43,315 bases of DNA from IMG/VR virus record IMGVR_UViG_3300042876_000110, positions 1 to 43,315 of that record; one strand, 5' to 3'. Origin of the DNA: a virus. The translations under genes and the position numbers were made by a program. The notes beneath the pieces are model-generated. The model did not search any database, was not told where the DNA came from, and saw only the letters and a list, made by a program, of their open reading frames with translations. Positions 1-43,315 of this stretch are shown here, one piece after another (position 1 is the first letter of the stretch; every line of letters begins with the position of its first letter).

Positions 1-210
1 TTAAATCCTGCAAATAGCCTCTAAGTTGATGGGCACAATAGGGCTTTCTTAACTTTCTTATAGCTCTGTTTTGAATTTGATGCACCCGAGGCCTGGATAT
101 TCCAAATTCTTTAGCCACTTCAGCTGCTGATTTGGCACCATCACCATCAAGCCCATAACGCATTTTCAGAATCATTCGGTCACGCACCCTCATATCATGA
201 AACATACTAT
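1..210. repeat. Terminal direct repeat (left copy)
   Basis: These 210 bases reappear at 43106-43315. I found one difference, C at 83 against G at 43188, which changes a GTG valine codon to GTC and is therefore synonymous. The most economical reading is that the contig is circular and was cut with overlapping ends, so the unique genome is about 43,105 bases. A true packaged direct terminal repeat is possible but less likely, because the repeat falls in the middle of a gene. Confidence 0.9.
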
Positions 211-262
211 CCAGATCAACCCTTAGCTCTATGATAATTGCGGTTTGTGTTCCTTCAGCCAC
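1..262 (-). CDS. Sigma-70 region 4-like protein (5' part; 3' end is at the right end of the window)
   Basis: Joined across the circular junction, this encodes about 89 residues. The core, roughly residues 25-75, matches sigma-70 region 4.2: an RDRMILKMRYGL helix, then AAEVAKEFGISRPRVHQIQ as the helix-turn-helix, then RAIRKLRKP. Regions 1-3 are absent. It probably binds -35 DNA or acts as a sigma-like transcription regulator in the host cytoplasm. I chose the GTG at 260-262. It overlaps the stop of the preceding small gene as GTGGCTGA, the same type of coupling seen at its own 3' end with the portal gene (ATGGCTGA). An AAGAAGG stretch upstream could serve as ribosome site. A later ATG at 203-205 is the alternative start. 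Its place in the late operon between terminase and portal is unusual. Confidence 0.82.
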   Translation of the reverse strand, partial: MAEGTQTAIIIELRVDLDSMFHDMRVRDRMILKMRYGLDGDGAKSAAEVAKEFGISRPRVHQIQNRAIRKLRKPYCAHQLRGYLQDL

Positions 263-368
263 GCTTCTTCTTGCCCTTCTTAATCCCTCTAGCTCTCAGC
301 ATTACTTCTGGACGGAAAGAATCATTGAAGTTCCGCAACGTGTCGAGCCATATGATCCAAGGCTCCAT
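255..368 (-). CDS. Small basic protein, 37 aa, unrecognised
   Basis: A short gene between the 379-762 gene and the sigma-like gene. The ATG at 366-368 is preceded by AAGGCGG at good spacing. Its TGA overlaps the GTG start of the sigma-like gene by eight bases. The product starts MEPWIIWLDTL and ends in a strongly basic tail (GIKKGKKKRG), which resembles the basic tail of the upstream 127-residue protein. No family is recognised. The tight coupling and ribosome site support it being real. Confidence 0.6.
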   Translation of the reverse strand: MEPWIIWLDTLRNFNDSFRPEVMLRARGIKKGKKKRG

Positions 369-378
369 GTTGACCGCC

Positions 379-762
379 TTAACTGTTTTTCTTTTTGCCA
401 CGTCGGTCCTTCCTGAAGTTGTACTGGTGACTCTCTACGTCCTTCACGCCACGCGCCGGGACGACTCGCTCTCCAGCATGAAGCTTGTAAGTCCCGGTCT
501 TTTTCACCTTGCCGCCCCTCTTCAGACTTCCAATCACCGGAGAAGGCCGAACAACCGGCACTGGCAAGCCGACCGGGCCGCGCAGTCCGCCCAAGGGAGG
601 CGCATATTTGGCTCCAGGCGGAACCTGCATATTGCCCTCAAATGGAAGGGCAGGACGCACAGCCGGAAACACCCCCGGCCTCTGTGGGACACCCTGAGCC
701 TGCGCAGGCATGTCCCTGAATATTCCCGGCATCTGATTCAACGCTTCGCGGCGGGTAATCAT
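379..762 (-). CDS. Small late phage protein with GGKVKKTG...HAGERVV motif
   Basis: This 127-residue protein has a proline/glycine-rich first half. Around residues 82-102 it carries the block GGKVKKTGTYKLHAGERVV, a pattern that recurs in small proteins encoded near phage portal and terminase genes; its function is unproven. The C-terminal tail contains DVESHQYNFR (bases 412-441) followed by basic residues. A close version of that decapeptide ends the next two genes upstream. Its ATG overlaps the stop of the 759-1037 gene by four bases. A virion or assembly role is inferred from position only. Confidence 0.75.
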   Translation of the reverse strand: MITRREALNQMPGIFRDMPAQAQGVPQRPGVFPAVRPALPFEGNMQVPPGAKYAPPLGGLRGPVGLPVPVVRPSPVIGSLKRGGKVKKTGTYKLHAGERVVPARGVKDVESHQYNFRKDRRGKKKNS

Positions 763-1037
763 GCTTCCTCCCGAAAATCATACATCGAACTTGTTACATC
801 TTTCTCGTCTTGGTCATCTCCCGCAATCGCTTCTGCTGGCTTCACAGGCTTTCGCTTTGCCTTTTTGGGCGCAACGGGTTTATCGCTTCGTTTTGGTGGC
901 ACTGTGGGTTCAAAGCGCCTCGGAATAGCCCTATCCAGCGCCTTCTGCTCTGAAGGGCTAGCCTGTTTTGGTACTTCGGGCTTTGCCTGCTCAACTCCAA
1001 GACTGCGCCTCAACTTCTGCCAGAACGTTTCACCCAT
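759..1037 (-). CDS. Small late phage protein, charged, with DVTSSMYDFR tail
   Basis: A 92-residue, lysine/proline/alanine-rich protein. It begins MGETFWQKLRRSLG, a possible amphipathic helix, continues through a low-complexity linker (PKKAKRKPVKPAE) and ends in DVTSSMYDFREEA. The last ten conserved residues (bases 771-800) match the tails of its two neighbours. Start and stop overlap neighbouring genes by one to four bases, so it is translated as part of the late cluster. No known domain is visible and the middle is probably disordered. Confidence 0.7.
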   Translation of the reverse strand: MGETFWQKLRRSLGVEQAKPEVPKQASPSEQKALDRAIPRRFEPTVPPKRSDKPVAPKKAKRKPVKPAEAIAGDDQDEKDVTSSMYDFREEA

Positions 1038-1246
1038 TACTTCCGCCTGAAATCGTATGTTGCCGATTCCACATCACGCTTTCCACGTTTGCGCTTCATG
1101 TCTCTCGCGTGCTTTCGTTCCATTGCTCGGCCCTTCGCAGTTTCCTTCGATCCGTGCATTGCACCAATTTTGTTCATCGTGCCATAAATGGCATGCGGGT
1201 TGTCGCCATATTCGGCGCGGAGCTTTTCTTCAAGGAACTTGGGCAC
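1037..1246 (-). CDS. Small late phage protein of the PKFLEEKL...GTMNKIGAMHG type
   Basis: I start this 69-residue protein at the GTG at 1244-1246, because it yields (M)PKFLEEKLRAEYG and has GGGAG seven bases upstream. Longer in-frame starts lack a ribosome site. The pattern PKFLEEKL...YGTMNKIGAMHG...ETAKG..MERKHA is one I recognise from many tailed-phage genomes as an uncharacterised small protein near terminase or portal genes. It ends DVESATYDFRRK (motif at 1046-1075), sharing the decapeptide of the next two genes. A nucleic-acid or virion-binding role is possible given its basic C-terminal third. Confidence 0.75.
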   Translation of the reverse strand: MPKFLEEKLRAEYGDNPHAIYGTMNKIGAMHGSKETAKGRAMERKHARDMKRKRGKRDVESATYDFRRK

Positions 1247-1403
1247 TAGATTGCTCCCGGTGCATAATAATAACTTCCACTCCGACATTGAAAATCATAA
1301 AACCAACAAACTCCCTTGAAACCCAAAAGCTGAAAAGAGCAAATGTAAAAAGATTGTCGAGATATCCGATAGGCTTCCAGCCATTCATAAAATGGAGTTT
1401 CAT
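1230..1403 (-). CDS. Small membrane-like protein, 57 aa
   Basis: A short gene running from the ATG at 1401-1403 to the TGA at 1230-1232. AAGGGA lies seven bases upstream of the ATG. The start is five bases past the stop of the 1408-1563 gene, and the end overlaps the start of the 1037-1246 gene. The product has two hydrophobic stretches, around LFTFALFSFWV (residues 18-28) and VGFMIFNVGVEVIIM (33-47), so it probably sits in the membrane. A holin or membrane effector role is possible but unsupported. No family is recognised. Confidence 0.55.
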   Translation of the reverse strand: MKLHFMNGWKPIGYLDNLFTFALFSFWVSREFVGFMIFNVGVEVIIMHREQSSAQVP

Positions 1404-1407
1404 TGGC

Positions 1408-1563
1408 TCATCCCTTCACTCGACGCAAACGAGGATTTGCTCGCTTCGCCTTGGCGCTTGCCTTGCGCGTCCTACTCGCCAGGATCGCTCCAGCAGATTC
1501 CTTGCTGTAGCCTTCTGCCATGATTGACTTCTGCACGGCCTTAAAGCCTGGGTGCGGTTTCAC
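1408..1563 (-). CDS. Small basic phage protein of the KAVQK...SAGAILASRTRKAS type
   Basis: A 51-residue protein from the GTG at 1561-1563, which has AGAGG six bases upstream. The sequence GFKAVQKSIMAEG, SAGAILASRTRKAS and KRANPRLRRVKG is a pattern I recognise in many phage genomes as an uncharacterised small basic protein close to terminase/portal. The first half is helical and the tail is rich in lysine and arginine, suggesting nucleic-acid contact. It overlaps the end of the gene before it. The function is not known. Confidence 0.75.
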   Translation of the reverse strand: MKPHPGFKAVQKSIMAEGYSKESAGAILASRTRKASAKAKRANPRLRRVKG

Positions 1564-1711
1564 AGTCAACCTCTTCGGACACGACTGGTTCACCTTTAGA
1601 ATCCCAATATTTCTGGTATGGATGTCCAATTCTCCAAGCAGTAACCCTTGCGCTTTGAAATCTATCGGCTACTGCATACCACCCTCGAAAAAACCAAATC
1701 AGCATTTTCAT
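1541..1711 (-). CDS. Small protein, 56 aa, unrecognised
   Basis: The ATG at 1709-1711 lies one base after the terminase stop, with GGAG in the last terminase codons as ribosome site. The sequence begins MKMLIWFFRGWYAVADRFQ, a hydrophobic N-terminal segment, followed by a soluble region with tryptophan and glutamate. Its end overlaps the start of the next gene by 23 bases. Translation is probably coupled to the large terminase. I do not recognise a family; it could be a small membrane-anchored protein. Confidence 0.6.
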   Translation of the reverse strand: MKMLIWFFRGWYAVADRFQSARVTAWRIGHPYQKYWDSKGEPVVSEEVDCETAPRL

Positions 1712-1712
1712 A

Positions 1713-3221
1713 TCAGCTCCAAGCCGAAACTGGCCTTGCAAAGTAAATCTTCTTCGGCGCTACTGGCGCAACATTCTGCGCAAACGTCAAACACAGCGCA
1801 TCCGCATCGTCCGGGCTGGCCTCGCCGCGCTTCGTAATGCTTTCCTTGGATTCGAGCACCAGCTTATTGCTCTTGTTGATGTGATACCCAGGCAGGCCGA
1901 GCTGCGCCGCCAATTTCTCATCGTCCTTCGGCAGCGAGCCGTTAATTAGCCAGTCTTTTGCGCGGTTCCACATATAGGCTCTCATGTTCGCTTGGTGCTG
2001 GTCGGGCGACTCCCCGCCAAAGCTCACTTCATGCACGTTACGGAAACCAAGCGTGTGCAGGCGTTCGACGATAGGTGACCCAAACGCTGAGTCCACGAAC
2101 ATCGCACCGATGCGCTTGTCCGTCCTCTGGTCCTTCAACAACTCTGAGCAAATACCGATTAGCACTGCCCTGTCGCGGCCCTTCTCGCCCGTCACCCTGA
2201 TTGGCTGTATGCTCGCTGCGTCTTGGCCTCTCCGAAACCGAATCACATTCCAGGCATTTCCCCCTCCACTCACATCAAACCCCGCGATCAACGGCTCATC
2301 CGGCAGCGGATTAACAATACGTCCCATCGCTTGCCGAATCCTGGCGCTGTCGATAAATTGCAGCTCTGAAGCACTCGGCGGCTTGCCGAAGATGCGCACT
2401 TTGCAGAAGTCTGAATCTTCGCCATAATCCTGAATCCACTCCGCAAGCTGCGCTTTGTTCGAGAACTTACAGGAGCGTGAGTCGATAGATCGTGTGACCC
2501 ACCGCTCACGCTCCGAGCCGAAAGTTGCCCTATAGAACCTCCCAGTCGTCCGAGTGGGATTGCCGAACATGAAATACATCGGCTCGCCGTCCGTCAGGCC
2601 ACCTTCGGATACTTCTAGAATTTTGTCGGGAATTGCTGAAGCTTCATCAAACAGATATACGCTCGAGGAGTTCTTTGCGTGCTGTCCGGCAAAGGCTTCA
2701 TGGTTTTCTTCACGGCATGTCTGCGCTGATCCGCTCCATTTCTTCTTCAGCGTCTTGTGTGATACGCTCTGCGCCCCAATATCGAACCAGTGACGAGTAA
2801 TGCACATCGATCCCCAGGCTTGAATTGCTGACCATGTGCGCGTTTCAAGCTGGGTAAATGTGTTTGCGCTGACTGTAATCTGAGATTCGGGCCGCGTTGA
2901 GATAATCCACCAGAACAGCCACGCAACAAGCACTGACTTGCCAATTCCATGCCCGCTTGCCGTGGTCATCCGAATTGGCATCACCGGCGTATGCCCATCG
3001 AAATTGCGCTGCCGGACCTGCCGGCCAATATCTTCGAGGAACTCAGCCTGCCAAGTATCCGGCCCATCATCTCCCGCAAGTGAGGCTTTACCCCACGGAA
3101 ATGCAAATAACACGAATCCCAAGGGATCACTTTTGTATTGCCCCATTGCGAGAGCTAGCTGCCGCTCGGCATTGCTTATCTTGCTTCTGCTGGGGCGGGG
3201 AGTTGTCGTTGCTGTCGCCAT
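1713..3221 (-). CDS. terL: Terminase large subunit (packaging ATPase/nuclease)
   Basis: This 502-residue motor protein docks on the portal, pumps DNA into proheads using ATP and cuts concatemers. The ATPase half shows Walker A as GHGIGKS near residue 90 and Walker B as VYLFDEAS near residue 188. The nuclease half shows the acidic positions expected of the RNase H-like fold: AGFDVSGGG, then IGAMFVDSAFG, then SPDDADALCL near the C terminus. Length and motif order fit the P22/Sf6-type large terminases. The start overlaps the small terminase gene by 46 bases. Both catalytic halves look intact. Confidence 0.95.
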   Translation of the reverse strand: MATATTTPRPSRSKISNAERQLALAMGQYKSDPLGFVLFAFPWGKASLAGDDGPDTWQAEFLEDIGRQVRQRNFDGHTPVMPIRMTTASGHGIGKSVLVAWLFWWIISTRPESQITVSANTFTQLETRTWSAIQAWGSMCITRHWFDIGAQSVSHKTLKKKWSGSAQTCREENHEAFAGQHAKNSSSVYLFDEASAIPDKILEVSEGGLTDGEPMYFMFGNPTRTTGRFYRATFGSERERWVTRSIDSRSCKFSNKAQLAEWIQDYGEDSDFCKVRIFGKPPSASELQFIDSARIRQAMGRIVNPLPDEPLIAGFDVSGGGNAWNVIRFRRGQDAASIQPIRVTGEKGRDRAVLIGICSELLKDQRTDKRIGAMFVDSAFGSPIVERLHTLGFRNVHEVSFGGESPDQHQANMRAYMWNRAKDWLINGSLPKDDEKLAAQLGLPGYHINKSNKLVLESKESITKRGEASPDDADALCLTFAQNVAPVAPKKIYFARPVSAWS

Positions 3222-3772
3222 TCCGTTTGCCGTTTATGACCTTCCGCGATTGCCTCAATGACCTCATCGCTGAAAGTCACTTCAACTTTGTTGTCAGTGA
3301 ACAAATTCAGATCGCGTGTGCGCCCGAGAAGCTCCAGGGCACGCAAGGAATCAGCGAGCTTGACGCGCGTCCGAAAATACATTTTGCGCTCGCCATCCCC
3401 TACTCCACCTGTGCTATCAACCGTAAATTCTTGGATCGCCGCCATCTGCTCTTTGGTGCATTTTGACAAATCAGGTGCAATGTCGCCGCCGACATGCACC
3501 ACGTAATCCTCAATCGTTGCAAAGGCTTTAACCGCGATTGCCGCCTTCACACGCTCTGCTGTGATCTCTAATTTCTTATGAATTTCAGCCTCGCGCCTAG
3601 CGATTTCCTGACCTACCTTACGATTCCTTACGAGTTCCGATCCGGTTATATGCGCTCGACTAGCCGTATAACCGGCCTCGATTGCAGCTTTAGTTGCATT
3701 GGGGTCAACGAGATATGCTTGAACAAAACGTTCCTGGCGAGACGACAATCCGCTGCTCGAAGCACGAGCCAT
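3176..3772 (-). CDS. terS: Terminase small subunit
   Basis: A 198-residue DNA-recognition subunit of the packaging motor, matching the Terminase_2 pattern: SSRQERFVQAYLVDPNATKAAIEAGY at the N terminus as the helix-turn-helix, SRAHITGSELVRNRKV, a helical oligomerisation centre and a DSLRALELLGR segment. It presumably binds pac or cos DNA and hands it to the large subunit. An in-frame stop lies 21 bases upstream, so the ATG at 3770-3772 is the only convincing start. No Shine-Dalgarno sequence is present there. The start lies about six bases below a consensus -10 box, which suggests a leaderless mRNA. Confidence 0.9.
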   Translation of the reverse strand: MARASSSGLSSRQERFVQAYLVDPNATKAAIEAGYTASRAHITGSELVRNRKVGQEIARREAEIHKKLEITAERVKAAIAVKAFATIEDYVVHVGGDIAPDLSKCTKEQMAAIQEFTVDSTGGVGDGERKMYFRTRVKLADSLRALELLGRTRDLNLFTDNKVEVTFSDEVIEAIAEGHKRQTEWRQQRQLPAPAEAR

Positions 3773-3778
3773 GCTGTG

Positions 3779-3806
3779 TTTATAAACCCCTCAAAGTACG
3801 TGTCAA
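3779..3806 (-). promoter_or_regulatory. Sigma-70-type promoter for the late (terminase) operon
   Basis: On the minus strand TTGACA (3801-3806) is followed after 16 bases by TATAAA (3779-3784). The -10 box ends six bases before the terS ATG, so the transcript would start at or within a base or two of that ATG. This is the only clear promoter between the replication genes and the structural genes. It resembles the early promoter at 15606-15634, sharing the string ccTTGACACG. Confidence 0.8.
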
Positions 3807-3860
3807 GGGGTAATTTGCATTCGTGTAACATATTTCCACATACGTCCACTTAAATCCTTT

Positions 3861-4133
3861 TCAACGTGCTCTTTTAGCCTTTTCGATGCGCAGTCGCAAA
3901 AGATTTGCCCTACTGTGGATCAACTTCTGGCGTCTGCCACACCAACCAATCAGCTTTTTGCTCTTATAGATTTCTCCTACCAGTTTCTCGCTAAGGCGTG
4001 CTATGCCTTTCAAATAATCATTCTCAATCTTGAGTTTATTTATCATCTCTCGGCACCCAGCGCGTTGATGCCCCAGCTTATCAAATAAGCGTTTTCCCAC
4101 AAATCCACACGCAGAGCATTTCCAATTCACCAC
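3861..4133 (-). CDS. Zinc-finger-like small protein, 90 aa
   Basis: The N terminus reads CSACGFVGKRLFDKLGHQRAGC, with paired cysteines plus histidine and cysteine that fit a small C2HC-like zinc site. It is followed by a helical, possibly coiled-coil region (MINKLKIENDYLKGIARL) and a basic tail (RLRIEKAKRAR). The start is one of two tandem GTG codons at 4128-4133, with AGGAGG just upstream. It is the last gene of the early operon before the terminase promoter. A regulatory or DNA-binding role is inferred; no family is recognised. Confidence 0.7.
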   Translation of the reverse strand: MVNWKCSACGFVGKRLFDKLGHQRAGCREMINKLKIENDYLKGIARLSEKLVGEIYKSKKLIGWCGRRQKLIHSRANLLRLRIEKAKRAR

Positions 4134-4142
4134 ATTGCCTCC

Positions 4143-5111
<969 letters not shown>

Positions 5112-5570
5112 AGTTGTTCTGTGCTTACGTTGGTCAAGTCTACGAGATCGTGGTAAAGGAGAAACTTTGTCGATGCTTTAAAAATCGCCGTACTTAAACT
5201 CTGTGTTTTGTAAACGTCATCAACGAGTGCAATAAGAAATTCGAGATCTGACGAGAGAAGGCCAGCCATCTGAAACCTTTCCTCTAACTCGCGCATTAAT
5301 CCTTTCCACGCCTCGGATTCTCCCTCATGACAAGCTTCACACAGCGTAATCAGTTCCCAGTCCTGATATTCCCAAGGATCATGCCCAAAAATATATCTGC
5401 GATGATGAACATGCAAGGTCACTGTCATGTCTCCACAACTTTGGCACGCCCATCCATCACGCTCAAGAATTTCTAAACGCTTCTTTTGCCAGCGCGGATC
5501 GAGAAATTTTTCCTGATAGGAAGTCCTTGGTGTGCGCAATATTTCCTCCTTGTAAAACAAAATGTCCGGG

Positions 5571-5651
5571 TCATCGCCAGCCCGCTATGCGACCCCGCGC
5601 CAACGGGGGAGAATACGGGAAGGCTCGCCGGACAAGATCATCATAGTCCAT
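5571..5651 (-). CDS. Tiny protein, 26 aa
   Basis: An ATG nested in the last codons of the 5641-5934 gene starts MDYDDLVRRAFPYSP. It runs 26 codons and stops just before the HNH ribosome site. It fills a gap in an otherwise gap-free operon. No strong Shine-Dalgarno is present, so translation would be coupled to the upstream gene. Unrecognised. Confidence 0.4.
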   Translation of the reverse strand: MDYDDLVRRAFPYSPPLARGRIAGWR

Positions 5652-5934
5652 ATCCCGCTTTTTTGAAGTGGTCGCAGAGTCCATCTGCTTCGCACTCGAT
5701 GTAGAAAACCTTAGTGTGGCCGTTCTTATCAATGGTGTAATGACCGTTCGCATGGTCCATGAAGGGCCGATCAATCGGCAGCCTAAGACGGCATCCATCG
5801 CAAACTATTAGCTTCGCTTCTTCCACCGCCTCCTGTACGGCAAGGCGAATCGCCTCTTCCTGGAACGTATCCATCGCCCACGTTGCCGGATCTGTTGAAA
5901 GAACCGCTTGGCATATTTCTTCCGGTGTCCTCAT
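5641..5934 (-). CDS. Zinc-binding-like protein, 97 aa, unrecognised
   Basis: Start chosen at the ATG at 5932-5934. It overlaps the previous stop as ATGA and has a GGAAGGAAAG purine tract upstream. The first half is helical (TPEEICQAVLS, FQEEAIRLAVQEAVEEA). The second half carries IVCDGCRLRLP, then histidines, then YIECEADGLCDHF, four cysteines consistent with one zinc site. It is part of the run of small early genes. No known family. Confidence 0.7.
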   Translation of the reverse strand: MRTPEEICQAVLSTDPATWAMDTFQEEAIRLAVQEAVEEAKLIVCDGCRLRLPIDRPFMDHANGHYTIDKNGHTKVFYIECEADGLCDHFKKAGYGL

Positions 5935-6107
5935 TTTCTTTCCTTCCTGCTCGGCTTGGCTTGGTCGAGCTCTCGGAGCGCGAATGCCAAAGCGAAATAT
6001 GGGCTGAACCCGCACTCCAAAGCCTTAACATAGACCTTGGCAGCGTGGCGCATCTCAGGAGTCAGCCACTTCGCCGCGACCTCCTCCCGGCTGAGTTTAT
6101 TTGCCAT
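5931..6107 (-). CDS. Small helical protein, 58 aa
   Basis: Begins MANKLSREEVAAKWL at the ATG at 6105-6107, nested in the last codons of the upstream gene. An ATG nine bases earlier is the alternative. It contains LTPEMRHAAKVYVKALECGFSPYFALAFALRELDQAK, mostly helix. It ends in a lysine/arginine tail whose stop overlaps the next start. Unrecognised. Confidence 0.6.
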   Translation of the reverse strand: MANKLSREEVAAKWLTPEMRHAAKVYVKALECGFSPYFALAFALRELDQAKPSRKERK

Positions 6108-6429
6108 GTTTATCATCCAGAGCGGCGAGGGTTTTCTGCAGTATCTCCACAGCATCAGGTATTGCGGGAACATACTCAGCCGCACCTACTAGCAGCGTGG
6201 TCTTGGCCTGCTCGCATGCTTCTCGCAAGGCATCGCGCTCTCGCTGGGCCTGCTCTATTTGTTTGAGCTGTTCATCTCGGTCAGCGAGATGCCTCTTAAT
6301 GCTCCGATTGTATTCGGCCTGCGCCTGCTCAAGCTTGGCTTGGAGGCGCCGGATAATTGCGATAGCTGCAATCAGTTCGTGATTATCGGTTAGTTGCCCA
6401 AGGAAATTTTCTTCTTGCTCACTTAGCAT
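6097..6429 (-). CDS. Coiled-coil protein, 110 aa
   Basis: Strong ribosome site (GGAGGA) a few bases before the ATG at 6427-6429. Residues 17-75 form a long charged helix rich in Glu, Gln, Arg and Ala (RRLQAKLEQAQAEY, DEQLKQIEQAQRERDAL), typical of a coiled coil. The tail PAIPDAVEILQKTLAAL is another helix. Probably a scaffold or adaptor that oligomerises; its partner is unknown. No recognised family. Confidence 0.7.
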   Translation of the reverse strand: MLSEQEENFLGQLTDNHELIAAIAIIRRLQAKLEQAQAEYNRSIKRHLADRDEQLKQIEQAQRERDALREACEQAKTTLLVGAAEYVPAIPDAVEILQKTLAALDDKHGK

Positions 6430-6430
6430 G

Positions 6431-6703
6431 CTATTCCTCCTCCAGCCTCAGTAGGCGGTCGATTTCAGCTGCGATAAGCGCCCCTGCCTTTTCCAGATTG
6501 CGGACGCGGGAGCAGGGTTTCCATGACTCTCTTTCCCAAGGCCAATCGACTGGTAAGCGTTTCTCCTCTTCGTATGCCAAGGCGTAGCACGCAGCAGCGC
6601 GGGCCAACTCATCGTTGACATGTCCGTCATCGTGAGCCTTAGTCCACCGCTCCTTGCCGACTTGTCTCTTCCGTTCCTTAGCAATTCTTTCAATTCCGGT
6701 CAT
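6431..6703 (-). CDS. Small conserved phage protein (IERIAKERKRQ...RAAACYA...WPW...WKP...AGALIAAEI type)
   Basis: The 90 residues follow a pattern I recognise in many phages: GIERIAKERKRQ, ELARAAACYA, VDWPWERESWKP and NLEKAGALIAAEIDRL. Similar blocks appear as the N-terminal part of proteins annotated as dATP/dGTP diphosphohydrolases and also as stand-alone small proteins. Function here is unproven; a nucleotide-metabolism link is only a possibility. GGAGGAATT precedes the ATG at 6701-6703. It sits two bases upstream of the coiled-coil gene. Confidence 0.7.
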   Translation of the reverse strand: MTGIERIAKERKRQVGKERWTKAHDDGHVNDELARAAACYALAYEEEKRLPVDWPWERESWKPCSRVRNLEKAGALIAAEIDRLLRLEEE

Positions 6704-6715
6704 AATTCCTCCAGC

Positions 6716-6907
6716 CTACTTATCCAAGTTTCGGATGGCTTCAAGAATGGATGATGCCGATACAAGCCCAAATTCTCCAGAACCGCAGGGAACGCGAAGT
6801 TGCGCCAACTCCAGAGCTTTCTTGAAGCCCGCGAGGTAGGCTGAATGTTGACTAACGTGTTCATTTTCATCTAGCCACTTTAGATATTCCTGCTCCGCTC
6901 TTGTCAT
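6716..6907 (-). CDS. Small protein, 63 aa, unrecognised
   Basis: The ATG overlaps the upstream stop (ATGA). It begins TRAEQEYLKWLDEN and includes HSAYLAGFKKALELAQLRVP, both helical, then SASSILEAIRNLDK. Short helical proteins of this form are common in early phage operons and often contact host proteins. No specific function can be assigned. Confidence 0.6.
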   Translation of the reverse strand: MTRAEQEYLKWLDENEHVSQHSAYLAGFKKALELAQLRVPCGSGEFGLVSASSILEAIRNLDK

Positions 6908-7338
6908 TTCCCCTCCATGAGCCGCTTGATGAAGGCGGCGAGTTCGTCGGCAAATCTCTCAGCCGTGGTACGCTGATACTCAAAACCCATTAGGCTGTAA
7001 GGAGAATTATGCTCTCTCCCTGCTTCACGACATGATTCAGCATATTTCCGCATGCGGGATTCTTGCGCCTTCAGCCCCTCCACAACCCGCTGGCGCTCGT
7101 GGGCAAGAGACTCGCACCACGCACAGATATACTCATCGTCTTCTGCGAACACATGAATAGACCCGATTGGGCCATTTGGTTCCTTCAAGATAAGGCATGC
7201 CTTCGGATGGGAACAAGGAAGCAGTTCTCGCTCGTGGGCGAGGGCGGCGTTCCATGCTGAGGCCATACGTTTGTCGCAGCCAACAGGGATAAACTCTTTA
7301 GATTTATAGTCTGAGCGCCACTTATCAAAATCGCTCAT
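6904..7338 (-). CDS. Protein with cysteine pairs, 144 aa, unrecognised
   Basis: Contains LAHERELLPCSHPKACLIL and EYICAWCESLAHERQRVVEGL, two CxxxxxC/CxxC-type clusters that could bind zinc, joined by a short strand-rich segment. The C-terminal third is helical (TTAERFADELAAFIKRLM). The phrase AHER occurs twice (near residues 34 and 79), hinting at an internal duplication. It overlaps both neighbours and is clearly within the early operon. Function unknown. Confidence 0.65.
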   Translation of the reverse strand: MSDFDKWRSDYKSKEFIPVGCDKRMASAWNAALAHERELLPCSHPKACLILKEPNGPIGSIHVFAEDDEYICAWCESLAHERQRVVEGLKAQESRMRKYAESCREAGREHNSPYSLMGFEYQRTTAERFADELAAFIKRLMEGK

Positions 7339-7552
7339 ACTTCACTCCTTCGCCTCGTTCCAATCCGCACCTTACGCAATATCCACCCTCGAATTTATGC
7401 GGCTTGTGGTGGTATTCACGCTCGCTCGTGTGACATAGACCACAATCGCAAGGTCGTGGCACAATGCCGTATTTCGGGTCAGGAATCCACGATGCTTTAT
7501 CGTGCCATCCAATTCGTCCCGCCTTGAAACCACCATACCATCTTCCTTCCAT
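7325..7552 (-). CDS. Zinc-ribbon-like small protein, 75 aa
   Basis: Contains RPCDCGLCH and GGYCVRCGLERG, which can form a four-cysteine zinc ribbon, with a histidine-rich loop (EYHHKPHKFE) between. The N-terminal part is aromatic (GRWYGGFKAGRIGWHDKASW). The end overlaps the start of the 6904-7338 gene by 14 bases. Probable nucleic-acid or protein adaptor; unrecognised. Confidence 0.65.
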   Translation of the reverse strand: MEGRWYGGFKAGRIGWHDKASWIPDPKYGIVPRPCDCGLCHTSEREYHHKPHKFEGGYCVRCGLERGEGVKYERF

Positions 7553-7600
7553 CGCCCTTCACCTGAGCCTCGTTCTAGTCCACGCCCATGTTACGAGGCA

Positions 7601-7783
7601 TTACGACTCAATCATTGCTTTCAATCTATCGAGTGCTGCGCTTAGTTCGCTAGTAAGCGGCGAAAGGCGCGTCTGTTGAGCTAGATGGACAGCCCCGTTC
7701 ATGGCATCCCACGAACTGTGAAAGCGATACGCGGCCTCAACTACGTCGAAAATCTTCTCTAAGTCTGACTTGTGAACTTCCAT
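7601..7783 (-). CDS. Small helical protein, 60 aa
   Basis: AGGAGG lies four bases before the ATG at 7781-7783, one of the best ribosome sites in the operon. The sequence (MEVHKSDLEKIFDVVEAAYR, ELSAALDRLKAMIES) is almost entirely helical. It is preceded by a 190-base non-coding stretch with a large stem-loop, so its translation or transcript could be controlled separately. Unrecognised. Confidence 0.65.
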   Translation of the reverse strand: MEVHKSDLEKIFDVVEAAYRFHSSWDAMNGAVHLAQQTRLSPLTSELSAALDRLKAMIES

Positions 7784-7798
7784 AGACCTCCTTTCTGG

Positions 7799-7880
7799 TG
7801 AGCCTCGGCTGGTCTAGTGGGCATCTCAGCAACCAATTTGTTTCACCGCTCTGCGCGGCTCCAGACCAGCCTTTGGCTCA
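7799..7880. other. Large imperfect inverted repeat / structured RNA candidate
   Basis: In the 190-base gap 7784-7973, GGCTGGTCT (7807-7815) pairs with AGACCAGCC (7863-7871). TGAGCC (7799-7804) pairs with GGCTCA (7875-7880), giving a 15-pair stem with a small internal loop. The 47-base loop holds a possible CCGC/GCGG hairpin. No convincing gene is present here. It is followed by the AGGAGG site of the next gene. It could be a processing site, a regulatory leader or a small RNA. It does not fold as a tRNA. Confidence 0.6.
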
Positions 7881-7973
7881 TAGCCCACGGTTGGAATTTT
7901 GCGGCCTTCCGTGGATTTCGGCCCCGCACAGCCTCATGTAGACTCACCGCGAATCGGTCTGCACTAACTTGGC

Positions 7974-8258
7974 TCACAATTCTTCGTTTCCCCAAATATT
8001 CTCATTGAACCAGTCACAGAATTTGAAAACGAAATCCTTGTTTGCGCCCGTCGCGTCGTCGATCATCCAGTCGAGTGGAGACGTTTCCGGATGGAACTTG
8101 ATGCCAGTCTCCGCCGTAAAACGACCCATGATTTCTTTTTCACCTACGGCCCACCGTAAGCATGAGTACCATGCAGGCCATATAAATTCTGGCGTGTTTG
8201 CGGGTGGCTCGATGTATTCCATATTTGCAGAACCCGCACGGCCTATGGCTTGATTCAT
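7974..8258 (-). CDS. Protein of 94 aa, unrecognised
   Basis: Starts at the ATG at 8256-8258, with AAGGAG nine bases upstream. Reading MNQAIGRAGSANMEY, then PEFIWPAWYSCLRWAVGEKE, and ending DFVFKFCDWFNENIWGNEEL, it is rich in tryptophan and aromatic residues with an acidic end. It overlaps the upstream gene by more than 100 bases in another frame, which is unusual here, so one of the two ends may differ from what I give. Function unknown. Confidence 0.6.
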   Translation of the reverse strand: MNQAIGRAGSANMEYIEPPANTPEFIWPAWYSCLRWAVGEKEIMGRFTAETGIKFHPETSPLDWMIDDATGANKDFVFKFCDWFNENIWGNEEL

Positions 8259-8406
8259 CGAAAACTTCTCCTTCACAGCAGGCCCAGCGGATACGTCCAT
8301 CGAGGTCAATGCGCTGGTAGTTGCATCCACACTTGACGCACCCGATGTAATCCTTGAATCCGAGGTCTTGGCGGATTTTGATGATTTCTTTCGTCGCTTC
8401 ATACAT
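8140..8406 (-). CDS. Zinc-finger-like protein, 88 aa (3' part overlaps next gene)
   Basis: The first half reads MYEATKEIIKIRQDLGF, then GCVKCGCNY and RWACCEGE, a classic double CxxC zinc ribbon. It goes on through CGFCKYG to a basic tail. The last 119 bases overlap the start of the 7974-8258 gene in another frame. The ribbon half looks genuine; the overlapping tail is less certain and could reflect a frameshift. A regulatory or nucleic-acid role is likely but unproven. Confidence 0.5.
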   Translation of the reverse strand: MYEATKEIIKIRQDLGFKDYIGCVKCGCNYQRIDLDGRIRWACCEGEVFDESSHRPCGFCKYGIHRATRKHARIYMACMVLMLTVGRR

Positions 8407-8458
8407 GGCGCATAAACTTGGTGAGCAGGTCGGCGTCTACCACTTCCCGGACTATCAT
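8399..8458 (-). CDS. Minimal ORF, 19 aa
   Basis: The ATG at 8456-8458 overlaps the previous stop (ATATGA), and the TGA at 8399-8401 overlaps the next start (ATGTATGA). The product would be MIVREVVDADLLTKFMRHV. It bridges two genes with no spacing on either side. It may be a coupling ORF rather than a functional protein. Confidence 0.3.
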   Translation of the reverse strand: MIVREVVDADLLTKFMRHV

Positions 8459-8604
8459 ATGGGTAGCTCTTGATTAGCCGCACCGACCTTGCTCGCATTG
8501 ATGGGGCGTGGCCTAGACGGTACGATGGATGCCATCCCAAAGTTTACCGTCATCGGTTTCACGTTGGCACGCCGCACGCCCCACCTTCCCTTGCGGGAAC
8601 TCAT
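8455..8604 (-). CDS. Small basic protein, 49 aa
   Basis: ATG at 8602-8604 with GGAG seven bases upstream. It begins SSRKGRWGVRRANVKPM and is rich in arginine, lysine and proline, without an obvious fold. The ribosome site and the snug fit between neighbours support it. Unrecognised. Confidence 0.5.
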   Translation of the reverse strand: MSSRKGRWGVRRANVKPMTVNFGMASIVPSRPRPINASKVGAANQELPI

Positions 8605-8616
8605 AAACTTGCTCCG

Positions 8617-8772
8617 TTAAACATCCCTCAGCGCCCACGCCTGCTTGATTTCGTGCCATAAGGCGTGAGCATATTTGTGCCTACGCCATCCCATTCCGTA
8701 CAGATCCGCAACCCGCAAGTAGTAGCTGTTCAAGCCATGAGCAAACCAGCACAGGAATCGAACGATTTTCAT
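8617..8772 (-). CDS. Small aromatic/basic protein, 51 aa
   Basis: ATG at 8770-8772 overlaps the HNH gene stop as ATGA. The sequence MKIVRFLCWFAHGLNSYYLRV continues into YGMGWRRHKYAHALWHEIKQAW, a strongly amphipathic, tryptophan- and histidine-rich peptide that may lie on the membrane. The ATGA coupling and full use of the interval support it. Unrecognised. Confidence 0.55.
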   Translation of the reverse strand: MKIVRFLCWFAHGLNSYYLRVADLYGMGWRRHKYAHALWHEIKQAWALRDV

Positions 8773-9281
8773 GCTCGCACCTCAAACATCCCGATCTCTA
8801 TCCGCTTCCTGGCCCTATGTGCTCTCTTGCTAATATTCACGCATTGCCGACACGCCCTCTGCCCAGTGAGCGGATTAACATAGAGATTGCTTCCTGATTT
8901 CAAATGTCCGCGCAGGCATACTTCCTTTGGCTTGTGATTCTGAATAACGCTTCTCTTTTGCGTCCAGTAGCCAACGGGCCTGCCCTTCTTTATGGCGTCC
9001 TGCATATTGTCCTTTCGGTTCCCGGCAAACAGATGCGCAGGATTAGCACAGCGCGGATTATCACATCGATGGCAGACATCCATACCTTCAGGAACCCTGC
9101 CGTGATGCAATTCATAGCTGAAACGATGAGCGTATGAGTTCTGGTGTTTCCAACCAAATCTTCCATAGCCCTTGGGCGTATGCGCTGCCTTCCAAATCCA
9201 GCATTCCTCCGCACCCTTAATATCAACATTGCTCCAGAACCTTTGTTCGTGATTGCTCCATCTATTAGATGTTCTACGCAT
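8769..9281 (-). CDS. HNH homing endonuclease (IPEGM.VCHRCDNP.C.NPAHLF type)
   Basis: 170 residues. The N-terminal part has FWSNV and CWIWKAAHTPKGYGRF. The HNH core is AHRFSYELHHG, IPEGMDVCHRCDNPRC and NPAHLFAG, followed by DNMQDAIKKGR. The C-terminal part adds VCLRGHLKSGSN and ACRQCVNISKRAHRARK, a second zinc-binding module likely to aid DNA contact. This layout is typical of free-standing phage homing endonucleases that nick or cut a target gene. It is related to the plus-strand enzyme at 18383-18964. It overlaps the upstream gene by eight bases. Confidence 0.88.
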   Translation of the reverse strand: MRRTSNRWSNHEQRFWSNVDIKGAEECWIWKAAHTPKGYGRFGWKHQNSYAHRFSYELHHGRVPEGMDVCHRCDNPRCANPAHLFAGNRKDNMQDAIKKGRPVGYWTQKRSVIQNHKPKEVCLRGHLKSGSNLYVNPLTGQRACRQCVNISKRAHRARKRIEIGMFEVRA

Positions 9282-9576
9282 GACTCTCTAAAAACTCGCT
9301 AAATTTGAGCTGTTCAATCTTGGAAGGATTCTCACGCACCCTGTATTCATAGAGCGAGCCTGACCGCTTGCGCCGATCCACGATGTAGGCCCCGTATCTA
9401 GCCTTCCTGAAGTCTCTCAGGCGGGCGCTGATGGATGCCTCAGAGTGATGCCTATCTGTGCGCCATTCAATAGCTCGCTGAATTTCTTCAAACGTCAGAT
9501 AACCGCCAATATCCAGCATGACTCTCAGCACATCCTCGCGCTGCACGCCCAGCCGCTTTGTCTCAGAGGAGGTCAT
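9274..9576 (-). CDS. Winged-helix DNA-binding protein, 100 aa
   Basis: Residues 10-85 read as a winged helix: VLRVMLDIGGYLTFEEIQRAIEW, then SEASISARLRDFRKARYGAYIV, then a strand pair with RRKRSGSLYEYRV. Proteins of this form are often encoded beside VRR-NUC and HNH nucleases in phage early regions. It probably binds DNA as a regulator or nuclease partner. The ATG overlaps the upstream stop (ATGA). Confidence 0.7.
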   Translation of the reverse strand: MTSSETKRLGVQREDVLRVMLDIGGYLTFEEIQRAIEWRTDRHHSEASISARLRDFRKARYGAYIVDRRKRSGSLYEYRVRENPSKIEQLKFSEFLESHA

Positions 9577-9761
9577 TTGCCTGCCTTGCGATGCGTTAAT
9601 CCCAGCCTAATAACTTCCGCAATCTCTTTGGGTACCCGCCCTGTGAAGCAAAATGCTTCGTTCTCAATCTCCAGAAAGAGGGGAGAGCCATCCTCCAGCA
9701 TTTCGTTGTAGAGGTGCCATCCCGCTTTGTCGTCGTAAATCACTGTGCTTCTTGTACTCAT
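9573..9761 (-). CDS. Small protein, 62 aa, unrecognised
   Basis: Start at the ATG at 9759-9761, overlapping the previous stop as ATGA. It reads STRSTVIYDDKAGWHLYNEMLED, LFLEIENEAFCF and PKEIAEVIRLGL, a mixed strand/helix protein. Short proteins with this RSTI...HLY...EL outline occur in other phages. No function known. Confidence 0.6.
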   Translation of the reverse strand: MSTRSTVIYDDKAGWHLYNEMLEDGSPLFLEIENEAFCFTGRVPKEIAEVIRLGLTHRKAGK

Positions 9762-9958
9762 CGTGGCCTCAGCGCAATGTAGCCGTAGTAAATCGCCCCG
9801 GCAAGAAACAGCATCGCCAGTCCCGCAAGCCCACTGGCTATCACAAAGCCAGTTTCCCACCTGAGCGTAATTGATAGGCTCATCACCACAAGATTCAGCA
9901 TCACGGTTATCGCCATGGCTGCTACGCAGTTCGTTACTTTCTGCTCGGCGTGGTTCAT
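9758..9958 (-). CDS. Small membrane protein with two transmembrane segments
   Basis: Start at the ATG at 9956-9958 overlapping the previous stop (ATGA). The 66 residues contain VAAMAITVMLNLVVMSLSI and FVIASGLAGLAMLFLAGAI, two clear membrane spans joined by a short loop (TLRWETG). A class II holin would look like this, but the gene is far from the endolysin and in the early operon, so a host-membrane effector is equally possible. Confidence 0.65.
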   Translation of the reverse strand: MNHAEQKVTNCVAAMAITVMLNLVVMSLSITLRWETGFVIASGLAGLAMLFLAGAIYYGYIALRPR

Positions 9959-10137
9959 TTCAGCGTCCATTTCTTCGGCTTCAAAATTCCAAAGCACCAA
10001 CAGCCAAAATGCAGTCGCTTCACATATCCGTTGCGCTCGCTAAACAACATAGGCCACAGCCGATGGTTGCGGAAATGGATTCCCCAGCCTGCTATGCGAA
10101 ACCACCAAAGGCCATCTGTTCGGTAGAATTCGGTCAT
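9955..10137 (-). CDS. Small aromatic protein, 60 aa
   Basis: Begins TEFYRTDGLWWFRIAGWGIHF and ends FGILKPKKWTLK, unusually rich in tryptophan, phenylalanine and basic residues. Its stop overlaps the next start (ATGA). Possibly membrane-associated. No family recognised. Confidence 0.55.
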   Translation of the reverse strand: MTEFYRTDGLWWFRIAGWGIHFRNHRLWPMLFSERNGYVKRLHFGCWCFGILKPKKWTLK

Positions 10138-10187
10138 AATCCCAGCGCCCTCTTCACTACACTCGCCGCCTCCAGGCTGCGTACCAT
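10134..10187 (-). CDS. Minimal ORF, 17 aa (20 aa if the upstream TTG is used)
   Basis: Fills the 55-base interval between the VRR-NUC gene and the 9955-10137 gene. Its TGA overlaps the next ATG. Using the TTG that overlaps the VRR-NUC stop gives MTDMVRSLEAASVVKRALGL. It may only keep ribosomes coupled. Confidence 0.3.
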   Translation of the reverse strand: MVRSLEAASVVKRALGL

Positions 10188-10192
10188 GTCGG

Positions 10193-10558
10193 TCAAGCTA
10201 ATACCTCACTTAGTTCCTGGGCGCTATGCACGATAAAGTACCTGTGTCCCTCTGACTCTACGAGTTTCTGAAATTCCCTCTGAGCCGGAGACTGCTTCCC
10301 AGTGGAGGACTTACATTCCACCCACACCACATGATGAGATGACCACGTAGCAGACAGAGGCAGAATTACTAAAATGTCCGCACAGCCCGACAAGCCGAAG
10401 CGGACAAAACGATTTTGAACCTTCATTGCTCCCACATTCATGCGAAGCGCAAAAGATCCTCTCAATTTGAGATACGCCAAGCAGGACGAGAGAATATCGC
10501 TCTCGCTTCGTTTAATCTGCGCAAGTTGTTTCTGTGCTGGCGTGCGCTGCGTTATCAC
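10193..10558 (-). CDS. VRR-NUC domain nuclease
   Basis: About 121 residues from the GTG at 10556-10558, which has GGAGAG three bases upstream. It shows the VRR-NUC layout: SESDILSSCLAYLKLRG at the N terminus, RFGLSGCADILVILP with the catalytic Asp, then VVWVECKSSTGKQSPAQREFQKLVESEGHRYFIV carrying E-x-K. These enzymes are PD-(D/E)XK-fold nucleases acting on branched DNA, such as Holliday junctions or flaps. All core residues are present. It likely works in recombination or concatemer processing. The first 47 bases overlap the end of the HNH gene. Confidence 0.88.
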   Translation of the reverse strand: MITQRTPAQKQLAQIKRSESDILSSCLAYLKLRGSFALRMNVGAMKVQNRFVRFGLSGCADILVILPLSATWSSHHVVWVECKSSTGKQSPAQREFQKLVESEGHRYFIVHSAQELSEVLA

Positions 10559-10802
10559 GTTCTCTCCAGTGCCGAAGCCGATGGCATTGCTCGCATTTGA
10601 TTGTGTTCTCGGGCGCAAGATCGTCTCGCTTGCTGCCACCCATACCCCGACCTGCTGCATGGTCAAACTCTGCGTACTTGAACGGAACATACAACCGACA
10701 AACAGCACAACATCGCCCCTGCGCCTCCCACACTTTCATTTTGTGGGCTGTGTAGTCTCTCGCCGTCAGGATCGTGCGACCATCTTTTTTGACTTTGATC
10801 AT
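10512..10802 (-). CDS. HNH endonuclease, small form
   Basis: 96 residues with a compact HNH core: RCCAVCRLYVPFKYAEFDHAAGRGMGGSKRDD, with N and CEQCHRLRH following. The cysteine pairs bind zinc and the His after Asp is catalytic. The N terminus is short and basic. Its stop lies within the VRR-NUC gene and its ATG overlaps the previous stop. It probably works with the VRR-NUC and RecB-like nucleases in recombination or restriction of host DNA. Confidence 0.82.
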   Translation of the reverse strand: MIKVKKDGRTILTARDYTAHKMKVWEAQGRCCAVCRLYVPFKYAEFDHAAGRGMGGSKRDDLAPENTIKCEQCHRLRHWRERDNAAHASTETTCAD

Positions 10803-10987
10803 TTCGCTTCTCGCTTCTCAGCCTCTTCAACCTGTTGGGCCATAAACTCACAGAAATCTGCGGAAGCTTCACACACTCGTTCAATTACGATTTCTCCGTT
10901 TGTCAAATGCTTCAGGCGAGGGTCGTTTCTCATCTCAAGCCATTGCCTTAGTACATCCACGAACGTTTCCCATTTCTTTTTTGCCAT
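10799..10987 (-). CDS. Small helical protein, 62 aa
   Basis: Starts MAKKKWETFVDVLRQWLEMR one base after the stop of the RecB-like nuclease gene. Its end overlaps the HNH start as ATGA. Predominantly helical, with acidic residues in the middle and basic ends. It may be an accessory factor to the flanking nucleases. Unrecognised. Confidence 0.55.
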   Translation of the reverse strand: MAKKKWETFVDVLRQWLEMRNDPRLKHLTNGEIVIERVCEASADFCEFMAQQVEEAEKREAK

Positions 10988-10988
10988 T

Positions 10989-11789
10989 TCACACCGTTAC
11001 CGATTCAGATTCGGCCTTCTCACGCTTTTCCCAATAGGCATCCTCATTGCGCTGTTGCCACTCCCATAGGCCCATCGCACGCAGGAATTGACCAAATAGG
11101 TAGTCCTCATCATCCGGCACGGTGAAGGCTTGAAATTCCGGGTCCGTTTCAACCTTGGGCAGCCTGACGATAATCCCCTGTACCGGATCGCCGTGCTTCA
11201 TTTCGCGGATTGCGTGCCGATAGGCAGCATTTTGCAGCCGACTCTCGGGATAAATTTGCTTTCCCGACTTCCAATCCAATACTGTGAGTTTACCTTCCAC
11301 TTCCGCAAGCAGGTCTAGCGTGCCCGCGTAGCCGTATTCTTTCGAGTACACCGTCTGCTCAATGAAGATCGGCTTGAGGTTGACCTTCTTGCGCCAGTCC
11401 TCCCACGCCATAAATCCCCACTGTGCCTTGTCACAGATCATCGGGCTTGGCCCAACCTTGTGACAGAGTTCGCCCTTGAGCGTCCATTCAACCAAGGCGT
11501 GAATCTGCGTCCCAATCTCCGCAGCCTTCGCCAGTTCCTTCTTGTGGGCTTTCTCTTTGCCCAAGCGGGCCTGCAAGGTTGTCAGCCAAGCATTTCGGTT
11601 CATCGGCGGCGTCCCGGCAGCGTCAAGGTATAGGTCTGCCGAGCACTCCATAACTAGTTCGCGCTCGACATTCGCAGCCCAGTTTACTAAAGCGGGCTTG
11701 CCTACAATTTGAAGTATCGAAGTCACAGAAGGATATTGCTTGCCGTCGATTTCGTAGAACCTGCCTCGCTTTGTGTCATTGCGCTTCAT
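10989..11789 (-). CDS. PD-(D/E)XK nuclease, RecB/Cas4-like
   Basis: 266 residues from the ATG at 11787-11789, with AGGAG seven bases upstream. The domain order fits RecB-family exonucleases: YPSVTSILQIVGKPALVNWAA, an A..G..IH motif (AEIGTQIHALVEW), the catalytic YAGTLDLLAEVEG and LTVLDWKSGK, then QNAAYRHAI. D in GTLDL and DWK supply the metal site. No four-cysteine iron-sulphur cluster is visible. Phage versions act in recombination or host DNA degradation. It pairs with the SSB-like protein upstream. Confidence 0.88.
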   Translation of the reverse strand: MKRNDTKRGRFYEIDGKQYPSVTSILQIVGKPALVNWAANVERELVMECSADLYLDAAGTPPMNRNAWLTTLQARLGKEKAHKKELAKAAEIGTQIHALVEWTLKGELCHKVGPSPMICDKAQWGFMAWEDWRKKVNLKPIFIEQTVYSKEYGYAGTLDLLAEVEGKLTVLDWKSGKQIYPESRLQNAAYRHAIREMKHGDPVQGIIVRLPKVETDPEFQAFTVPDDEDYLFGQFLRAMGLWEWQQRNEDAYWEKREKAESESVTV

Positions 11790-11934
11790 AGAAAGGCTCC
11801 TCATTCTTTGGCGGGTCTTCTCGGAGTTCCTGCATTGGAAACCAGCAGCAGCAATGCGCGACTACTCCAAGCTCCAACGTGTAAAGGTTCTCCTCCCCGT
11901 TCTCGATTGGTATCCCACAAATCGCGCAGAACAT
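11776..11934 (-). CDS. Zinc-binding small protein, 52 aa
   Basis: ATG at 11932-11934 with a perfect GAGGAGG six bases upstream. The product starts MFCAICGIPIENGEEN and has AHCCCWFPM later, giving a CxxC plus HCCC set that can hold zinc. The acidic end (REDPPKNEEPFYEAQ) overlaps the start of the RecB-like gene. The strong ribosome site and conserved cysteine pairs make this a real gene; function unknown. Confidence 0.65.
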   Translation of the reverse strand: MFCAICGIPIENGEENLYTLELGVVAHCCCWFPMQELREDPPKNEEPFYEAQ

Positions 11935-11945
11935 GACGCGCCTCC

Positions 11946-12452
11946 TCAAAAGGGAATATCTTCGTCTGTCGCCTCAAACGAATCAGCAGGTTTCGCTTCC
12001 TTCGTGCGGTCACAGACCCGAATGTAGTCGGAAGGAATAGGAATCTTCACCACGCCCTTAGCTGCCGGGACGATGGCTTGGATATTGGCGTATACGTCAC
12101 CCTCATCCTTGGCACTGTGCATGATCTGAAGCTGGCAGTTCACGCCAATAAGCTTTTCCAAGTCGAAACCTTCCGTTTCTTGCGCCGTGAATTTCCGGCC
12201 TCGCCATGTCTCAAGTTCCCGGCGAAGATTGGCTTTCTCATGGAGTGACAGCGTGTACGGCTTCACCACCATGAAGGGCTTATCAGTCTTGGGATCGATT
12301 TCCTCAAGCGCCCAGCGCAGTTGAACCTTATGAGCTTCACCCCACTGAGATTTGAGCATCCCCAGATCAACCACGTCGATGCAGACAGCTGGCCAAAGTC
12401 CTTCGGGGGCAGGCGTGAAGTCCTTCTTGTTTCCTTTCGCTATGATTGGCAT
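11946..12452 (-). CDS. Single-stranded DNA-binding-like protein with DEDIPF tip
   Basis: 168 residues from the ATG at 12450-12452, preceded by GGAGGAGAA. The body is strand-rich (EGLWPAVCIDVVDLGML, AHKVQLRWALEE, FMVVKPYTLSLHEKANL, LIGVNCQLQIMHS), which fits an OB-like fold. The protein ends SFEATDEDIPF, an acidic tip with terminal IPF like that of bacterial SSB, which recruits replication and repair partners. It lies directly upstream of the RecB-type nuclease. The SSB role is inferred from the tip and the neighbours. Confidence 0.72.
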   Translation of the reverse strand: MPIIAKGNKKDFTPAPEGLWPAVCIDVVDLGMLKSQWGEAHKVQLRWALEEIDPKTDKPFMVVKPYTLSLHEKANLRRELETWRGRKFTAQETEGFDLEKLIGVNCQLQIMHSAKDEGDVYANIQAIVPAAKGVVKIPIPSDYIRVCDRTKEAKPADSFEATDEDIPF

Positions 12453-12688
12453 TTCTCCTCCTCTGGTTTGCTTGCGTCTTTCTCTAACTCTTTCCCGATG
12501 GCTTGCTGGATACAGGGAATCCCGCACCACGTCTTTTTCCCTTTTGCCACTTCTTCTCTTAAGTGTTCAAGAACTGTAATGAGGCGCTTTGCTACATCAT
12601 CGTAGTACAATTCTCCCATCCAAAAATCATTGCCCTCTCCGCGCCACTTCTTGCAGTTGTCGCAGCGTGCTATGGATTCGAGTGACAT
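12440..12688 (-). CDS. Zinc-binding protein, 82 aa
   Basis: Starts MSLESIARCDNCKKWRGEGN and later has KKTWCGIPCIQQAIG, giving two cysteine pairs in a short protein with a helical middle (VAKRLITVLEHLREEVAKG) and an acidic tail. GAGG precedes the ATG, which follows the upstream TAA directly. Its last 13 bases overlap the start of the SSB-like gene. Unrecognised. Confidence 0.65.
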   Translation of the reverse strand: MSLESIARCDNCKKWRGEGNDFWMGELYYDDVAKRLITVLEHLREEVAKGKKTWCGIPCIQQAIGKELEKDASKPEEEKCQS

Positions 12689-12973
12689 TTATGAGCCTCG
12701 CGCCTGCTTTCTTTTTTCTAGCCACAAATAAGTGGCATCAGGTGTGTGCCTAGACCTGAGGTATAGCTCCGATTTATTTCTCAGGAAGATTCTTGCCGCC
12801 GAGTAAATCTTTTGCATCTGTTGAGGCTCCAACCTGGGAAGTTTCAATGAGGAGTCATGCTTTATAGCCGCCAGCTTGCTCCAAAGGTCAGAGTATTTCG
12901 ATTGGTACATCCTCGAAGGCACCGAAGCAATCGAAACAACCGTAGAACGCGAAATATCAAATTTAGTTTTCAT
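12689..12973 (-). CDS. Small helical protein, 94 aa
   Basis: Start at the ATG at 12971-12973, overlapping the previous stop as ATGA. It includes FDISRSTVVSIASVPSRMYQ, then KYSDLWSKLAAI, LEPQQMQKIYSAARIFL and ATYLWLEKRKQARGS. Phages carry similar short proteins with this basic, helical arrangement, thought to bind DNA. No function is proven. Confidence 0.55.
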   Translation of the reverse strand: MKTKFDISRSTVVSIASVPSRMYQSKYSDLWSKLAAIKHDSSLKLPRLEPQQMQKIYSAARIFLRNKSELYLRSRHTPDATYLWLEKRKQARGS

Positions 12974-13215
12974 GCCCTCACCACCCAAAGCTCTTGCCCG
13001 CGCCGGTTCACGGTCAGATTCAGCCCATGATGCTTCGCCACGCTTACGAGTCCCGTTGCGTCGCCGCCGTTAGGCTTGCGGCCCATTACCACAACCATGC
13101 AGGATTGCTCGGGATGCGCCTTGAACTGCTCGATGACCGTCAGCCACATGCCAGCAGACTTGCCGTTTCCTAGCGGCATGTCTTTTGGGTCAGCCCACTT
13201 GGTTTGGATGTTCAT
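12970..13215 (-). CDS. Small protein, 81 aa, unrecognised
   Basis: Reads MNIQTKWADPKDMPLGNGKSAGMW, then CMVVVMGRKPNGGDATGLVSVAKHHGLNLTVNRRG and ends WVVRA. The alternating strand and helix, with a conserved-looking C-terminal NRRGQELWVV, suggest a small alpha/beta fold. Neighbouring genes overlap by four bases. Function unknown. Confidence 0.6.
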   Translation of the reverse strand: MNIQTKWADPKDMPLGNGKSAGMWLTVIEQFKAHPEQSCMVVVMGRKPNGGDATGLVSVAKHHGLNLTVNRRGQELWVVRA

Positions 13216-13218
13216 CGC

Positions 13219-13572
13219 TTACTCACCATCCTCGCATGGGTGTTTTGAGTGCATGTGCGTTTCCAAGTTCGTGAAATGTCGATGGCATTTGGGGCAAAAT
13301 CCCTTCTGAATCCGCTTCTCAGTTCTCTTGATTTCTTTGTTAAGTCTGCTTATCTGCTCAACGAACCCTATGCTCTTGACGCGCTCTGCATGGAGTTCCT
13401 TTCGCAGTTTTTCAGCTTCCTTCTCGCCGATATAATGCTGAGGGTGCCCGTTTGGGCAGTAGAATGTTTCCTTGGTTTTTTTGAGATTGGCCTTGAGGGT
13501 TGCGCTAAATCCGAAGATGGTCCCGCAGGTGCAGCATTCCTCAACTTCAAGATTGGTTGATACGTCAATCAT
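13219..13572 (-). CDS. Multi-zinc-finger protein with coiled coil
   Basis: 117 residues from the ATG at 13570-13572, with GGAGGACG upstream. The first half has CCTCGTIFGF and FYCPNGHPQHY, a CxxC...CxxxH site. Then comes a charged coiled coil (AEKLRKELHAERVK, QISRLNKEIKRTEKRI). The end is a C2H2-like finger, FCPKCHRHFTNLETHMHSKH. The finger-coil-finger plan is one I recognise in small phage proteins of unknown role. DNA or protein binding is likely. Confidence 0.75.
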   Translation of the reverse strand: MIDVSTNLEVEECCTCGTIFGFSATLKANLKKTKETFYCPNGHPQHYIGEKEAEKLRKELHAERVKSIGFVEQISRLNKEIKRTEKRIQKGFCPKCHRHFTNLETHMHSKHPCEDGE

Positions 13573-13586
13573 TTTTCGTCCTCCAA

Positions 13587-13772
13587 TCAGTTCACTTCCA
13601 CAATCACAGCCAGCGCAACGGCAGCGATTCCCAAGCAGGCCATAGCCAATACCGGCAGGCTTCGGCGAAAATGGTTCATGCGCCATTCCCAGCGTAGGTC
13701 GCGCTGTCTGGCTTCAATCATCCTGATTTCGCGGAGAGTCCATTCGTGCTCTAAATCGTCAAGGCTTCTCAT
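13587..13772 (-). CDS. Small tail-anchored membrane protein, 61 aa
   Basis: A charged helical N terminus (LDDLEHEWTLREIRMIEARQ) is followed by a single hydrophobic span near the C terminus (LPVLAMACLGIAAVALAVIV). The layout is that of a tail-anchored inner-membrane protein. It could be a lysis or exclusion factor, but nothing specific identifies it. Confidence 0.6.
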   Translation of the reverse strand: MRSLDDLEHEWTLREIRMIEARQRDLRWEWRMNHFRRSLPVLAMACLGIAAVALAVIVEVN

Positions 13773-13775
13773 CGG

Positions 13776-14081
13776 TTACTCCCGAATCTCATGAAGGTGA
13801 AAACAGTTCTCGTGAATGTTTATGTATTCTTCTTTCGGTGGAAGAAACATCGCCATCGTGACTTCGTTTGGAACAAGATCGTATCTGGCTTTCTTGATTT
13901 CATCCCAAGACGGATAACGCGACTTGCACGAAATGGATATATGCCAAAACCTCTCGGGACCATCCCGACTTACAAGAACCTTGCATGCCCCGCGATGGTA
14001 GGCATGTTTTCCTGACATGCCGTCATTCACGTAACTCATTGCTGGTGGAAGCGGAATTTCAATCCACTCAGCCGCGCTCAT
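13776..14081 (-). CDS. Conserved phage protein of unknown function (LVPNEVTMAMFLPP..EYINIHENCFHL type)
   Basis: 101 residues. The central block WHISISCKSRYPSWDEIKKARYDLVPNEVTMAMFLPP followed by EYINIHENCFHLHEI matches a small-protein pattern I have seen in many phage genomes and a domain of unknown function. It is an alpha/beta protein with a conserved HENCFHL end. No activity is established. Its start overlaps the previous gene by four bases. Confidence 0.7.
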   Translation of the reverse strand: MSAAEWIEIPLPPAMSYVNDGMSGKHAYHRGACKVLVSRDGPERFWHISISCKSRYPSWDEIKKARYDLVPNEVTMAMFLPPKEEYINIHENCFHLHEIRE

Positions 14082-14278
14082 TTGCTGCTCCCCGTTGCGT
14101 CATCTTCCGGTTCAGGTGGATCGGGCAAGCTGTTGCGGCGATCCATGTCGAGGATCACAGGATTCTCCAAACAGAAAGGCCATTCCTTGAGCAAGGCATC
14201 CTGCTCATCCAGCTTCGCCTTCATTTCCTTGAGCCAATCGAGTTCAATCCTCTGCGGTAATGCTTCGATTTGTTTCAT
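14078..14278 (-). CDS. Small helical protein, 66 aa (paralogue of 15287-15421)
   Basis: The first 33 residues (MKQIEALPQRIELDWLKEMK, then AKLDEQDALLKE) nearly duplicate the protein encoded at 15287-15421. The last half (FCLENPVILDMDRRNSLPDPPEPEDD) differs. A helical N-terminal module with a variable tail is implied. The nucleotide repeat behind this is listed separately. Function unknown. Confidence 0.6.
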   Translation of the reverse strand: MKQIEALPQRIELDWLKEMKAKLDEQDALLKEWPFCLENPVILDMDRRNSLPDPPEPEDDATGSSK

Positions 14279-14291
14279 GGTTATGCACCTA
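14181..14291. repeat. Direct repeat, copy A (about 110 bp)
   Basis: Aligns with 15324-15434 at a constant offset of 1143 bases. I estimate 85-90 percent identity by eye. It covers the 5' part of the 14078-14278 gene, its start and the bases just beyond (ttatgcacct). The copies flank a zinc/PD-(D/E)XK endonuclease, an RHH protein and a helix-turn-helix protein. Confidence 0.85.
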
Positions 14292-14886
14292 GCCTGACAT
14301 TACCTGACGGTAGTTGACTGATTTCTCCGGTCTTCACAAAACGTTTGAAAGCTTCCGTGCGGGCCGCGAAGCCATTAACCAAGTCACGCATAGATACTGC
14401 GTAGACCTTTTGGGAAATCGGGCCTTCAACAAGAGCGAAAATTCCTCTCTTAACAAATGGAATCCCCTCAAATCGAAATACATAACAATCTGGCGAAAAG
14501 TTTTTACCATGCCGATGTATGTTGAATTCCCATCGCAGCGTTCCATTGTGCGGATAAGGATTTGCCGCCTTAACATCAATCTTCACTCTGCCGTCAACCA
14601 AAAAGTCATAGCTGGATTTGGATCCCATGTATTGCGCAGATCTCCTATTCCGCTTGCAAATTGCTTCGAACATCGTCTCCGCAAGTCGGCCTAGCGTATT
14701 CTTCTTAGGTCCGTAGATTCGGATCGCTCCGGTTCGGTTATGGTCCCTTGACAATGCTCGATTCCCCTCAAAGGCATTGGGATCTCCGTATCTGTGCCAA
14801 CGGCGATAGTGCATCTGGCACCAGCCCCGGCTATCGAGTGGCTTCTTACATCCTTGAATTTTGCAGTGCTTGGCTTCGTTTGACAT
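14281..14886 (-). CDS. Zinc-finger plus PD-(D/E)XK-like homing endonuclease
   Basis: 201 residues. The N terminus reads CKIQGCKKPLDSRGWCQMHY, followed by RRWHRYGDP, a zinc module common in phage HNH and homing endonucleases. The centre has FEAICKRNRRSA, YDFLVDGRVKIDVKAANPY and NGTLRWEFNI, where D, then D-V-K, fits a PD-(D/E)XK nuclease core. Later SPDCYVFRFEGIP supports this. It likely cuts DNA to spread itself, and it lies between two direct repeats. Function is inferred from motifs. Confidence 0.72.
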   Translation of the reverse strand: MSNEAKHCKIQGCKKPLDSRGWCQMHYRRWHRYGDPNAFEGNRALSRDHNRTGAIRIYGPKKNTLGRLAETMFEAICKRNRRSAQYMGSKSSYDFLVDGRVKIDVKAANPYPHNGTLRWEFNIHRHGKNFSPDCYVFRFEGIPFVKRGIFALVEGPISQKVYAVSMRDLVNGFAARTEAFKRFVKTGEISQLPSGNVRLGA

Positions 14887-15079
14887 TTACTGACCTTTCC
14901 AACCGGAAATCACCGATAATTTCCTTGTCAAGTGTTCCCTCTCTGGTTAATAGTCCAAGCATAATGAGCCAACGAATTTGGTCGCAGATCTTACGCAGGT
15001 CTTGCTCGGCGGATTGGATAACATGGCCAAACATTTCCTCATCCACTCGAAGCATTACGCGTTTTTCCTTCTTTGCCAT
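14846..15079 (-). CDS. Ribbon-helix-helix (Arc-like) DNA-binding protein
   Basis: 77 residues. It begins KKEKRVMLRVDEEMFGHVIQSAEQDLRKICDQIRWLIMLGL, an RHH pattern: one strand (RVMLRVD) that pairs in a dimer and reads the major groove, then two helices. The tail is basic. It lies two bases after the HTH gene and overlaps the endonuclease gene by 41 bases. Probably a transcription regulator of the early operon. Confidence 0.7.
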   Translation of the reverse strand: MAKKEKRVMLRVDEEMFGHVIQSAEQDLRKICDQIRWLIMLGLLTREGTLDKEIIGDFRLERSVNVKRSQALQNSRM

Positions 15080-15081
15080 AA

Positions 15082-15258
15082 CTACCTCGCCAAGCGAGGA
15101 ACCGAATCGGAAATCAGCCGTTCAAGAAGTTTCGGAGGAATCAATGGATGCCTGCCCACCGGCATGCCATGACCAGACTTCTGAAGCCATCGCTTTATCG
15201 TGCGCGGCGTTACCCTGGCGATCTCTGCGGCTTCCCGAAGTGTGTAGGGACGTTCCAT
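15082..15258 (-). CDS. Excisionase/MerR-type helix-turn-helix protein, 58 aa
   Basis: ATG at 15256-15258 with GGAGGC six bases upstream. The first 30 residues, ERPYTLREAAEIARVTPRTIKRWLQ, fit the HTH_17/excisionase fold (YTLREAAEIA..TPRTI.RW), followed by a wing with PVGRHPLIPPKLLERL. Such proteins bind DNA as regulators or recombination directionality factors. No integrase is visible, so a regulator is the likelier role. Confidence 0.75.
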   Translation of the reverse strand: MERPYTLREAAEIARVTPRTIKRWLQKSGHGMPVGRHPLIPPKLLERLISDSVPRLAR

Positions 15259-15286
15259 TTCTATGCCTCCGACTGCGTTCCAACCA

Positions 15287-15421
15287 TCATTGCAATCGCT
15301 GTGCGGTCGTTTGCGTCCTCAAGCAATCCTTCAGCAAGGCATCCTGCTCATCCAGCTTCACCTTCATTGCCTTGAGCCAGTCGAGTTCAATTCGCTGCGG
15401 GGTCACTTCGATGCGTTTCAT
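15287..15421 (-). CDS. Small helical protein, 44 aa (paralogue of 14078-14278)
   Basis: ATG at 15419-15421 just after the previous stop. The product starts MKRIEVTPQRIELDWLKAMK and continues VKLDEQDALLKD, near-identical in pattern to the N terminus of the 14078-14278 protein, but it ends in a different short tail. It arose with the roughly 110-base duplication. Function unknown. Confidence 0.6.
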   Translation of the reverse strand: MKRIEVTPQRIELDWLKAMKVKLDEQDALLKDCLRTQTTAQRLQ

Positions 15422-15434
15422 AGTTATGCACCTA
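15324..15434. repeat. Direct repeat, copy B (about 110 bp)
   Basis: The second copy of the repeat at 14181-14291, covering the start of the 15287-15421 gene and the bases upstream, with most differences in third codon positions. That suggests an old duplication kept under selection in both copies. Confidence 0.85.
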
Positions 15435-15594
15435 CGCACTTCGTCTCGGTTACTAACCTGACGAGTTCCTTCATTTTTGCCATGTAATTGCGCTGCCTGA
15501 CTCGGCTGGAACATCGTTTGGAGCAATAAATATGCTGTGAAGATACGGGCCAGAAGCGGGAATCACAGGCCGCGCATTTGCGTTGTTTCTTCAT
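15424..15594 (-). CDS. Zinc-ribbon protein, 56 aa, first gene of the early operon
   Basis: ATG at 15592-15594. The product MKKQRKCAACDSRFWPVSS continues QHIYCSKRCSSRVRQRN, a CxxC...CxxxC zinc ribbon with a basic helix after it. This is typical of small DNA-binding or HNH-derived modules. No ribosome site precedes it, and the start lies 11 bases below a -10 box, so the transcript would have almost no leader. As first gene it may be an early regulator. Confidence 0.7.
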   Translation of the reverse strand: MKKQRKCAACDSRFWPVSSQHIYCSKRCSSRVRQRNYMAKMKELVRLVTETKCVGA

Positions 15595-15605
15595 ACTGGC
15601 GTTAG

Positions 15606-15634
15606 TATATATCTCTGATAAGTGTGCGTGTCAA
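15606..15634 (-). promoter_or_regulatory. Sigma-70 promoter of the early leftward operon
   Basis: On the minus strand TTGACA (15629-15634), a 17-base spacer and TATATA (15606-15611). The predicted start is about four bases before the first ATG. The spacing is ideal and the -35 perfect. Bases next to the -35 (ccTTGACACG) match the terminase promoter. Confidence 0.82.
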
Positions 15635-15698
15635 GGACTATTTTTGAGTTTTTCACAGCTTTCTTTTGGTGAGTATTTCGAGGCACACGCCCTTGAAT

Positions 15699-15717
15699 CC
15701 CCCGGTATAAGCGGGGG
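15699..15717. other. Hairpin CCCCC/GGGGG
   Basis: CCCCC (15699-15703) pairs with GGGGG (15713-15717) around a nine-base loop containing TATAA. There is no T-run on either side, so it is not an intrinsic terminator. It could be an RNA structure or protein site. Confidence 0.5.
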
Positions 15718-15926
15718 CATCCTTTACGGCTCAGGGGCGCATCATCGTGCTGCTAGCTCTGGCTACCGGGGTCGCGGGAGTTAAGGGCGCTCACTTGCCC
15801 GCACTTTTTGAGCTTCACAGATCACTTCCACTCACCTGAGCGTTTGTCCCAAGCGGTGAAAAGGTTCGATTGTGGGTATTGCTGTTGCGGATTTTGCTGA
15901 TTGAACATTCCCACTCAACCTGGGAA

Positions 15927-15962
15927 GCGTGGGCCGGGAAGGGTTGAGCAACCCGGCCACGC
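15927..15962. other. Very GC-rich hairpin with alternative pairing partner
   Basis: GCGTGGGCCGGG and CCCGGCCACGC form an 11-pair stem with one bulged G. The loop contains GGGTT/AACCC, which can pair within it. A CTCAACC at 15914-15920 can instead pair with GGTTGAG at 15942-15948, so two mutually exclusive folds are possible, as in attenuators. No U-run follows. Confidence 0.55.
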
Positions 15963-16175
15963 CGTTTCCGTGCTACTTCACCTGGGCAGGATCGGCAGCA
16001 GCCTAAGTCTATTTATCTCAATGGGCCGTGTCAAGAACAAAATGCAGCCCGATCCGTCGCTACAATGGCCCTACAGATCGTCCAGAGCCACGCTGGGCGA
16101 TTGGCAGGTTGTAAGCTACCCAAAGCATAGCCCAAGGGCTTAAACTGCCATTTTGGGCCTTATTTGCTAGTCGGC

Positions 16176-16184
16176 TGGTACAAT
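16176..16184 (+). promoter_or_regulatory. Possible extended -10 promoter for the rightward gene
   Basis: TGG-TACAAT fits an extended -10 (TGnTATAAT) with no good -35. It lies about 66 bases before the ATG of the rightward small gene. Weak evidence, but it is the best match upstream. Confidence 0.35.
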
Positions 16185-16250
16185 TAGGGTACAGTTTTGA
16201 ATAGACATCCCCTCGTCCTTGCGTTTTAATAGCGCAGGAGGATATGCCCC

Positions 16251-16475
16251 ATGAAAACCAAGGCGAAGAAAGAAGCAAAAGTTACTCGCAAAGCAGTTGC
16301 GGTTGCCGAACCCGCAGAACAAGAAGCCCCGGAGCCAACTGAGGTAGAAGTAGCCCCGGAGGAACCAGTTGAGGAACACAGCCTCGAAGCCGAACTCGCT
16401 GCGGCCATCGCTTCAGGTGACAGGATTAAAACGGCAGAGATCAGAGCGAAGATTCAGGAAGCGGGAAACGCCTAG
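16251..16475 (+). CDS. Small charged low-complexity protein, rightward, 74 aa
   Basis: AGGAGG precedes the ATG by nine bases. The N terminus is lysine-rich (KTKAKKEAKVTRKAVAV). The middle is a Glu/Pro/Ala/Val stretch (PEPTEVEVAPEEPVEE). The end is a helix (EAELAAAIASGDRIKTAEIRAKIQEA). This resembles highly charged adaptor or histone-like peptides but has no clear family. It is one of only two plus-strand genes, and its TAG shares a CTAG with the TAG of the endolysin gene running towards it. Confidence 0.7.
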   Translation: MKTKAKKEAKVTRKAVAVAEPAEQEAPEPTEVEVAPEEPVEEHSLEAELAAAIASGDRIKTAEIRAKIQEAGNA

Positions 16476-16948
16476 GCGTAGTCCGTCGCTCGGGCAATCC
16501 AGCCTTTGATGAATCTCGGCTTATTCAGGGAAGTGTAATAGGCAATCCGCGACTGCGTAAACTTCTCCAGCAGCTTTGTCGAATCACAGGCGTTCGTGGC
16601 TGCCAAGGTTGCAGGTCCGAAAATCCCATCGACCACGAACGGCCCCGACATGACATCATTTAGGATTTTCTGCAAGGTCTTGACGGCTCGGCTTAGTCCC
16701 GAGTTCACCCCGAAGTCAAACAGGGTATTTGCTATTTTTTGATCTGCGATCTGGTCGTAAAGCGTGAGCCAGTATTCTTCCTTGTAGATTTTCTTGGCTT
16801 CGTCTTTTGAGAGATTGAAAATATCGAGCGATGGATGATCCCGTTTGCAGATACCGAAGTTCGTAGCGCCGCCTGGGTCAAGAGGGTCGTCAACATAGCC
16901 CCCCTCATGTTTCAATACGAGATTCACTGCTTCATCAAAGTTGCTCAC
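16472..16948 (-). CDS. Endolysin, GH108-type N-acetylmuramidase
   Basis: 158 residues. The N-terminal half reads LVLKHEGGYVDDPLDPGGATNFGI, with the catalytic Glu in HEGG, followed by EAKKIYKEEYW and ANTLFDFGVNSG, typical of glycoside hydrolase family 108. The C-terminal part (LNDVMSGPFVVDGIFGPATLAATN) matches the peptidoglycan-binding domain that partners it. It cuts the glycan backbone of peptidoglycan. No signal peptide is visible, so a holin should release it. Last gene of the late transcript. Confidence 0.92.
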   Translation of the reverse strand: MSNFDEAVNLVLKHEGGYVDDPLDPGGATNFGICKRDHPSLDIFNLSKDEAKKIYKEEYWLTLYDQIADQKIANTLFDFGVNSGLSRAVKTLQKILNDVMSGPFVVDGIFGPATLAATNACDSTKLLEKFTQSRIAYYTSLNKPRFIKGWIARATDYA

Positions 16949-17229
16949 TTTTCATTAACCTGAATCGTGACATCGTAGCTCTGCTCTTTGCATTCCATCC
17001 CGAATGTGTAAAGCCCCTCTGAAGCTTTGACCGTGCCTGATACCGTACTATCCAGGCCTACGCTCAAGCCATCTGGAATCTTCTGGATTGCTGTCGGCTT
17101 TGCCTTGATCGGAGCCACCAGCGAGCAATCCGTTGCGCGGCCTGCCACCTTATACTTGAACTGCTGGCCGGTTACTGCAACCAGTCCCTTGACCGTTACC
17201 GCCGTTGCGAGAATCATCGTGGCAATCAT
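16945..17229 (-). CDS. Small exported or membrane protein upstream of endolysin, 94 aa
   Basis: Begins MIATMILATAVTVKGLVAVTG, a signal-peptide-like or membrane segment, followed by a strand-rich body with two cysteines (TDCSLVAP, GMECKEQSYDV) that could form a disulphide outside the cytoplasm. The body resembles a small Ig-like fold. Its stop overlaps the endolysin start (ATGA). A lysis accessory or periplasmic role is suggested by position only. Confidence 0.55.
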   Translation of the reverse strand: MIATMILATAVTVKGLVAVTGQQFKYKVAGRATDCSLVAPIKAKPTAIQKIPDGLSVGLDSTVSGTVKASEGLYTFGMECKEQSYDVTIQVNEK

Positions 17230-17238
17230 CTAAGCTCC

Positions 17239-18363
17239 TTATGGCCCGGTGTGAATCGTCTGCTCGGTGATTTGGACTCCATAGAAATCGAAGTCCACAG
17301 CCGTTGCAGCATCAAGCGACGTGATGGTGATATACCAGAACATCGGAAAGCCGTCTGTGAACGTCTGCGTCTGCGTCCCTACCGAAGCACCGTCTATTGA
17401 GTAGGTCAGCGTGCTCACGCCGTCATAGCTGATTTCATATTTGTGCGTGTTCGTGTCAGGCGCAACCGCCGTTGGAGTAATCACCGCTGGCCCGCCGCTT
17501 GCCATGTTTACCATTGTCCAGAACTGATCTCCGGCTCCGGGATCGGGACCGGCCCCCGCTCCTTTGCTGAAACGAAATGCAGCCGCATCCTCAGCAAACA
17601 AGCTGGGATCGTCATTGACCTGCCAGTTGGTTGAGAGAGAATCCGAGAAGATCATCCACATTCGTAGGTTCGTAACCTGGCTCACGCGAAGGTAGAATTT
17701 CACTTTCCAGGGATATTGATCGCGTATGAATCCAGAGTTTTCCTTGACTTCCGCCGTCTGGTCAACTCCGGTGTCGGTCGTATTTGTAACGAAACAGTTT
17801 GACTCTCCAACTGCGGGATTACCGAAGTCGCTGAATGTCTGCGAGAAATAGCTCTCGATGGGAGGAACGTGCTCGATTCCGACATAGCCGCCATTCGAGC
17901 AATCTGGAAGCAGGATATACATCTTATCCGGCAGAGAGGAGCCTCCGCAGTTGGTGCAGAAGGTGGCGCAGCTTATCGTGCCGTTCGCGCTGATTCCCGT
18001 TACCGCCTGTCCCGCAGGGCAGGCTTGCGCAATGCAGTTGCCAGGATATTGAACCCCATCTTCGGACCATTGAAGAACCAAGTTCGCGTCATAGACCACG
18101 ATCTTGAAAGGCGACTGTCGGCAGTCGATATAGATGCTGGCATAGCCTCCTGCGTCAAGGAGTATCCCGTCTGAGTGCGGCGGGTCGGTCAAAGGGTCAC
18201 AGATGGAATTGCGCACGCTGCCTGTGTAGTCAGTGAACGTAACTTGCGGGGTAGAAGTGCCCACGGTGTAGGTGCAAACATGCCCGCCTGCCAAGGGGCG
18301 GCCTGAAGCGTCGAAGAATTGTAACCGTGGCATCGGCAACGGAGAAATTTCTATTTGTGCTAG
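17239..18363 (-). pseudogene. Tail-fibre-stem gene, main body, 5' end split off by an HNH gene
   Basis: From about residue 13 of the mature part it reads LQFFDASGRPLAGG, then TPQVTFTDYTGS, GILLDAGGYASIYI, KIVVYDANLVLQWSEDGVQYPG: the fibre/spike stem pattern seen at 35195-36085. The C-terminal half (WMIFSDSLSTNW through TLTYSIDGASVGTQT) looks like a lectin-type sandwich. It probably makes an exported or virion-attached adhesin. The open frame extends upstream to 18552 but only by reading antisense through the HNH gene. No ribosome site is seen there. The original start is at 18998-19000, see the split fragment. Confidence 0.65.
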
Positions 18364-18382
18364 TAATTGCTTTGGTGGTATA

Positions 18383-18964
18383 ATGCCTAATAGAATGACG
18401 CCAAGAAGAGCTGAGACAATAAAGTGTTTGCAATGCAATCGGGAGTTTACTTTCTTCCGTGTTAGGAATCCCAATCGAAAATATTGTTCTCGTGCCTGCC
18501 AAGCATCATACATACGAAAACCTCTGAGCGAACGGTTTTGGAAATTTGTCAAGAAGAAGGAGGGTTGCTGGCCTTGGAAAGGCGTCCGAATACCTAAGGG
18601 TTATGGAATGCTCACGCATTATCCGACCCATGATCATGGCATCTCCGCACATCGAGCTTCTTGGGTTATTCATTTTGGCGACATTCCAGAAGGAATGTAT
18701 GTTTGTCACAGATGCGACAATCCTCCTTGCGTAAACCCCGCGCATTTGTTTCTTGGTAGCCCACTTGATAATCAGACGGATCGGATCGCAAAAGGACGTG
18801 GTGCAGCAGGCGAGCAAAATCCAGCCCACAAGCTTTGCAGAAGCCAGGTTAATGAAATTAGAGAACTGCACAGAATGGGACTTCGAGGTAATAAACTCGC
18901 CGAAAGATATTCCGTAAGTACCGACACGATTTCCAGCATCGTTAATTACCATACCTGGAAGTAA
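18383..18964 (+). CDS. HNH homing endonuclease inserted in a fibre gene
   Basis: 193 residues on the plus strand. The N terminus is a zinc ribbon (IKCLQCNREF, YCSRACQASY). Then WPWKGVRIPKGYGML leads to the HNH core: AHRASWVIHFGD, IPEGMYVCHRCDNPPC and NPAHLFLG. The C terminus ends in a helix-turn-helix (GNKLAERYSVSTDTISSIV) for DNA recognition. The gene fits a typical free-standing homing endonuclease and is related to the enzyme at 8769-9281. It runs against its neighbours and lies between a signal-peptide start and the rest of a fibre gene. TGGTGG lies just upstream of the ATG. Confidence 0.88.
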   Translation: MPNRMTPRRAETIKCLQCNREFTFFRVRNPNRKYCSRACQASYIRKPLSERFWKFVKKKEGCWPWKGVRIPKGYGMLTHYPTHDHGISAHRASWVIHFGDIPEGMYVCHRCDNPPCVNPAHLFLGSPLDNQTDRIAKGRGAAGEQNPAHKLCRSQVNEIRELHRMGLRGNKLAERYSVSTDTISSIVNYHTWK

Positions 18965-19000
18965 AAGCAGGCTAGCGATAAGAATCAGAAACCGATGCAT
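18955..19000 (-). pseudogene. Orphaned signal-peptide start of the split fibre gene
   Basis: The ATG at 18998-19000 has AAGGAG six bases upstream, in the last codons of the 19003-21096 gene. It starts MHRFLILIASLLLL, a signal peptide close to MTRLFLILMLIW of the paralogue at 35195-36085. After about 15 codons the frame runs antisense into the HNH gene and ends at 18506 without fibre sequence. Joining it to the body at 18363 would give a product like the paralogue. The two fragments are in frames differing by one, so excision of about 590 bases with length one more than a multiple of three would restore the gene. Confidence 0.7.
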
Positions 19001-19002
19001 GG

Positions 19003-21096
19003 TTACTCCTTCTTCTTCTTTCCCTTCGCCAATTTCGCTCTGCTTTCTGTCAGCTTTTCCCGCGCAACAGAGGCGGGCGCGGCCCCAGCGGGCGAGGCTG
19101 GAGCCGCTGAGGGGGGCGGGGTAACGGGTTCGGCGCGGGGAGTCTCTGGAGGAGGGTTAACAGAGGCTCCCGGCGCGGCTGGGGCAGCGCCAACGGCCCC
19201 AACATCCTGTTGTGGAACTTGTTGCTCTGCGGGCTTTTGCGCAAGGTTGTAGGAATTAACCGCAGATTCAACGGGTTTACTGGGTGCTTTTGGGCTTTCG
19301 GCCTTTCCCTTACCCTGAAATTCCGCTTCCTCGGCCTTCAAAAGCTCCAAGGCTTTCGGCACATTGGCGGGATCGCTCATATCCAGCCCAGTGCGTTTTT
19401 CCACCCAAGCGAACATGCTGTCCGTAGTCGGCTTCTTCCCCGAAAGCTGCGTAATCGCCGCCTTGCGACGGCCAGCATCCTTGACCGCCGCATGAGCCGC
19501 TTCATATTTGCTCGGTGTGACTTCAGCAACCGCTTGGACAGGCTCGGGTGGGACTTCGGGCGCAGCAAAGGCAGGAGGAGACGTTTCCGGTGGCGCTTGG
19601 CCCCCTATAGGTGGTTCCTGCGGGCCTGGAGGCAGTTGGCGCATCAATCGCGGAGGTTCGGCGGGCGGTCGTGGAGTAGGCTTAGGAACTTCCATCGGGC
19701 CAGGAAGTGCCCTGCCAAGAGCTGATTGCTCACCCAATGCGGCAGCTTCAGCAGGAATTGGAGGGGCAGCGCCTCGAGTGCGGAGGGCCTGAAGGGCTAA
19801 GACTCCCCCATAACCCGGCAGATGTCCCAATCCAGCCGCCGCAGTAGCTATTGCCCCTGCATGACGGGCGTACCACTGGTCAATAAATGCTTTCTGCGCC
19901 TTTGGGCTGGCCGTTTCCCTGTAGGATTCAAGCAAACTCGAAATCTTGCTCGGGTCAACACCATAAGATGTCATTTCATTCAACAGCATCTTGACCGGCC
20001 CGCGCTGCGCGTTAAGGGCCTTCAGAGCTTCCATTCCCGATTGCGCTTCTGCCGCATCCTGAAGTGCTCTGCCCCCCGGAGATTTGAGTTTTCTAGTCAC
20101 GGCATTGTATTGCTCAAAGCTCTTTCCCATTCCCACATCATTTGAGGCCGCCCGCATCTGGTCAGTCAGGTCGCCATAAACAGCAAACAACGGAGCCTTG
20201 GTCGTTGGGTCGCCAACCTTTGCAATCGCTTTTCCCAAAGCGCTCCGAAGGCTGTGAGCCTCAGCCATTGTCAAGTTGTCGCCGGGAGTATTTTTCAACT
20301 CCTTAACGATGAGCCGTACAGTGTTGGGAAAATCAAAACCCGCTCGTGTGATTGTCGGGAAATACTTGTCCAACGCATCAGAGAGCACACCGACCGTCTG
20401 CGCTTTGTTGACAACTCCTTGGGGATTGCGCTCATCCACAGTCTTAATCAGTGGTTCAACATGCTTCGTAATTTCGTTTTCCAGTTTCGCAACGTGCTCT
20501 TGGGCAAAAACCTTCCCACCTAGTCCAGCCTTTTCATAGGCAATATCAAGATCAGGAGAAGGCACTTTCTCTGATAGTTTTCCAGCCTTAGCCCTTACTT
20601 CAGGACTTCCGAGAAGGGCCGCTTGAGTTGCCATTCCCGCAATCGTTCCCGCTCCACCCGCAATGTTCCCCGTTCCGATGTCCATTCCTGCGCTTTCCAG
20701 CATCGGCCCGGCAATGGGCACGATACCCGCCGCCGCATGAACACCACCAAATGCCGCCTTGCCTGCATTCGCTCCAAGCGGCCCGCCTTCAGCCACGTTC
20801 CTACCTGCCTGTGCAGATTCACCAAATCCCTCTTTCACAGCCTTTGAAGCATTCTGAAGATAATTGACCGTGGACCGAACCGCAGGCCCAAGCCCAGGCA
20901 GAACAGCATTCAGCGCCGTAGACTTGAGCGAATCTACGATTTCTTCCGAGTTCGTGGGAATCCCGAAGGACTGGGCAAACCGCTGCATGAATCCCGGCCT
21001 GACAACTTTCGCGGCAGGAACGTGATAATCATATTCCTCCGTCTTTACAGGAATCTGATAATCGTATTCGGACTGTTGATTTACAGGCTCTGCCAT
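19003..21096 (-). CDS. Internal virion / DNA ejection-type protein, 697 aa
   Basis: The protein starts with acidic-aromatic repeats (SEYDYQIP, EEYDYHVP). It then has glycine/alanine-rich hydrophobic segments (ALNAVLPGLGPAV, AGIVPIAGPMLESAG, AGGAGTIAGMA), helical regions and a long proline-rich tail ending KGKKKKE. This resembles the large ejection proteins of P22-like phages, delivered into the host to form a DNA channel. Third of three consecutive such genes. Its last codons double as the ribosome site of the orphan signal-peptide start at 19000. Confidence 0.72.
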   Translation of the reverse strand: MAEPVNQQSEYDYQIPVKTEEYDYHVPAAKVVRPGFMQRFAQSFGIPTNSEEIVDSLKSTALNAVLPGLGPAVRSTVNYLQNASKAVKEGFGESAQAGRNVAEGGPLGANAGKAAFGGVHAAAGIVPIAGPMLESAGMDIGTGNIAGGAGTIAGMATQAALLGSPEVRAKAGKLSEKVPSPDLDIAYEKAGLGGKVFAQEHVAKLENEITKHVEPLIKTVDERNPQGVVNKAQTVGVLSDALDKYFPTITRAGFDFPNTVRLIVKELKNTPGDNLTMAEAHSLRSALGKAIAKVGDPTTKAPLFAVYGDLTDQMRAASNDVGMGKSFEQYNAVTRKLKSPGGRALQDAAEAQSGMEALKALNAQRGPVKMLLNEMTSYGVDPSKISSLLESYRETASPKAQKAFIDQWYARHAGAIATAAAGLGHLPGYGGVLALQALRTRGAAPPIPAEAAALGEQSALGRALPGPMEVPKPTPRPPAEPPRLMRQLPPGPQEPPIGGQAPPETSPPAFAAPEVPPEPVQAVAEVTPSKYEAAHAAVKDAGRRKAAITQLSGKKPTTDSMFAWVEKRTGLDMSDPANVPKALELLKAEEAEFQGKGKAESPKAPSKPVESAVNSYNLAQKPAEQQVPQQDVGAVGAAPAAPGASVNPPPETPRAEPVTPPPSAAPASPAGAAPASVAREKLTESRAKLAKGKKKKE

Positions 21097-22409
21097 TGAC
21101 CGCCCTTGAGAACTTCTCTCTTTCCAGTTTTACGACTCGTGCGAATCGTTCCCTCTGGCAATGTGGTTTCAGGGGCACCACTCGGCACTTGACCCCTGCC
21201 TCCAGTAACATCATTCTTGAAGGTTTGAATACTGTTTCTCGCAGCCTGGATCGCCGCAAGAACCGCTTGAGGATCGTTTTTGTAGGAGTTCATCACAGCG
21301 TTTGCGGCCTGTACCACATGCTGCGCGTTCCGCATCGCGTGGGTTCCCACAGAGGCCATGCCGAGATATTCCTTGATAGCTCCCAAAGCCGCAACATCAG
21401 GATCATCTGTACCGATAAACCTCTTTGCAGAAGTCATCCGGCCAGCTATGGGGCCAAACAATTCCGGCCTACGCTTAACGATTTCCTCAAGCTGATTAAG
21501 ATTTTCCTCCATGTTGTTTGCAAGGTCAGCGCGGCGAACCTCATCGCTAGTAGGTTTGCTTGGGAATGATGTGCCGGCCTGCTTAGGAACAATACTCGTA
21601 ACTGGATTTCCTGCCGCATCAACAGTCTGCACGCTCAATACCTGCGGAGGCTGCGTAGCTTTGCGGAACTTGATTAGTTCATCTTGTGTTGGCATTCTGC
21701 CAAACTGCCTCTGGAATGATCGCTCAAATTCCGATCCTTGGCCCTCGGCTTTGGACTTAAGATTAGCTCTTTCCTCTGGCGTGAGTTTCGCTTCCTGTTC
21801 GGCCATTGTCGCCTTGGCTATCGCCTCACGTTCCTTGGCTTTCTGCTCGGCAGCTTGCTGGGAAGTTGTGAACATCGCAGAGGTAAGCCCGAGAGTACCG
21901 CGCATTACGCTTGTCCACTGGTCACCGGGATACTGCGGAGGCAACGTATCCTGCGTTGCCTTCCCGCTCTGGATAAGCTGATTGCGGATTTGCTGATACA
22001 TTGCCTCTTTCTGCTCGAGAGGAGCCTGAAGCAAAGACGTGGCGTGCTGGTACATCAAATCGTTGTCGGCCAACGTCTGCGCCTGCTTGTCCTTGTGATA
22101 GTTCACAAACTTATTGGCTTCAGTTATCAAACTTCCACGAATCTTCTCCAAGGCATCCGGCGATACGCGGGCTGCAACGGCCTTCTGTGTAACGGTCTGA
22201 ATGGCTCCCTCGGGGTCTGTCCAGTCAATCGAAGGATCGGCCAAGACACTTCTAATCTTCTGCTGGTCTTGCTGCGCTTGTTGCGCCTCCTGTACTTGCA
22301 ACTGGCGAATCTGCTGCTCCTGCATCAAGCTCTTGATGCCCTGAATGCGAGCGTATTGCTCCAAGGGGTCAGGCGGTGGCGCGGGCGGTCTGATTACTGG
22401 CATTCCCAT
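21081..22409 (-). CDS. Internal virion / DNA ejection-type protein, 442 aa
   Basis: A helical, glutamine-rich protein. The N terminus IRPPAPPPDPLEQYARIQGIKSLM leads into a coiled coil (EQQIRQLQVQEAQQAQQDQQ) and further helices (QAAEQKAKEREAIAKATMAEQEAKL). The C-terminal third is also helical (RNAQHVVQAANAVMNSY). Composition and position between two other ejection-like genes match P22-type injection proteins. It overlaps the next gene by 16 bases. The exact functional match is uncertain. Confidence 0.68.
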   Translation of the reverse strand: MGMPVIRPPAPPPDPLEQYARIQGIKSLMQEQQIRQLQVQEAQQAQQDQQKIRSVLADPSIDWTDPEGAIQTVTQKAVAARVSPDALEKIRGSLITEANKFVNYHKDKQAQTLADNDLMYQHATSLLQAPLEQKEAMYQQIRNQLIQSGKATQDTLPPQYPGDQWTSVMRGTLGLTSAMFTTSQQAAEQKAKEREAIAKATMAEQEAKLTPEERANLKSKAEGQGSEFERSFQRQFGRMPTQDELIKFRKATQPPQVLSVQTVDAAGNPVTSIVPKQAGTSFPSKPTSDEVRRADLANNMEENLNQLEEIVKRRPELFGPIAGRMTSAKRFIGTDDPDVAALGAIKEYLGMASVGTHAMRNAQHVVQAANAVMNSYKNDPQAVLAAIQAARNSIQTFKNDVTGGRGQVPSGAPETTLPEGTIRTSRKTGKREVLKGGQWQSL

Positions 22410-22418
22410 AAGTGCTCC

Positions 22419-23174
22419 TTACTGCGGCAACAAATTCTGCTCGGGCGGTGTGTAGGCCGGTGCAACATAGCCGGTCGGAGAAGAATAGGGATTGACCAGC
22501 GTATAATTCCCTCCGCTGTTGCCCCCACCCATCAACTGACTCAGAGTGAGATAATTACTTGCTAGATTCGTAGCATTGCTCACGCCGCCGCTCCAAGCGT
22601 TTCCGGCATTGATCGACCCAGCCGCCCCAGCATTTCCCTGCGCTCCGAGAGCCGCCGCTGCTCCCTGTGCTCCTGCAACACCAAGGCCAGCAACTTGCAA
22701 GGGCCGATTAAAAGCGTTCGCCTGGTTCTGGTAGAAATTCTCCCGGCCAATTCCGTATTGAGTGAGTGCCCGAGCATAGGCGTTCGCGTACTCATCGCTG
22801 GCAAGCCCCTGCGAATACTGTTCAAGAGCCTTCAGAGTTCCGCCACTGGTCAATCCACCCCGCGCTGCCGCAGACCTTTCAATAGCCTGCTGGCCCTGCT
22901 GAAGCCTGAATTGGAAGCCGGGATCGTCGGTGACATTTGGAGGCGTAAACTGTCCAGTAAACGGAGCAACCGCCGCGCCGCCTGAAGCAACAGTCTGCGT
23001 CAGACCCGGCAAAACCGAAGCTCCTGCCTGCTGGAAAGGCTGAAACTGCGCTTGCGCTTCTTTCTCGGCAGCAATCTGCTTATCGGCTGCGCTGCCCGCT
23101 GCGTGCGCACCAATAGCCGAAGCTCCGATTGAACCTGCAGCGGCGATACCCGCAGCAATAACTAGTGGTGGCAT
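22419..23174 (-). CDS. Phage DNA ejection protein (DPGFQFRLQQGQQAIERSAAARG type)
   Basis: 251 residues from the ATG at 23172-23174. The N-terminal segment (PPLVIAAGIAAAGSIGASAIG) is hydrophobic and glycine-rich. The central block DDPGFQFRLQQGQQAIERSAAARG, then GGTLKALEQYSQGLASDEYANAY, is a recurrent pattern in small ejection or transfer proteins of tailed phages. The rest is Gly/Asn/Ala-rich. It is probably an inner virion protein that helps form the channel. Confidence 0.75.
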   Translation of the reverse strand: MPPLVIAAGIAAAGSIGASAIGAHAAGSAADKQIAAEKEAQAQFQPFQQAGASVLPGLTQTVASGGAAVAPFTGQFTPPNVTDDPGFQFRLQQGQQAIERSAAARGGLTSGGTLKALEQYSQGLASDEYANAYARALTQYGIGRENFYQNQANAFNRPLQVAGLGVAGAQGAAAALGAQGNAGAAGSINAGNAWSGGVSNATNLASNYLTLSQLMGGGNSGGNYTLVNPYSSPTGYVAPAYTPPEQNLLPQ

Positions 23175-23176
23175 GG

Positions 23177-23524
23177 CTAAATCTCCTTTGTCCAAACAGT
23201 CAGAGGCTCGCGCTTATACCCAAGTCTCTCAAGATAATCTTCAAGTTCTTCTGAGGCTCCGTAGGCGAACATTTTTCTAATTCCGCTGCGCTTCGCCACA
23301 TTTTCAGCCTCCAGCATCAGCTTTCCGGCAACCATTGAGCCGCGCAAATCCTGCCGCACCCACGGCCCTTCAACATGCACAGGCGAAATGAGAAAAACTC
23401 TCCCCACAATTCCATTTTGGTCCCTGACCACGAGCGTTACGCTCGTCTTGGGATCGGGAACATACCCATCTGCCACCGCTGCCAGTTGTGGGTATTCTTC
23501 CGATTTCAAATGCTCAATCACCAC
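23177..23524 (-). CDS. GNAT-family acetyltransferase-like protein
   Basis: 115 residues with a compact GNAT outline: SVTLVVRDQNGIVGRVFL as the central strands, VEGPWVRQDLRGSMVAGKLMLEAENVAKRSGI for the acetyl-CoA loop and helix, then KMFAYGAS and EDYLERLGYKREPLTVW at the end. The R-x-x-G-x-G/A signature appears as QDLRGSMVAGKL. It may modify a phage or host protein. Its presence between ejection and fibre genes suggests a virion or assembly target. Confidence 0.72.
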   Translation of the reverse strand: MVIEHLKSEEYPQLAAVADGYVPDPKTSVTLVVRDQNGIVGRVFLISPVHVEGPWVRQDLRGSMVAGKLMLEAENVAKRSGIRKMFAYGASEELEDYLERLGYKREPLTVWTKEI

Positions 23525-23865
23525 TATGTAACCTCTATCCCCGAACCTTGAAAGCTCACGTCTGTAGCAGCATCGGCAAAAGCCTGTATCGTATCGCCTG
23601 CCAAAAGAATGTGATTCTCAGCTTCAAACAAGTCCATTGCCTGACCCACGGCTACGGGACGCGCCGAGATAATCATGTTCGTGTCTGAAGCTGTTCCCCC
23701 GCTCGGAACCAGATGCACCGTAACCACCCGCACCGCCGCCGAGGATGTGGGATTCGTCGCCGTCAGCTTCTTGATCTGTGTCCGTTTGTTGGCCGGCACC
23801 GTGTAGTAAGTCGCCACCGACGCCGTAAGCTGCGCAGGCTGAAAAAGTTTTGTGAGCGTAATCAT
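23524..23865 (-). CDS. Small structural protein, 113 aa
   Basis: Strand-rich with Thr, Ala and Val: TLTKLFQPAQLTASVATYYTVP, TQIKKLTATNPTSSAAVRVVTVHLVPSGG, and MDLFEAENHILLAGDTIQAFADAATDVSFQGSGIEV. Small beta proteins of this style, found beside tail genes, often decorate virions or act as tail parts. Neighbours share stop/start bases. No known family. Confidence 0.6.
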   Translation of the reverse strand: MITLTKLFQPAQLTASVATYYTVPANKRTQIKKLTATNPTSSAAVRVVTVHLVPSGGTASDTNMIISARPVAVGQAMDLFEAENHILLAGDTIQAFADAATDVSFQGSGIEVT

Positions 23866-23873
23866 GCCATCTC

Positions 23874-24626
23874 CTATGCGAAGATCACCGATGCCCCTGC
23901 CCCGCCTCCACCCGATGGAGCAGTAATCGTAATACTAAAATTCTGAGTTCCGGTTTGAGAAAGAGTATCGGTAGCTGTAATCGTAAAAGAAAAAGTCCCT
24001 ACTGCCGAAGGAGTGCCGGAGATGATTCCAGTTCCACCAGCCAAACTTAGACTTGTTGGCAAAGATCCTGCTGTGACCGCAAATGTATATGATCCCGAGC
24101 CACCCTGTGCGCCAATGGTTTCTGAATATGCCATTCCCGTAACCCCGCCCTGCAACACCACAGCTACCGGAACAACCTCAGTGTTGGGGTTTATCGTAAT
24201 TGAAAATGCCTTATCGACAGTTCCAAAAGTGTTGTGTGCCCGCAGCGTAAAACTGAATGGACCCAACGCCGTTGGAGTTCCAGAAACCTTAGCCTGGTTC
24301 CCTGTGAGCGCCGTGAGCGATAACCCATTGGGTAGCGCCCCGGAGAGCACGCTGTAAGTTACCGTAGTCGCTGAAGTGGGCATATCCCAAGATTGGGAAT
24401 AGGGTATAAGAAATGTCCCGTCTGCAAATGTCCATGAACCCCATAGAGGAGGTGCGACAATCGTTGAAGCCAAAACCGCGTAGGCACCAAACTTGGTTAC
24501 GTCTACCCCTGCTAGTGGTGCAAGAACAGCGTAAGCACCAAACTTGGTGATATCTACGCCGGGGTTAGGCGCTAGCACCGCATAGCCATTGAACTTCGAA
24601 ATATTGACGCCAGCGTTAATTGCCAT
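23874..24626 (-). CDS. Ig-like (putative He_PIG) fibre-type protein with N-terminal triple repeat
   Basis: 250 residues. The first 54 are three 17-residue repeats of GV(D/N)-T/S-KFGAYAVLA. Two Ig-like modules of the putative-Ig type follow: GSWTF..SYSVLSGALPNGLSLTALTG..KVSGTPTALGPFSFTLRA and then GSGSYTFAVTAGSLPTSLSL, with SGTPSAVGTFSFTITATD. The pattern SGTP..G.FSFT is typical of these domains. It has no signal peptide. A fibre or receptor-binding role is inferred. Confidence 0.68.
   Translation of the reverse strand: MAINAGVNISKFNGYAVLAPNPGVDITKFGAYAVLAPLAGVDVTKFGAYAVLASTIVAPPLWGSWTFADGTFLIPYSQSWDMPTSATTVTYSVLSGALPNGLSLTALTGNQAKVSGTPTALGPFSFTLRAHNTFGTVDKAFSITINPNTEVVPVAVVLQGGVTGMAYSETIGAQGGSGSYTFAVTAGSLPTSLSLAGGTGIISGTPSAVGTFSFTITATDTLSQTGTQNFSITITAPSGGGGAGASVIFA
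24465..24617. repeat. Three 51-bp coding repeats
   Basis: Three consecutive 51-base units, each encoding about GVDITKFGAYAVLAP. The first is the most diverged. In-frame period 17 residues. Confidence 0.8.
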
Positions 24627-25616
24627 TTATGCTCTTGACTTTGCTGTAATTTGCAGCGCGTTGATGATGCTTGAATCCCAAGCCGCTGAAGTTCGAGGAT
24701 TAGTATTGTCTAACTGCTCATAAGTTGCGTAAGCAGTTGTAAGTGCTATATCACTCTCCACTGTCACAGTCCCACCTTCGTTGTAACCCAAGGCAATCTT
24801 GGTCGGAGTACCAGCAGCTTTCGCAGCACGCATTGCAATTTTTACGGCTTTGATTGCAAATGTACCAGAGGGCAGATCGGTAACATTGAACTCTTCAAGC
24901 TTGTCATTTAGATTGACGAAAGCAGGATTGGCATCGCTGATAGTCGTCCCATTGATGTTTGAAAAAGTCCCTGTCCAATCATCGGTTGTGCCAGCTCCAG
25001 TCAAAGCCATTGTCAGCAAACCAGGAAAGGCTCGCACATCCTCATCAGCAACAACGATTTCAGAGAGCAGGAAGAAATTACTAGCTGCAGCGCGAGCTGA
25101 CAACCCAAAAGCGTCTACGTTGGTTAATGCTCCAACCCTACAATCTCCTGAAAACGTAATGACCAATGTTCCATCACAATAAACGTTGATCGTAGATGTT
25201 GCTCCGTAGCTGACTAATTGGAGGTCAATCCTGTGCATGATGGACGATGTAGATAGGCTGTTACCGGACTCTGCGGCAAGTTGTGTTTTTGTTGTCCCAT
25301 CATAAGTGAACAAAGCCAACTTCGTTGCGGTAGTTCCCCCACCAACCCACAAGCCAGATGCTACCGTACTACTTAATACCAATCCTCCCGCAAGGGCGCT
25401 AGCCGTAGCCACACGGTTGTCCCACATCTGAAAAGTAAACCAACAATCAGTAATGGCTCCTCCGACAAAAGGCTTGGATTGCAAATAAACTCCCAATGCC
25501 GAGGTGAGTCCGCAGCGTGCGTATCCAGATCGGAAACGAGTGGCCGTGGTATCGACGTTAGCCGTTCCGCCAACCGGAAAATCTATGTCTTCCCCGCCGC
25601 ACCACAAAATACTCAT
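24627..25616 (-). CDS. LamG-like structural protein, 329 aa
   Basis: Starts MSILWCGGEDIDFPVGG. It contains a lectin-type sandwich around SGLWVGGGTTATKLALF, TQLAAESGN, MHRIDLQLVSYGATSTINVYCDGTLVITFSGD and FFLLSEIVVADEDVR, typical of LamG-like domains that bind glycans. The last third is another strand-rich domain. It may be a fibre or host-recognition protein. No signal peptide is seen, in contrast with the block at 28.8-36.1 kb. Confidence 0.65.
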   Translation of the reverse strand: MSILWCGGEDIDFPVGGTANVDTTATRFRSGYARCGLTSALGVYLQSKPFVGGAITDCWFTFQMWDNRVATASALAGGLVLSSTVASGLWVGGGTTATKLALFTYDGTTKTQLAAESGNSLSTSSIMHRIDLQLVSYGATSTINVYCDGTLVITFSGDCRVGALTNVDAFGLSARAAASNFFLLSEIVVADEDVRAFPGLLTMALTGAGTTDDWTGTFSNINGTTISDANPAFVNLNDKLEEFNVTDLPSGTFAIKAVKIAMRAAKAAGTPTKIALGYNEGGTVTVESDIALTTAYATYEQLDNTNPRTSAAWDSSIINALQITAKSRA

Positions 25617-26257
25617 ATTCTCTCCACCTGCAATTCCAATATGACGCGATTTAGTGTCGCTACCGAGTCAAGCACAAATTCAAGAATCGTTCCCTTGGCA
25701 ATCGCCGTTGTCCAACCCGTTAGAACGTAGCTCTCGTTTTTCTGCGCTGTCGAAAGAGTCGGAGGGGCAGAAGCTACAATGCTGGTGGTAGTCGGGAAAT
25801 CCCCATAACTCGCTGCCTTCACCGTAAACTGGCAATCCCCAGCCTGGTCTGCAATCAGCGTCCATCCCACAATCATGCAATCGTAGAAAACTCTCACAAA
25901 GCCCTTGCTTCCTGTTGAGGGGACCGCCCCACCGCCATCTACTGCCATACCGATAGGCTGGTCGAACAACTGATCCCGCGGAGGATCAGCGAGCATCAGC
26001 GCGACATTGCCCGAAACTTCCTCAATCTGCGCTGCGTCAACCTGAGTCGGAAACGGCTGCGCCGCCATAATCGACTCAGCCATAGCCTGAGAAGCAATAT
26101 CTACCGGCTGCGTTTCTTCAATCGTCAGCGCAAACAGATTCTCCGGGTCGATAGGAGCCACCCCTTGAAGCTCCAAAAGCCATTTCATCCAATCCCAGGT
26201 AACAGTCCCATCCGAGTTTAGAAACCTGCTGCGAATTGGAATCGGTGAAATGGGCAT
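25613..26257 (-). CDS. Structural (head-tail or fibre base) protein, 214 aa
   Basis: The N terminus PISPIPIRSRFLNSDGTVTWDWMKWL is a recurrent start of phage structural proteins next to the tail hub. The remainder is strand-rich (GFVRVFYDCMIVGWTLIADQAG, FTVKAASYGDFP, ILEFVLDSVATLNRVILELQVER), consistent with a fibre or tail-tip protein. It sits directly after the gp10-like gene with a TGATG coupling. Specific role unassigned. Confidence 0.65.
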   Translation of the reverse strand: MPISPIPIRSRFLNSDGTVTWDWMKWLLELQGVAPIDPENLFALTIEETQPVDIASQAMAESIMAAQPFPTQVDAAQIEEVSGNVALMLADPPRDQLFDQPIGMAVDGGGAVPSTGSKGFVRVFYDCMIVGWTLIADQAGDCQFTVKAASYGDFPTTTSIVASAPPTLSTAQKNESYVLTGWTTAIAKGTILEFVLDSVATLNRVILELQVERI

Positions 26258-27708
26258 CAGCTTCCAGCTCCAGGCTGAACCTCAAGATAAGCGTCTGCAA
26301 TTCTCCAGGGGATCGGGTCACTCACGGTTAATTCATAGACTCTATCTCTCGCCCGCCCTAGCCTTCGCCAGATCACCCTTCTCTTGTATTCCCCAAGCCT
26401 TCCTTCTGAAGCAAAGTTGTCGTTTCCCCAGGTCTTTGCGCCGTCATTTGACCATCGCAGAATCACCTGCGGATCGAAGCCCTGCAAGGCAGGATTCACC
26501 AAGCCAAGCCCCACTTCCATGTCCACCTGAAGCGAGGAATGAAACATCCATTTCTGTTCGTTGGAAATGTGCGGAGCACGCCTGAGACGCCGAATCACCG
26601 TTCCATCATCATCGTAAATGTCGATGGACATCTCATAGACCTTGCCGGATTTCCAGTCGCCTACAAGATGCTTTTCAAAAGCAAACGCATGACATGTACT
26701 GTGATGAGCCTCATAACGATTCTGCGCGGCTAGCCAGAAACCACGCTCGTGCCATTGCTCGGTTGCCACATCGTAAACCCACGTTGCATCTCCGGCCCGA
26801 AATCGGATCACCCAAAAAGCATGTCCTTGATCCTGATAGGTATAGGCAATCGCATCCTCGGGCGTCGGATATTGCCTCCAGGCATACTCAACCGCATGGT
26901 TACTGACCCGATGCGGCGTGTAGCCCATCGCTCTCCACGCAATCATGTTGCCGCGCTCATCCCCACCAAGCCAAAACAGGGAATTGTCAATCTTGCATGT
27001 CGCCCACGTCGCGCCCGCACCCTGTTCGATATAAGCTCCAGGGATCACCGCAAATGGAAAATTTGCATTCCCTGAATCGTAGTAAACCTGTGAAGCCTTG
27101 CGCCCGAGAAACCAAATCTCCCGATGATCGATAATCATCGAAAGAACATTGTCAGCAAAAACCGAGATGATTTCCGTGTCGAGGCCATCCCAGCTTGTTG
27201 CGTCAAGAAGCCCTGAAATTTGAAACTGCTTTGAGTTGGCAAGAACCATGATGAAATAGCCGTCTGAAAAACCGACCTGATAAGGCGTCCCGAGCAGCGT
27301 AGTGATTGCCGCAAAATTGTTTGTCGCAAGGTCAAAGGAATAGGCCGAAAGCCCCGAGACAATCACCAGTTGGTTCTGACTGGAGGCAATCGAGGCCGGA
27401 TTCGCGTCCTCAGCCACCGTTCCGCGAATCATGTTCGTTCCATCCGAAAAAATCTCGTAAAAGGAAGGCCCGGAAACCGCGAACACTCTCCGCTCAAACT
27501 GCCCCGTTGGACTAATTTCGTGGAGCGCCCGCACAGAAGGTCCAGCCAGTGTCGTGAACGTAGAAAGCCCCGGCGTCGGATACATCGCCACCGGCCCCTT
27601 GCCCTTGCCGCTTTCCACAACTTCATCGTAGAAGTTCATGGTTCGTTCGCATTCGACATTGAGCGATTGCGAGCTATAAGAAGGCCCGCAAAATCCGAAT
27701 CTAGACAT
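26257..27708 (-). CDS. P22 gp10-like packaged-DNA stabilisation / tail hub protein
   Basis: 483 residues, similar in length to P22 gp10 (472). The N terminus FGFCGPSYSSQSLNVECERTMNFY and the beta-propeller-like body (GRFERRVFAVSGPSFYEIF-like, FLGRKASQVYYDSGN, NSLFWLGGDERGNMIAWRAMG, YTYQDQGHAFWVIRF, THSTCHAF-like) fit the Phage_stabilise family, with C-terminal RRLGRARDRVYELTVSDPIPWRI. It closes the head-to-tail channel after packaging. The strong match anchors the neck module. Confidence 0.88.
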   Translation of the reverse strand: MSRFGFCGPSYSSQSLNVECERTMNFYDEVVESGKGKGPVAMYPTPGLSTFTTLAGPSVRALHEISPTGQFERRVFAVSGPSFYEIFSDGTNMIRGTVAEDANPASIASSQNQLVIVSGLSAYSFDLATNNFAAITTLLGTPYQVGFSDGYFIMVLANSKQFQISGLLDATSWDGLDTEIISVFADNVLSMIIDHREIWFLGRKASQVYYDSGNANFPFAVIPGAYIEQGAGATWATCKIDNSLFWLGGDERGNMIAWRAMGYTPHRVSNHAVEYAWRQYPTPEDAIAYTYQDQGHAFWVIRFRAGDATWVYDVATEQWHERGFWLAAQNRYEAHHSTCHAFAFEKHLVGDWKSGKVYEMSIDIYDDDGTVIRRLRRAPHISNEQKWMFHSSLQVDMEVGLGLVNPALQGFDPQVILRWSNDGAKTWGNDNFASEGRLGEYKRRVIWRRLGRARDRVYELTVSDPIPWRIADAYLEVQPGAGS

Positions 27709-27990
27709 TTATGGCTTTCCCTCTCCCGCTGCCCTTGCATCTTTGATGTCTTGCTTGACGGCGGCAACTCCCGTATCACTCGCTGTAAATGACGGGTAAA
27801 GTTGCATGATCTTTGTCCGCACATCCCCGGAGAAATACTTCACGATAGCGAGAACGAGCCGATAGTATTTCTGTGCCGTGGGGAAATCATTCAGCACATC
27901 ATAGGGCGGCAGAATGGCATTAAGCACACTGAACACCAAGCAAATGCGTGCTGCCCAATCAAGTGCATCCAATAGTGTGATGTGGGCCAT
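27709..27990 (-). CDS. Small membrane-associated protein, holin candidate, 93 aa
   Basis: The N-terminal segment LLDALDWAARICLVFSVLNAILPP is a likely membrane helix with a second weak hydrophobic stretch (YYRLVLAIVKYF). The soluble end is VAAVKQDIKDARAAGEGKP. It sits with two other small genes with hydrophobic segments. A lysis or tail-associated role is possible; no family is assigned. Confidence 0.5.
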   Translation of the reverse strand: MAHITLLDALDWAARICLVFSVLNAILPPYDVLNDFPTAQKYYRLVLAIVKYFSGDVRTKIMQLYPSFTASDTGVAAVKQDIKDARAAGEGKP

Positions 27991-27998
27991 AAGCCCTC

Positions 27999-28301
27999 CT
28001 AACTGGTTGTCTGGAAAATTCCCAGGTCATTTGCAAGCTTCACAAATGCGTCATTGACAGCCTTGGAAAAGATCGCCACTTTCGCCGATACCGTGTCCAC
28101 CGGGGTATTCGGCGCGAGTTGGGAAATCTCCTGTGCAACTGTCACGATGCTTGCTGACAATGCCTGTTCAACCGCGATCCACTTCTGCGCCCCTGATTTG
28201 GGCGTGCCCTTCCATAGAGATTCCACACCCTGAACGAGCTGCGGAATTGCCGTCAAAGCGGGAATTACATACTTCAAAATCGCTGCGAATACTGCTCCCA
28301 T
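27999..28301 (-). CDS. Small protein with hydrophobic N terminus, 100 aa
   Basis: MGAVFAAILKYVIPALTAIPQLVQGVESLWKGTPK gives a hydrophobic N-terminal helix, followed by a helical soluble body (ALSASIVTVAQEISQL, VSAKVAIFSKAVNDAFVKLANDL). AGGAGG-like purines precede neighbouring starts. It may be a holin-cluster or inner-virion protein. Unrecognised. Confidence 0.5.
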   Translation of the reverse strand: MGAVFAAILKYVIPALTAIPQLVQGVESLWKGTPKSGAQKWIAVEQALSASIVTVAQEISQLAPNTPVDTVSAKVAIFSKAVNDAFVKLANDLGIFQTTS

Positions 28302-28310
28302 ATTGCCCCC

Positions 28311-28469
28311 TTATTTGAATGCTGATTCTAAGTCCATGATAAGCTGCTCAACATTAGACAGCCGCTTATCCTCTTTCTCACATGTGGTATCCGCTTCAAT
28401 AGCGGAGAGCCGTTGGTGAAAGAACTGGAATGCCGCCTTTATCTTGTCCTTGTCCGGTGCTCCAAACAT
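28311..28469 (-). CDS. Small coiled-coil protein, 52 aa
   Basis: ATG at 28467-28469 with AGGAG six bases upstream. The product MFGAPDKDKIKAAFQFFHQR continues into a charged helix (CEKEDKRLSNVEQLIMDLESAF). Its tail pattern (DKRLSNVEQLIMDLE) resembles the coiled-coil end of the next membrane protein (DKRVSRLEEHG), so they may pair. Function unknown. Confidence 0.55.
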   Translation of the reverse strand: MFGAPDKDKIKAAFQFFHQRLSAIEADTTCEKEDKRLSNVEQLIMDLESAFK

Positions 28470-28478
28470 TTTCAGCTC

Positions 28479-28772
28479 CTATTTCTTTTCAGCCAAAACT
28501 CCCCAGCCGTGCTCTTCCAAGCGAGAGACTCGCTTATCCATTACTTCCATAAGCGTCTCTAGCCGTTGAGCGCCAATATGCAGTTGGGAAAGCACCTCGC
28601 TTCTTGAGCTGGCCCATTTGTCATGATCAACTCGCCATAGCTCCACAAATTCCATTCTGTCTTTGAACTTCTTCAGACTTTCCATGTATTCTCGCCGGTT
28701 GAGATAGGCTATGACCGAGATCAAAACCAGAAGAATGATATTCCCAGCGTCCACATTTCCCGTGAGGTGCAT
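28479..28772 (-). CDS. Membrane protein with one span and coiled coil, holin-type candidate
   Basis: About 97 residues, starting at the ATG that gives MHLTGNVDAGNIILLVLISVIAYLNRREY, with AAGGA six bases upstream. One clear span (IILLVLISVIAYL) is followed by a long helix (LKKFKDRMEFVELWRVD, LETLMEVMDKRVSRLEE). Such one-span plus coiled-coil proteins include XhlA-type holin partners. It lies after the gene for an exported protein, and the upstream stop is 14 bases before. Confidence 0.58.
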   Translation of the reverse strand: MHLTGNVDAGNIILLVLISVIAYLNRREYMESLKKFKDRMEFVELWRVDHDKWASSRSEVLSQLHIGAQRLETLMEVMDKRVSRLEEHGWGVLAEKK

Positions 28773-28785
28773 TGTCATTCCTTCC

Positions 28786-30177
28786 CTATGGCCCGATGTA
28801 CGCATTATTAATAATGACGTTTTTCCAGTAGCGATACTCATCAGCCGGCAAGTAATTCAATCGGTCAACCTGCTCGCCGTAGCGGAAATCTCTCAGGTGA
28901 TAGCTGGTATCCCGATTGAGGCTCCAACCTGTGATGTTTAAAACGCTGGTTCCATCAATCCATATCTGGACTTCTCCATTGAACGGAGCCACAGCATTGG
29001 TGTTGTATTTTGTACGCATCTCCAAGGAATAGAAGGTGTCGTATTGAAGAGCGCACCCAATTCCCGTAATAGGGGTTGGCGGATTTGTCGATCCGCAATC
29101 TATGACAAACGTGCTTCCGCCTATTGGCCCATTCTGGAGTGACCATTTCAGCTTTAATGGGCCTGCGCCGGGAAGTGATGTGCTGTATTCAGTGGCAGCA
29201 ACGAACATACTCCACGGATCTCCGCTTGGGAACACGCTGCAACCAAAACAGCCAGCCGTAAAATAAAATAGTTTGCGCTGCATGTGCGGATCAGCCCCAG
29301 CCTCGGGAGTCTTGATGTAGAAATAGCCACGCGACCAAATCTCTGACGCAGTAACAATGGGGTCCGTTGCTGCCAAGAACTTCTCGACAAAGTAATCAAC
29401 ATCCTGGTGTGCCGATCCGCAGGCTGGATTGGCTGAATCTCCGCACATAACGTAATGCATCTGTGCGCAGTTTCCCCCGCCAGGGCAGGATGCTATAACC
29501 GTGTGCGTTGAATCCCACTTGCTTGACCATGCAGCAAAACTTGAGAGATCATCTGAAAAAAGATAAGTAGGCGTGCCCGCCGCTATCGAAACCGCATAGG
29601 CACGGCTTGAGGTTCCCGAGTTCGCGTCCGTCACTTTGAACGTCGGTGAATAACTCCCTGAAGCCGTTGGAGTACCTGTCAAAGCCCCTGTTGAAGTGTC
29701 CAGCGCAACACCCGGAGGCAAAGTCCCCGAAGAAATCGACCATGTATAGGGGGCGGTACCATTGGCTGCCTGTACGTTGGCGCTATAGGCCACGCCATTT
29801 GTTCCCGAGGGCAGGCTTGTGGTTATGATTGAAACCGAAATAATCGGGCTTCCGCCAATAACACTCATGTTGTAACTTCGGTTATCCACCGTCGAGGCGT
29901 TGTCAGCAATATGCACAACAAAACTATAGGAGCCAGACACACTAGGTGTTCCGCTGATAACTCCGGTGCTCGCATTGATGCTCAGTCCGAAGGGCAGGCT
30001 TCCCGAACCAATACTCCACGTGTAGGGCTTGGTTCCATACTTCGCCATAACCGCCTTGGAGTATGGAACGCTAATCTGAATGCTTGCAATGCTCTTGGTA
30101 GTGATCTGTACCGGCCTCACCGCCCAAGCAGGAAGCGCCCAAAACAGCAATGCGCAGATTGTGAGAACTTTTTTCAT
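28786..30177 (-). CDS. Exported Ig-like/lectin-fold protein with signal peptide, 463 aa
   Basis: The N terminus MKKVLTICALLFWALPAWA is a textbook Sec signal peptide with an A-x-A cleavage site. Then come two Ig-like (He_PIG type) modules: PYTWSIGSGSLPFGLSI..TGVISGTPSVSGSYSF and PYTWSISSGTLPPGVAL..TGALTGTPTASGSY. The rest is a concanavalin-type sandwich with many cysteines (SCPGGGNCAQMH, GDSANPACGS, GCFGCS) and the ending YWKNVIINNAYIGP. Exported beta adhesin or glycan-binding enzyme. Unusual for a virion gene. Confidence 0.75.
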   Translation of the reverse strand: MKKVLTICALLFWALPAWAVRPVQITTKSIASIQISVPYSKAVMAKYGTKPYTWSIGSGSLPFGLSINASTGVISGTPSVSGSYSFVVHIADNASTVDNRSYNMSVIGGSPIISVSIITTSLPSGTNGVAYSANVQAANGTAPYTWSISSGTLPPGVALDTSTGALTGTPTASGSYSPTFKVTDANSGTSSRAYAVSIAAGTPTYLFSDDLSSFAAWSSKWDSTHTVIASCPGGGNCAQMHYVMCGDSANPACGSAHQDVDYFVEKFLAATDPIVTASEIWSRGYFYIKTPEAGADPHMQRKLFYFTAGCFGCSVFPSGDPWSMFVAATEYSTSLPGAGPLKLKWSLQNGPIGGSTFVIDCGSTNPPTPITGIGCALQYDTFYSLEMRTKYNTNAVAPFNGEVQIWIDGTSVLNITGWSLNRDTSYHLRDFRYGEQVDRLNYLPADEYRYWKNVIINNAYIGP

Positions 30178-31637
30178 CTGCTCCTCAAAGTCGTTGGAGT
30201 CGGAGTAAAATGCGGCGAAGCAGGAATGACTTCGCTCGGCGTGTAGTCTACATAGATGCCGAGGAAGTCAGAATCAACTGTCGAGTGTGGGCTCGGCGGT
30301 GGGTAGCCGTACATGGCGGTTGGCTCAAATAGCAGCCAAAGTTTGGTCAGTAGCCATGCTCCGATTCCCATCGTTGGTAGGTTATGGTGCCCACCTGGAG
30401 GCGGTGGAGGTGCAGGAGTGTAATCCACATAGATACCGAGAAAATCAGCGTCAGATATACGAGTGGTTGATGTGGTTTTGCGAATCGCAACTGTCGCCGC
30501 ACTTCCGCTGGTAACTCCAGTAGTATTTACCGGGCCATAATGCGTTATCCATCCTCCGAGGCTGCCGAACGTTCCGCATACCGTGGAAGTATCATCTCCA
30601 AAATCAAAAGTGTTTCCTCCAGCCGTCTGCGCCGGATTGCTGTCAATCCAGACTCCTCCCGCTTTTGTCCCGGTCGAAACTTCCTCACAATCGTTGGTAA
30701 TAGCCATGACCGCATTGATGGTGTCAGAAGCACCGACTCCGGCTGTTTGGTAGCTCGGAGTAGTGGGCTTATAGTCAAGGTTCCCACCGCTTGCCGCATT
30801 TTTAATTTGTGTCGTGTTGTTTTCGCCTGCGGCGGATTTGCCCCCAGGAGGACTAACTATCACCGCGTTAAAAATATTAGAAGTTCCTCCAGCACCGCCA
30901 GTCCATGAATTCAGTGAAGCGGGGTCAGCGTTGGGCTTCACAAGAATTGATTGCCCTGCACCAGGGAATCCCGACGTAGCAAAGGTATTGTCGTCAAAAA
31001 TGACATCATCAAAATAAATCTCAGCGATGGAATTCGAAGCCGCCGAAAGACCCAAATCTGCTCTTGGTTGGGCGGCAGATGCCGTTGTCGCTACAGACGC
31101 CCATGAACTCCCATCGACAAATACCCTGCGTCCGTTTCCAGAACTCCACCCTGCGTCAAACTCTATGTAGTGCCACGTTCCGTCAACTGATAATGCATTG
31201 GTGCTCGTGGCGTCATCTGTTGACCCATGACCAACCGTAAGTTTTCCGTCTGTCCCAAGCTTCAGATAATCCTGAATGGCATTGCTAGCGTTTAGGGTTA
31301 TATATATCTGACCTGCCACACTGGGAAGCACCGCAACTTGAAAATAAAACCTAATCGACCTAAAAAGACTTCTTTGAGCTCCGCCCGCCGCCCTCGATGA
31401 GAATGTCATCGTGCCACTGTTTCCAGTGGTACTCTTCCACTGCATCGCATAGGAACCGGTACGTTTCGTGACTCCCTGCATGGTTATTGCAGTAGCCGCA
31501 ACACAACCAATTCCTGCCTGACTTACACCTTCGCATTGGCTCCCCATTTCAAAACCGCATATTACAGTCCGCGCCGCTTCTGCCTGCCACGACAGAATGA
31601 GCGTCAAAAGAATTGCGGAAATAAGTCGTTTAATCAT
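30174..31637 (-). CDS. Exported LamG-like protein with signal peptide, 487 aa
   Basis: Start at the ATG at 31635-31637, with GAGAGGA just upstream. The signal peptide MIKRLISAILLTLILSWQAEA ends A-E-A. A LamG-like domain follows (FYFQVAVLPSVAGQIYITLNASN, TDGKLTVGHGS, TWHYIEFDAGWSSGNGRRVFVDG, AEIYFDDVIFDD). The C-terminal part has two copies of DFLGIYVDYTP, a proline run, and a hydrophobic stretch MGIGAWLLTKLWLLF. Many cysteines occur near the N terminus. A cell-surface or periplasmic glycan-binding role is inferred. Confidence 0.7.
   Translation of the reverse strand: MIKRLISAILLTLILSWQAEAARTVICGFEMGSQCEGVSQAGIGCVAATAITMQGVTKRTGSYAMQWKSTTGNSGTMTFSSRAAGGAQRSLFRSIRFYFQVAVLPSVAGQIYITLNASNAIQDYLKLGTDGKLTVGHGSTDDATSTNALSVDGTWHYIEFDAGWSSGNGRRVFVDGSSWASVATTASAAQPRADLGLSAASNSIAEIYFDDVIFDDNTFATSGFPGAGQSILVKPNADPASLNSWTGGAGGTSNIFNAVIVSPPGGKSAAGENNTTQIKNAASGGNLDYKPTTPSYQTAGVGASDTINAVMAITNDCEEVSTGTKAGGVWIDSNPAQTAGGNTFDFGDDTSTVCGTFGSLGGWITHYGPVNTTGVTSGSAATVAIRKTTSTTRISDADFLGIYVDYTPAPPPPPGGHHNLPTMGIGAWLLTKLWLLFEPTAMYGYPPPSPHSTVDSDFLGIYVDYTPSEVIPASPHFTPTPTTLRSR
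30238..30453. repeat. Internal C-terminal repeat, two copies
   Basis: The peptide DFLGIYVDYTP is encoded at about 30238-30273 and 30418-30453, 180 bases apart, with several synonymous changes. Between them lies the proline run and hydrophobic stretch. It suggests a duplicated C-terminal unit. Confidence 0.7.
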
Positions 31638-31645
31638 AGTTCCTC

Positions 31646-34030
31646 TCAAAATTGCGCGTACCAGACGAGTGCCTGCACCGCTACACCCGCGCTGGTGTTG
31701 ATGCAAAGTTGGCTGCTCGCCGCCGTCACAAGCCCTGGAGAATTTGATACGGGCTGCACGATTCCGGTCTGCGCCGTGAACTGATAAGCGGGTGTCAGGT
31801 CCGTGGTGGTGGCGCAAGTTCCTGTCGTCGCACCCATGAGCTTGACGTTGACCGTGCCCGCGCTGAAAATGTTGTACCCGCAAACGTAGACCTTTTTCGA
31901 CCCGGAAGAAGCCACAAGCTGCGTCGCTCCGTTGGTCGAAGCGTCGTACTTGGCGACGTTCTCGCAGAGGATTGCGCCCACTGTCGGAGTGTCGGCGTAT
32001 GCCGTGGTGACGCGCGGCGATCCGGTCCCGGTAGCTCCCAACCCCATCAGCGGGGTCGTGGCATTTATCTGCGCGATGTTGACCGATTGATTTGCGGGCA
32101 GGGCTACAGAATCCGGCGTGACCAGCAGCTTCGTCATGCTGGCAACACCCTGCACGGTCAGGATATTTCCAGCCGGAGATCCTGCCGTTCCGGTTCCAAC
32201 AACTGCCGCATTCAGATTCGCCGCAGTGGGTGAAAGAGCAATCGTCGTTTTGGCAGGTTCATAGGCGAGTAGAGCGTAATTTGGCGTCACGGTGGCGCTG
32301 CCCGTAATCTGCGTCGAGAGCTTGATCCTCAAACCCTGCCAGCCCTTTCCCATTAGCAGGAAAGGCTTATTGGTCGATTGAACCAACGTGTAGGGCAGTG
32401 AAATCTGCGCGAATGTGGTCGAGGATGGGTCAAGCACCGCATCGGCAGGGATCGTCACCCAGTTCGAGTTGTCATAGCTGACTTCAAAAGTAATCGCGCC
32501 ACCGCTGATTGTGGTTCCCTGTACCAAATGGACAAGCACTGCGCCTACACCCGAGTTCGAGAAGATTGTCTGTGTGGCGTTGAGCGCGGTTCCAGATGTC
32601 CAGCCGGAAAGGGTTTTAAGCGCAATGCCCTGAGAAACTTTCAGGTTTCCGCTTTGGTCGGATTGCAGCGCAAGCGCCTGGGTATCGCTGGGCGCTGGAA
32701 TCGTCGCATTATAAATCGATCCTGTAACCACTTGGTTGGTCGGAGCTGTGCCCGAGCCTACGGTGGAATCCACTGTCGCGCCGCCGTTGCCAAGTACGCG
32801 CACCGTACCAATAACTTTGGTGGTTTCGGCGGAAAGCGTGGCGGTCGTGACGCTAGTAGCGTCCGTGACTGTATGAAGGTTGGTTCCCGTCCCTTGGGTC
32901 GCCGTAATCGACCCCGAATCTACAACGGTATGGAGATTGGTTCCTGTACTCTGCCCAACAACCCAAGGACTCGTGCCCTGCGTTGCTGCAAAGGAAGTAT
33001 TCGAGATCGAACCGGAGTCAATGATCGTGTGTTGTTGGTCAGCGGGCTTGGTACGAGTGGAAAGCGCAACATCTAGATTGGTCAATCCGGCATTGGTCAC
33101 ACCAATAGTTGAATTAGTAAAAGTGACATTATTTTCCGTGCCACTCTGCGAAATCTTGATAGGCCATGCCGATAGCCCCGCTGCACCCTGATCTGCGGTA
33201 ATTGTGCCGCTTACCGTAGCCGTGCCAGAGGTCGTAACCGCGCCGGAAATCACCCAGGGTGAGGTAGATTGCATAGCAGCAAAAGTGGCAGGGAAATTGT
33301 TGACGTTGAAGCCAGAAGGGAAGTTTCCAACATCGACCGTTCCGCTAACTGGTTGTGTGACTTGCCAGAACGTTCCAGTTACCGGGTAACTTGATGGAAA
33401 ATTGGAAACACTAACGGTACCCGATATTGGAACACTTAGATCTCCAAGACTAAATCCAACATCGACCCACGTTCCGACATTATTCTTTACCTGAATATGA
33501 ACCAGTTGACTGGATGGCCCACCGCAGCCAATTACACAGTTGACCTTAATTGGTACGTTACCGCTAGGAACCTGCTGCGCCTTCACACTTAGGGTAAACA
33601 ACATCAGAATTGAGAGGATGATGATCGCCAGAGCTACCGTAGAGGCTTTGGGAAGTTTCAAATGCTTGGATGCTTCCTTTTCCAATCCTACCGTGCGCAG
33701 CAAGGCTCGAACGATGGCAAGTTCAACCGCTTTTTGGTCGTTATCATCCTTCGTCACCCGAATGCGAATTTCGTTGTCACTCTGCACCCCACCTGCTCTT
33801 TGAAGCAGGATCGGAGTTTCAGTCAGGCCAGCAATCGCGTTGATCGTGTGCCGTTCGAGGTCACAGTCAACTCCATCAACATGGATGTATGCCCCGGCAT
33901 ATTCCTGAATGTGAACCGTATACCCCATCGAGAACATGCCCACCGCAGAGGAAACTCTGAATCCCGCTTTAGCAAGGTTCCCTCGCAGAGCATTCGCCGT
34001 TTGACAGTCACCCAGGACTCGGATTCTCAT
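31646..34030 (-). CDS. Large fibre-like protein with internal membrane/signal segment, 794 aa
   Basis: Start at the ATG at 34028-34030, overlapping the previous stop (ATGA). Residues 1-120 form a small alpha/beta domain (MRIRVLGDCQTANALRGN). Residues 131-149 (TVALAIIILSILMLFTLSV) are a strong membrane or signal segment ending KAQQ. A long beta-rich region then carries fibre repeats: SGTVSVSNFP, TSPWVISG, TQGTSPWVV and GTNLHTVVDSGS units. The C-terminal part has cysteines. It may be made as a membrane-anchored or cleaved fibre. Whether the N-terminal domain is separate is unclear. Confidence 0.68.
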   Translation of the reverse strand: MRIRVLGDCQTANALRGNLAKAGFRVSSAVGMFSMGYTVHIQEYAGAYIHVDGVDCDLERHTINAIAGLTETPILLQRAGGVQSDNEIRIRVTKDDNDQKAVELAIVRALLRTVGLEKEASKHLKLPKASTVALAIIILSILMLFTLSVKAQQVPSGNVPIKVNCVIGCGGPSSQLVHIQVKNNVGTWVDVGFSLGDLSVPISGTVSVSNFPSSYPVTGTFWQVTQPVSGTVDVGNFPSGFNVNNFPATFAAMQSTSPWVISGAVTTSGTATVSGTITADQGAAGLSAWPIKISQSGTENNVTFTNSTIGVTNAGLTNLDVALSTRTKPADQQHTIIDSGSISNTSFAATQGTSPWVVGQSTGTNLHTVVDSGSITATQGTGTNLHTVTDATSVTTATLSAETTKVIGTVRVLGNGGATVDSTVGSGTAPTNQVVTGSIYNATIPAPSDTQALALQSDQSGNLKVSQGIALKTLSGWTSGTALNATQTIFSNSGVGAVLVHLVQGTTISGGAITFEVSYDNSNWVTIPADAVLDPSSTTFAQISLPYTLVQSTNKPFLLMGKGWQGLRIKLSTQITGSATVTPNYALLAYEPAKTTIALSPTAANLNAAVVGTGTAGSPAGNILTVQGVASMTKLLVTPDSVALPANQSVNIAQINATTPLMGLGATGTGSPRVTTAYADTPTVGAILCENVAKYDASTNGATQLVASSGSKKVYVCGYNIFSAGTVNVKLMGATTGTCATTTDLTPAYQFTAQTGIVQPVSNSPGLVTAASSQLCINTSAGVAVQALVWYAQF

Positions 34031-34317
34031 ACAATGCACGTCAGGACGACCGTGGGCGAGCCAGTCACCGCCTGCAACCATGCAGGGGGCTTGGTCGTGC
34101 CCTCGGGACTTCCTACCTTGTAAGAAAGTTGAATGACCTCTTGCACCCCGGAAACGAAAGTATCCTCAGTCGCAGAGTCCGCTACTTCCGTGCGAATCTT
34201 CACGTCTGCCGTGTCACAGCGCATAACCAGTTGACGGTATTCAAAAGGCAGCACTACCGGAGTCCATGAGATGCTGTCGATATCCAAACGCAGCTTGCGG
34301 TAGTATTCCGCCATCAT
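34027..34317 (-). CDS. Small strand-rich protein, 96 aa
   Basis: Reads YYRKLRLDIDSISWTPVVLPF, then LVMRCDTADVKIRTEVADSATEDTFVSGVQEVIQL and SPTVVLTCIV. Mostly beta strands. Start codons ATGATG overlap the previous TGA, and its stop overlaps the next ATG. It may be a small virion or adaptor protein for the fibre. Unrecognised. Confidence 0.6.
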   Translation of the reverse strand: MMAEYYRKLRLDIDSISWTPVVLPFEYRQLVMRCDTADVKIRTEVADSATEDTFVSGVQEVIQLSYKVGSPEGTTKPPAWLQAVTGSPTVVLTCIV

Positions 34318-35210
34318 CTCCCCATGCAGACGACATTAAACTTGTAAGTGAGTGCCTGCGGAGTTCCCTGAAAGGTAATCGTCAGAACGGTTGCCGAGGT
34401 CGTATCAAAGGCAAATCCCGTTGTAGGTGCAGAGGCATCGCCACGGCTCACGGTGCAAATCGGGTTATTCGTCCAAGTGCCATCCTTAAACGTCAAGGCA
34501 ATCGTAGGATTGGCTACGAAGTTTGCCGTTCCTGCTGAAACCGTAAAGGCTGAAGCCTGATCTGTTCCCACTACCGCGCTTATACTTGCTGCTGGCGTAT
34601 CGCCCCAGCCCGCAGAAAGTGCAAAGTCTGAGGCTTCAAGAGCCGTTCCACCTGATTTGATCCGCTTGAATGAATTTAGGGCCGTAAAGACATTGGCCGC
34701 GCCAGTCGTCCCGCAGGTTGGGCAGGAAAGCGCCGGTGTCGGCCCGCTGGTCGCCACGATGGGCGAAGTTCCAGTTACAGATCCCACCGAACCCGCTGAA
34801 GTTTGAACGATTGTTACCATCGCGCTGCCATCGCTCCAAACACTAGGCCGCACTCTGAAATTCGTCCTGGCTGAGATCGGAAAAACCCATAATCCCGCCG
34901 CTGTTGCGCCTGTGGCTCCGGCTCCTGAAGGCTGCGGATAGCCCGTTGCCGATGTCCAACTTGCTTGATGATCCGCCGACTGCTCAAACACGAACGTTCC
35001 GGTAAAGGTTCCGGTAATTGTGACACTCACGCTCGCGGTAGCTGGATTGAGCGGAGTTTTCAGGCATCCCGAGAGCACACAGGAAACGTCAACAGCGGTA
35101 ACAATCGTGGTACAGCCATGCCCCGGAGCGCATTCAGTCGCCCTAACGGGAACAACCGAATAAATCAGCAGAATTGCAGCCACGAAAAGATTTCTCAATA
35201 ACATTTCCAT
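34314..35210 (-). CDS. Exported beta-rich protein with signal peptide, 298 aa
   Basis: Begins with a Sec signal peptide (LLRNLFVAAILLIYSVVPVRA) followed by cysteine pairs TECAPGHGCT, SCVLSGCLK, then a domain with SVSVTITGTFTGTFVFEQSADHQASW and, later, CPTCGTTGAANVFTALNSF. The C-terminal domain (NPTIALTFKDGTWTNNPICTV to KFNVVCMGR) is a stem or knob-like beta fold. Exported adhesin or fibre; disulphides are likely. Overlaps the next gene by 16 bases. Confidence 0.7.
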   Translation of the reverse strand: MEMLLRNLFVAAILLIYSVVPVRATECAPGHGCTTIVTAVDVSCVLSGCLKTPLNPATASVSVTITGTFTGTFVFEQSADHQASWTSATGYPQPSGAGATGATAAGLWVFPISARTNFRVRPSVWSDGSAMVTIVQTSAGSVGSVTGTSPIVATSGPTPALSCPTCGTTGAANVFTALNSFKRIKSGGTALEASDFALSAGWGDTPAASISAVVGTDQASAFTVSAGTANFVANPTIALTFKDGTWTNNPICTVSRGDASAPTTGFAFDTTSATVLTITFQGTPQALTYKFNVVCMGR

Positions 35211-36085
35211 CCCCCACGTATGCGATGTGCCTCTGCGCCCGCGTTATCCCCGCCCGTCGCGCATGCATCTCCCTGAGCAGCCGGAGTGTTGCAGTTCGAG
35301 CAATAGACAATCCTTCCATCTGCGGGCGTGCCCAAATCTCCGTTCGCAACAATGTTCAAAATCAGGTCACTGGTCGGAGTGCTGCCGTCATAGCTCCAGC
35401 AGGGAAGTCCCGTAACCGTGTCAAAACCCCACAAGCCAACGTTCGCTTCTGCGGTCCCGCAGGTTTCCCCGGTTATCTCAATCGGATGGTCCGTTGAAAA
35501 GCGGTCTGTCACATAAAGCGCACCATTGTTGAGGGTATCGCCCTGGAATGTTTTATTTCCGCAAAACACTTGCGGATCGCCATTCACAGCCCCGCGAATC
35601 GAGCAGGAAGCCGTAGGAAGGTTGAAAGTGTGCGTGTCGATGCTTGAAACAATGTTGAAATCCGTTCCCAGTGTGCCCACCGCAAAGAGTTGCGTGCCTA
35701 CCGTCAAAGAATTGAGGCTAGTAAGAGAGCCTCCACCGCAGCCGGGATATTGAACTCCGTCCTCTGTCCACTGAGTAACGTTTACAGAGTCCTTCACGAC
35801 GATTTTGTAGGTCGGGTCAGAGCATTTGATGTAAATCGAGGCATACCCACCCGCGTCAAGCAGAATCGGATTGGTATTCTGACTCAATGAGCTTCCGGTT
35901 GAATCGGCATAGGTCGCCTGAGGAGTATTTGTGCCTCCCACATAGGTATAAACCTTCCCAAAAGCCAGAGGCCGGCCGGAAGCATCAAAGAATTGTTCCC
36001 GCGCCTGCATCAAAGGCGAAGCGGGAGCTTGCGCGAACATCTCAACAGGCCATATCAACATAAGAATTAGAAATAGCCTAGTCAT
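35195..36085 (-). CDS. Exported fibre-stem protein with signal peptide, 296 aa
   Basis: The N terminus MTRLFLILMLIWPVEMFAQA is a signal peptide. It is followed by the fibre-stem pattern: REQFFDASGRPLAFGKVYTY, TPQATYADSTGS, NTNPILLDAGGYASIYIK, KIVVKDSVNVTQWTEDG. This block is known from many podophage tail fibres and spikes. The end is a cysteine-rich domain (CSNCNTPAAQGDACA). The same pattern is shared with the split fibre gene at 17239-18363. It should bind a host surface glycan or be exported. Confidence 0.76.
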   Translation of the reverse strand: MTRLFLILMLIWPVEMFAQAPASPLMQAREQFFDASGRPLAFGKVYTYVGGTNTPQATYADSTGSSLSQNTNPILLDAGGYASIYIKCSDPTYKIVVKDSVNVTQWTEDGVQYPGCGGGSLTSLNSLTVGTQLFAVGTLGTDFNIVSSIDTHTFNLPTASCSIRGAVNGDPQVFCGNKTFQGDTLNNGALYVTDRFSTDHPIEITGETCGTAEANVGLWGFDTVTGLPCWSYDGSTPTSDLILNIVANGDLGTPADGRIVYCSNCNTPAAQGDACATGGDNAGAEAHRIRGGWKCY

Positions 36086-36825
36086 CTAGTGAATCCACCC
36101 GTCAAGTAGTTGAAATATGGTTTCTCCGGCCCTGCTTTGGGCATCCCGAAATCTCTCGTTGTCATCAGCGGAGCAGTTGAGTTCACCGCCTGAATGATCG
36201 CCTTCGCGTGCTTCCATGCCTCTAAAAGCAGCGCGTCGGGTTGCTTGGCGAATGCAGGACACATCGAAAGCGCCAATTCGTAAGTAATCGCGTCCTGATA
36301 GCCTGGAGGCAGGTTAATGGTCGTTGTGAGGTTCGCAATCTGCGAAAGCAGCGTCCAAGTCTCAAGCTCAATCCCGAAGGCTGCTGTAGGAATCGGCCAG
36401 AGAAACAGATTCCCATTCGGCCATGCAGGGCTATAGTACAAGTCCGTAGGAAGTGTCGTGAGAATGTCCCTTACACGCAGATTCGCCCACCAGTCGTCAT
36501 TTCTGATATTCATAGGACATCTGACACTCGGACTACTGCTGGTCAGGATTATTGCCGCATTTTCAATCTTTACCGGACGCTGTGCCACCGTGAACGTTGC
36601 GCCAGTTGGCCCGATGGTATGCGGCTGCAAACTCGGAACAAGCGTGTAAGAGTTGAAATCGACGTTATAGACGTTCAACTTCTTAGCGTTCCATGCGTCC
36701 ATCATGCGGTTGAATTTGGTTAGTCCGAACTGCGCGTCTGCCGCAGACGGAGTTTCACCCTGCGAGTAAACGCCAATTTCCATCAGAGCGTCTTTGATAA
36801 GGTCAAGAGCTGAAACCGTGGCCAT
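36082..36825 (-). CDS. P22 gp4-like head-tail accessory protein
   Basis: 247 residues. The N-terminal helix-rich block, ALDLIKDALMEIGVYSQGETPSAADAQFGLTKFNRMMDAW, is the hallmark of P22 gp4-type tail accessory factors. A strand-rich domain follows (HTIGPTGATFTVAQRPVKIENAAII, DLYYSPAWPNGNLFLWPIP, LETWTLLSQ). It binds the portal after packaging and holds the gp10-type hub. It is longer than P22 gp4 (166). Its ATG overlaps the previous stop. Confidence 0.86.
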   Translation of the reverse strand: MATVSALDLIKDALMEIGVYSQGETPSAADAQFGLTKFNRMMDAWNAKKLNVYNVDFNSYTLVPSLQPHTIGPTGATFTVAQRPVKIENAAIILTSSSPSVRCPMNIRNDDWWANLRVRDILTTLPTDLYYSPAWPNGNLFLWPIPTAAFGIELETWTLLSQIANLTTTINLPPGYQDAITYELALSMCPAFAKQPDALLLEAWKHAKAIIQAVNSTAPLMTTRDFGMPKAGPEKPYFNYLTGGFTR

Positions 36826-37136
36826 TATTCCTCCACGAATCTTTCATAGAGAGGAACTGTGTCGAGGGCGAGCCGTTGTTCCTGGCTTGCTCTCTTGAGT
36901 GCTGAGACAATTACTTCGCGGGCCTTCGCGCCGATGTCAACTGATTTGCCTTTGTCCTTCTCGGCATTCCAATGGATCTGCTGACCATCAACTTTAAATT
37001 CCAGTTCGGCGTGTTCGGCCTCGCTGAAAGAAAGCTCCTCGCGCAGAGTCCGCACGATTCGCAAGGTCGTGATGTCACCCTGCGCGGGGAGCAAGTCGAG
37101 CAGCTTGAGGCGTTCGAGAACTTTGAAAGTTTCCAA
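36825..37136 (-). CDS. Small structural-region protein, 103 aa
   Basis: Starts at a TTG at 37134-37136 with AGGAGG four bases upstream. It reads ETFKVLERLKLLDLLPAQGD, then TLRIVRTLREELSFSEAEHAEL and DIGAKAREVIVSALKRASQEQ. Helical with a short strand pair. Similar small proteins sit between coat and gp4-like genes in related phages; role unknown. Confidence 0.65.
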   Translation of the reverse strand: METFKVLERLKLLDLLPAQGDITTLRIVRTLREELSFSEAEHAELEFKVDGQQIHWNAEKDKGKSVDIGAKAREVIVSALKRASQEQRLALDTVPLYERFVEE

Positions 37137-37144
37137 GCCGCCTC

Positions 37145-37870
37145 CTAGCTAACGGTTGTGCCAGCGATCAGGTAGTAGGTGCTGGCGCCGATGGTAATGG
37201 CGATCTTCTTCAGAGTTCCGCCCAGCGTTCCCCCGGTGTCCACCATCCCGCCGCAGGTATCCAGCTCAAACAGGCTGGTGATTTTGTTCCCGCCGTAGAT
37301 GTAGAACACCTGATCCATCTGAGTCGTGCCGTTGTTGGTGATGTAGAACATCTGGTAGCTGCCCGCTGAAACGGTCTTGGTCAGATGGGTATCGAACCAA
37401 GCGGAAGCCACATGATCCACTGCGGTATAAACTCCGCCATCTTCAAGCAGATGGTAAGAGGCAGCAGCGAAAGCCGAGGCGCTGTTGATCGTGCCGTTGT
37501 TCGCAAATTGGTTGTACGAACCAAAGGCCGATGCCGCGCCCAAAGTAAACGTGGAAGCGATGCGTCCCACCGCTTGAACGGCCTGAATCCTGCCTCCGGT
37601 CGTTCCGTTACCCTTCCAATCGCAGGTTGCCTCAATCAGCGCGTGATTTGAGGCCGTCCCGGTGTATTCGGACTTCGCCTGAATGCAAAAAGCGTCCGTG
37701 GTGGGTCGGTCGAAAAACTTGCTCATGCCGTTCCAGCGGAAGAACAGCGGAGAGACAAGGGTGCTGGTCTGTGAAACCCCGGAATCCTTTTGAACAAAAG
37801 CGTTCTGGATCTGTGCAAGGGTGTTTTTTCCGAAGCTGCCGAAATTCTTGACTTGAGTGGTTACACTCAT
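37145..37870 (-). CDS. Capsid-associated / decoration-type protein, 241 aa
   Basis: AGGAGG lies before the ATG. The body is beta-rich and Ala/Gly/Thr-rich (SFGKNTLAQIQNAF, GRIQAVQAVGRIAS, ASAFAAASYHLLEDGGVYTAVDHVASAW, TISAGSYQMFYITNNG-like, QVFYIYGGNKITSLFEL). It is encoded immediately after the coat gene and another such protein, the usual place for decoration proteins. No known family is assigned. Confidence 0.6.
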   Translation of the reverse strand: MSVTTQVKNFGSFGKNTLAQIQNAFVQKDSGVSQTSTLVSPLFFRWNGMSKFFDRPTTDAFCIQAKSEYTGTASNHALIEATCDWKGNGTTGGRIQAVQAVGRIASTFTLGAASAFGSYNQFANNGTINSASAFAAASYHLLEDGGVYTAVDHVASAWFDTHLTKTVSAGSYQMFYITNNGTTQMDQVFYIYGGNKITSLFELDTCGGMVDTGGTLGGTLKKIAITIGASTYYLIAGTTVS

Positions 37871-37898
37871 GGTATTGCCTCCTGTGCCTCGCCGAGCC

Positions 37899-37938
37899 CT
37901 CCCGAAAGGGAGAGGGGGAAGCCCGAGTTAGCTTCCCC
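37899..37938 (-). other. Two consecutive hairpins between decoration genes
   Basis: A CTCCC/GGGAG hairpin (37899-37912) and a GGGGAAGC/GCTTCCCC hairpin (37915-37938), both in the 82-base gap. No U-run follows, so they are not classical terminators. Likely mRNA processing or stability elements that set protein ratios. Confidence 0.5.
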
Positions 37939-37952
37939 GGCCTTCCCTTGGA

Positions 37953-38375
37953 TCAGTGGGCCGCTGTGCCCAAGTCGTAAAGCGAGTACGCCTCGCTGCC
38001 GCTGGTGACGTTCGTAAACACCACCAGAAAACGAGCCGTATAGTTCTGTGCGATGGTGCAGGTTCCAACCAGCGTGCAGCCGGTCCCGGCAACCAGAGTG
38101 ATGGTTTCGCCCGCATCAGCCGTGTTCTTGATGATCAACTCGAAACCAGAGTTGACGTGCGGGTTGTAGGCAGCCGCAACAAGCAATGCAGCCGTGGGCA
38201 TGATGTCGCTGCGGCCAGCGCCGTTCGGATCGCGCAGGAGGTAGCCGCCCAAAATCTGAGCAGCCGTGTAGGTCAGGGCTCCCGCCGAGGTGAGTGTTGC
38301 AATGTTATAGGTTGGTTGAGGCAGACTCTCAAAATTCGGGTAGGTCTGACTCGGGACATGCGATGTGATGCTCAT
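37953..38375 (-). CDS. Small head decoration-type protein, 140 aa
   Basis: GGAGAG precedes the ATG by seven bases. It reads YNIATLTSAGALTYTAAQILGGYLLRDPNGAGRSDIMP, then GFELIIKNTADAGETITLVAGTGCTLVGTCTI and ARFLVVFTNVTSGSEAYSLYDLG. This beta-rich outline with LLRDPNG is typical of small head proteins encoded directly after coat genes. Role inferred from position and composition. Confidence 0.65.
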   Translation of the reverse strand: MSITSHVPSQTYPNFESLPQPTYNIATLTSAGALTYTAAQILGGYLLRDPNGAGRSDIMPTAALLVAAAYNPHVNSGFELIIKNTADAGETITLVAGTGCTLVGTCTIAQNYTARFLVVFTNVTSGSEAYSLYDLGTAAH

Positions 38376-38402
38376 ACTCGAACTCTCCTTTGTCCAGAAT
38401 TA

Positions 38403-38422
38403 CCGGGGAGTTACCTTCCCGG
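38403..38422 (-). other. Hairpin downstream of coat gene
   Basis: CCGGGAAG and CTCCCCGG close a GTAA tetraloop with one mismatch on the minus strand. It is in the 60-base gap after the coat gene. A processing or partial-termination signal is plausible. Confidence 0.4.
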
Positions 38423-38435
38423 CTCCTACCGCGAA

Positions 38436-39665
38436 TTACGCGCAGAGAACGCGGCAAGCGCAATTGTCCGCGTACAAATTTCCGAAACCGAGCAGCACGT
38501 CAAAGCGATTGACCATCTTCGATTGCACCGGATCGAACATGCGCACGAAGCGCACAGCAATCCCGGTTTCGGGATCACGAGTCTGTGAGGCCATTTCAAC
38601 GGCCTTCGGGGTTTCCAGCTTCACTCCCACCAGAGCAAAAGCGTCACGATTCAGGGCAAGCCCTTGCACGCCGCTCAAGCCGTTGGGTGAAGTGGTGCCG
38701 GGAAACAGCGTTAGCGCATCGCCCGCAGTCGGGAAGCGGTCAACGTTCTGATACTGCGAGCCGGGACCGTAGATCACCGGAGCGATTGAAACCGTAGCCG
38801 CCGATCCAGCGCCGGTTGCATCAGCGGTCACAACAAACAGCTTGGAGCTGCCCGTCGAGCGCCGATTGACCGGATTTGTGGCATTCACGCTGGCAACTGA
38901 GAAAACGTCGCCCTTCTTGAACGTGTCGCCGGTGGTGCAGGTCAAGGCGAGAGAGCTTGCACCGTCAACCGCTGTGGTGGTGACAGTCACCCCGCCCTGC
39001 CAAGTTCCCGCTGTGTGGGAGTACAGGTTATTCGAGGCGTACCAATCGAATCCCGCCGCCCTGCCCATCGACCCCTCTTTGTACTGCCGGGAAATTTCAG
39101 AGGTCGGATTGAACAGGTTGGTAAGATTCGAGATCAAGGAAGTCTCGACCTTGGGAGGAACAATCATGCCTCGCTCTCCCGGCGTGCAAGCCAACTCGTT
39201 CAAGACCTGCCGCGCCCCGAGAAATGGGTCAATCGCCGTGGGGTTGGTTCCCAAAATTCCAACGATGTTGTTGGTATTCTGGTAGGCCCAAAGTGACGCC
39301 CTGGAGTCGATTTCGTTGGCGAGCTGGCTCATTGCAGGGTCGATGTATTCCCTGCGAATCGCTTCCTCGCCGCGCTCTGCTTTCAACGCCTTCTCAACCG
39401 AATCCCACTCGAAGTCAATCCCGAAAATCTGGTCAACTGTGACAGTGGTATTCAGCCGATTGATCGCTTGCGGGGTGTAACCCAGTCCAGTGCGAACCGT
39501 GAAACGTTGCGGGAGCTTTACGCGGACTGTCTCACCTACCGCAAATTCCTTTGAGAACTCCTTGTTGTAATCGGTGTTGAAAAACTGTGCAATTTGCAGC
39601 TTGTTGACGAGGATTCGCAAACTTTCCATCGTCAGCCAATCTACAAACAGAAATGTGTTAGGCAT
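38436..39665 (-). CDS. Major capsid (coat) protein, P22-like
   Basis: 409 residues, close to the P22 coat (430). The outline fits: LRILVNKLQIAQFFNTDYNKEF at the N terminus, TVRVKLPQRFTVRTG, TVDQIFGIDFEWDSVEKAL, FLGARQVLNELACTPGERGMIVPPKVETSLI, an inserted domain (GVTVTTTAVDGASSLALTC), then SQYQNVDRFPTAGDALTLFPG, and MFDPVQSKMVNRFDVLLGFGNLYADNCACRV. HK97-fold shell protein of the prohead. The distinctive P22-type order and length make this a confident call. Confidence 0.9.
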   Translation of the reverse strand: MPNTFLFVDWLTMESLRILVNKLQIAQFFNTDYNKEFSKEFAVGETVRVKLPQRFTVRTGLGYTPQAINRLNTTVTVDQIFGIDFEWDSVEKALKAERGEEAIRREYIDPAMSQLANEIDSRASLWAYQNTNNIVGILGTNPTAIDPFLGARQVLNELACTPGERGMIVPPKVETSLISNLTNLFNPTSEISRQYKEGSMGRAAGFDWYASNNLYSHTAGTWQGGVTVTTTAVDGASSLALTCTTGDTFKKGDVFSVASVNATNPVNRRSTGSSKLFVVTADATGAGSAATVSIAPVIYGPGSQYQNVDRFPTAGDALTLFPGTTSPNGLSGVQGLALNRDAFALVGVKLETPKAVEMASQTRDPETGIAVRFVRMFDPVQSKMVNRFDVLLGFGNLYADNCACRVLCA

Positions 39666-39671
39666 AATCCG

Positions 39672-40721
39672 TTACCCTTTCCGAGAGGCTAGCTCTCTGG
39701 CGTTCACGGCTCGTCTGTAGCCGGTGAAGTCGCCCCGTTGGAGTGCCGCTGCCGCATCATCAAGCGGAGGCAGCCCCTTTGCCGCTAGTTCCGTAGGCGG
39801 CGCAGGCGCACTCGTGGTTCTCGGTTGGGCAGGAGAATGAGTTGCCGGAGAAAGAGATATTCCTAGTTTGGTAAGTTCTGCAACTTGAGCAATTCCATCG
39901 GGATTCCCATCAAACATCCGAAGAGAAGCGATCCTCTGAAACTCTTCTGGGTGCTGGGCGAGATGGTACAGAACCTCTGTGCCAAGCTCGTTATTCAGAA
40001 CAAAGGAATCAACAATGCTTCCGTCTTTTATCCGGCCTAAAGATTCTCTGGAAAGCGCAACCTCGACAAAATCGGGGTGCCGTTTCGTGGCTTCCGCAAC
40101 GCGCTTGTTCCATTTTTCTTCTGCCGTCCTGTTGTATTCCTTTATTGCTGCTTCCCTCTGGGCTTGCTCTTGCGCCTCTCGGTCTGCTTTAAGCCGACCT
40201 TCAACAATCTGCTCAGCCTTCCATCCGGCCAGATCCTCGTTAAAATCCTGATAGGTCGCATATACCGGTGTCCCATCGGCTTTCACGTCATTCTGGGTGG
40301 GCTTTGGACGGTTGGGTTCGGCTGCGGCGGTCGAGGCCGGGACGTGCGCGACTTTTTCAGCCTTTTGAGCAGCTAGAATGTCTAGCTCTGACTGTAATTC
40401 CTTGCGCTGACGAAGTTTTTCCTTTATGTCAGCGTCAAGTTGAGCTTTTCGCTTTTCAGCAGCGGTAAATTGTTTCTCCGGTGGTTTCTCCTGCGATGTG
40501 CCCGGTTCCGGGGCGGGCGTCGGTTCAGGCTCCTCAACGGGAGGCTCGGGTTCCGGTTCTTTCACCGTGTCAGGGGGTGCCGGTTCCTCAGTTTTCGGCG
40601 GTTCGGGCAGCTCGCCCGTCATCTTCCACGTCTGCCGTTGCTCATCCGTCATGGATTGCAGAACGTCAGAGGTCGGAGATGGCAAGCTTTCGGGAGTGTT
40701 GGTTACTGGCATCTGGCTCAT
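39672..40721 (-). CDS. Scaffold protein
   Basis: About 349 residues from the ATG giving MSQMPVTNTPES, with AAGGAG nine bases upstream. It has an acidic, proline-rich N-terminal region (PEPEPPVEEPEPTPAPEPGTS), a long charged helix (AEKRKAQLDADIKEKLRQRKELQSELDIL), a middle block (YATYQDFNEDLAGWKAEQIVEGRLKADREAQEQAQREA) and a basic end (GYRRAVNARELASRKG). This is the composition of internal scaffolds that organise coat subunits. Position between portal and coat is diagnostic. Confidence 0.85.
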   Translation of the reverse strand: MSQMPVTNTPESLPSPTSDVLQSMTDEQRQTWKMTGELPEPPKTEEPAPPDTVKEPEPEPPVEEPEPTPAPEPGTSQEKPPEKQFTAAEKRKAQLDADIKEKLRQRKELQSELDILAAQKAEKVAHVPASTAAAEPNRPKPTQNDVKADGTPVYATYQDFNEDLAGWKAEQIVEGRLKADREAQEQAQREAAIKEYNRTAEEKWNKRVAEATKRHPDFVEVALSRESLGRIKDGSIVDSFVLNNELGTEVLYHLAQHPEEFQRIASLRMFDGNPDGIAQVAELTKLGISLSPATHSPAQPRTTSAPAPPTELAAKGLPPLDDAAAALQRGDFTGYRRAVNARELASRKG

Positions 40722-40760
40722 TGGTTTTTGCTCCTTACCGCCCGCTCGCCGGGACGATGC

Positions 40761-40808
40761 GAAAATAAAAAAGCCCATCCATCGGGATTGCTCCCGACAA
40801 ATGGGCTT
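40761..40808 (-). terminator. Strong intrinsic terminator between portal and scaffold
   Basis: On the minus strand AAGCCCAT (40801-40808) pairs with ATGGGCTT (40771-40778), with an inner CGGGA/TCCCG stem, followed by TTTTTTATTTT. It lies downstream of the 40833-41015 gene and before the scaffold gene. Rho-independent geometry is excellent. Confidence 0.85.
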
Positions 40809-40832
40809 GTGAGACGATCACTCAGCCGTTAT

Positions 40833-41015
40833 TTAGTTAAACTTCGTGTTCTGCATAATCTTCTGTGCCAATACTGGCACGCCGTTCAAGACTTTCAGCT
40901 TGTCAATCTCGCCGCAATCAAGACTTTGACAGAAACGAATAAACTTTAACCACGTAGGATTGATCTCGAAATCCTTTATGCCAACACAATATGACTTTGG
41001 CATTGGATTACTCAT
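40833..41015 (-). CDS. Small protein after portal, 60 aa
   Basis: The ATG overlaps the portal stop (ATGA). It reads MSNPMPKSYCVGIKDFEINP, then WLKFIRFCQSLDCGEIDKLKVLNGVPVLAQKIMQN. A mixed fold with three cysteines. It is the last gene before a strong terminator. No family recognised. Confidence 0.6.
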   Translation of the reverse strand: MSNPMPKSYCVGIKDFEINPTWLKFIRFCQSLDCGEIDKLKVLNGVPVLAQKIMQNTKFN

Positions 41016-43105
41016 TGCGCTGGTTGCTCCGCAAACTCATCTTGTGGCTCTGGCTGGCTGGCCTGCATTGCTCCCATGCCCACCTCGTGCGCTGCACCGT
41101 GAATTTCCTTCCAAACTTCCATGAATATTTGCGCGCGCTCGGATGCGCTCTGCGCTTTAGTCTCAATTTCAGCTATGGCTATCTTTGTGGCATTGTCCTT
41201 GTCGGCCTGCTGAAGTTTGAATTGATTATCAACGACCTTTGCTTCCTTCTCCTGCTTAAGTTGCGTTAACTCACCCTCAAGCTGCTTTGCATAAAAGTTT
41301 AAAGATGTAACCTGCTGCTGAAGTTGCTGAATACCCTGTTGAACCTGCGGAGGAATCTCCGGGCCTTCTTCGGGCGGGTCAATGGCATCAGCCATCTCAT
41401 CGCCCAAGACCCCCAGATTCTTCAAGCGGATTGTTTGACCAAGAATCTTCGCTGCGGGCTTGCTACCGCCAAGTGCCGCCTGAATCAATGCAGGATTGCC
41501 GCCGATGCTGTCCGCAAAATCATTTGCTTGATCCCGCTGGCTCTGGTAACTCGGGCCAGTGGAAATCGTGACATCATGCTCTCCATCCCCCAGCATATTT
41601 GAAATCTGCTGCTTGGTGGCTTCGTCGGTGAAAGGCTGATTCACCTTCACCGTGTCAAAAGATTCATCCGCATTGCGGATTCCAATTTCTCGCGGCGTAT
41701 CGTAAACTACCGGAATGTAATCATTCAAAATCCTGCCGCCATGCTCTAAGGCGCGGTCAAAGTTGTCGATGAAATGATAGCTTCCCTGCGCCTGCTGCTG
41801 CTCGATTCTCTCAAGGGCGACACCGGATTTTTCATTTCTGCGCTTGGCCGCTGTGGGCAGGGCACTGATACCCAGTGCGCTCTGAATTGCCTGCCTTGCT
41901 GATTCGGCTCCCATCTCGAGTGGTTGTATTGCGGGTTCGTATGCCTGTCGCTGGGGGAGGGGAAGTAGGTTGGTCCCTGTTGCGTCGGTCAGGGGTGCTA
42001 CTTGCAGGTAGGGGATGGGAGCCTTGTTCACATTCTGCCATTCGTCCTCGTGTCCGGTAAATTGGCCTTCATAGCCAATGTAGGGCGTCTTGGGCGTCAT
42101 GCCCACTACTTCGGCTTGACAAGTTCGATAATATGCATATAACATCTGTGGGTCACGCGCCAATCTTATTAGACTCATTAACACTCGCTCTGACCCGTGG
42201 CCCTTGTCGATGTAAAGCTCCTTCCCGAAAACGGGAACAATGGGCACGTATTTTCCATGCCACTTCTCGGTTCCATCGCTTTCCTTGACCATCCCTCCCC
42301 ATTCGTTCTTTTCCAAGATTTCAAGACCATTCGTGATGTACTGGCAAATCCGGCGCTTTTCAACTTCCCGCGTCTTATCCCCCTCGGTCAGTTCTGTATA
42401 AGTGTATTCCACTTTCCAGTATTCCCCAACCAGAACGCTGTCCTCCTGAATCCACAATGGAGCCGCTTGGATATGCTCAGAAGTGAAATCGACAACCTTC
42501 GCTTTGGGGTATTGCCGCTTAAATTCCTTCTTCTTCATCGGCTCAACCACGAAGCAATACTTCATGTCTGAGCAATCGGCCTCTTTGCAGTCCGGGTCAA
42601 TGTAAATGCAGTCAGGATTGGGAATCCTGCGAATGCAAAGCTCCTGGTCGAAACTAGTTTCATCAACGTATCGAGTCGTGATGCGGAAGAATCCATAGCT
42701 TCGAGAGGCCGCATTCTCAAAAGCGGTCAGGTAAGCAGACTGAGCATTCGATTTGTACTCAATTTGCCGAATAATCCCGGCGCGAAGTTCCGCGCTCTTG
42801 TCGTCTGCCCCGGCTCCGGTGGGAATCACCTTAATGGACCGCTTATTCTGCCGCGCATCGTTTACAAGCTGGTTCACGTATTGGTTAAGTTCATCAGCAG
42901 AGATACATGGCCTGCCTGCGTCTTCTCGCGCCTTGCGCTCTTTCGGCTCCCAAGGATCGCCTGCAACATACTTCATATCCTTGACAGCCTCAGCCCGAAT
43001 GTCGCGCCAAGAGTCCACGCAATACTGAAACCGCTCACGGATTTCCAGAATTAGCGGATCGTCCGTTCCAGGCTTCGCGCTCGGATTGTCGTTGTAATCA
43101 GCCAT
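41012..43105 (-). CDS. Portal protein, P22-like
   Basis: 697 residues, close to the 725 of P22 gp1. It shows the family outline: EIRERFQYCVDSWRDIRAEAVKDMKYVAGDPWE, NQYVNQLVNDARQNKRSIKVIP, AFENAASRSYGFFRITTRYVDE, RRIPNPDCIYIDPDCKEADCSDMKYC, GRILNDYIPVVYDTPREI, and DHDVTISTGPSYQSQRDQ-like, with a helical, glutamine-rich C-terminal barrel (QQGIQQLQQQVTSLNFYAKQLEGELTQLKQEKEAK). The ring forms the DNA entry gate and docks terminase. It overlaps the sigma-like gene by eight bases. Confidence 0.92.
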   Translation of the reverse strand: MADYNDNPSAKPGTDDPLILEIRERFQYCVDSWRDIRAEAVKDMKYVAGDPWEPKERKAREDAGRPCISADELNQYVNQLVNDARQNKRSIKVIPTGAGADDKSAELRAGIIRQIEYKSNAQSAYLTAFENAASRSYGFFRITTRYVDETSFDQELCIRRIPNPDCIYIDPDCKEADCSDMKYCFVVEPMKKKEFKRQYPKAKVVDFTSEHIQAAPLWIQEDSVLVGEYWKVEYTYTELTEGDKTREVEKRRICQYITNGLEILEKNEWGGMVKESDGTEKWHGKYVPIVPVFGKELYIDKGHGSERVLMSLIRLARDPQMLYAYYRTCQAEVVGMTPKTPYIGYEGQFTGHEDEWQNVNKAPIPYLQVAPLTDATGTNLLPLPQRQAYEPAIQPLEMGAESARQAIQSALGISALPTAAKRRNEKSGVALERIEQQQAQGSYHFIDNFDRALEHGGRILNDYIPVVYDTPREIGIRNADESFDTVKVNQPFTDEATKQQISNMLGDGEHDVTISTGPSYQSQRDQANDFADSIGGNPALIQAALGGSKPAAKILGQTIRLKNLGVLGDEMADAIDPPEEGPEIPPQVQQGIQQLQQQVTSLNFYAKQLEGELTQLKQEKEAKVVDNQFKLQQADKDNATKIAIAEIETKAQSASERAQIFMEVWKEIHGAAHEVGMGAMQASQPEPQDEFAEQPAQ

Positions 43106-43315
43106 TTAAATCCTGCAAATAGCCTCTAAGTTGATGGGCACAATAGGGCTTTCTTAACTTTCTTATAGCTCTGTTTTGAATTTGATGGACCCGAGGCCTG
43201 GATATTCCAAATTCTTTAGCCACTTCAGCTGCTGATTTGGCACCATCACCATCAAGCCCATAACGCATTTTCAGAATCATTCGGTCACGCACCCTCATAT
43301 CATGAAACATACTAT
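43098..43315 (-). CDS. Sigma-70 region 4-like protein (3' part; 5' end is at 211-262)
   Basis: The right-hand copy of the gene described at 1-262, truncated at the window edge. From here the frame ends HQLRGYLQDLNG with TGA at 43098-43100, inside the first codons of the portal gene (ATGGCTGA). The sense of transcription and overlap show that the sigma-like gene and portal gene are translated together. Joined across the circle the protein is about 89 residues. Confidence 0.85.
   Translation of the reverse strand, partial: SMFHDMRVRDRMILKMRYGLDGDGAKSAAEVAKEFGISRPRVHQIQNRAIRKLRKPYCAHQLRGYLQDLNG
43106..43315. repeat. Terminal direct repeat (right copy)
   Basis: Matches 1-210 except at 43188 (G here, C at 83). 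It supports circular closure of the contig. Confidence 0.9.

Follow-up and report, generated by a model that had tools for sequence, protein, structure and literature searches.

The tailspikes and fibre proteins of the P22-like soil podophage analysed here are probably made as Sec precursors, matured in the periplasm and joined to the virions at lysis. Signal peptides (SPs), a head-binding domain placed after the cleavage site, coupling of the genes, even cysteine counts and a recurrence linked to Acidobacteriota can be read directly from the DNA, and from these we infer that the SP is cleaved, that disulfides form and that attachment follows lysis.

The window, the whole stretch of 43,315 nucleotides, is an IMG/VR record and contains genes for a P22-type portal (PF16510, E 9e-126) and coat protein (PF11651, E 2e-26), as identified with Pfam. 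The interval from the gp4-like to the gp10-like gene is a densely packed set of late genes (Table 1), and all five large reading frames of the original prediction are present there, on the minus strand. Four of these genes open with a Sec SP, and the fifth, g3, has an SP-like segment near residue 130. The set is larger than had been claimed, as a sixth member of the SP type lies outside that region, after the ejection genes and before the endolysin. Its SP-like N-terminus is read from an internal start between 18438 and 18513. The cassette genes are joined by 4-base ATGA overlaps or have strong ribosome-binding sites, and the SPs are therefore translated. Two or three of the small ORFs next to the gp10-like gene include a hydrophobic segment.

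Table 1. Late-block features and the sixth SP-type gene of the window (a slash marks the cleavage site)
Feature	Positions	Strand	Description	Mature Cys	Support
Sixth member	17239-18513 (ORF 17239-18552)	-	SP-like N-terminus, tailspike head-binding domain	10	phrog_26190, E 2e-5
gp10-like	26257-27708	-	Head-closure protein without SP; downstream cassette border		phrog_578 (Hc3), E 1e-107
Three small ORFs	27709-28841 (27709-27990, 27999-28301, 28479-28841)	-	Between cassette and gp10		
g1	28786-30177	-	SP, two He_PIG Ig-like domains, C-terminal all-beta domain	8	PF05345, E 9e-26
g2	30174-31637	-	SP, all-beta fibre-like protein	5	SP call; SP-bearing homologue
g3	31646-34030	-	N-terminal segment of ~125 aa, SP-like/membrane segment (VKA/QQ), repetitive fibre-like region	6 (after segment)	
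g3b	34027-34317	-	Small protein without SP, between g4 and g3, ATGA-coupled to both		
g4	34314-35210 (start 35210 or 35204)	-	SP, Cys-rich protein	8	
g5	35195-36085	-	SP, tailspike head-binding (virion-attachment) domain	10	phrog_26190, E 7e-14
gp4-like	36082-36825	-	Head-tail adaptor without SP; upstream cassette border		phrog_12985, E 2.5e-40; phrog_637 (head-tail adaptor Ad3), E 9e-11

All SPs are rule-based calls and not SignalP predictions. The rule demands a positive n-region, an h-region of 9 residues with a mean hydropathy >=2, and an AxA-type cleavage site. It is passed by 7 of the 232 window ORFs of >=60 aa and, as background, by 8/157 genes in six annotated P22-like phages, where at least three of the eight look like genuine SPs. 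The calls are MKKVLTICALLFWALPAWA/VR for g1, MIKRLISAILLTLILSWQAEA/AR for g2, MLLRNLFVAAILLIYSVVPVRA/TE for g4 and MTRLFLILMLIWPVEMFAQA/PA for g5. For g4, the rule is passed from the second ATG, 35204, and this start is more likely than 35210 for the SP. These calls agree with the earlier claim of four clear SPs and one internal segment, and cysteine parity confirms it independently.

Across the relatives, 61 of the 66 mature SP-bearing late proteins have an even number of cysteines (p 3e-13), compared with 30/60 core virion proteins and 37/87 other late ORFs, both without SPs. When counted by homology cluster, 25.9 of 28 are even (p 3e-6). After odd counts had appeared, the rule for the cleavage site was tightened once, by barring Cys at -1 and setting lipoproteins aside. 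As the unrefined rule, applied to a smaller set, also gave 41/48 even counts (p 6e-7), the parity conclusion is independent of this refinement. In the window only g2 is odd, and its five cysteines are conserved in its homologue. At the level of sequence, even counts are the signature of disulfides made after real export; disulfides could in principle also arise after lysis without export. Residue-shuffled N-termini pass the SP rule in 8-35 % of trials, and composition therefore carries most of the SP signal, as would be expected if the hydrophobic N-termini were functionless products of chance. However, this is contradicted by the parity, and five of the six SPs lie in one block and are kept in relatives across two families, with SP presence associated with Acidobacteriota. 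We consider chance scarcely credible. There is good support for departure of the spike and fibre proteins from the cytoplasm, as originally predicted. It comes from conservation of the SPs, from the match to Acidobacteriota hosts and most strongly from the even cysteine counts.

Two of the six members, g5 and the sixth member, are classed as tailspikes by their head-binding domain, which directly follows the SP. In a search of the PDB with hmmsearch, the domain profile matched 7eeq ('Tailspike head-binding domain', E 3.6e-9) and the tail spike 9vyg/9vyh (~1e-7). In the C-terminal parts of the two proteins, where a receptor-binding or glycan-cleaving beta-helix would be expected, Pfam found no match. 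By tblastn and alignment, g5 is homologous to the SP-less tailspike N-termini of P26218, PBR31, VvAW1 and X14, and the authors of the PBR31 report name that N-terminal domain virion-binding (PMC10975493). This domain lacks an SP in proteobacterial relatives, and in the SP-less spikes of P26218, PBR31 and VvAW1 the start Met stands at the position occupied by the SP (mature QIEISPLPMPRLQFFD versus MAVQIAPLPVMRFYD).

An SP is present on 23/95 such head-binding domains, with a mean of 2.1 Cys per domain in those with the SP and 0.26 in those without. After clustering, 15/16 SP-bearing clusters have >=2 domain Cys and 18/19 SP-less clusters have none. The domain Cys sites differ between subclades, and four loci (L020, L102, L103 and L120) combine an SP with one domain Cys or none. 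When SP was tested against domain Cys by phylogenetically independent pairs, three pairs only were available and the test was underpowered. In 14 records of phages with SP-bearing spikes, all 15 copies found of this anchor domain carry an SP and every copy is intact, so no cytoplasmic counterpart of this type exists in these phages.

The hydrophobic N-termini might instead stay uncleaved, as inner-membrane anchors or a virion-binding peptide. This would suit g3, where the SP-like segment TVALAIIILSILMLFTLSVKA/QQ begins near residue 130, and its homologue in another phage (L157 6458-8464), where the segment likewise follows an N-terminal stretch, of 65 aa; both resemble a type II membrane protein. 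It would also suit L148 2154-3326, in which a LuxR-type HTH precedes the SP; Pfam searches with 20 large SP-bearing proteins of the relatives found little besides Ig-like domains and this one LuxR HTH. The long N-terminal segment of g3 is probably real because its start codon (34030) and the stop of the preceding small gene share an ATGA overlap. Such a segment ahead of the SP is not required in an ordinary secreted fibre, and this counts against split assembly. However, 50 of the 67 SP-bearing late proteins have an [AVS]xA site behind the h-region, the hydrophobic stretch is short (12-15 residues) in most SP segments, and the residues after the cleavage site align with the native N-terminus of the SP-less spikes. 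Retention of the N-termini is thus improbable.

The remaining members are less easily classified. Of the Ig-like and LamG-like motifs originally predicted, only the Ig-like type was found, and only in g1; LamG-like motifs were not confirmed. Structure prediction, also proposed originally, was run for g1 and g2. The AF2 model of g1 has a pLDDT mostly >80 over the Ig part, and that of g2 has a mean pLDDT of 33. In Foldseek the best match to the g1 model was the adhesin SraP, and cadherins were also matched. As the model is reliable over the Ig domains only, these matches indicate an Ig-like fold only and say nothing of function. Homologues of g1 occur in L154 and L002, and a g2 homologue that is 53-55 % identical and bears an SP is found in a different phage type (L155/L157). 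Neither g3b nor g4 has a family match, and no relatives among viruses came from a search for related loci that used g5, g3 and g4 as queries. In g1 to g5, Pfam found no outer-membrane barrel or cell-wall sorting motif of the kind that marks autotransporters or surface adhesins.

The set had been regarded as unusual. It is not peculiar to this genome, as it recurs across a group of phages, for which no cultured virion was found, and other soil phages in the group also place an SP before the tailspike domain. The arrangement of gp4, cassette and gp10 was found in one relative, L140. Two further locations of SP-fibre sets are behind the ejection genes and beside the capsid gene, and the position of the sixth member is matched by SP-fibres of L007, L011, L136 and L149. 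P22-type gp10 is present in 19/20 of the related records searched. A second, unrelated virion-block family adjoining the capsid gene has SPs in five phages and none in four.

The phages with SP-bearing spikes appear to infect Acidobacteriota. In a scan of genome collections with an alignment of the anchor domain, the SP is present at 6/6 distinct loci in Acidobacteriota genomes and 1/12 in other phyla (Fisher p 4e-4). One Acidobacteriota locus lies on a chromosome of 6.4 Mb, where phage ejection-like genes adjoin it. A gp10 screen of 396 Acidobacteriota genomes gave two matches only; such prophages are therefore rare and the host assignment is based on few loci. On the tree, five label changes are needed, of which at least three are forced by well-supported branches. 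The cassette genes are modular and are shared with other phage types, and WceF is a bacterial enzyme that combines a tailspike fold with a signal for export (PMC7949094). Both would fit capture of host adhesins as lysogenic-conversion genes, with the SP merely inherited. However, a phage head-binding domain stands behind the SP in g5 and the sixth member, the capsid-adjacent family has gained SPs that its relatives lack, and the genes lie inside the late block. This origin is very improbable.

Under the favoured proposal, the tailspikes and further fibre or adhesin proteins would be made late, as Sec precursors, from the same packed block as the neck genes. The host would move them to the periplasm, cut off the SP and oxidise the cysteines to disulfides, while head, portal and neck would be built in the cytoplasm without spikes. 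Lysis would mix the compartments, and mature spikes would then bind finished particles via the N-terminal head-binding domain. The products of g1, g2, g3 and g4 would bind spikes or neck, or stay on envelope debris. Among the functions originally proposed, virion attachment is favoured for g5 and the sixth member by their head-binding domain, whereas superinfection block and cell coating found no positive evidence, although either may still apply to the proteins that lack this domain.

The exported proteins might instead act on the host envelope, in superinfection block, receptor masking or envelope remodelling, and be no part of the virion, with the head-binding domain a leftover or decoy. 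The SPs and disulfides would suit any periplasmic or surface role, g1 is made of Ig-like adhesin domains, and g1 to g4, four of the six proteins, lack any recognised attachment domain. Lambda Lom is an example of the known exported phage proteins that work in the host envelope (PMC12309495). However, the domain is intact in all copies, no SP-less copy is available to serve as virion spike, and the genes show coupling to those of the neck. A superinfection blocker is usually encoded by a single small gene, early or lysogenic, unlike the up to nine large late SP-bearing genes per phage found here. A purely envelope role is rather unlikely. For many Acidobacteriota phages, we judge the chances evenly balanced that assembly is split, with spikes, fibres and in some a capsid-adjacent protein exported, oxidised and added at lysis, and with one-gene versions in cultured phages such as BcepC6B.

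By textbook accounts, tailed-phage virions, tail spikes included, are put together entirely in the cytoplasm, a compartment that does not normally allow disulfides to form. Exported, disulfide-bonded spikes would give assembly a second compartment and a late attachment step triggered by lysis, that is, a periplasmic branch of tailed-phage morphogenesis, and would explain unusually robust, disulfide-stabilised receptor-binding proteins of soil phages. An SP combined with an even Cys count would be a simple annotation marker for such proteins in uncultured soil phages. No published description of SP-bearing tailspikes was found in the literature.

The closest known counterparts are the P22-type tailspikes (P22 gp9 kind; PDB 7eeq and 9vyg; PBR31, P26218), which share the head-binding domain with g5 and the sixth member. 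The P22-like portal, coat, gp4 and gp10 and the late-gene position of the spike are also shared. However, the domain stands at the very start of the spikes of the known relatives, which lack such Cys pairs, whereas the spikes of the window phage have an SP before the domain, Cys pairs within it and an even number of Cys overall. In the cultured podophages, BcepC6B gp19, PBR31 orf35 and P26218 gp24 are SP-bearing fibre-like genes in or beside the fibre module, with even mature Cys counts (4, 2 and 2, respectively); no text discussing their SPs was found in the literature. In each of these phages a single SP gene of this kind was found and the spike is unexported, unlike in the window phage. Host Sec export during phage expression is also used by lambda Lom and Bor, spanins and SAR endolysins, but these serve at the host envelope or take part in lysis, and the window set is a large multi-gene fibre set with a virion-attachment domain. 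In filamentous phages, the virion proteins pIII and pVIII are made as Sec precursors and pIII is oxidised in the periplasm. However, those phages assemble in the membrane, whereas the window phage is tailed, with cytoplasmic head assembly. Finally, WceF is a tailspike-like protein with an export signal, as are the window spikes, but it is the product of a bacterial gene, is exported by Tat rather than Sec and has no virion role (PMC7949094).

The coordinates of the genes g1 to g5, originally predicted to form a cassette of fibre-like or adhesin-like proteins between the gp4-like and gp10-like genes, were borne out. The window is a virus record of 43,315 bases in IMG/VR, its late genes are on the minus strand, and there are nearly no gaps in the block from gp4 to g1. 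Sec signal peptides (SPs) of the textbook type were called from the sequence for g1, g2, g4 and g5, and in g3, whose upstream start is backed by an ATGA overlap with the gene before it, the SP-like segment is indeed internal, about 130 residues from the N-terminus. The long stretch ahead of this segment spans 125 aa in g3 and has a counterpart of 65 aa in a g3 homolog, and at a further locus, L148, a LuxR-type HTH precedes an SP-like segment. While these five genes are inside the predicted interval (28786-36085), a sixth such gene was found outside it. The rule used to call SPs was passed by 7 of the 232 ORFs in the window. Six annotated P22-like phages gave 8 passes among 157 genes, and at least three of these 8 appear to be genuine SPs.

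Features of the window (no prefix) and of loci in related phages or bacterial genomes (L numbers)
Feature	Position	Strand	Remarks
Portal, P22-type	41012-43105	-	PF16510
Coat protein, P22-type	38436-39665	-	PF11651
gp4-like adaptor	36082-36825	-	phrog_637
g5	35195-36085	-	SP
g4	34314-35210	-	SP
g3	31646-34030	-	internal SP-like segment
g2	30174-31637	-	SP
g2 C-terminus	30174-30430	-	repeated motif
g1	28786-30177	-	SP
gp10-like head-closure protein	26257-27708	-	phrog_578
Second He_PIG protein	23874-24626	-	no SP, no cysteines
Ejection protein	22419-23195	-	phrog_598
Sixth SP-bearing gene, tailspike-like	17239-18552	-	between ejection genes and endolysin; 10 mature cysteines
Endolysin	16472-16948		
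g3 homolog	L157:6458-8464		
HTH ahead of SP-like segment	L148:2154-3326		
Run of SP-bearing genes	L158:712-15216		record G793
Capsid-adjacent, with SP	L140:6295-7170, L149:8422-9297, L146:12783-13808, L152:7036-8064, L142:18554-19438		
Capsid-adjacent homologs, without SP	L002, L007, L008, L013		
BcepC6B gp19	L160:4001-5074		4 mature cysteines
PBR31 orf35	L019:24674-25483		2 mature cysteines
P26218 gp24	L014:15489-15998		2 mature cysteines

Two of the six SP genes, g5 and the sixth gene, are tailspikes as judged by their N-terminal domain. This head-binding domain aligns with the N-termini of annotated spikes, including those of Rhodoferax phage P26218, Xanthomonas phage PBR31 and Vibrio phage VvAW1, and a profile of it matches PDB 7eeq ('Tailspike head-binding domain') and the tail spikes 9vyg and 9vyh. 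The authors describing the PBR31 spike call the same domain virion-binding (PMC10975493). However, in the P26218, PBR31 and VvAW1 spikes the domain is the start of the protein, whereas in the window an SP is added ahead of it, and in the alignment the predicted mature end coincides with the start methionine of the SP-less spikes. Of the remaining genes, g1 has two He_PIG Ig-like domains followed by an all-beta C-terminal part, g2 has an SP-bearing homolog (53-55 % identical) in another phage type, and a search for relatives of g4 found none. The window encodes a further He_PIG Ig-like protein (23874-24626) that is related to g1. At the g2 C-terminus, the motif DFLGIYVDYTP is repeated around a proline-rich hydrophobic stretch, which suggests an internal duplication.

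The domain search yielded 80 viral loci. Together with the window and earlier loci these gave 95 domains, 23 with an SP directly ahead. P22-type gp10 was present in 19 of the 20 related records searched. Large SP-bearing genes occur in runs 3' of the ejection genes in related genomes, and in 14 such records all domain copies (15/15) carry an SP. The predicted gp4-cassette-gp10 layout recurs in L140 (record G011), with gp4, three SP genes and gp10 in identical order. In a second family, encoded beside the capsid gene, the members from five phages carry an SP and those from four do not, the SP again being placed ahead of shared sequence. Homologs of g1, g2 and g3 are also found in two phages without P22-type gp10; one of these (L158) has a run of about nine SP-bearing genes, g1 and g5 homologs among them.

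When bacterial genomes were searched with the profile of SP-bearing domains, the four best matches were all from Acidobacteriota. An SP was present in 6/6 distinct Acidobacteriota loci versus 1/12 from other phyla, excluding L122, an SP-less Acidobacteriota-group locus in an odd GC-rich bin that was judged doubtful. One of the Acidobacteriota loci with an SP is on a 6.4 Mb chromosome, adjoining phage ejection-like genes. Beyond Acidobacteriota, a tailspike head-binding domain with an SP-like N-terminus turned up just once in the genome matches, in a Hyphomicrobiales MAG (L115:6149). In the domain tree, the SP is mostly confined to one clade, with a separate origin in a second Acidobacteriota lineage, and well-supported branches force at least three SP changes.

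Even cysteine counts are usual in disulfide-forming exported proteins because free thiols are avoided, and reading cysteine parity in this way is established practice (reportedly Dutton et al. 2008). The mature SP-bearing late proteins of the relatives have an even count in 61/66 cases (P=3e-13), or 25.9/28 by homology clusters (P=3e-6), after one refinement of the cleavage rule (41/48 with the earlier rule and a smaller set). This supports the export originally proposed, as the same phages have an even count in only 30/60 core virion proteins and 37/87 other SP-less late ORFs. Clusters of the head-binding domain with an SP nearly always have two or more cysteines, at differing positions, SP-less clusters almost never have any, and the ejection proteins have none. 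Such a pattern is difficult to account for other than by folding of the mature proteins in an oxidising compartment.

Most likely, the SP-bearing genes would be expressed late and the precursors exported by Sec to the periplasm, where they would lose the SP and be oxidised; at lysis, we infer, the proteins would attach to finished heads through the head-binding domain. In P22, tailspike addition is the last assembly step and works in vitro, making attachment outside the cytoplasm plausible by analogy. In the strongest competing explanation, the target of the SP proteins, or of some of them, is the host envelope and not the virion; for g1 to g4, the present evidence cannot separate this from virion attachment.

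A literature search found no paper on SP-bearing tailspikes. Phage DGR target proteins have been described as lacking the signal peptides that their bacterial counterparts carry (PMC6199706), a statement that reflects the usual expectation for phage proteins. The cultured proteobacterial phages BcepC6B, PBR31 and P26218 each carry a single fibre-like gene with an SP, located within the fibre module or next to it, and the mature cysteines are even in number in all three; no discussion of these SPs was found in papers on the phages. The trait thus extends beyond metagenomes and is testable.
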